Of a DNA stretch of 26,279 bases, positions 1 to 26,279 are shown one piece after another. The position numbers and the translations under genes are program-made. Positions within the stretch are counted from its first letter, which is position 1; each line of letters opens with the position of its first letter. This stretch comes from a virus. Below the pieces are notes generated by a model. That model was not told the origin of the DNA, ran no database searches, and saw only the letters and a list, made by a program, of their open reading frames with translations. Where the stretch lies: positions 1 to 26,279 of the IMG/VR virus record IMGVR_UViG_3300008448_000539. One strand, given 5' to 3'.

Positions 1-765
1 GCCGTCTAATGAGGTTCTATTATTCGCAATTGATAATAAATTACTACCAGCATATTGTAAATTTGCCCCTACTATTTTTGGCGTAAAATAGGCGATCTCG
101 TTTCCAGAAAGAATTGCATCAACTATTAATTTGCGTTCAACCGATTCCGTTGCAAAAGATCTTGATATTTCTGCACTGTTTGATAATGCTGAACTATCGC
201 TGTATAAACGCAATCTAGCTAAGTGAGTAGGATCTGATAGTGAGCAGCTAACTAATAAATATGTACGTGGAATTGAAGTACTTAATGTACCAACTTTTAT
301 TTGATCTGGGCTTAATGTTTGTTGAATAGAAGGTAACGTTACTCTATTACTAATATTTATTGAAGAATTTTCTAACAAATATCTGTTCACGGTTACTGTC
401 GGAAATAATCCAGATCCAGTATTATCAACTTTAAAATGTGTTAAACTTGCAGTTGGAACTGATATTACTCCATACACAACGGGGTCTACCGTATATGTCC
501 CCGCCGCAGTCATATTAAAATCTCCTACTAATGCAATTGAAGCGGAGATATTTCTATCATCAAACGTTCTCGTTTGTTCTTGCAAATTCATTAAACTTTC
601 TTGATTATCATAAAATCTAATTCTACATGGTGCAGTTGTATTAATTCCAAGCAAAATGTATGCAGATCCAAGATCTACAGATCCCGTACCAGAATCATTT
701 GTTTGAAACGTAATATTATCCCGAGTTAACCGCATTCCTGAATTTATGTATTCTGCTAATCCCAT
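1..765 (-). CDS. Unrecognised beta-rich virion-like protein, 3' end beyond the window
   Basis: An open frame starts at ATG 765 and stays open for 255 codons to the left edge, so the C-terminus is missing. The N-terminus begins MGLAEYINSGMRLTRDNITF and is followed by alternating hydrophobic and Ser/Thr/Asn/Gly stretches (for example SGTGSVDLGSAYILLGI at about residues 25-41). This composition is typical of extended beta-structure in phage appendage proteins. No signal peptide, membrane segment or catalytic motif is visible. The Shine-Dalgarno site is poor for this ATG; the next in-frame ATG is at residue 11. A palindromic candidate promoter lies 17-30 bases upstream, so the gene may form its own transcription unit after the glycosylation operon. 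The family is not recognised. A tail or fibre accessory protein is the likeliest role, by composition and neighbourhood only. I am confident that it is a gene and not confident of its function. Confidence 0.75.
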   Translation of the reverse strand, partial: MGLAEYINSGMRLTRDNITFQTNDSGTGSVDLGSAYILLGINTTAPCRIRFYDNQESLMNLQEQTRTFDDRNISASIALVGDFNMTAAGTYTVDPVVYGVISVPTASLTHFKVDNTGSGLFPTVTVNRYLLENSSINISNRVTLPSIQQTLSPDQIKVGTLSTSIPRTYLLVSCSLSDPTHLARLRLYSDSSALSNSAEISRSFATESVERKLIVDAILSGNEIAYFTPKIVGANLQYAGSNLLSIANNRTSLDG

Positions 766-781
766 ATAATTTAAGTAAGTG

Positions 782-795
782 TACTTATATAAGTA
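782..795 (-). promoter_or_regulatory. Palindromic TACTTATATA-type candidate late promoter
   Basis: TACTTATATAAGTA is a perfect 14-base palindrome in the 40-base gap between the glycosylation operon and the leftmost gene. Its coding-strand core TACTTATATA recurs exactly in two other intergenic gaps (21097-21106 and 22278-22287). The core ends about 20 bases before ATG 765, a sensible promoter-to-start distance. It loosely resembles the downstream part of the extended T4 late promoter (TATAAATACTATT); here TATAAACTACTTAT precedes and overlaps it. It could also be a protein-binding palindrome or chance in AT-rich DNA. Confidence 0.35.
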
Positions 796-805
796 GTTTA
801 TATTA

Positions 806-2602
806 TTAGTTTTCTCTACGCTGTTCTGGTGTGTAGTGACATATTCTGTTATGATTTATAGGAGATGCTAATAATACTGCCGGATTGATATACCCTTCTC
901 GTGTTTTTTGATACATATAACTCATCCACGTTTGTTCGTATGGGTGCACCCATTCAGTCTCTAAAAACATTTTATAATTTCCTTTTTTATTAACTATCAT
1001 CGGCCAATTTGCATAATAAATTTCACCGGATATATAAGATATATTTTCATAAGTATCTATTTTATCAAATTTAGTTCTAGGAGCATTGGGATCTATTCCT
1101 GAAATGGGTAGTTTATCATAGTCAGGCCATACAGCAGTTCTTACTTCTTGCGGAACATTATACCAAGAAACTTGAATATTATTATCCATATATACTTCAC
1201 TAAATGACAATTTCAAAAAATCAAATTCTTCCTTTGCCATTATTTGATGAATAGCTTTATATAAATTAGGAATATAATTTCTAAACCCATTTCTACAAAA
1301 CGTAGGTACCTCTGGTGCGTGGAGGCACATATCATCTTCAAAAAATAAATAATAATCACTATCGCTTTCTTGAAAGTGTTTAGCGGCAAACATTCGACCT
1401 CTATTTATTCCTAAATTTTCACCGGTAATTATTTGTTCGAAATTATATTTATCACATAATTCATTATACCTAGCCATGACTGTTTGATCATTTGAATTAT
1501 TAATTAATATTTTTCGTGGACGATCTAACCATTCAGAATGTGCTTCGAAACTTTTTAGTAAAGTTTCAAATTGTTCTGGAAAATTAAATGATAATACGTA
1601 TAATGAAGTTTTATTTATTTTTTCGTTATACGCTCCTTTAAAAAGGTTGCGCGAAGTTGTTTCAACCAATTCCAACTCAGCGGAATCATTTAAAAGATTT
1701 TGTATATATTTTACAATTAATCCATTTCCATCCAAAGAATATCTTCGATATATATGTGGTTCTAAATGCGCCATCATACTAAACAAAGTTTCTTCGGTAC
1801 CCATCGCATTATTATTTAAAGTCTTATCTAATAAATGATAATATGTAGAATGAGCATTTGATATAAAATCTTTGTGTCCTCCAAACAAACCACCCCTACA
1901 AACATATTTAACATCACAATTAGTATAATTTTTAATTATATCATACTTAAATCCATGAATTTCGTCTTGTGTTTCATATGGATAGCTTAAGAATAAAAAT
2001 GTATTTAAGTGCGGTATAATTTTATCCAAACAACGTTCTTTTATAAAATAATTTTCATATACGGTATTTGTTATACCCGCATCTAACCAAATAAAATATT
2101 CCGTATTAAATACGTCCATTATTTTTGCATCATGTAACATGAACATTTTAGACTGTACTATTGGATTGTACCACTCTAACGTAGCCTGTGGACTATGTTT
2201 TAACCAACCATGTTCTCCTGTTAAATTAAGCCATTCCGGAGAAGATCTTATTTGTTGTGTTCTATCCCAAAACGGAGAATATAAATTTTTAATATCGGTT
2301 AATTCAAAATTTCTTACATAAGTATTTGCCGGTGTTCTATATTCCCATACAATATGTTCCAGTTCTTTTGGAACATATATAAATAAATTTACTGGTATTT
2401 GTAAAAATTTTTTAAAGTTTTCGATATAATGATCAAATGATCTATCTAAACGATTAATATTCCACAACCCAGTGACTACTGTTAAATTTGGAGTAACTTC
2501 TAATGTATTATAATTTATTGATTCTTTAATTTTTAATCGTTGTTCTGGTGGTAGTAGATTTATAATATCCAGTAACTTTTGCTCAATTACATCATTATTC
2601 AT
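806..2602 (-). CDS. Two-domain glycosyltransferase: HtrL/YibB-like domain plus GT-A domain
   Basis: This 598-aa protein appears to join two sugar-transfer domains. Residues about 40-300 resemble the HtrL/YibB family: a start like TVVTGLWNINRLDRSFDHYI, then YNPIVQSKMFML and EYFIWLDAGI, where the last acidic residue is the usual candidate for metal and nucleotide-sugar binding. Residues about 330-598 look like a GT-A (GT2-like) fold: TSLYVLSFNFPEQFETLL, then ILINNSND, ENLGINRGR and YYLFFEDDM at about residue 417, whose EDD is a DXD-type metal site. The start overlaps the stop of the carbamoyltransferase gene by ATGA, and an AAGGA site lies about 9 bases upstream, so the two are translationally coupled. 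It is the last gene of the seven-gene operon. Both domains are inferred from motifs; donor and acceptor sugars cannot be read. The region is very AT-rich (13 G+C in bases 1921-1980). Confidence 0.72.
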   Translation of the reverse strand: MNNDVIEQKLLDIINLLPPEQRLKIKESINYNTLEVTPNLTVVTGLWNINRLDRSFDHYIENFKKFLQIPVNLFIYVPKELEHIVWEYRTPANTYVRNFELTDIKNLYSPFWDRTQQIRSSPEWLNLTGEHGWLKHSPQATLEWYNPIVQSKMFMLHDAKIMDVFNTEYFIWLDAGITNTVYENYFIKERCLDKIIPHLNTFLFLSYPYETQDEIHGFKYDIIKNYTNCDVKYVCRGGLFGGHKDFISNAHSTYYHLLDKTLNNNAMGTEETLFSMMAHLEPHIYRRYSLDGNGLIVKYIQNLLNDSAELELVETTSRNLFKGAYNEKINKTSLYVLSFNFPEQFETLLKSFEAHSEWLDRPRKILINNSNDQTVMARYNELCDKYNFEQIITGENLGINRGRMFAAKHFQESDSDYYLFFEDDMCLHAPEVPTFCRNGFRNYIPNLYKAIHQIMAKEEFDFLKLSFSEVYMDNNIQVSWYNVPQEVRTAVWPDYDKLPISGIDPNAPRTKFDKIDTYENISYISGEIYYANWPMIVNKKGNYKMFLETEWVHPYEQTWMSYMYQKTREGYINPAVLLASPINHNRICHYTPEQRREN

Positions 2603-4254
2603 ACGAAAAATCCTTTTTTTCTAAAATACACATTTTCAATTAATAGACAATCAAGTTGAGTTTTGTTATAAATTTCAAAACCATCTTTTACCGTTGATAA
2701 AATTGGCTTTCCATTTACATTAAATGAAGTGTTTAATAATACCCCTACCCCAGTAGCATCTTCTAATTTTGATAATAAATTATAAAGCCATTCATTTTGA
2801 GCTTTAGTAACCGTCTGTACTCTTGCAGTATTATCTACATGAGTAATAGATATTAGTTTTTCTCTCCACTCGGGCCTAACCACTGGACAAAAACTCATCC
2901 ATCTAGATTCAAAATTCCATTCAAAATATTTATCAACATCTTCCAATCTAACTACCGGTGCAAATGGTCTATACCATTCTCTATTTTTAACTTTTTCATT
3001 TAATACATTTTTCATATTCGGTATAGAAGGATTACATAAAATACTTCTATTTCCCAACGCACGAGGACCATGTTCTGAATTGCCTCTCATAACACCGACA
3101 ATACTTCCTTCCACAATATCATTTAATAAAATATCGGAATGTATTTTGAAATAAGGATTAAATACTTGTTCTGTAGTCAATTCTCGTACTGGTAGTGATT
3201 GTGCATAATCACTTAATAAATCTATATCTAATATAGGAATTCCCATATAGGTAAGATCTATTGGATCAGATGGCTTCAAATAATTTAATAACGAACCAAT
3301 TGCTATTCCACAATCACTTGGATTAGGTCCAACAAAAACAGATTTATTAAACTCATTAACCAATTTAGTATTTAATATAATATTTAGTGCACATCCTCCC
3401 GCCATGCAAATTGGCAAATTAGGATACATTTCCATGTATGGTCGCGCTACTTCTAAGAAACATTCCTCAAATGCTTTTTGTGAAGTTGCTGCTATGTCAT
3501 ATGCAAGTTGTCCATCCAATCTGTCATTTTGATCAAAAGTAACTCCGATTTCATTGCCTAATGTGTTTAATAATTCTATATAATTATGACCTTGTGGGTC
3601 TTGTTTATAAAAATTAATAAAATGTGGAAGCCATTCGTAGTTAATATTTCCATAGGATACTAATCCCATTATTTTTCCAGAATATACTAGGTTACCATCT
3701 CCTATACTTTCATATCGTATATCTTTTAAATAATGTCCAAATATCATATAAGGAAATCCTAAATCATAATAAATATGAGGACTGCCTTTAATAGGATTTA
3801 ATACAGATGTTAATAACGTTACACCAGAACTTCGTTCAGCCATATATATATTGAATTTACCGTCATTTCCACCACCGTCAAACGAAAAAATTAATGCTTC
3901 TTTGTATGGAGATTGATAAAATGCTCCAGCAGCATGAGACTCATGATGTTTTTGAGAAATCTTAGTTTTTGCATTTATATAGCTATGCATAATATATGTG
4001 ATCTCATCATAAATAACCTCAGTATTTTGATGTAAACAAACATCAAATTCTTCAATATTATATGTTTTTTTAATCCAATTCATTATTGATTGTACAACAA
4101 TGTGTGGGTTATTTACCACTTTGTATTGAGATGTTGCTGCATTTTTTGCATTACAAAATCGTTCAACTTCTATAATTGGTTGTATAACTCCATCTATACT
4201 AAGTGCTATAGCAGAATTATGAGAACCATACATACTGATAATCGTGTCTTTCAT
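2599..4254 (-). CDS. O-carbamoyltransferase, NodU/CmcH/TobZ family
   Basis: This 551-aa protein has the full length and both halves of the NodU/CmcH/TobZ family, which transfers a carbamoyl group from carbamoyl phosphate to a hydroxyl, via carbamoyl-adenylate, on sugars or sugar-bearing molecules. The N-terminal Kae1-like half opens with YGSHNSAIALSIDG and VERFCNAKN, then carries the metal-site signature HHESH (residues 103-107) and the nucleotide-binding loop FDGGGNDG (125-132). The C-terminal YrdC-like half has VGVMRGNSEHGPRALGNRSI at about residues 380-400 and REWYRPFAPVV near 423, both family hallmarks. A GGAGA site precedes the ATG. The gene follows its upstream neighbour by one base and overlaps the next by ATGA. 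In this operon the likely target is a hydroxyl of the glycan built by the neighbouring transferases. The family call is firm; the substrate is inference. Confidence 0.92.
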   Translation of the reverse strand: MKDTIISMYGSHNSAIALSIDGVIQPIIEVERFCNAKNAATSQYKVVNNPHIVVQSIMNWIKKTYNIEEFDVCLHQNTEVIYDEITYIMHSYINAKTKISQKHHESHAAGAFYQSPYKEALIFSFDGGGNDGKFNIYMAERSSGVTLLTSVLNPIKGSPHIYYDLGFPYMIFGHYLKDIRYESIGDGNLVYSGKIMGLVSYGNINYEWLPHFINFYKQDPQGHNYIELLNTLGNEIGVTFDQNDRLDGQLAYDIAATSQKAFEECFLEVARPYMEMYPNLPICMAGGCALNIILNTKLVNEFNKSVFVGPNPSDCGIAIGSLLNYLKPSDPIDLTYMGIPILDIDLLSDYAQSLPVRELTTEQVFNPYFKIHSDILLNDIVEGSIVGVMRGNSEHGPRALGNRSILCNPSIPNMKNVLNEKVKNREWYRPFAPVVRLEDVDKYFEWNFESRWMSFCPVVRPEWREKLISITHVDNTARVQTVTKAQNEWLYNLLSKLEDATGVGVLLNTSFNVNGKPILSTVKDGFEIYNKTQLDCLLIENVYFRKKGFFV

Positions 4255-4255
4255 A

Positions 4256-5074
4256 CTATACTCTCCATGGCCCAGCCCCTACTGTCCAAGGCCGTTCTTG
4301 TTCTAAATCATGATCTACATGAAATAAACCTATGTATGGATCTGGATGTGTGATTTTTAATAAATCGTATATAACTGCCAACATCAATTCTTCATTGTGC
4401 ATAAACGTTCCGCGAAAATGTTTTATTGTGGTTGTTTTATACATCTCTACAATTAATTCATGCCACATTGAGAAAAATTTATTCATAAACTCAACGTCAC
4501 TGAACACATAAAATCTTGCGGCTTCGTCGTATACCATGATGGATTTATTTAGTTTTGTATTCCAAATACGCTCTACAATTTCTTCTATATATTGTATTTT
4601 AATAAAATCATGTTCATAATTAGGCCATAAAGAAACGGCATTATATAATATATTTTTATTGGACAATAAAACATCATTTATTAAATCTAGTCTAATAGTA
4701 GAGTCGGTTGCGAGTAATCCTACGTTTGTTATATTATGTTGTTGTGCTAACTTAAGGTGAAATCTCATTGCAGAAAAAGGAAATGAATAATCTTTTTGTA
4801 AAAAAGCATTTCCATATTCCTCTAAATCATTAGTTTTATAAAAATACTCATATGGTTCTATTTCTGGATATTCTTCATAAAAATCATGTAATTCTTTAAT
4901 TATTATGTCATCAGAAAAAACTTCAGAAAAATATTCTTTATCATCGGTAATAACAAAATACTGAATATTTTCATGCACATATCTATTTTTTAATAAATTA
5001 AACGCATTTTTCTTGTATGTAGGACCGGCTACTGTATAGCATAATGCAATTTTTTCTGAGAGATTTGTTATCAT
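4256..5074 (-). CDS. Unassigned protein in the glycosylation operon, possibly a GT-A-like transferase
   Basis: This 272-aa soluble protein has no signal peptide or membrane segment. Its N-terminus (IALCYTVAGPTYKKNAFNLL, then IQYFVITDDKEYF) reads like the first beta-alpha-beta units of a GT-A Rossmann-like fold, with VITDD in a position where nucleotide-sugar enzymes often carry acidic residues. GLLATDSTIRLDL at about residues 118-130 could be the DXD-like strand, although the spacing is unusual. The C-terminal part is rich in aromatic residues and His (FHVDHDLEQERPW). It is packed one base from the carbamoyltransferase and one base from the GT-B-like gene, with an AGGA site inside the upstream gene, so it belongs to the same translational unit. 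It may be a glycosyltransferase or another glycan-tailoring enzyme. I do not recognise a specific family, and the transferase idea rests mainly on context. Confidence 0.6.
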   Translation of the reverse strand: MITNLSEKIALCYTVAGPTYKKNAFNLLKNRYVHENIQYFVITDDKEYFSEVFSDDIIIKELHDFYEEYPEIEPYEYFYKTNDLEEYGNAFLQKDYSFPFSAMRFHLKLAQQHNITNVGLLATDSTIRLDLINDVLLSNKNILYNAVSLWPNYEHDFIKIQYIEEIVERIWNTKLNKSIMVYDEAARFYVFSDVEFMNKFFSMWHELIVEMYKTTTIKHFRGTFMHNEELMLAVIYDLLKITHPDPYIGLFHVDHDLEQERPWTVGAGPWRV

Positions 5075-5075
5075 T

Positions 5076-5987
5076 TTATAATCCTAATGAAGAAACTATA
5101 TGCTTCAATCTATTTTCGTCGCTACAATTTTCTAAATAATACTTTCTTGCGTTAGTTGATATGAACGTAAGAAATTCTTTATCATCCTTTACTTCATTAA
5201 ATCTTTCAATGTATGCTTGAACGTATTCATCACCACCTTCACGATCTTTGTTCGCGTCCCATGGAAAATTTGATCTATCAACTGCTATGTAATGATAGTT
5301 TGGAATAAGTGGTGGGTTCAATTGAGTCATGTATTCTAATCTAAAATTAGGCAACCCTATCGCCATATATTCAATTTCTCTACAACAAATTTCTGGAACA
5401 CCTGTTACAGAAAATCCCACTTTGTATCGTATTGCATGATCAAAATAATCACTTCCTTGCACTAATGGACCCATGACTCCCTTGTCTCGGAGCCTAGGTA
5501 AGTCTCCTCTTCCAGTAGATGATAAACAAAACATCTGATCAAATAAATTATCATAAGACATAAACTGTCTTTGTCTATACCAGTAATTGTGATTTATTGT
5601 TGGTCTAAACGTATAATACGTTGTTGGTAAAATTTTAAAGTTATAATGTTCTTCTGCTTTAAAATATCTAGGAAACCATCCATAATATTGCGTTAACATC
5701 AATATATCATTTTTATTATTTCTTTTAGCAAAAACATTATCAAAAAATCCAGTACGACTTTCGGAAAAAGTTATTCCTCGCAATACATCATTTTCAACAT
5801 CTTCAATTAAAATTTCACAATCTGATAATGCGTAATCATAGTTTGGTAATTGCAAAAAATTACATTTCTGATGTATTAAATTTACCTCATAATTATTTTT
5901 TAAATAAATGACTAATTCTAAAAAAACATCATGCCATGTAAGATATGGATAACATGTTTCTAAAAAATAAACATTTAGTTTTTTCAT
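5076..5987 (-). CDS. GT-B-like glycosyltransferase
   Basis: This 303-aa protein begins MKKLNVYFLETCYPYLTWHD, like the N-terminal strand of GT-B enzymes. Its C-terminal half carries GVPEICCREIEYMAIGLPNF (about residues 195-215), which matches the E-x7-E type nucleotide-sugar binding region of GT1/GT4/exostosin-like transferases, where a conserved Glu contacts the donor ribose and a following 'G-P' turn marks the loop. The last 60 residues form a charged helical segment (YVQAYIERFNEVKDD) typical of the C-terminal helix of these enzymes. At 303 aa it is shorter than most two-domain GT-B enzymes, so the N-terminal domain is probably reduced. AAGGA lies 8 bases before the ATG; gaps are 2 bases upstream and 1 base downstream. 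The fold is moderately well supported; donor and acceptor are unknown. Confidence 0.65.
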   Translation of the reverse strand: MKKLNVYFLETCYPYLTWHDVFLELVIYLKNNYEVNLIHQKCNFLQLPNYDYALSDCEILIEDVENDVLRGITFSESRTGFFDNVFAKRNNKNDILMLTQYYGWFPRYFKAEEHYNFKILPTTYYTFRPTINHNYWYRQRQFMSYDNLFDQMFCLSSTGRGDLPRLRDKGVMGPLVQGSDYFDHAIRYKVGFSVTGVPEICCREIEYMAIGLPNFRLEYMTQLNPPLIPNYHYIAVDRSNFPWDANKDREGGDEYVQAYIERFNEVKDDKEFLTFISTNARKYYLENCSDENRLKHIVSSLGL

Positions 5988-5989
5988 AA

Positions 5990-6511
5990 TTATTTCCTTT
6001 CACAGAACAACACACCCAATCTATCTCCGTTGTGTGTTATTGGTGCATATAATTTAAGAACAAATCCCCATTCTGTTATCTTTTGAGTAAATAATTCATT
6101 TAATTCTTTACTATGAACTTCTATTGCTAATTCATCAATATTAGAAAGATGAGATGCATTTAATTCCAACAAAACTTTTTCATGTCCTTCTATATCACAT
6201 TTTAATGCATTTACTTCCGGATATTTTTGTAATAGCTCAATAATGTCACTTGTATTTAATATATTTTTAGTTTCAAAAATAAAATCGGTATTATCACCGA
6301 GCTTACTTTGATAGTAACTTATTTCATCTGAATTAGAATCAATTCCAATTACTAATTTGGCTGACTCCCTATTAAAATAAACTGGGCTAAATTCTTCAAA
6401 CGTTTCCGTGTACCATCGCCCACATCCCAAATCAAGAACTGTTTTGTTTTGTACATTGAAATGCTTCCAATGAACAGATGAATCTTCAGTAGTAATTATA
6501 TAATCAGCCAT
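5990..6511 (-). CDS. FkbM-type SAM-dependent methyltransferase
   Basis: This 173-aa protein, from the start chosen here, has the S-adenosylmethionine motif I VLDLGCG at residues 25-31, an acidic post-motif strand LVIGIDSN (53-60), and ALKCDIEGHEKVLLEL (102-117). The last resembles the 'K-x-D-x-E-G-x-E' signature of FkbM-family methyltransferases, which O-methylate sugars and related natural products. The frame is open further upstream to a GTG at 6556, but that start would overlap the preceding gene by 35 bases and has no clear ribosome site. ATG 6511 is preceded by GAGGATATATTA, a good Shine-Dalgarno at normal spacing, and leaves a 10-base gap. In this operon it probably methylates the glycan. 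The methyltransferase fold is secure; the sugar substrate is inference. Confidence 0.82.
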   Translation of the reverse strand: MADYIITTEDSSVHWKHFNVQNKTVLDLGCGRWYTETFEEFSPVYFNRESAKLVIGIDSNSDEISYYQSKLGDNTDFIFETKNILNTSDIIELLQKYPEVNALKCDIEGHEKVLLELNASHLSNIDELAIEVHSKELNELFTQKITEWGFVLKLYAPITHNGDRLGVLFCERK

Positions 6512-6521
6512 TAATATATCC

Positions 6522-7772
6522 TCATAAAATGTATTCCGTTCGTTCACACCAACCACGCTCTTTACTATACGGCCATATTACCATCTTACGAGGAATTATA
6601 TTTGTAGTAAAAAATTCTTCGTAATGAATAGTTGTTCCGTTTTCCATAAATTCTTTTAATTTATTCCCATCAATATATCGATGATGTATTTTTTGATTAT
6701 GTTCATCATCAAATGCTACTAATATAGACGCATAATCCATATTAGGAAAATCATGCTTATATATTGTTACTAAATGATAGAATGATTTTACCAATGAACG
6801 TTTCCATTCAATATCCGACATCGGTGGATTTGGTGGTAAATTGTTATCTAACGTATATTGTTGCACGGATTTATTTTTAAAACATACTCCTGCATATCGT
6901 TCGTACTCATGCAATGTTCTAACGGTTCCTAAATCATAACCACTAAGATTAAATTTATTATTTTCAGTACGAAGTAATTGACGTATTTTTGCCCGTGCTC
7001 TATCCTGTGCACTCCACCAATTTTCTCCGCGCTTGTATTGATCGTCCCAAATTAATTTACCGCTGCGCTCTTCTCGCATAGTAGCATGAAATATTACCAA
7101 TCGATGTGGATGAAATAAATCCCATCCATGGGTAAAGGAGCGAACCGTTAAATTTAATTCTTCTCCACTGAAATAAATGTCAGGGTCGTGCTTAATTTCT
7201 TTTGCCCATTCGGTTCTAGCAAATGCAAAATGCCCAGAAATAAAACGAGAAGGAATTGGTTCCGTTAATTCTTGCCAATTAGGAATGCCCGTGGGTCGGA
7301 TAAAAATAGTTCCATGTGGATAGAAACACGCAAATTCTTGCTTCCACGGTTGCATTGTACGTTCCGCTGGATCATTAAATGGATTGTAGTATGGAAGATA
7401 TCCGGTTAAGATAGGTTTAAATTTTTTCTTTTCCAACTGCGTATGCATTTTAATTAAGATATCATCCCAATCATCAACAAATCTATGATGGGCATCTAAT
7501 TGTAAGATATAATCTTCATCGGTAATTAATTCATTAATTCTTGCTCTTGCATACGGTAATCCTTTTGCTTGTTCAAAAGGAATATCTATAATTTTAAATC
7601 GCGCATCGGTTCTGTATTTATCAACATTATCAAACTCATCTAATGGATTATATTGACGACATATCCCAAACCGAAGGCGTTTTGGGTATTTCGCACGAGC
7701 AAGTGCGTCTTCTATCGTAGGAATTAATTCAGGTTCTCTATACGCAGGAAGATGTATAAATATTTTTTTCAT
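6522..7772 (-). CDS. GlcNAc-transferase-like glycosyltransferase (GT60 / PF11397 type), copy 2
   Basis: This 416-aa protein is a paralogue of the gene immediately upstream, aligning over its whole length. Shared blocks: LPAYREPELIPTIEDAL (residues 8-24) versus IASYRDPELLPTLKDCL; LRFGICRQ (33-40); LPYARARIN (72-80); LQLDAHHRF (90-98), with a DxHH acidic/His metal-site candidate; PSRFISGHFAFA; and YFSGEELNLTVRSF. These blocks match the glycosyltransferase family containing the Dictyostelium Skp1 hydroxyproline GlcNAc-transferase, which adds GlcNAc to protein. The start ATG overlaps the stop of the upstream copy by ATGA, so the pair is translationally coupled. The last about 130 residues are less like the family core and may set specificity. 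Protein O-glycosylation is therefore plausible, but the donor could be another UDP-sugar. Confidence 0.82.
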   Translation of the reverse strand: MKKIFIHLPAYREPELIPTIEDALARAKYPKRLRFGICRQYNPLDEFDNVDKYRTDARFKIIDIPFEQAKGLPYARARINELITDEDYILQLDAHHRFVDDWDDILIKMHTQLEKKKFKPILTGYLPYYNPFNDPAERTMQPWKQEFACFYPHGTIFIRPTGIPNWQELTEPIPSRFISGHFAFARTEWAKEIKHDPDIYFSGEELNLTVRSFTHGWDLFHPHRLVIFHATMREERSGKLIWDDQYKRGENWWSAQDRARAKIRQLLRTENNKFNLSGYDLGTVRTLHEYERYAGVCFKNKSVQQYTLDNNLPPNPPMSDIEWKRSLVKSFYHLVTIYKHDFPNMDYASILVAFDDEHNQKIHHRYIDGNKLKEFMENGTTIHYEEFFTTNIIPRKMVIWPYSKERGWCERTEYIL

Positions 7773-9031
7773 TCTGGGAATACCCCCGTCAGTCTATCTA
7801 CAAAACCTTTTGATTCACTTTGCGGCCAAATGACCCAGCTATGTGGTAGCGCATCAGAATAAAAATTTCTCCATACATGAACAAATTTATCTTGTTCCAT
7901 AGGAATGCTTAACCATTGAGCGATTTCTTCTTTCGAAGCATCTTCTCTATAAATCTCATTCCCATCTTTATCATGAAATGCAACTGCCCAAAAAATATAA
8001 TCATTTTCTGTGAATGTTGGTTTATATACATCTATACACATTCGATGGTATGTTTTGAGTCCAGTTAGATGATCGTTTTCATTTTTTGAAACGGGCGGTT
8101 GTTGTTTTTCCAAAGTACGAGTATGTACTCGTCTAGTACTAAATTCTAGACCAGCGTATATTTCATAGTCTTTCAATGTTCGTACATTAGCTTCCAATGT
8201 GGCATGTTGAGACATTTCCATTCCTAACAATTCTCTATTATGCTTATGAGAAATATTGTTAAGCTCAACCCAATTTCCATGATCGTCCCAATGCTTCTTT
8301 TTATTATTACGTATGTATTCGTGCCATATAATAGATTTTTGTGGCGCGAAAAGATCATATCCCGCCACATAAGCTCGTACTGACAAATTAATTTCTTCTC
8401 CGTGAAAATAATATTCTGGATCATAGGGTACTTCCTTACAGAATTTTCCATCTGCAAAAATAAAGTGCCCAGAAATAAACCGTGCTGGGATTGGTTTAGT
8501 TCTTTGTTTGTAATCATCGATGGTATGTGGGAGAAAATGCACAGGGCCTTCCGGCGCAAATCTATCAAATTCCATAATCCATGGAATATCTATTCGATCA
8601 GCGGGATCGTTTGCTGGATTAAAACTTGGTAAATACGAACTTAGTAATGGTTTTTTGCAGGTAGGAGTTCGTAACTCTTCTAACATATACACAAGTTCAT
8701 CGTCCCATCCCTGAATAAATCGGTGATGAGAATCTAATTGTAGGGTATATGTTTGTTTTTTATATGCCGTATTTAATTGATGTCGCGCCCAGCATGGACC
8801 TCTAGCATCACGATAATCAATATCAATGATAGTGAAACGAGGATCATCTTTATACTCGTCTAAATTGTCCCATTCTTCGTATGGAGAATGTTGCCATGCA
8901 ATTCCAAAAGACAATCGTTCGGGATGTGTTGCCTTTGCCAAACAATCTTTTAACGTAGGCAATAATTCGGGGTCGCGATATGATGCGATTTGTATATAAA
9001 TTGTTGGTAACTTAGTTGTTTTTTTCTTCAT
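7769..9031 (-). CDS. GlcNAc-transferase-like glycosyltransferase (GT60 / PF11397 type), copy 1
   Basis: This 420-aa protein is the first gene of the seven-gene operon. Family blocks in order: IQIASYRDPELLPTLKDCLA (13-32), RLSFGIAWQ (39-47), ARGPCWARHQ (76-86), LQLDSHHRF (97-105; probable metal and nucleotide-sugar site), IPARFISGHFIFAD (181-194), and YYFHGEEINLSVRAY (207-221), where the paired Glu residues are the likely catalytic acids. This is the pattern of the Skp1-type GlcNAc-transferase family (GT60), best known for adding GlcNAc to protein hydroxyproline in protists. Residues 1-8 are Lys/Thr-rich and there is no signal peptide, so it acts in the host cytoplasm. AGAGGA precedes the ATG, and a candidate promoter lies in the 59-base gap upstream. 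The family is well supported; the acceptor in this phage is unknown. Confidence 0.85.
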   Translation of the reverse strand: MKKKTTKLPTIYIQIASYRDPELLPTLKDCLAKATHPERLSFGIAWQHSPYEEWDNLDEYKDDPRFTIIDIDYRDARGPCWARHQLNTAYKKQTYTLQLDSHHRFIQGWDDELVYMLEELRTPTCKKPLLSSYLPSFNPANDPADRIDIPWIMEFDRFAPEGPVHFLPHTIDDYKQRTKPIPARFISGHFIFADGKFCKEVPYDPEYYFHGEEINLSVRAYVAGYDLFAPQKSIIWHEYIRNNKKKHWDDHGNWVELNNISHKHNRELLGMEMSQHATLEANVRTLKDYEIYAGLEFSTRRVHTRTLEKQQPPVSKNENDHLTGLKTYHRMCIDVYKPTFTENDYIFWAVAFHDKDGNEIYREDASKEEIAQWLSIPMEQDKFVHVWRNFYSDALPHSWVIWPQSESKGFVDRLTGVFPE

Positions 9032-9057
9032 AATTCCTCTTCATGAAACCTTTACAG

Positions 9058-9083
9058 ATAAATAGTATGTATCAGTGTGTCAA
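9058..9083 (-). promoter_or_regulatory. Candidate promoter for the glycosylation operon
   Basis: Two overlapping signals occur on the coding strand in the gap between the 69-aa repeat gene and the operon. GATACATACTATT matches 11 of 13 positions of the extended T4 late promoter TATAAATACTATT, and its TACTATTTAT core ends 26 bases before ATG 9031. A perfect TTGACA (bases 9083-9078) also sits 17 bases before a weak TATCTG, a possible host-type promoter. Either could start transcription of the seven-gene operon. No start site can be fixed from sequence alone. Confidence 0.4.
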
Positions 9084-9090
9084 TGCTAAT

Positions 9091-9300
9091 TTAATACGGG
9101 GTAGTTATCCAAGAAGCACCATTCCAAAATTTCACGGGTTTTGTGACCCATGCGGCACCCGTCCACACTTTCATCGGTTTTGCTTCCCACGCCGCGCCTG
9201 TCCACACTTTGATTTGTCCAGTGGTTCCAACTACATCGGCAAGTGAAACGTCAAAGGTTCCCGTACCATTATCACGTAATGAAATATCAAAGACTGACAT
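9091..9300 (-). CDS. Small protein with three 13-residue WxGxxW repeats
   Basis: This 69-aa protein splits into two parts. Residues 1-30 (starting MSVFDISLRDNGTGTFDVSL) resemble a short beta segment seen in phage structural proteins. Residues 31-69 are three exact-length repeats: KVWTGAAWEAKPM, KVWTGAAWVTKPV and KFWNGASWITTPY. Such W-G-x-x-W repeats are common at the ends of phage tail and tip proteins. Its ATG lies 3 bases after the stop of the 654-aa gene with no strong ribosome site, so it is probably made by translational coupling. A small tip, adhesin or capping subunit working with the 654-aa protein is a reasonable guess; it could also be a detached C-terminal module of that protein. 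Confidence 0.78.
   Translation of the reverse strand: MSVFDISLRDNGTGTFDVSLADVVGTTGQIKVWTGAAWEAKPMKVWTGAAWVTKPVKFWNGASWITTPY
9094..9210 (-). repeat. Three tandem 39-base coding repeats (WxGxxW units)
   Basis: Three direct 39-base units (9172-9210, 9133-9171, 9094-9132) encode K-V/F-W-T/N-G-A-A/S-W-x-x-x-P-x. The first two are closest to each other, suggesting a recent duplication; the third is more diverged and closes the protein. Copy number could vary by slippage or recombination. Confidence 0.85.
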
Positions 9301-9303
9301 AAA

Positions 9304-11268
9304 TTATGCCGCCGTACCTGTAGCTGACCGACCGATTAACACACTACTTTCCACTGCTTCTGTATATACGTTCGATGTGTTATCATACCACGTAATACTA
9401 TACGACCCATTTCCGGTTCGGGTAGTACTGCCAATCACTAAATTATTTGTATCATCATGAGCAGTAATCGTTACCGTACCACCGGCACTATTGGTTATTG
9501 TACCCGCAATTGTATACGTAATGGCATGATAGGTCAACATCATATAGGATTGAAAAATTGCACCGTTGGTTGTACTGACTTGTAAATTGGTATCATACCG
9601 ATATTGCCGAGTGGTTTCAATATCTAACCGATTGGTATCGGGGTCATTCGGCCATCGTTTCATATCATCTCGTGCTCGTGCAAACATCACACTGGGTGAT
9701 ATTTCCGCAAGACTTTGATAGATAAAGTTATAAAATGGACGAAATCCTGCGCCTTCTCCTTCTCCTGCTTGAACTTCTCCGAGAAATGCGCCCCCAATTG
9801 TTCCTGCTGAGGTACCAAACGGCATTAAAATTAATTGAAATCCTGCACCCGTTAACCAATAGTTCGTTTCGGGAATAATTGGTGTGGTGTCACTTGTTAA
9901 TTGTCTACGCATTCCGGTAGTAGCTGGCCATCCGCTAACATATGACGTAATTCCCCAAATGGTGGTATGACTATGAACACCATCACCATCAGCATGTTTA
10001 CCACTGGTATAATTTAAGAATAATAATGCCGACATGTTCGATGGAATAGTTCCCAACGTGGTTCCCGTAGCAAACCAATCTACGACTAATTCATTATATC
10101 CTCGTGCTAACGTTAACCCTGCCACTCCACCAACAGCACCCGCATCAATTCGGCGCATGTGCGTCATCCCCCCAGCACGAACACTTGCCGCCGGATGTGC
10201 ATATACACGACTTGCTTGACTTCCCACACGGAAATCTACGCTGACTGCACCCGATGCTACATATGAGGCCATAATACCCGATTGTACTAAGGTAATGGTA
10301 CCAGGTTCTTGAATATTTAATTGACGAGTAAATCGTGATTTGTCAGCCGTGGTAGACCCGCCTGATAATCCTGCTTCGTCCATAATAGGCGTTTGTATAC
10401 TATTAATAATTGTGGTACTAGTACTATGGTCATATTCATACGTTACGACTAGTACGCCAGAAAAACACGGGGTTCGTCGTGCGTTTACTAATCCTGCTCT
10501 TGCTTGTATGGATTGTGCTGCTGTGGTATTTAACGTAGAAGTAAGTACATCAATTCTTCGATACGAGATGTCGGTGTTTAATGATGTGGCATACGTTAAA
10601 TCTGCTACCGTGGTGGTTCCTCCGTCATATGATACGTCTAAGGTAGATGTGGTAACCACAGAGGCACCAGTATGCATTAACATTTCAAAGAATATATTTC
10701 GGTAGACTTTACTTGCTTCGGGTAGAAACGTATCCAATGCGGGAATTTGATTTGCTAATCCACCAACGTTCACATATGCAGCAGTTAAATCACCGTTGTT
10801 TCCGTCGATGGGTATTTTAACAGTTTTAATACGAGTCGTTGCCGCACTATCATCGTATTCATAGGTAATAATAATTTTTGCCGATGCATTTTGTGTTGCA
10901 TTTCCTGTATGGGTCATACTGACGGTTACCGTTTGACTTGTGCCCGTAAAGTTTGTTTGGAAATATGCGGTTGCATCGCGCAGAGTATGAAAACTTTGAT
11001 TTTCACCACTATTCGTAATAGTTTGCGTGACGGTATTGGTACTGACGGCAACTGCGCCAATTTGTACACCCGTTGATATTACCGTGGCACTTGCTCCAGC
11101 GGAACCACCATCTAAACACGAAAAATCTACAATAACACTGCGAAACGTTCTACTCGTGGTTTCTGGAATATTGACGGTTATTGGTGTATAGGTTCGTGCC
11201 GTGGCACTTCCCACTGATCCTGAGCTAAATGGAAATGCATATTCAATTGTTTTCGTTCGTAACGCCAT
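9304..11268 (-). CDS. Large beta-rich virion structural protein with C-terminal Ig-like domain
   Basis: This 654-aa protein is rich in Thr/Ser/Ala/Val with no signal peptide. It has internal repeats: a strand pair IIITYEYDDSAATTRIKTV (about residues 132-150) recurs as LVVTYEYDHSTSTTIINSI (about 275-295), each followed by a P-I segment, which suggests duplicated beta-sandwich domains of about 145 residues. The middle region holds Gly-rich loops (GEVQAGEGEGAGF). The last about 75 residues (YTIAGTITNSAGGTVTITAH onward, then GNGSYSITWYDNTSN) look like a carboxypeptidase-regulatory or Ig-like beta-sandwich. Such a domain is often surface-exposed on phage particles. AGGA precedes the ATG. Neighbours are fibre genes upstream and the 69-aa repeat protein downstream. 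I do not recognise the family; tail-fibre accessory or particle decoration is inferred from composition and position. Confidence 0.7.
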   Translation of the reverse strand: MALRTKTIEYAFPFSSGSVGSATARTYTPITVNIPETTSRTFRSVIVDFSCLDGGSAGASATVISTGVQIGAVAVSTNTVTQTITNSGENQSFHTLRDATAYFQTNFTGTSQTVTVSMTHTGNATQNASAKIIITYEYDDSAATTRIKTVKIPIDGNNGDLTAAYVNVGGLANQIPALDTFLPEASKVYRNIFFEMLMHTGASVVTTSTLDVSYDGGTTTVADLTYATSLNTDISYRRIDVLTSTLNTTAAQSIQARAGLVNARRTPCFSGVLVVTYEYDHSTSTTIINSIQTPIMDEAGLSGGSTTADKSRFTRQLNIQEPGTITLVQSGIMASYVASGAVSVDFRVGSQASRVYAHPAASVRAGGMTHMRRIDAGAVGGVAGLTLARGYNELVVDWFATGTTLGTIPSNMSALLFLNYTSGKHADGDGVHSHTTIWGITSYVSGWPATTGMRRQLTSDTTPIIPETNYWLTGAGFQLILMPFGTSAGTIGGAFLGEVQAGEGEGAGFRPFYNFIYQSLAEISPSVMFARARDDMKRWPNDPDTNRLDIETTRQYRYDTNLQVSTTNGAIFQSYMMLTYHAITYTIAGTITNSAGGTVTITAHDDTNNLVIGSTTRTGNGSYSITWYDNTSNVYTEAVESSVLIGRSATGTAA

Positions 11269-11280
11269 AGCAAATTCCTA

Positions 11281-11457
11281 TTATAAAGTGTCTCTACGTA
11301 TTACTCTAATACTAAATTGCGGAATATCATTGTCATCGTAGGTAATAATAATTTTCCACAATTCACCATCTATATAATCTCTAAATAGTATTGGTACATT
11401 CGGGGTTGACCGTGCCTCGTCTACTAATTCCCCAATTTTTTGTGCAAGTAAGCTCAT
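11281..11457 (-). CDS. Small 58-aa unrecognised protein
   Basis: An ATG at 11457, preceded by AATAGGATATATAT (AGGA at normal spacing), opens a frame of 58 codons ending at TAA 11281-11283. The protein starts MSLLAQKIGELVDEARSTPN and continues with VPILFRDYIDGELWKIIITY, then a charged tail ending RVIRRDTL. It fills most of the 201-base space between the 223-aa and 654-aa genes, on the same strand, leaving 12-base gaps on both sides. That spacing, the ribosome site and a non-repetitive, well-mixed composition support a real gene. It looks like one amphipathic helix followed by a beta hairpin. No family is recognised; a small assembly factor or chaperone for the adjacent structural proteins is possible. 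Confidence 0.7.
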   Translation of the reverse strand: MSLLAQKIGELVDEARSTPNVPILFRDYIDGELWKIIITYDDNDIPQFSIRVIRRDTL

Positions 11458-11469
11458 ATATATATCCTA

Positions 11470-12141
11470 TTAATTAGTATCTACCCATAAATCATTCACC
11501 GCAGGACTTGATGGGGCCGTAGTTCCCACCGTGATACGGAGTGCTGCGGGACTGAATCTATCTGACGACCCGCTAAACGAGCCGGTGAACGAGCCGGTGA
11601 ATGGTGTAGTAAAGGTATTAAATTGCGTACTACTTGATATGAGGCCACTTGGTAATATCGTTGGTGCAAATGAGGACGAACGTGCAAAACTTGCCGTAGT
11701 AGCAAACGAGCTTGAGATAGAACTAGATGCCCAGCTTGCACTTCCAATCAATGGTCCTGTAAATGACCCCGTGAACGAGCCGGTAAGTTGATTTGCCACG
11801 ACAGTGGTTGCAAATATACTTCCGGTTATTTCGTGTGAACCAGTGGTTATCATAGCCACAAAATTTGGTGCAGGGGCAACAACTTTAACGAATGACGCAG
11901 ATATTTCAGTTGCAGTTACCGTGAACGGAGTTATTTCTTCTCCACCGATTGCCCCATTAATTTGTTCCAGTGAAAGCTGTTGTACCAAATTTGCATAACT
12001 AGCCGTTCCAAACAAAGAACCGGTTAATCCAGAAGGCCCAAAATTTGTTGTACCAGAAACAATCAATGACCCTGACAATATTGTACTGCCCGTGACCTCT
12101 ATTTGATTAAAACTACCTGTATCTGTGTAAAATATTGCCAT
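11470..12141 (-). CDS. Fibre-repeat protein (GSFTGSF / SSSTQ type)
   Basis: This 223-aa protein is built from the repeat vocabulary of the large fibres: LTGSFTGSFTGPLIGSASWA, TTASFARSSSFAPTILPSG, LISSSTQFN and FTGSFTGSFSGSSDRF. Between repeats lies one globular-looking segment at about residues 55-105 (LEQINGAIGGEEITPFTVTA). The C-terminus (about 190-223: LRITVGTTAPSSPAVNDLWV) matches the 'T-x-A-P-x-x-P-x-x-G/N-D-L-W' strand found at the tips of many phage fibre proteins. The ATG is 3 bases after the stop of the 1989-aa gene, with GGAGA inside that gene's end, so translation is coupled. It probably forms a short fibre segment that associates with the giant fibre upstream; it could also be a detached distal module of it. 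Confidence 0.75.
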   Translation of the reverse strand: MAIFYTDTGSFNQIEVTGSTILSGSLIVSGTTNFGPSGLTGSLFGTASYANLVQQLSLEQINGAIGGEEITPFTVTATEISASFVKVVAPAPNFVAMITTGSHEITGSIFATTVVANQLTGSFTGSFTGPLIGSASWASSSISSSFATTASFARSSSFAPTILPSGLISSSTQFNTFTTPFTGSFTGSFSGSSDRFSPAALRITVGTTAPSSPAVNDLWVDTN

Positions 12142-12144
12142 AAA

Positions 12145-15100
12145 TTATGATTCTCCATATGCCGTTGCAATCCAATACGTAGTGCCACTTAATCCGGTAT
12201 TACTATTTGCACTTGCGGTAAAGCCTCCTACCACTTTTCCTTCGACGGTCCATGAGCGAGCATCTTCCCCCGTAATGACTACGGCATAATTGGTATTTGC
12301 AAATGCCGTAGAGAAGTTTACGGGTGCTTTTCGTGGATTGCCGGTAAATGATGTGTTTGCAATACTTCCTGCCTTGGAGCGCAAAACATTTGATGCAAAT
12401 GATGAAGTAGTAGCAAATGACGCAGAGGCTGGAATGAATGTAATCGACGTTGCAGCAGATGCGGTAATAGCCACACTACTACTTCCTGCCCAACTAGAGG
12501 TTCCAAATAATGAACCAGTATACACTCCTATAAATGATCCAGTAAATGATCCCGTATTTATTTGTAAAGAACTAGATATTGTGCCAACAGGCAAGAACGC
12601 GGTTACTTGAGCAGAACTACTAACTATACCAACTGGAATATTTTGAAGTTGAGTATAATTAACTTGTGTAGAAGAAGATATCACGCCTTCTGTATTTAAT
12701 TCTTTTTTCACTCCGTCTAAGAAATGCGTAGATCCGGTGTCTAATGTAATAGTTCCGGTAGATATGATGAGGCCACCCGTTAATCCATCTCCAGCCGTTA
12801 TGGATGTAATTCCACCACCAGCACTCGGTGCCCATGAAGCAGACGTAGCAAATGAACTACTACCTAACAAGGAACCGGTAATTCCACCACGTATCACATT
12901 AAGAGAACCCGTGATCGTCTGGGAACCAGTGACAATTAACGATCCTGTAATATCCAATCCACTTGGGAAGGTAATAAATCCGTCAAAGTATGATGCAGTA
13001 AATGCGGTGAGTGCAAGACTACTTGTGCCTAGTAATGAACCAGTGAGGCGACCAATAAATGATCCACTGAAACTACCTGTATTGATTTGTAGAGAACTAG
13101 ATACCGTTCCTGCTGGAAGTATAGTTGGTGCATAGGAAGCGGATGCTGGAATAAACGTGATAGAGGTTGCCGCACTTGCTGTGATTGCATTCACTGCATT
13201 ATTTGCCCAACTTGCGGTCCCAAACATGGTACCCACATTCGTGATATTATTTCCACCCAATGACAGCGTTCCTGCCATTGCGCGAGCACCATTGACTAAT
13301 AAATACTGTGTATGGTCATCCGCATCTAATCCTAAAAGATTTCCGTGAACAGATGAAGCATTTACACCGGCTGCTCTAAATCCGATGATTGGACGAATAT
13401 CTTGAATTTGCGTAATATTTGCTGACCCCGATTGCACATATACTGCCGCCAGCGGGACCACGCCATCGTTAAAATACGATGGAATAGATGGTAGGTTGGC
13501 ATTTTCTGCTTCAACGAGGGTAGAATATTGATTACTATTTAATACTAAGAAATATTTTTCATCAGCACCATCACCCACCAAGTATACTGTATGTTTAGTG
13601 TAATACGACGAGGACATTGCCGCCAATATACTTGCCGATGCGTATGTGTTATTTGGAACGATTGATGACGTATATCGTCCCCATACCGATGCACTTGGAT
13701 AATATTGTGTGAGATTTATAGACGATGTTCCTATTGGAGTAAATTCATTTTCCGAGAAGAAATAGGTTCCTTGTGTAACATCCAACTTGAATGGGGTTAC
13801 GTTTTCTGTTACCGTCGATCCTGCGGCAAATACTGGTCCCAAGGCTTTTCTATTAAACGTAGAAAGCTTATTAGCCATGTGCTCACCGTTATACAACGTT
13901 TGGTCAATAAATTCTACCGTCGTATCGTTGGTGACAACTCTTCCAAGGATAATATTTGTTTCATTATCAGGAATTGTGCCGCCCGATGTTAATGTTCCCG
14001 TATCGGTAATGTAAATGTAATTATTGGAATTTGCCGTTAATGTAAGAGAACCATCAACCCAATCCAATCTCTTGTATACATCCGTATCTATAGTATCTTG
14101 TAAGTATCCGAATCCACTTGCCGCAGTAATACCAAATCCACTTCCAGTAGTAATAGTCCCACCTTGCATGACACCCATTGGTGAACCCTTAAAGATAAGG
14201 GTTGTTGCGTCCGTATGCGTACCGTCAGCAAAGGTGACGGACAATTTACGAGTTACGTCATTTTCACCGTCTGTATCGTCCAAGAAATTCCAATAGAAAT
14301 CTTGACTATTATTATTAATTTTTGTATGGTCAGATACACCTTGGTACCGTCCACGAGTTGATGAATTTTGAATATCAAAATCATAGGTACCTGCGTCGTG
14401 AATCATGGCACCGACAATTCTAAATTCTGGCCCAATTCCTCCTGCTGGGATAACTAGTCCATAGTCAGGGGTTTGAATGTCTACTGCGGCGGCTTCTAAT
14501 ACAGACCCATTTTCCATTCGTATTGCCGTGGAATTTGCTGTACCGTCACCTTGGAACTTTGCCGCATATAAACTTAAACTTGCACTTGGTCCCGCTGCAT
14601 AATTACCAATAACAGCACTTGCCGATGGAAACAAGTAGTAGTTTTCCATATTAGCATCAACCACGGTACCGTTACTTGATGATACATACGTACCATAACT
14701 GAATGTTCCATTCATATCAACATATTCACCGAAGAATGATGTTGCTGCTGTATTACCAATTACTTTAACACCGTAATCACAATCATAAATGGATATCTTA
14801 TGGACGAGAGCAAACCCCGCCAAATCAGTTGCATCAAATGCCGCACACCCAACACCGGAACCTCGCAGTGTCATAAATGATACTTCACTCGTATTACCGA
14901 GTTTGAAGATATTATGATTACTTCCAGAGGCAATTACTTCTGTGGCTTGAATGTCCGAACCAAATATACTGACATATGGTTTATTAGTTAAATCAATTTC
15001 ACTTTCGGTAAATTGACCAGGTCCGACTTCAATGATATATCTATTATTTTCAGATGAGTCGGTGATATATGCCACCGATGCACTGATAGAGGTGAAATCT

Positions 15101-18100
15101 CCACCTTTCTTTGCTACTACAATCTTTCGTGGGTCTTGTCCCACTTCGTATAGTGGAGCATTTAAAGCAATTTGTGTTTTTAAGAAATTGTCAGTACCTT
15201 GTACTTTACCCAACGATCCAGTATGTTCAATTAATACGTCCGTCGTACAGTTTTCAAAGTTTAGAGCAATGGCATCAATACTTGGTGCTGATCCTGTTTG
15301 TGGTGCCCAAATACCACGAATCCAACGTTGGAAGTTGACACCAGTTAATCGGAGTTGTCCACCGTTATATACTTTGAATCCTGTTCCTCGTGCTGCACCT
15401 GTTGCACGGGTTAACAGACATCCATTGACAATGAAGGTACATCCCGGAGCGTCGGCTAGTGCAAATATTTGGTCATTATCGGTTCCTGCAACGCCACCGT
15501 TTGTAGAGGTAACATTACGTAATTGCATACGTCCAATACCGCCGTCAGAACCAGATGTAACGTAGAATCCTACATCAAATGATTTACTTCCCGATGTAAA
15601 TCCGCCATATTTAACATTAGAACATTGAAGGATACAATTTCCACTACTTCCACTACCCACAACTTTTGCGTTGGTATAGTTGGTGCCAAATCGAACGTTT
15701 TCTACATACGCAATTGCATTTGTTTGCGGTGTCGTTGGTGAAGAGTATACTACCGCCGATGTATTTGCTGCGGTAGACCCTTGTATCTGCATATCGATGA
15801 CCATTGTTTGGTCGGCCATGACGAAAATGGTATTTGCAGGATTTGATGCAGAAACAATCGTAGAAGTTGAAGAATCACCCTTGATTGCAATATACGGCTT
15901 TAACGTAATAGTATCTTCGATGAACACACCGGGATATACACGTACCGTGTACGTATTTGCTGCCGTTGCATCGGTAATACTGTCTACAGCAGACTTAATT
16001 GAATTATACTGTGTGTCACTTCCAGGTAAACCCACCGTTACTAAATTATCTATAAAAGATATTGGTGCGTATGAAGCAGTTGTTGCATATGACGCGGTTG
16101 TAGCAAATGAACTACTACCCAATAAGGAACCAGTGATACTAGCAATATTTGCTGAACTTGCTGATACCCCACCAGATCCAGACACTAACAATGAACCAGT
16201 AATTATTGCACTTCCACTAAACGGGAATGCAGAGTTCGCAACGGCGTTAATTGTTATGGTATCAGTTAATGCATCGGTTGTAATGGTTACATTCGTACCA
16301 GCAATCAATGTTAACGTATCATTTGATTGGTCTGCTACTACATCACTTTGTCCTGCAACTGATATAGTCCCGAATGAGTTTCCACCACCAACACTTGGCG
16401 CCCAACTTGCCGATGTTGCAAACGATGATGAAATAGCAACCGATGAAGTCTGTGCATATGACGCCGTGGTTGCAGCACTTGCACTAATTGCATTATTTGC
16501 CCAACTACTGGTTCCCAACAAACTTCCTGTAATTCCCCCTGATGCCAGTCTCAACGAACCCGTTATTTCCGTATCACCGATAACTTGTAATTCAACAAGT
16601 GCACTACTAGATAGTGTTAATGAACCTGTTATGATTTGATTTCCTATTGTTCGTTGCGAACCTGTGACAACCAATGATCCTGTAACATCCAATCCACTTG
16701 GGAACGTAATGAACCCATCAAAGTATGATGCAGTAAGTGCAGTTAACGCAAGACTACTCGTTCCCAGTAACGAACCCGTAAATGATCCAGTAAATGATCC
16801 AGTATTAATTTGTACACTACTGGAAACTACTCCGGCTGGAAGAATAAGACTTCCACTGATGGTTCCTTGTACACTTAATGATCCTGTAAATTGGTGTGTA
16901 TCATCCACCGTATCACCGAACTTTGTAGACCCACTTTCGTAAATGACCGATGAGGTTACATATTCCGCAATAAATTTTTCCGCAACAATGGTTCCACCAA
17001 CCGTTAAATCTTGCGTAATTTTTACACTTCCGGTGATGTCTAATGAACCCGATAATGTATGTTGATTACTATCACGTAACGTTAATTTCGTAGAAGCGGC
17101 AACATTATCACTACCCACGAATATCATCACTTCTTCACCGGCATCAATTGCACCTAAATGTAAGTGACCACCCGTAGAATACACATAAGAATCATTTGGT
17201 CCACCAATAGTTCCCGCATAACTGTCACCATTGATTCCCATGTTTACGTAATTGGTAGTTTCATCCCCATTATTTGCCGTAGCAACGATATCACTGGATA
17301 CAGAATCACCTGACCCTGTATTTTTCATATTAATTTGTGCGTAACCGTTTACTTCACCAATAGCAGTAATAACATTGTATGTAGTTGTAAACGGTACAGC
17401 GCGTACACGGAGGGCATCAGGTGCGCCTGGTGTTATTTCGTTAGTGTTTATATTAACACTACCCGTGGGATCTATAAATACTCTAGCGTTATTTGTAGCG
17501 TTTCCAGGACCAGTGAATAATATAATTTTTTTATCCGGTGACAAATTACCAATTAGTAAATCACTACCAGTTGTATACAAATATGCATCCAACGGTCCAC
17601 CAATTCCACCATCCACCGAATATGTACTACTATTAATTCCCAAGTCGATGAATCCCGCGAGTTCTGTTCCTGTATCCGCGGTTGCCACAATATCGGATGA
17701 TGCGGTATTTCCCGCACTGAAATTTTTGACATTTAGTTGAAGATAACTATCAATTTCCCCATGCGCCGAAATTAAATTATATGAGTCGGTAACTCCAGCA
17801 AATACCCCAAATCGATCTGGAGCTTCTGGAGTATGTTGTGTGGTTGCTCCTAAGAGGACACTTGATGCCGTTTGATATAATAAGCTAGATGATAATGATG
17901 TTTCTGTTTTCCACAAAGGAATATAATCTACTACCCCACCATTGATATTAGATGCGGTAGACGCGTATGACGCCGAATTAATATTTGTGAGTTGACTACC
18001 ATCACCCTTAAATGCGGATGCGGTTATACTAGATGCGGATATAGCACCGCTTACAATTAATGAATTTAAATTAGCATCGGAACCCGATACTACCAGTTTC

Positions 18101-18114
18101 TTCCAATTCGGCAT
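12145..18114 (-). CDS. Giant tail fibre / receptor-binding protein with pectin-lyase-like domains
   Basis: This 1989-aa protein is the largest here. Order: N-terminal PNWKKLVVSGSDANLNSL (shared with the 887-aa fibre, so a likely attachment end); GDGSQLT turn (38-43); two tandem about 105-residue units (98-202 and 231-334) sharing SSDIVATA and GG-PxD-YxYxTG; EYVTSSVIYESGSTKFGD (384-401); GSFTGSF/SSSVQ linkers; two pectin-lyase-like beta-helix starts (about 684 and 998: VYPGVFIEDTITLKPYIAIK; VGPGQFTESEIDLTNKPYVS); DDHTQYLLVNGARAMAGTL near 1595, a widespread fibre motif; more GSFTGSF/TASYA linkers; and a C-terminus (about 1925-1989, ending GLSGTTYWIATAYGES) resembling the gp53-like tail-fibre C-terminal domain. 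AAGGA precedes the ATG. It probably binds the host surface; the beta-helices might bind or cleave polysaccharide, but no active site can be named. Confidence 0.85.
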   Translation of the reverse strand: MPNWKKLVVSGSDANLNSLIVSGAISASSITASAFKGDGSQLTNINSASYASTASNINGGVVDYIPLWKTETSLSSSLLYQTASSVLLGATTQHTPEAPDRFGVFAGVTDSYNLISAHGEIDSYLQLNVKNFSAGNTASSDIVATADTGTELAGFIDLGINSSTYSVDGGIGGPLDAYLYTTGSDLLIGNLSPDKKIILFTGPGNATNNARVFIDPTGSVNINTNEITPGAPDALRVRAVPFTTTYNVITAIGEVNGYAQINMKNTGSGDSVSSDIVATANNGDETTNYVNMGINGDSYAGTIGGPNDSYVYSTGGHLHLGAIDAGEEVMIFVGSDNVAASTKLTLRDSNQHTLSGSLDITGSVKITQDLTVGGTIVAEKFIAEYVTSSVIYESGSTKFGDTVDDTHQFTGSLSVQGTISGSLILPAGVVSSSVQINTGSFTGSFTGSLLGTSSLALTALTASYFDGFITFPSGLDVTGSLVVTGSQRTIGNQIITGSLTLSSSALVELQVIGDTEITGSLRLASGGITGSLLGTSSWANNAISASAATTASYAQTSSVAISSSFATSASWAPSVGGGNSFGTISVAGQSDVVADQSNDTLTLIAGTNVTITTDALTDTITINAVANSAFPFSGSAIITGSLLVSGSGGVSASSANIASITGSLLGSSSFATTASYATTASYAPISFIDNLVTVGLPGSDTQYNSIKSAVDSITDATAANTYTVRVYPGVFIEDTITLKPYIAIKGDSSTSTIVSASNPANTIFVMADQTMVIDMQIQGSTAANTSAVVYSSPTTPQTNAIAYVENVRFGTNYTNAKVVGSGSSGNCILQCSNVKYGGFTSGSKSFDVGFYVTSGSDGGIGRMQLRNVTSTNGGVAGTDNDQIFALADAPGCTFIVNGCLLTRATGAARGTGFKVYNGGQLRLTGVNFQRWIRGIWAPQTGSAPSIDAIALNFENCTTDVLIEHTGSLGKVQGTDNFLKTQIALNAPLYEVGQDPRKIVVAKKGGDFTSISASVAYITDSSENNRYIIEVGPGQFTESEIDLTNKPYVSIFGSDIQATEVIASGSNHNIFKLGNTSEVSFMTLRGSGVGCAAFDATDLAGFALVHKISIYDCDYGVKVIGNTAATSFFGEYVDMNGTFSYGTYVSSSNGTVVDANMENYYLFPSASAVIGNYAAGPSASLSLYAAKFQGDGTANSTAIRMENGSVLEAAAVDIQTPDYGLVIPAGGIGPEFRIVGAMIHDAGTYDFDIQNSSTRGRYQGVSDHTKINNNSQDFYWNFLDDTDGENDVTRKLSVTFADGTHTDATTLIFKGSPMGVMQGGTITTGSGFGITAASGFGYLQDTIDTDVYKRLDWVDGSLTLTANSNNYIYITDTGTLTSGGTIPDNETNIILGRVVTNDTTVEFIDQTLYNGEHMANKLSTFNRKALGPVFAAGSTVTENVTPFKLDVTQGTYFFSENEFTPIGTSSINLTQYYPSASVWGRYTSSIVPNNTYASASILAAMSSSYYTKHTVYLVGDGADEKYFLVLNSNQYSTLVEAENANLPSIPSYFNDGVVPLAAVYVQSGSANITQIQDIRPIIGFRAAGVNASSVHGNLLGLDADDHTQYLLVNGARAMAGTLSLGGNNITNVGTMFGTASWANNAVNAITASAATSITFIPASASYAPTILPAGTVSSSLQINTGSFSGSFIGRLTGSLLGTSSLALTAFTASYFDGFITFPSGLDITGSLIVTGSQTITGSLNVIRGGITGSLLGSSSFATSASWAPSAGGGITSITAGDGLTGGLIISTGTITLDTGSTHFLDGVKKELNTEGVISSSTQVNYTQLQNIPVGIVSSSAQVTAFLPVGTISSSLQINTGSFTGSFIGVYTGSLFGTSSWAGSSSVAITASAATSITFIPASASFATTSSFASNVLRSKAGSIANTSFTGNPRKAPVNFSTAFANTNYAVVITGEDARSWTVEGKVVGGFTASANSNTGLSGTTYWIATAYGES
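12921..13118 (-). repeat. Dispersed intragenic repeat, copy B (with 16656-16842)
   Basis: This stretch closely matches bases 16656-16842 inside the same gene. Both encode a run containing SLALTA(F/L)TASYFDGFITF, then PSGLD(I/V)TGSL(I/V)VTGSQ. Copy B is slightly longer because of an extra GRLTG-type unit. The copies lie about 3.7 kb apart in direct orientation, so recombination between them would remove both pectin-lyase-like regions in frame or nearly so. Confidence 0.8.
16656..16842 (-). repeat. Dispersed intragenic repeat, copy A (with 12921-13118)
   Basis: Direct partner of the copy at 12921-13118, with long runs of base identity such as the shared start aatccacttggga and the run caaagtatgatgcagtaa. 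It encodes the linker on the N-terminal side of the first pectin-lyase-like region, while copy B encodes the linker after the second. The fibre core is therefore bracketed by near-identical hinges. Confidence 0.8.
17113..17424 (-). repeat. Tandem about 105-residue fibre unit, second copy
   Basis: Encodes residues 231-334 of the giant fibre. Shared positions with the first copy include APD at the start, YN(L/V)I(S/T)A-GE, SSDIVATA, (D/N)(L/M)GIN, GGP-D-Y-Y(T/S)TG and a closing I-F-G. The DNA has diverged more than the 3.7-kb dispersed repeat, so this duplication is older. Confidence 0.8.
17509..17823 (-). repeat. Tandem about 105-residue fibre unit, first copy
   Basis: Encodes residues 98-202 of the giant fibre, the first of two consecutive homologous beta-rich units separated by a 28-residue linker. 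Each probably folds as one domain of a trimeric shaft. Confidence 0.8.
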
Positions 18115-18157
18115 TTATACATTCCTTTGTGGTTGGTAACAATATGATTGCCCACTT

Positions 18158-18171
18158 CCTCTTAATAGAGG
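18158..18171 (-). other. Small hairpin in the leader of the giant fibre gene
   Basis: CCTCT-taat-AGAGG forms a 5-bp stem with a 4-base loop in the 89-base gap upstream of the 1989-aa gene, about 44 bases before its ATG. No run of T follows, so it is not a clear terminator. An AT-only palindrome (18181-18197, arms GAATTTTT/AAAAATTC) lies beside it. It may affect mRNA stability, or be chance. Confidence 0.25.
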
Positions 18172-18203
18172 CCGACAAATGAATTTTTAAAAAATTCTAA
18201 ATT

Positions 18204-18386
18204 TTATTTTTTTAATTGAATATATTCTTCTTGTAATTTCAAAGTAAGATTATATATCAATTCTAAATTTTCACCTTTGAATGTTGAATTTCTTATTAAG
18301 ACAAATAAAAATTCGTATTCTTCTGCTGTGAGTTTGTTAGCAGTACTACTCGTAGACTTAGACACAATCTTTTCCATAAGACCCAT
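18204..18386 (-). CDS. Small 60-aa helical protein between two fibre genes
   Basis: This 60-aa protein starts MGLMEKIVSKSTSSTANKLT and continues with AEEYEFLFVLIRNSTFKGEN, ending in the helical, charged LELIYNLTLKLQEEYIQLKK. The composition suggests two or three amphipathic helices, unlike the beta-repeat proteins around it. CGAGGTAAAT before the ATG gives a good ribosome site; an alternative in-frame ATG is at residue 4. It sits 18 bases after the 887-aa fibre gene and before the 1989-aa fibre gene on the same strand. A fibre-assembly chaperone is a plausible role, since T4-type phages place small chaperones beside fibre genes, but I do not recognise the family and the idea rests on size and position. 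Confidence 0.75.
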   Translation of the reverse strand: MGLMEKIVSKSTSSTANKLTAEEYEFLFVLIRNSTFKGENLELIYNLTLKLQEEYIQLKK

Positions 18387-18404
18387 ATTTACCTCGTTAT
18401 ATTA

Positions 18405-21068
18405 TTATGCCCATATATAGATATCACCGTTGGTATCAACTTTGATATTTCCTGGTTTCTCGTATGTTGCTACTGCCGTTGCTTGTGCGGTAATACTCAT
18501 GTCAGATACCGTTGCAACATATGCAGTCTGTATTGCGGACGCGGCGTTTCCTGCCACGTTTTCAGCAACACCCCAACGGTTCTTACTATTGTCAGTACTA
18601 TACAACATTGCCGATCCAGAAAATCCTGCACCATCTTGTACTACGATACCACCCTGTGCAGGTGCGCCGAGGATAGACCCACTGTTAACTAGTATATATC
18701 TATCTTCAATATTTAAATTTGTTGTATTAATGGTTGTGGTTGTACCATCAACAAAGAGATCACCACTAACCGTTAGATTTTGTGGGAATGTGAAGTTTGC
18801 AGCTGCAAAGGTTGTTCCTGTGATACTTGCTAATTGTACTTGACTTGATGCAGTGACCCATCCAGGATATTGTGCCGAACTAGATACTGTACCAACCGGT
18901 AAGAATGTCTTAACTTGTGTACTACTAGATACCGTATCAGCCGGTAGTGAATTGACAACTTGTGCTGAACTGGATACCGTTCCAACCGGTAAATTAATTG
19001 TTACCGTATTATTGGTAACCGTTGCTGTAATACCGTTGGTTCCAGCAAAACTCAACGCATCGGTTTTGAGATTAACAACATCATTACCCGTTGAACCACT
19101 AATTGCTAGTGTAGTTGCGATACCAGTAAGTTGTGAACCATCACCAACAAACGAACCACTGATAGTTGAACCAGAAATTGTTGTTGCGGTAATCGTGGTT
19201 GCGTTTACTACCGATGGTGCTATTGTTTGGTTTTGTATACTGTTGATTACCTGCGTGGACGATGATATTACGCCAGGTGGTAATGATGCTGCGCCGATAT
19301 TTACCAATCCACTACCATCACCGCTAAACGATCCTGTAAACGATCCCGTGAATGGTGCGGTTAACGAATTAAATTGTGTTGAGGAAGAAACAATATTTGC
19401 CGTATTTTGTATCTGCGTAAAATTAACTTGTGATGATGCGGATACTGTACCCACTGGTAACAATGTTTGCACTTGTGTTGATGAAGAAACTATACCTGTA
19501 TTATAGTTTACTTGTGACCACACAATTTGTGCTGATGACGTTACCCATCCCGGATATTGTGCCGAACTGGTAACTGTACCAATTGGTAGTAACGTTTTAA
19601 TTTGTGCACTACTTGATGGAATATCTTGTAGTGTTACTGTACCATTTGCTGTCAAGTTACCCGTGATGAATAATCCGGCTTCAACGTGTGTTAGTCGTGA
19701 TGGGAAATCAACACGTAATGAACTAGATGCTGCTGCCGTATCAATGTGGTCATCACCACTTGCTACGGGAATTCGTCCTGTTAGTAATCCCCGTTCATCA
19801 CCAGTTGCTCCTGTATTCTTTGGACCCGCAATGAGGATTGCACTGGTGTATGTTCCTCCGGAGACATCTTCGTACAACCAACGGTCATTAACACTATCCC
19901 AATAAAGTGATCCTGATTTACCAAGTGATCCAGAATCGATAACGGTTAATCCACCAAATCGTAATGAATTATCTGTGTTAACAATAATTCTATTTGTTGC
20001 GACATTAAACTGAGATGAACTTACATATTGAATAGACTGCGATGTTGCGGTGATTGTTCCAGTAACATTTAAGTTACCACCAACCGTACCATTTCCAATT
20101 ATTTGTAATGATGCGCCGGTAATTGGTCCAGATGCATTAATTGTGGACGGTGCAATTGCTTGTCCTGAAATATTCGCAACAGTTTGTGTAGAACTACTGA
20201 CAATTCCTGTGTTATAGTTTACTTGCGACCAAACAATTTGTGTAGATGAGGATACTAATGTTGGTTTATTTAATACGTTTACATATTCTACGTTTGTTGC
20301 AGAAACACCAGTGAGTTGGGAACCATCACCAACAAATGAACCACTGATAGTTGATCCTGAAATTGTTGTTGCACTAATTACCGATGGTGTAATTGTTTGC
20401 CCATTAATAAAACTAACTACTTGTGCAGATGACGATACTGTATTTGCAGGTAATAGATTTGCAACTTGCGTAGAACTTGAAACTATGTTCGCAGTATTTT
20501 GTATTTGAGTAAAATTAATCTGACTTGACGCTGTGACCAACCCAGGATATTGTGCAGAACTAGATACTGTTCCATCCGGTAAAAACGCTTTAACTTGAGT
20601 GGATGACGATACAGTATTTGCTGGAAGTAATGTCGCAACTTGGGTAGAACTAGAGACTACTCCAGATAGTTTGTTTTGTATATTGTTATAATCTATTTGG
20701 GATGATGAAGTGACCCAACCAGGATACTGTGCGGATGAGGAAACAACACCACTGGGAATGGATATGGTAACTTGATTATTGGTGACCGCAGTAGTCACAC
20801 CGTTATTACCACTAAACGTCAGTGTATCTGTTTTGAGATTTACGGCATCGGTACCAGATGTACCCGCAATATTAAGTGACGTTGCAACACCTGTTAAATT
20901 TGTTCCGTCACCTGTGAATGATCCACTAAACGAACCCGTTAGTTTAGTTCCAACTTGACTTGATGATATAATCTGATTTCCACCAACAGATATACCTCCT
21001 GTTGATACATTCAATGAATTTAGTTCTGCGTCGGATCCAGATACTAACAGTTTGCGCCACGATGCCAT
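18405..21068 (-). CDS. Tail fibre protein rich in SSSxQ repeats
   Basis: This 887-aa protein, from ATG 21068, begins MASWRKLLVSGSDAELNSLN, matching the N-terminus of the 1989-aa fibre. GGAGATTGCT before this ATG gives a good ribosome site; a further ATG 7 codons upstream (21089) has none and would add residues the paralogue lacks. More than twenty copies of a hydrophobic-x-SS-x-Q-hydrophobic motif (VSSSTQV, VSSSAQY) run through it, with FTGDGTNLTGV/FVGDGSQLTG turns and GSFTGSF linkers. A roughly 65-residue unit containing (A/V)VNLKTD-L-F-G-NG(V/I)T occurs near residues 55-115 and again near 650-710. Mid-protein NRIIVNTDNSLRFGGLTVID and the C-terminal segment DGTTTTINTTNLNIEDRYIL are segments seen in fibres of T4-like phages. 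Probably a trimeric fibre or spike, paired with the giant fibre. Confidence 0.82.
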   Translation of the reverse strand: MASWRKLLVSGSDAELNSLNVSTGGISVGGNQIISSSQVGTKLTGSFSGSFTGDGTNLTGVATSLNIAGTSGTDAVNLKTDTLTFSGNNGVTTAVTNNQVTISIPSGVVSSSAQYPGWVTSSSQIDYNNIQNKLSGVVSSSTQVATLLPANTVSSSTQVKAFLPDGTVSSSAQYPGLVTASSQINFTQIQNTANIVSSSTQVANLLPANTVSSSAQVVSFINGQTITPSVISATTISGSTISGSFVGDGSQLTGVSATNVEYVNVLNKPTLVSSSTQIVWSQVNYNTGIVSSSTQTVANISGQAIAPSTINASGPITGASLQIIGNGTVGGNLNVTGTITATSQSIQYVSSSQFNVATNRIIVNTDNSLRFGGLTVIDSGSLGKSGSLYWDSVNDRWLYEDVSGGTYTSAILIAGPKNTGATGDERGLLTGRIPVASGDDHIDTAAASSSLRVDFPSRLTHVEAGLFITGNLTANGTVTLQDIPSSSAQIKTLLPIGTVTSSAQYPGWVTSSAQIVWSQVNYNTGIVSSSTQVQTLLPVGTVSASSQVNFTQIQNTANIVSSSTQFNSLTAPFTGSFTGSFSGDGSGLVNIGAASLPPGVISSSTQVINSIQNQTIAPSVVNATTITATTISGSTISGSFVGDGSQLTGIATTLAISGSTGNDVVNLKTDALSFAGTNGITATVTNNTVTINLPVGTVSSSAQVVNSLPADTVSSSTQVKTFLPVGTVSSSAQYPGWVTASSQVQLASITGTTFAAANFTFPQNLTVSGDLFVDGTTTTINTTNLNIEDRYILVNSGSILGAPAQGGIVVQDGAGFSGSAMLYSTDNSKNRWGVAENVAGNAASAIQTAYVATVSDMSITAQATAVATYEKPGNIKVDTNGDIYIWA

Positions 21069-21096
21069 AGCAATCTCCAATAGATACAACTATCAA

Positions 21097-21106
21097 TATA
21101 TAAGTA
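21097..21106 (-). promoter_or_regulatory. TACTTATATA candidate late promoter upstream of the 887-aa fibre
   Basis: The coding strand reads TTATAATACTTATATATTG in the gap between the 256-aa and 887-aa genes. Relative to transcription this lies before the 887-aa gene, ending 28 bases upstream of ATG 21068. The core is identical to those at 786-795 and 22278-22287. The candidate would start the long fibre transcript. No terminator is seen between the 256-aa stop and this motif, so read-through is also possible. Confidence 0.35.
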
Positions 21107-21112
21107 TTATAA

Positions 21113-21883
21113 TTATGTTCCTAAATACAGTTCACCTGATGTAGAAAGAAATACTGCACCTACTATCACTTCTGCTGGGATATTTCTCGGTTTTAATATT
21201 AAGAGTCCGTCTTCGGGAATTTCTACCGATCCTGAGAGTGTCCCGTAAAATGATCCGGTAAATGATCCTGTGAATTGATTTTGTAGAACAAATAATGCGG
21301 TAGTAGCGTAACTCGCACTGGATACAACCAACTCACCAGAAAAATATGAGGCTGTTTGTGCAAATCCAGCGTAACTTGCGGATTCTATAACAGCATCGGA
21401 CGCGAAATATGCTGCCGTTTCTGCGTAAGTTACATACGAAAATGTTCCACTGGGTGTTATGATGACGGGTGGTTCACTTCCTGTTCGATAATTACCCGCA
21501 AATATTATGTCGATTCCACTTGCGACACTGGCAGTACCTTGTAAAGAACCAGTAATTCCTCCAATATTGGCTGCATTTAATACACGTAGTGACCCTGTAA
21601 TAACTGCCGAACCACTGAATGGGAATCCAGTTCCTTCTCCCGCGTTTAATGCGAATGATGCCGTTTGTGCGAATGCGGAGCTATATGCAGAAACCGCTAT
21701 TAACGGCAAAGACCCCGTTCTTTGAACAACTAAAGAACTGGGTTGTATGTTTACATTGTAATCAGGTCCTTTTTGGACAGTAACACTAATATTCGGTGTA
21801 TCTAATAAAACTTTATTCGCATCCGTATTTTCTCTGATTACAACAGTTATATCTGGTATACCAATGTTAATCGAACCACTCAT
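21113..21883 (-). CDS. Fibre-repeat / baseplate-periphery protein
   Basis: This 256-aa protein has an N-terminal part without repeats (about residues 1-62: MSGSINIGIPDITVVIREN onward, with VTVQKGPDYNVNIQPSSLVV) that looks like short beta strands suited to docking. The rest uses the fibre vocabulary: FAQTASFALNAGEGTGFPFS, ITGSLQGTASVASG, several ASYA units and QFTGSFTGSFYGTLSGS. The C-terminus ends IVGAVFLSTSGELYLGT, a small closing beta hairpin. Its ATG lies 3 bases after the stop of the 115-aa gene, with only a weak GAGA ribosome site, so the two are probably translationally coupled. A connector between the tail or baseplate and the longer fibres is a reasonable role; it is inferred. Confidence 0.7.
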   Translation of the reverse strand: MSGSINIGIPDITVVIRENTDANKVLLDTPNISVTVQKGPDYNVNIQPSSLVVQRTGSLPLIAVSAYSSAFAQTASFALNAGEGTGFPFSGSAVITGSLRVLNAANIGGITGSLQGTASVASGIDIIFAGNYRTGSEPPVIITPSGTFSYVTYAETAAYFASDAVIESASYAGFAQTASYFSGELVVSSASYATTALFVLQNQFTGSFTGSFYGTLSGSVEIPEDGLLILKPRNIPAEVIVGAVFLSTSGELYLGT

Positions 21884-21886
21884 CCA

Positions 21887-22234
21887 TTATCTCGTAGCAG
21901 TAGGACGGATTGTAAACTGCCCCTCCAGTATTCTTCTTTTAATTGGCGCAATCGATCCACTAGTCATATTGACATCATACACATATTTTCTTTGTGTTAA
22001 ATTAATAGTTTGATCGGGTGATAATTCAATTATAATACTACCTGAATTGTACGGTGTAAGTTTTGTTACACTAAATGTGGCTGCGATTTCATCGGTAGTA
22101 TAATTTTCTCGTACCTGACCTTCAAATGAGTAATCTGTTATATTAAATGGGATACTCCCACTATCACTTATTATGGTGGCCGCTACACGAAATGTTTCAC
22201 CTTGACCTACATTAAACTCAGTAAGTTCTGCCAT
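21887..22234 (-). CDS. Small beta-sandwich protein, BppU-N-like
   Basis: This 115-aa protein begins MAELTEFNVGQGETFRVAAT and has the strand order Q-G-(D/E)-T-F, then IPFNITDYSFEGQVREN, IIIELSPDQT and YVYDVNMTSGS, ending ILEGQFTIRP. This matches small beta-sandwich proteins at the baseplate periphery of many phages, of the BppU N-terminal type, where 'dLTgyt' and 'y-YDv' strands recur. Such domains link receptor-binding proteins to the baseplate. It follows the tail tube gene after a strong hairpin, has a weak ribosome site (GGG), and is coupled to the 256-aa fibre-repeat gene. A role as adaptor for the fibre proteins downstream fits the order. The fold is moderately supported; the exact partner is not. 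Confidence 0.65.
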   Translation of the reverse strand: MAELTEFNVGQGETFRVAATIISDSGSIPFNITDYSFEGQVRENYTTDEIAATFSVTKLTPYNSGSIIIELSPDQTINLTQRKYVYDVNMTSGSIAPIKRRILEGQFTIRPTATR

Positions 22235-22245
22235 ATAATATACCC

Positions 22246-22316
22246 AAAATAGAAGTGTCCCACTGCCAAATATACTCTATATAAGTATAAGACAGTGGGA
22301 CAACATCTTCTATTTT
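22246..22316 (-). terminator. Large three-tier hairpin after the tail tube gene
   Basis: The outer stem AAAATAGAAG (22246-22255) pairs with CTTCTATTTT (22307-22316). The middle stem TGTCCCACTG (22256-22265) pairs perfectly with CAGTGGGACA (22293-22302). A 4-base bulge (22303-22306) separates the two on one side. The loop holds a third stem, TATACT (22271-22276) with AGTATA (22284-22289). In the direction of transcription it begins 8 bases after the tail tube coding region and ends in TTTTGGG, so it resembles a terminator or an mRNA-stabilising 3' structure for the abundant tube message. The loop also contains the TACTTATATA motif, so the next transcript might start inside it. Confidence 0.7.
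22278..22287 (-). promoter_or_regulatory. TACTTATATA motif inside the hairpin loop
   Basis: The same decamer as at 786-795 and 21097-21106, ending 43 bases before ATG 22234 of the 115-aa gene. Lying inside the terminator-like hairpin, it could couple the end of the sheath-tube transcript to the start of the fibre transcript. The longer distance to the ATG makes it the weakest of the three copies. Confidence 0.3.
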
Positions 22317-22323
22317 ACTACTA

Positions 22324-22818
22324 TTAGTAGTTCAATACACAGTAATCTGGTTGAATTGTCAACGTGATTTCTGCAACTTCACCACTATCAGTCCACTCCA
22401 ATCCCATAAAATCAGCTTTGGTGATTTGTGCACCCTTGATAATCCATTCTTCAACCTTATCACCAACAGGTCCAAGAACTTGGAGTGTCAAATCTTTCTT
22501 ATAGAATTCTGCGTAACCATCACGACCCGTTACCGATTCGTGGTGGAGACGTACCCATTCCATAACTGCTTGTGCACCTGATGGTACAATTGGGTCATAG
22601 AGGGTCATTTCCATCGTCTGCCACACACTAACACCCTTGACGAAACGAACGGTGTTAATGTGTGGTAACTTGATTGCTTCTTGTTGTAATACCGGACGAG
22701 CTACTTTCTTAACAAGATACGCCGGAACACCTTCAATCAACAATAAAAATCTATTTTTGACTTTTGGTTCAAACGCTGTAAAGAAAATTTCATTTTCGGC
22801 TACTATGTTGTTTGCCAT
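22324..22818 (-). CDS. 19: Tail tube protein, T4 gp19 family
   Basis: This 164-aa protein is the subunit of the inner tail tube, stacked as hexameric rings through which DNA passes. It is one residue longer than T4 gp19 (163 aa). Characteristic blocks are FLLLIEGVPAYLVKKVARPV (residues 22-41), LPHINTVRFVKGVSVWQTME, MTLYDPIVPSGAQAVMEWV and IKGAQITKADFMGLEWTDSG, ending ITLTIQPDYCVL. These are the beta strands and connecting loop shared by gp19-type tubes and related baseplate proteins. AGGAG lies 7 bases before the ATG, a strong site suited to a protein needed in over a hundred copies. It follows the sheath gene by 57 bases and is followed by a strong hairpin. Family assignment is firm. Confidence 0.93.
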   Translation of the reverse strand: MANNIVAENEIFFTAFEPKVKNRFLLLIEGVPAYLVKKVARPVLQQEAIKLPHINTVRFVKGVSVWQTMEMTLYDPIVPSGAQAVMEWVRLHHESVTGRDGYAEFYKKDLTLQVLGPVGDKVEEWIIKGAQITKADFMGLEWTDSGEVAEITLTIQPDYCVLNY

Positions 22819-22842
22819 TTGTATCTCCTAACAGATTTAACT

Positions 22843-22852
22843 ATAAATAGTC
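22843..22852 (-). promoter_or_regulatory. GACTATTTAT candidate late promoter upstream of the tail tube gene
   Basis: The coding strand has CTTATCGACTATTTATAG in the 57-base gap between sheath and tube genes. The decamer ends 24 bases before ATG 22818, almost the same distance as the TACTATTTAT copy before the glycosylation operon (26 bases). It would give the tube its own transcript in addition to read-through from the sheath gene. The opposite strand reads TATAAATA here, the exact T4 late octamer, but pointing away from any gene. Confidence 0.35.
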
Positions 22853-22875
22853 GATAAGGTAAAAATATAACTTAA

Positions 22876-25230
22876 TTATGCCCCAGGGAATGTAGCACCT
22901 GTTGGGAGAATGTTGAATTCAAGTTTGATGAATTCAGCAGTCTTTGTTGGTTGGAGATACAGTTGACCAACCAAAATGTTGCGGTCAATTACATCAGGTG
23001 TATTATTGGTTTCATCCATAATGACACGGAATGCGTACAGACCTGAACGTTCTTGGACATTTGCCAAATATGGATTGACGATGTTCAAGAAACGACGACG
23101 GGTTGATTCGACGTTCTGTTCGAATACGAGGAATCGTGATGCACTTGCGATGAACTTCTTAACCGCAATTAACAAACGACGGACGTTTACACGGTCAAGT
23201 GCTGACTTACGGCGTTGTAAGGTCTTTTGACCCCATACACAGATACCTTGTCCTGGGAACTGTGCGATTGGGTTGACCTTTCCTTCATAAAGGATATCAC
23301 GTTGTGGTTGTGCCAAACGTGTACGAACACCTGCTGCACCTGGAATACCACCACGATTCAAACCTGCTGGTGCGAACCATTCCGCTGCTACGTTATCATT
23401 GTATGCGTATACTTCTGGCAACGATACCGAAGGTGGTACGAATACTAAACGATTGATATTATCGTCAAGTACACGAATCCACGGGAAGTATGCTGCAGCG
23501 TAGTTAGTATCTAACAATGCTGCCAAGTTAACTGCACTTGTAATTGTTGAACTTGCTTGTGCAATGTCCATGATATAGAAACAATCACCACGGGATTCAC
23601 AAATATTCAATGCGTAGTTTGCAACATATGGGTGGAGTTCATATACGATACCAGGTAATACCAACAAATTGATGTCATATACATCTGGGTTTGCGATATT
23701 ATCTAAAGCTTTCTTATAAGCCTTCGAACCATCACTAATGCCCGTTTGACAATTGAATCCTTGTGTATTTGCGGCAGTAATACCTTCGTACATATTGATG
23801 TAACGAGCTGGGTTGTCGCCGTCAAATCCACCTTGGAACGGAATTGTAAACTTCAATTCGTCTGTTACCGATGGGTAATCTAAGAAATTCGATGTTACCG
23901 CATTTCCACTTTCATCATACAATTCATTTGATGGGAGATTTTCCAAACTAAATGCGTATGTATCACCTAGTGTAGTAGAACCACTTGGTAATGGTGCCAA
24001 GTATGACATGTTTGTATTCAATGCATCGGAATATACAAATCCGTAGAATTCATAATTATTACGAATTGCCTGTGTACTATATCCACGAGTACTTCCTGAT
24101 ATCCACGATGATGTTAAGAATGACGGTCCAATCAATGCACTAATATTAGTACCAACTGGTGTACTCAACGGAGCAAATCCAAATGGTACAGCGTCCGTAG
24201 GAACATCGTTTGCGCCAGGTGCCATTTCTACACGAATGTAGGTAGAAGCGTTCTTAAATTCACCTTGGAAGTAACGTTCACCAGTAACGGTATCGTCGTA
24301 TGGAGCACTGTTGCCAATTCTACGAGCGATATAGTTTGGACTATCTGGGTCCATTGTCAAGTTATCGTATTGTTCTAAAACAACAGGACGTTGATCTGTA
24401 TCGGTGAATTGTCTTACCACTAATGTGAATGTACCCCAATCACCATCAAACTGTCCTTTCTTTGGACCGATGATAGAAACCTTGACATCTTTATTTGCAG
24501 CGTTTCCATCAGACAATGTGTGTATCTTAAACAAATTAATTTTTTGTCCACCCAATGTTTGTGATTGGATGTATGGTGTACTTGCATTGTTATAAGATCC
24601 GAAAGTACTACCAGAAAGATTTAATGCTGCTGAACTTGTTGCAGCTGACATACTAACTTGTGCACCAGCCGCAGTGACTGCTTCTGGGAATATTGAATAG
24701 ATATATCCTCTACGTGTACCGTCTGGTCCAAATCCAAGATATCTACCAACGAATGATGCAGCGGTAGTTGTTGTACTCAATCCACTGGAACTTACTAAAA
24801 TTGATCCCGAACCAAGTGTCAATGCGAAGTTTGATGCCGGACCTGTTGCTGTTATATTTGTGAGTGTACTACCCGATGTTGTTGGGTGAATTACTGCATA
24901 CAAATATGAACCACTCGACCCCGTTGCATATAGTAATGCAGAAGTGTTAATTGCTGCGTCATACCCATCCAATCCGAGTACACGAACAACAGTTGCTCGT
25001 CCTGATTCACGGAGGTAGTTTTTTACCGTAAGGCCAAGGAACGATTTATTATCAGGGGTACCAAATATATTTTCATATTGCTGCTGACTTTCAACAATCG
25101 TTGGGATAAATGCCGGACCTTTTGGTGTTGGTCCAATAAATGCCCCACCGATTTCAGAAATACCTTGTTCTAAGAAACTAAGGTCACGTTCTTGTGTGAA
25201 AACGCCAGGACTAACAATGCGTTCTGCCAT
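22876..25230 (-). CDS. 18: Contractile tail sheath protein, T4 gp18 family
   Basis: This 784-aa protein forms the contractile sheath that shortens to drive the tube through the host envelope. The N-terminus (ERIVSPGVFTQERDLSFLEQ, then IGGAFIGPTPKGPAFIPTIV, and YENIFGTPDNKSFLGLTVKN) and the C-terminal about 150 residues (VWGQKTLQRRKSALDRVNVR, RLLIAVKKFI, FRVIMDETNNTPDVID, VGQLYLQPTKTAEFIKLEFN) are the conserved sheath core that makes the inter-subunit mesh. It is longer than T4 gp18 (659 aa): residues about 95-235 form a Ser/Thr/Gly/Ala-rich insertion that should lie on the outer surface. GGAGA precedes the ATG. It is preceded by the 92-aa coiled-coil gene and followed by the tube gene, the standard sheath-tube order. 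The family call is firm. Confidence 0.95.
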   Translation of the reverse strand: MAERIVSPGVFTQERDLSFLEQGISEIGGAFIGPTPKGPAFIPTIVESQQQYENIFGTPDNKSFLGLTVKNYLRESGRATVVRVLGLDGYDAAINTSALLYATGSSGSYLYAVIHPTTSGSTLTNITATGPASNFALTLGSGSILVSSSGLSTTTTAASFVGRYLGFGPDGTRRGYIYSIFPEAVTAAGAQVSMSAATSSAALNLSGSTFGSYNNASTPYIQSQTLGGQKINLFKIHTLSDGNAANKDVKVSIIGPKKGQFDGDWGTFTLVVRQFTDTDQRPVVLEQYDNLTMDPDSPNYIARRIGNSAPYDDTVTGERYFQGEFKNASTYIRVEMAPGANDVPTDAVPFGFAPLSTPVGTNISALIGPSFLTSSWISGSTRGYSTQAIRNNYEFYGFVYSDALNTNMSYLAPLPSGSTTLGDTYAFSLENLPSNELYDESGNAVTSNFLDYPSVTDELKFTIPFQGGFDGDNPARYINMYEGITAANTQGFNCQTGISDGSKAYKKALDNIANPDVYDINLLVLPGIVYELHPYVANYALNICESRGDCFYIMDIAQASSTITSAVNLAALLDTNYAAAYFPWIRVLDDNINRLVFVPPSVSLPEVYAYNDNVAAEWFAPAGLNRGGIPGAAGVRTRLAQPQRDILYEGKVNPIAQFPGQGICVWGQKTLQRRKSALDRVNVRRLLIAVKKFIASASRFLVFEQNVESTRRRFLNIVNPYLANVQERSGLYAFRVIMDETNNTPDVIDRNILVGQLYLQPTKTAEFIKLEFNILPTGATFPGA

Positions 25231-25249
25231 ACGGAATCTCCAATATTAC

Positions 25250-25528
25250 TTATTTTTTCTCAGGGGTAAAAACACCGGTATCGATGTCTAATGAACCTAC
25301 ACCATACTTTTCCAATAACCCATTAATAAGCGTCTTTTCTTGCTCTAACAAACTTTTATATACAGCTGTTTGTTCTACAAACTTATTTTCTAATTCTGTT
25401 ATTTCGTCTTTTAAGAGATCAACTGTCAATTTTGTTTGTCCTACACTGGAAATTACAGCTATAACTTGTTCTCTTAAATCTTTCACCGAAGAAATTTCTT
25501 CGTCTGTTAATTTAACAGTTTCACTCAT
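25250..25528 (-). CDS. Small 92-aa coiled-coil protein upstream of the sheath gene
   Basis: This 92-aa protein starts MSETVKLTDEEISSVKDLRE and continues with a long helical run containing LLKDEITELENKFVEQTAVY and KSLLEQEKTLINGLLEKYGV. Hydrophobic residues fall in heptad-like positions across about residues 12-75, so it is probably a coiled coil, with a short C-terminal tail (SLDIDTGVFTPEKK). AAGGAGGT, an almost perfect Shine-Dalgarno, precedes the ATG, indicating strong expression. It lies between the gp15-like gene (68-base gap) and the sheath gene (19-base gap) on the same strand. An assembly or chaperone protein for the sheath or tail is plausible from position and structure; the family is not recognised. 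Confidence 0.8.
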   Translation of the reverse strand: MSETVKLTDEEISSVKDLREQVIAVISSVGQTKLTVDLLKDEITELENKFVEQTAVYKSLLEQEKTLINGLLEKYGVGSLDIDTGVFTPEKK

Positions 25529-25596
25529 AAAACCTCCTTACAGTTTATATTACTACTCGTATCATAAATATAGATTATTTTTGCCAAACGTCAGTT

Positions 25597-26279
25597 TTAG
25601 TCGGTTTCGACCTCTGTAAAAGTAACGACTTTTTTAACAGTAAATCTCTGTTGTGAAGTTTGCATTAGTTTTCCGTATTTATCGACCATTCGTTCTGGTA
25701 AGAGGTATGCCGCAACGTTTAAACTAAATGATGTTTTTACCAATCTATCTTGGTTAGTTGGTAATGTATTATCTATTTTATATTCATCAATCTTCGTTCT
25801 GAATTTATATCGATTTCTCTCACCCCAGAATTCGTCGTCTTCAAATGAAATTTGTTCTATGAGTTTATTCATTTGTTCTACGTATTCTGTCCAAACAATA
25901 CATTCATAAACCAAATCAAAGTAATCCGGTGTTATGGTTGCGATTCGTTGTTTTACGGGTTTTATACCATTGACCGCCGCAAATCTATCGTATGGATTGT
26001 ACTTATTCCACCCCGTTTCAAATTCTCGTTCCAAATATTTGTTAATAGGTGAATTAAGTTTTGTATTTTTTTTCATACTACTTCGTTTTATCATTATCAA
26101 TGGTAATTGAATCTTACCTTTCGTATCACGAAATACACCATCTTTTTGTACACTTTTCCAACGTTCTGGATTACCGTAGATGATAGGTACTTTAACTGGT
26201 TTTCCGTCTTGCGATACCAACGGACGAATTCTGTCATTTAAATATGTTAATAACGTATCATCAATATTATGTAAGGTTA
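25597..26279 (-). CDS. Tail sheath stabiliser, T4 gp15-like, 5' end beyond the window
   Basis: The frame is open to the right edge: 19 codons (TLHNIDDTLLTYLNDRIRP) precede a TTG at 26220, so that TTG is internal and the real start is outside. The visible 226 residues follow the T4 gp15 plan: R-PLVSQDG-PVKVPIIYGNPERW (like the VPI-Y-SKEHF block of gp15), IQLPLIMIKRSSM (like the I-LPRI block), the ITPDYFDLVYECIVWTEYVE segment (like the P-PIKMIYELSIFTRYEDDM block) followed by MNKLIEQIS, then a C-terminal strand with FSLNVAAYLLPE. T4 gp15 caps the tail tube and sheath and joins the tail to the head. Upstream placement of gp15 before sheath and tube agrees. This is a remote match made by motif alignment, so the fold is likelier than the exact name. 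Confidence 0.65.
   Translation of the reverse strand, partial: TLHNIDDTLLTYLNDRIRPLVSQDGKPVKVPIIYGNPERWKSVQKDGVFRDTKGKIQLPLIMIKRSSMKKNTKLNSPINKYLEREFETGWNKYNPYDRFAAVNGIKPVKQRIATITPDYFDLVYECIVWTEYVEQMNKLIEQISFEDDEFWGERNRYKFRTKIDEYKIDNTLPTNQDRLVKTSFSLNVAAYLLPERMVDKYGKLMQTSQQRFTVKKVVTFTEVETD

Follow-up and report, generated by a model that had tools for sequence, protein, structure and literature searches.

A probable mucin-type O-glycosylation cassette among the tail genes of a T4-like phage

To our knowledge, mucin-type O-glycosylation has been described mostly in eukaryotes, and few phages are documented to have glycosylated virions. In protists, the enzymes of family GT60 are polypeptide alpha-GlcNAc-transferases that start mucin-type O-glycans on Ser/Thr-rich mucin domains (PMC8724618; PMC6939170). 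Proteomics of the Xanthomonas phage XacN1 reported at least two glycoproteins, and the main text of that study, as searched, names neither the ORFs and acceptors concerned nor any mucin-like ORFs (PMC5852040). XacN1 encodes a GT60, a carbamoyltransferase and an HtrL/GT-A protein in one run, ORF330-334, of which ORF334 is the GT60, and the same enzyme set occurs in the phage DNA described here.

The window, by which we mean the whole stretch analysed, is 26,279 nt from a phage (a virus of bacteria) and corresponds to positions 1-26,279 of IMG/VR record IMGVR_UViG_3300008448_000539; a megablast search of named phages with this DNA as query returned no match. The region consists of contractile-tail genes of a T4-like phage, and a block of seven minus-strand glycan genes (806-9031) sits between the tail genes.

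Layout and enzymes of the block

1-765, minus strand: vir1, first 255 residues, cut by the contig end; homologous to vir1 of mucin-bearing relatives
806-2602, minus strand: two-domain glycosyltransferase, HtrL_YibB plus GT-A (PF09612, E 1e-14; AF2 pLDDT 93)
2599-4254, minus strand: TobZ/NodU-type O-carbamoyltransferase (PF16861, E 5e-61; PF02543, E 7e-25; phrog_1601, E 3e-118)
4256-5074, minus strand: protein without family assignment (homologues in L157, L150, L101 and L154)
5076-5987, minus strand: GT-B glycosyltransferase (AF2 pLDDT 90; fold nearest POGLUT (GT90) and GT4)
5990-6556, minus strand: small SAM-dependent methyltransferase, weakly FkbM-like (TIGR01444, 21.9 bits; GTG start)
6522-7772, minus strand: GT60b, second GT60 paralogue (PF11397, E 1e-56)
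7769-9031, minus strand: GT60a, putative UDP-GlcNAc:polypeptide alpha-GlcNAc-transferase, the chain initiator (PF11397, E 6e-70; phrog_24687, E 2.5e-142)
9091-9300, minus strand: 69-aa protein carrying W-T/N-G-A repeats, next to GT60a on its 5' side; a neighbour outside the cassette
9304-11268, minus strand: virion-like protein of 654 aa on the 5' side of the cassette; a 38% identical homologue has the same place in L002
22324-22818: tail tube
22876-25230, minus strand: tail sheath (phrog_23, E 1e-73), the lineage marker for comparison

All seven frames of the block are open, and the gene junctions range from -35 to +2 nt (overlap to gap), two of them being ATGA-type 4-nt overlaps, which confirms the tightly packed, partly overlapping arrangement described in an earlier, sequence-only reading of this DNA. 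That reading had placed the block directly downstream of giant Ser/Thr-rich fibre genes and upstream of another virion-like gene. The tail-gene setting holds, but the 654-aa and 69-aa genes intervene on the fibre side, and the virion-like gene on the other side (1-765) is present but truncated. The GC content of the block is 0.29-0.37, compared with 0.40-0.47 for most neighbouring genes, and the block was thus probably acquired separately. Scans of the window for the T4-type late promoter TATAAATA and for sigma-70 promoters gave counts at or below chance, so expression timing is unreadable.

The two GT60 paralogues are 38% identical, and their full-length matches to PF11397 (193 and 237 bits) lie far above the curated cut-off of 21, which bears out their assignment as GT60-like transferases. 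Their motif reads QLDSHHRF in GT60a and QLDAHHRF in GT60b, and D100-x-H102, which we take to be the metal-binding site, is invariant in eight aligned sequences. A search of PDB sequences with the GT60 profile found no solved relative.

The predicted two-domain architecture of the 806-2602 product also stands: the HtrL_YibB domain spans residues 36-285 (PF09612, 55.2 bits against a cut-off of 24.1), and a confidently modelled GT-A domain with an EDDM motif begins at about residue 321. Identity with the YibB equivalog was rejected (44 bits against a required 265). A GT-A profile had no match in the PDB, and the best Foldseek matches of the GT-A model (pLDDT 93) were LH3, COLGALT1 and mimivirus R699. 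The GT-B assignment is likewise upheld by a confident predicted fold, for which Foldseek ranked POGLUT1 highest (E 8e-6); the VIA Z score was 14.4 to POGLUT2 and 13-14 to GT4-type enzymes, leaving GT90 and GT4 effectively tied. For both models, protein O-glycosyltransferases are the best or among the best matches (LH3, COLGALT1, mimivirus R699, POMGnT and GalNAc-T2; POGLUT).

Of the remaining middle genes, the carbamoyltransferase is as the sequence-only reading had it, with both the N- and C-terminal TobZ/NodU domains (PF02543 and PF16861), similarity to TobZ (3ver, E 5e-40) and a preserved GPRALG-R motif. The methyltransferase appears to be a small SAM-type enzyme, but the FkbM label is not borne out, since the TIGR01444 score falls short of the cut-off of 37.7 and Pfam methyltransferase matches are likewise below cut-off. 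Thus, of the proposed methylated and carbamoylated glycan, the carbamoyl part draws on a solid family match and the methyl part on a weak one. Profile searches matched no family to the 4256-5074 product, and the only homologues seen belong to similar cassettes.

The module and its mucin-like partner across phages

Dozens of phage contigs carry the module, whose two ends, GT60 and the GT-A domain, stay constant while the middle varies. The HtrL-type protein is the most constant partner, being present at 45 of 60 GT60 loci. The DxH motif of GT60 and the EDDM motif of GT-A are invariant among relatives, and gene order is conserved across distant phages. Fucosyltransferases occur in some cassettes, and three cassettes (L093, L108 and L137) run in the opposite direction to the neighbouring genes. 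The carbamoyltransferase of the window is 45% identical to ORF333 of XacN1, and the HtrL/GT-A protein is 40% identical to its XacN1 counterpart in the GT-A half.

Against vir1 of four mucin-bearing relatives, the window vir1 shows identities of 54, 50, 51 and 38%, compared with about 30-34% for relatives lacking the module. In four distinct GT60 phages of the window's sheath lineage (G001, G002, G006=G015 and G009=G008), vir1 is followed by a mucin-like protein that combines a conserved 'FFPF' N-terminus with a Pro/Thr/Ser-rich tract. In L001, the stalk contains the peptide TPSVTQTPSVT. The tract of G006/G015 is (TPTAT)n-like and below the strict mucin threshold, and the GT-A partner is missing from G006. 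In relatives without GT60 (G005, G032, G033, G038 and G040), the FFPF anchor instead bears collagen-like G-x-x tracts, in runs of 17-30, as against 4 or fewer in the GT60-bearing phages. The window itself contains no mucin-like tract, its contig ending one gene short of the expected position, and a vir1 scan of the viral collection found no contig overlapping that end. L004, whose sheath is 100% identical to that of the window, ends inside a fibre gene on the side opposite to vir1. Extrapolation from the four relatives nonetheless makes a mucin-like gene beside the window's vir1 likely.

A reverse test started from 50 viral contigs picked solely by a mucin-like DNA pattern, with 38 contigs picked by a random 16-mer as controls. 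GT60 was encoded in 22 of the 50 and in none of the 38 (p 4e-7); among contigs of 25-100 kb the counts were 14/34 and 0/16 (p 0.002). The GT-A domain was present in 21 of the 22 GT60-positive mucin-pattern contigs and in none of the 28 GT60-negative ones. Some of these 28 are fragments and three exceed 170 kb, indicating that phage mucins occur without the cassette. From the other side, 36 of 60 GT60 loci have no mucin-like ORF within about 10 kb, and mucin genes directly 5' of GT60 numbered 6 where 1.95 were expected (p 0.01), a supportive but weak excess. Strict mucin-like ORFs number eight in XacN1 (260 kb scanned) and four in RAS14, both GT60-positive, versus none in each of the GT60-negative phages Mel-JY01, RaK2, immuto, S-SRM01 and G005. 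In XacN1, the mucin-like ORF369 and ORF370 come after the genes for the sheath and the sheath stabiliser.

Proposed pathway and alternative explanations

We consider it probable that the seven genes form a phage-borne cassette for mucin-type O-glycosylation, with the mucin-like, Pro/Thr/Ser-rich stalk encoded after vir1 as its main acceptor. Gene content, gene order, co-occurrence and folds are the observed part of this model, and from them we infer donor sugar, acceptor, order of steps and benefit. GT60 would act in the cytoplasm on virion proteins of the phage itself that are yet to be assembled, linking an initial HexNAc (most likely alpha-GlcNAc) to their Thr/Ser residues. A core sugar probably comes from the GT-A half of the HtrL protein, which is retained alongside GT60 in nearly all cases, and the GT-B enzyme, the methyltransferase, the carbamoyltransferase and other local middle enzymes may extend and cap the chain; since these middle enzymes vary among cassettes, glycan structure would differ from phage to phage. 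The stalk encoded one gene past the contig end is the most likely main acceptor, and other tail proteins may be modified too. A dense coat of O-glycans would make the stalk stiffer, protect it and diversify its surface. The original proposal of a phage that adds sugars to its own virion proteins has good support from gene context, from comparative genomics and from XacN1, with its matching enzymes and reported glycoproteins. With somewhat less confidence, we favor the broader view that true mucins are built by many aquatic phages and by some cultured ones, as virion stalks with long Thr/Pro/Ser repeats whose O-glycans come from a phage-encoded pathway with a protist-type GT60 starter, a conserved GT-A partner and strain-variable caps (fucose, methyl, carbamoyl), and that a mobile cassette swaps in together with a mucin stalk that replaces a collagen-like one.

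An alternative, which we regard as unlikely, is that the virion proteins receiving the sugars are the Ser/Thr-rich TGSFTG fibres, the sheath or some other tail protein of the window, with no mucin-like stalk involved. The cassette is flanked by tail genes, the window's fibre proteins are 22-32% Ser plus Thr, and the related cassettes of L131 (L347), L101 and L157 directly adjoin a sheath gene, all of which favor such an acceptor. However, relatives that share the fibre family and sheath (e.g., L030, L037 and L040/G005) lack GT60 and the GT-A domain, and since these module-less relatives also have Ser/Thr-rich fibres, the fibres are probably not the specific acceptor. The comparison of phages with and without the operon that the sequence-only reading had suggested thus came out differently from its simplest model: the stalk protein past vir1 changes with the module and the fibres and sheath do not, so neither of the latter is specifically supported as target. 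It is less probable still that the cassette alters a host surface glycan to bring about serotype conversion or superinfection exclusion. Phage glycosyltransferases that change the O-antigen exist, HtrL/YibB takes its name from an E. coli gene located close to those for the LPS core, and FkbM, carbamoyl and fucosyl genes are found in O-antigen loci too. Yet neither the block nor the 25 Pfam families shown for the cassettes include a flippase, polymerase or polyprenyl-phosphate transferase; the seven block proteins have no predicted membrane segment, and among 132 cassette proteins three have a single hydrophobic segment and none has three or more. These absences, together with the late tail position of the block and the use of polypeptides by characterised GT60 enzymes, make host-envelope modification the less likely of the two targets first considered.

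We give very little credence to the idea that the cassette hypermodifies phage DNA with glycosylated and carbamoylated 5-hydroxymethyl bases, even though a phage carbamoyltransferase of the same superfamily makes 5-carbamoyloxymethylcytosine (PMC8670742). That study finds glycosyltransferase neighbors beside carbamoyltransferases of unmodified DNA as well, and at its DNA-specific positions (TobZ W408, G421 and R423) the window enzyme has V, G and R by count, the text of the paper as seen giving no letters that mark DNA enzymes, so this comparison was given no weight. A TET-associated glycosyltransferase model was weakly matched by 13 of 47 GT-A relatives (best 6e-5), but the general GT2 model matched better (best 2e-7); the TET-associated assignment was therefore rejected and its matches judged superfamily noise. 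Tet/JBP was found in 0 of 35 records (many of them fragments, and the Tet search ran without a positive control), and just four of the 35 encode a thymidylate synthase/hydroxymethylase homologue; the window record, a fragment, matches neither Tet_JBP nor Thymidylat_synt. A role in DNA modification would also leave the link to mucin-like proteins unexplained. Least credible is that the genes serve to produce or modify some soluble molecule of the host, or that the block was imported and is decaying, with no role in the virion. Its AT-richness against the surroundings and its variable middle genes would fit, but the tight packing of seven open frames, the invariance of DxH and EDDM and the shared order in distant phages argue against this reading.

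Relation to described glycosylation systems

If the mucin cassette model is correct, many phage genes that now lack annotation would be accounted for by a widespread cassette linked to mucin-like stalks, which would also supply mucin-type enzymes that are soluble and cytoplasmic and may function in bacteria. It also raises the question of whether phage mucins serve in shielding, adhesion or stalk stiffness. Since the cultured phage XacN1 carries both the cassette and mucin-like genes, and its proteomics data are deposited as PXD008065, the model is directly testable, although the mucin-like tracts contain few Lys/Arg and could escape ordinary tryptic searches.

Among phage systems, XacN1 is alike in its combination of GT60, carbamoyltransferase and HtrL/GT-A with reported glycoproteins and mucin-like ORFs, but it is a jumbo phage of another lineage with one GT60 (PMC5852040). 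In mycobacteriophages, phage-encoded glycosyltransferases are thought to act on the capsid and tail-tube proteins of the same phage; unlike the system proposed here, the targets are the C-termini of capsid and tube subunits rather than mucin-like stalks (Freeman et al. 2023, via PMC12619734). The 5hmC carbamoyltransferase found by MetaGPA is also a TobZ/NodU-type phage enzyme, but its substrates are DNA bases and its gene neighbours are thymidylate-synthase homologues (PMC8670742).

In the hydroxyproline glycosylation of Skp1 in Dictyostelium and Toxoplasma, a cytosolic GT60 starter, Gnt1, is likewise followed by soluble glycosyltransferases, but a prolyl hydroxylase is required and the acceptor is a single site on Skp1 (PMC6939170). 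No prolyl hydroxylase was seen in the window. One dioxygenase-like gene was noted in a relative. The mucin-type O-glycosylation of Dictyostelium and Trypanosoma cruzi shares the GT60 starter and variable outer sugars, and relatives of the window phage encode acceptor-like Thr/Pro/Ser tracts beside the enzymes (PMC8724618). In contrast to the protist pathway, the phage version would be phage-encoded, cytoplasmic and bacterial, would operate without a Golgi, has its genes linked to those of tail proteins, and adds capping genes of the carbamoyl- and methyltransferase type.

Organization of the glycan cassette

The IMG/VR record, a 26,279-b fragment of a T4-like contractile-tail phage, carries the following features, and all genes considered in it are on the minus strand.

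1-765, minus strand: vir1, cut by the left end of the window
806-9031, minus strand: seven-gene cassette, in map order HtrL + GT-A protein, carbamoyltransferase, unassigned protein, GT-B enzyme, methyltransferase, GT60b and GT60a
6522-7772, minus strand: GT60b (GT60 is the glycosyltransferase family PF11397)
7769-9031, minus strand: GT60a
9091-9300, directly 5' of GT60a: 69-aa protein of VWTGAAWxxKP-type repeats

The seven nearly gapless genes lie where the sequence-only reading had placed them. Five assignments are solid (both GT60 enzymes, the carbamoyltransferase, the HtrL + GT-A protein and the GT-B enzyme); the methyltransferase is weakly FkbM-like, under the curated cut-off, and one gene received no assignment in family searches. 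GC content of the block is 0.29-0.37, versus 0.40-0.47 in most neighboring structural genes, which points to its separate acquisition.

Eight GT60 sequences were used as queries against viral contigs, with more than 580 stretches among the matches listed, and 60 dereplicated GT60 loci were compared. An HtrL-type protein is within reach of GT60 in 45 of the 60 loci, and in 32 of the 40 that have long flanks on both sides. What stays constant in this protein is the C-terminal GT-A domain, with 40-71% identity over 46 relatives; the N-terminal part varies. The genes between GT60 and GT-A also vary, and include GT10 fucosyltransferases, GDP-fucose synthase-like epimerases, GT25, GT34 and PLOD-type glycosyltransferases, FkbM and other methyltransferases, and carbamoyltransferases. 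The module has two constant ends and a variable middle, as would be expected if the glycan had a fixed core and otherwise differed between strains. It adjoins a sheath gene in three loci (L131/L347, L101 and L157). In one phage cassette (L002:12501-15784), a GDP-fucose synthase-like gene occurs together with one for a GT10 fucosyltransferase, which suggests that the chain is fucosylated.

Mucin-like proteins and GT60

Highly unusual proteins with Pro/Thr/Ser tracts of the mucin kind are frequent close to GT60 genes, and they provided the principal finding on the acceptor. Locus L089 encodes two, of 1382 and 1549 aa, built of (TPSITTTPSIT)-like repeats; L101 encodes one of 1757 aa, and shorter ones occur in L001, L103, L114 and L135. 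With mucin-like defined by 60-aa windows of at least 50% S+T and at least 8% P, such an ORF is present in 24/60 GT60 loci versus 3/41 long sheath loci without GT60 (p 2e-4), and in 0/38 random loci; 36 of the 60 GT60 loci have none within ~10 kb.

The association was also examined in reverse, on contigs chosen blind to GT60 by a DNA pattern for TP(S/T)(I/V)T-x-TP(S/T)(I/V)T only. Fifty of the 80 records returned were scored (every one with at least three pattern matches, plus mostly longer ones), and the control set consisted of 38 contigs selected with a random 16-mer. GT60 was found in 22/50 mucin-pattern contigs versus 0/38 controls (p 4e-7), and in 14/34 versus 0/16 when only 25-100 kb contigs were considered (p 0.002). 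The GT-A domain was present in 21/22 GT60-positive and 0/28 GT60-negative mucin-pattern contigs (p 3e-13); the p-values of this comparison are somewhat optimistic because the 50 contigs include several near-duplicates (e.g., G008 and G064). Among large viral contigs, G057 (270 kb), G049 and G065 show the mucin-like DNA pattern but no GT60, so other enzymes may start phage mucins.

Stalk type in the lineage of the window

With the sheath as lineage marker, related records were grouped by sheath or by vir1. GT60 is present in G001, G002, G006 (= G015) and G009 (= G008); records lacking it include G005 (148 kb), G032, G033, G038, G040 and the complete Mel-JY01. In GT60-positive records, vir1 is followed by the stalk, a virion protein of 423-977 aa in all, in which a Pro/Thr/Ser tract comes after a conserved N-terminus, FFPF(G/A)(I/V)P...NY(F/V)LC. 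The tract is looser in G006, which also lacks the GT-A partner. GT60-negative records have a distant vir1 (~30-34% identical to that of the window), followed by proteins that share this start (FFPFG.PTTSSFA) but have collagen-like G-x-x runs of 17-30. Enzyme cassette and stalk type thus change together. Since vir1 of the window is of the GT60-positive kind (54, 50, 51 and 38% identity to those of GT60-positive records), the next gene, beyond the left end, is predicted to be mucin-like.

Several further arrangements occur in these relatives. Module-less sister loci (L357-L359, L361 and L362; e.g., L361:4977-6620) encode several collagen-like (GPTGATG)n stalk proteins that share the FFPFG anchor, in some cases along with SHSDATTPHSD/FSNSTTPFSN repeats. 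Soon after its mucin-like gene, G009 has a second cassette (L346:8937-17066). This encodes two carbamoyltransferases and a divergent pair of GT60-like proteins (26-29% identity), and its small dioxygenase-like gene (16536-17066) might specify a hydroxylase. Downstream of the mucin-like gene of G001, four adjacent Cys-motif proteins resemble radical-SAM/SPASM enzymes (L344:5148-10005).

Candidate acceptors and cultured phages

What might the cassette modify? GT60 enzymes transfer alpha-GlcNAc onto protein Thr/Ser or hydroxyproline (PMC8724618, PMC6939170), and the family starts mucin-type O-glycans in protists (PMC8724618). Beyond the gene content, gene order, co-occurrence and folds demonstrated for the cassette, we infer a pathway in which GT60 would initiate chains on the stalk while it is in the cytoplasm. 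A core sugar would come from the GT-A domain, and extension and capping would fall to the GT-B enzyme, methyltransferase and carbamoyltransferase. Hydroxyl-group carbamoylation is established for TobZ-type enzymes. Of the two GT60s, one may start chains and the other fill in tracts that are already partly glycosylated, or they may serve two acceptor types. In fold, the GT-A and GT-B models resemble largely protein-modifying enzymes (LH3, COLGALT1, mimivirus R699, POMGnT and GalNAc-T2; POGLUT), a likeness that by itself is no proof of function.

The sequence-only reading had favored the Ser/Thr-rich fibers or the sheath of the phage as target. The fibers are a possible acceptor, but comparison of relatives favors the mucin-like stalk, whose type changes with the cassette. 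A change to the host surface, its stated alternative, fits poorly with cassettes among whose listed families and protein sequences no membrane enzyme was found. The cassette might instead serve DNA hypermodification, but almost none of the records searched has the hydroxymethylase or TET partner this requires, and according to the MetaGPA study, glycosyltransferase neighbors mark the carbamoyltransferases of unmodified DNA (PMC8670742).

A literature search found no paper on GT60 in phages or on mucin-like phage tail proteins, and GT60 enzymes related to those of the window occur in only three named phage records, XacN1, CM1 and RAS14. In genomes scanned in pieces, XacN1 has 8 strict mucin-like ORFs (260 kb scanned) and RAS14 has 4, with none in the GT60-negative Mel-JY01, RaK2, Flavobacterium immuto, S-SRM01 and G005. 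The mucin-like ORF369 and ORF370 of XacN1 lie after its sheath and sheath-stabilizer genes and are annotated "hypothetical protein". Elsewhere in XacN1 (AP018399.1, 124048-133104, ORF232-ORF237), paralogous tail-like proteins are encoded one after another (ORF232 and ORF234-ORF237), all annotated hypothetical and each with a mid or near-end Thr/Pro/Ser tract. XacN1 encodes GT60, a carbamoyltransferase (45% identical to that of the window) and HtrL/GT-A (40%) in a single run. The text of the XacN1 paper names no acceptors; according to its proteomic analysis there are at least two glycoproteins, which the authors suggest are produced by the glycosyltransferases of XacN1 (PMC5852040).
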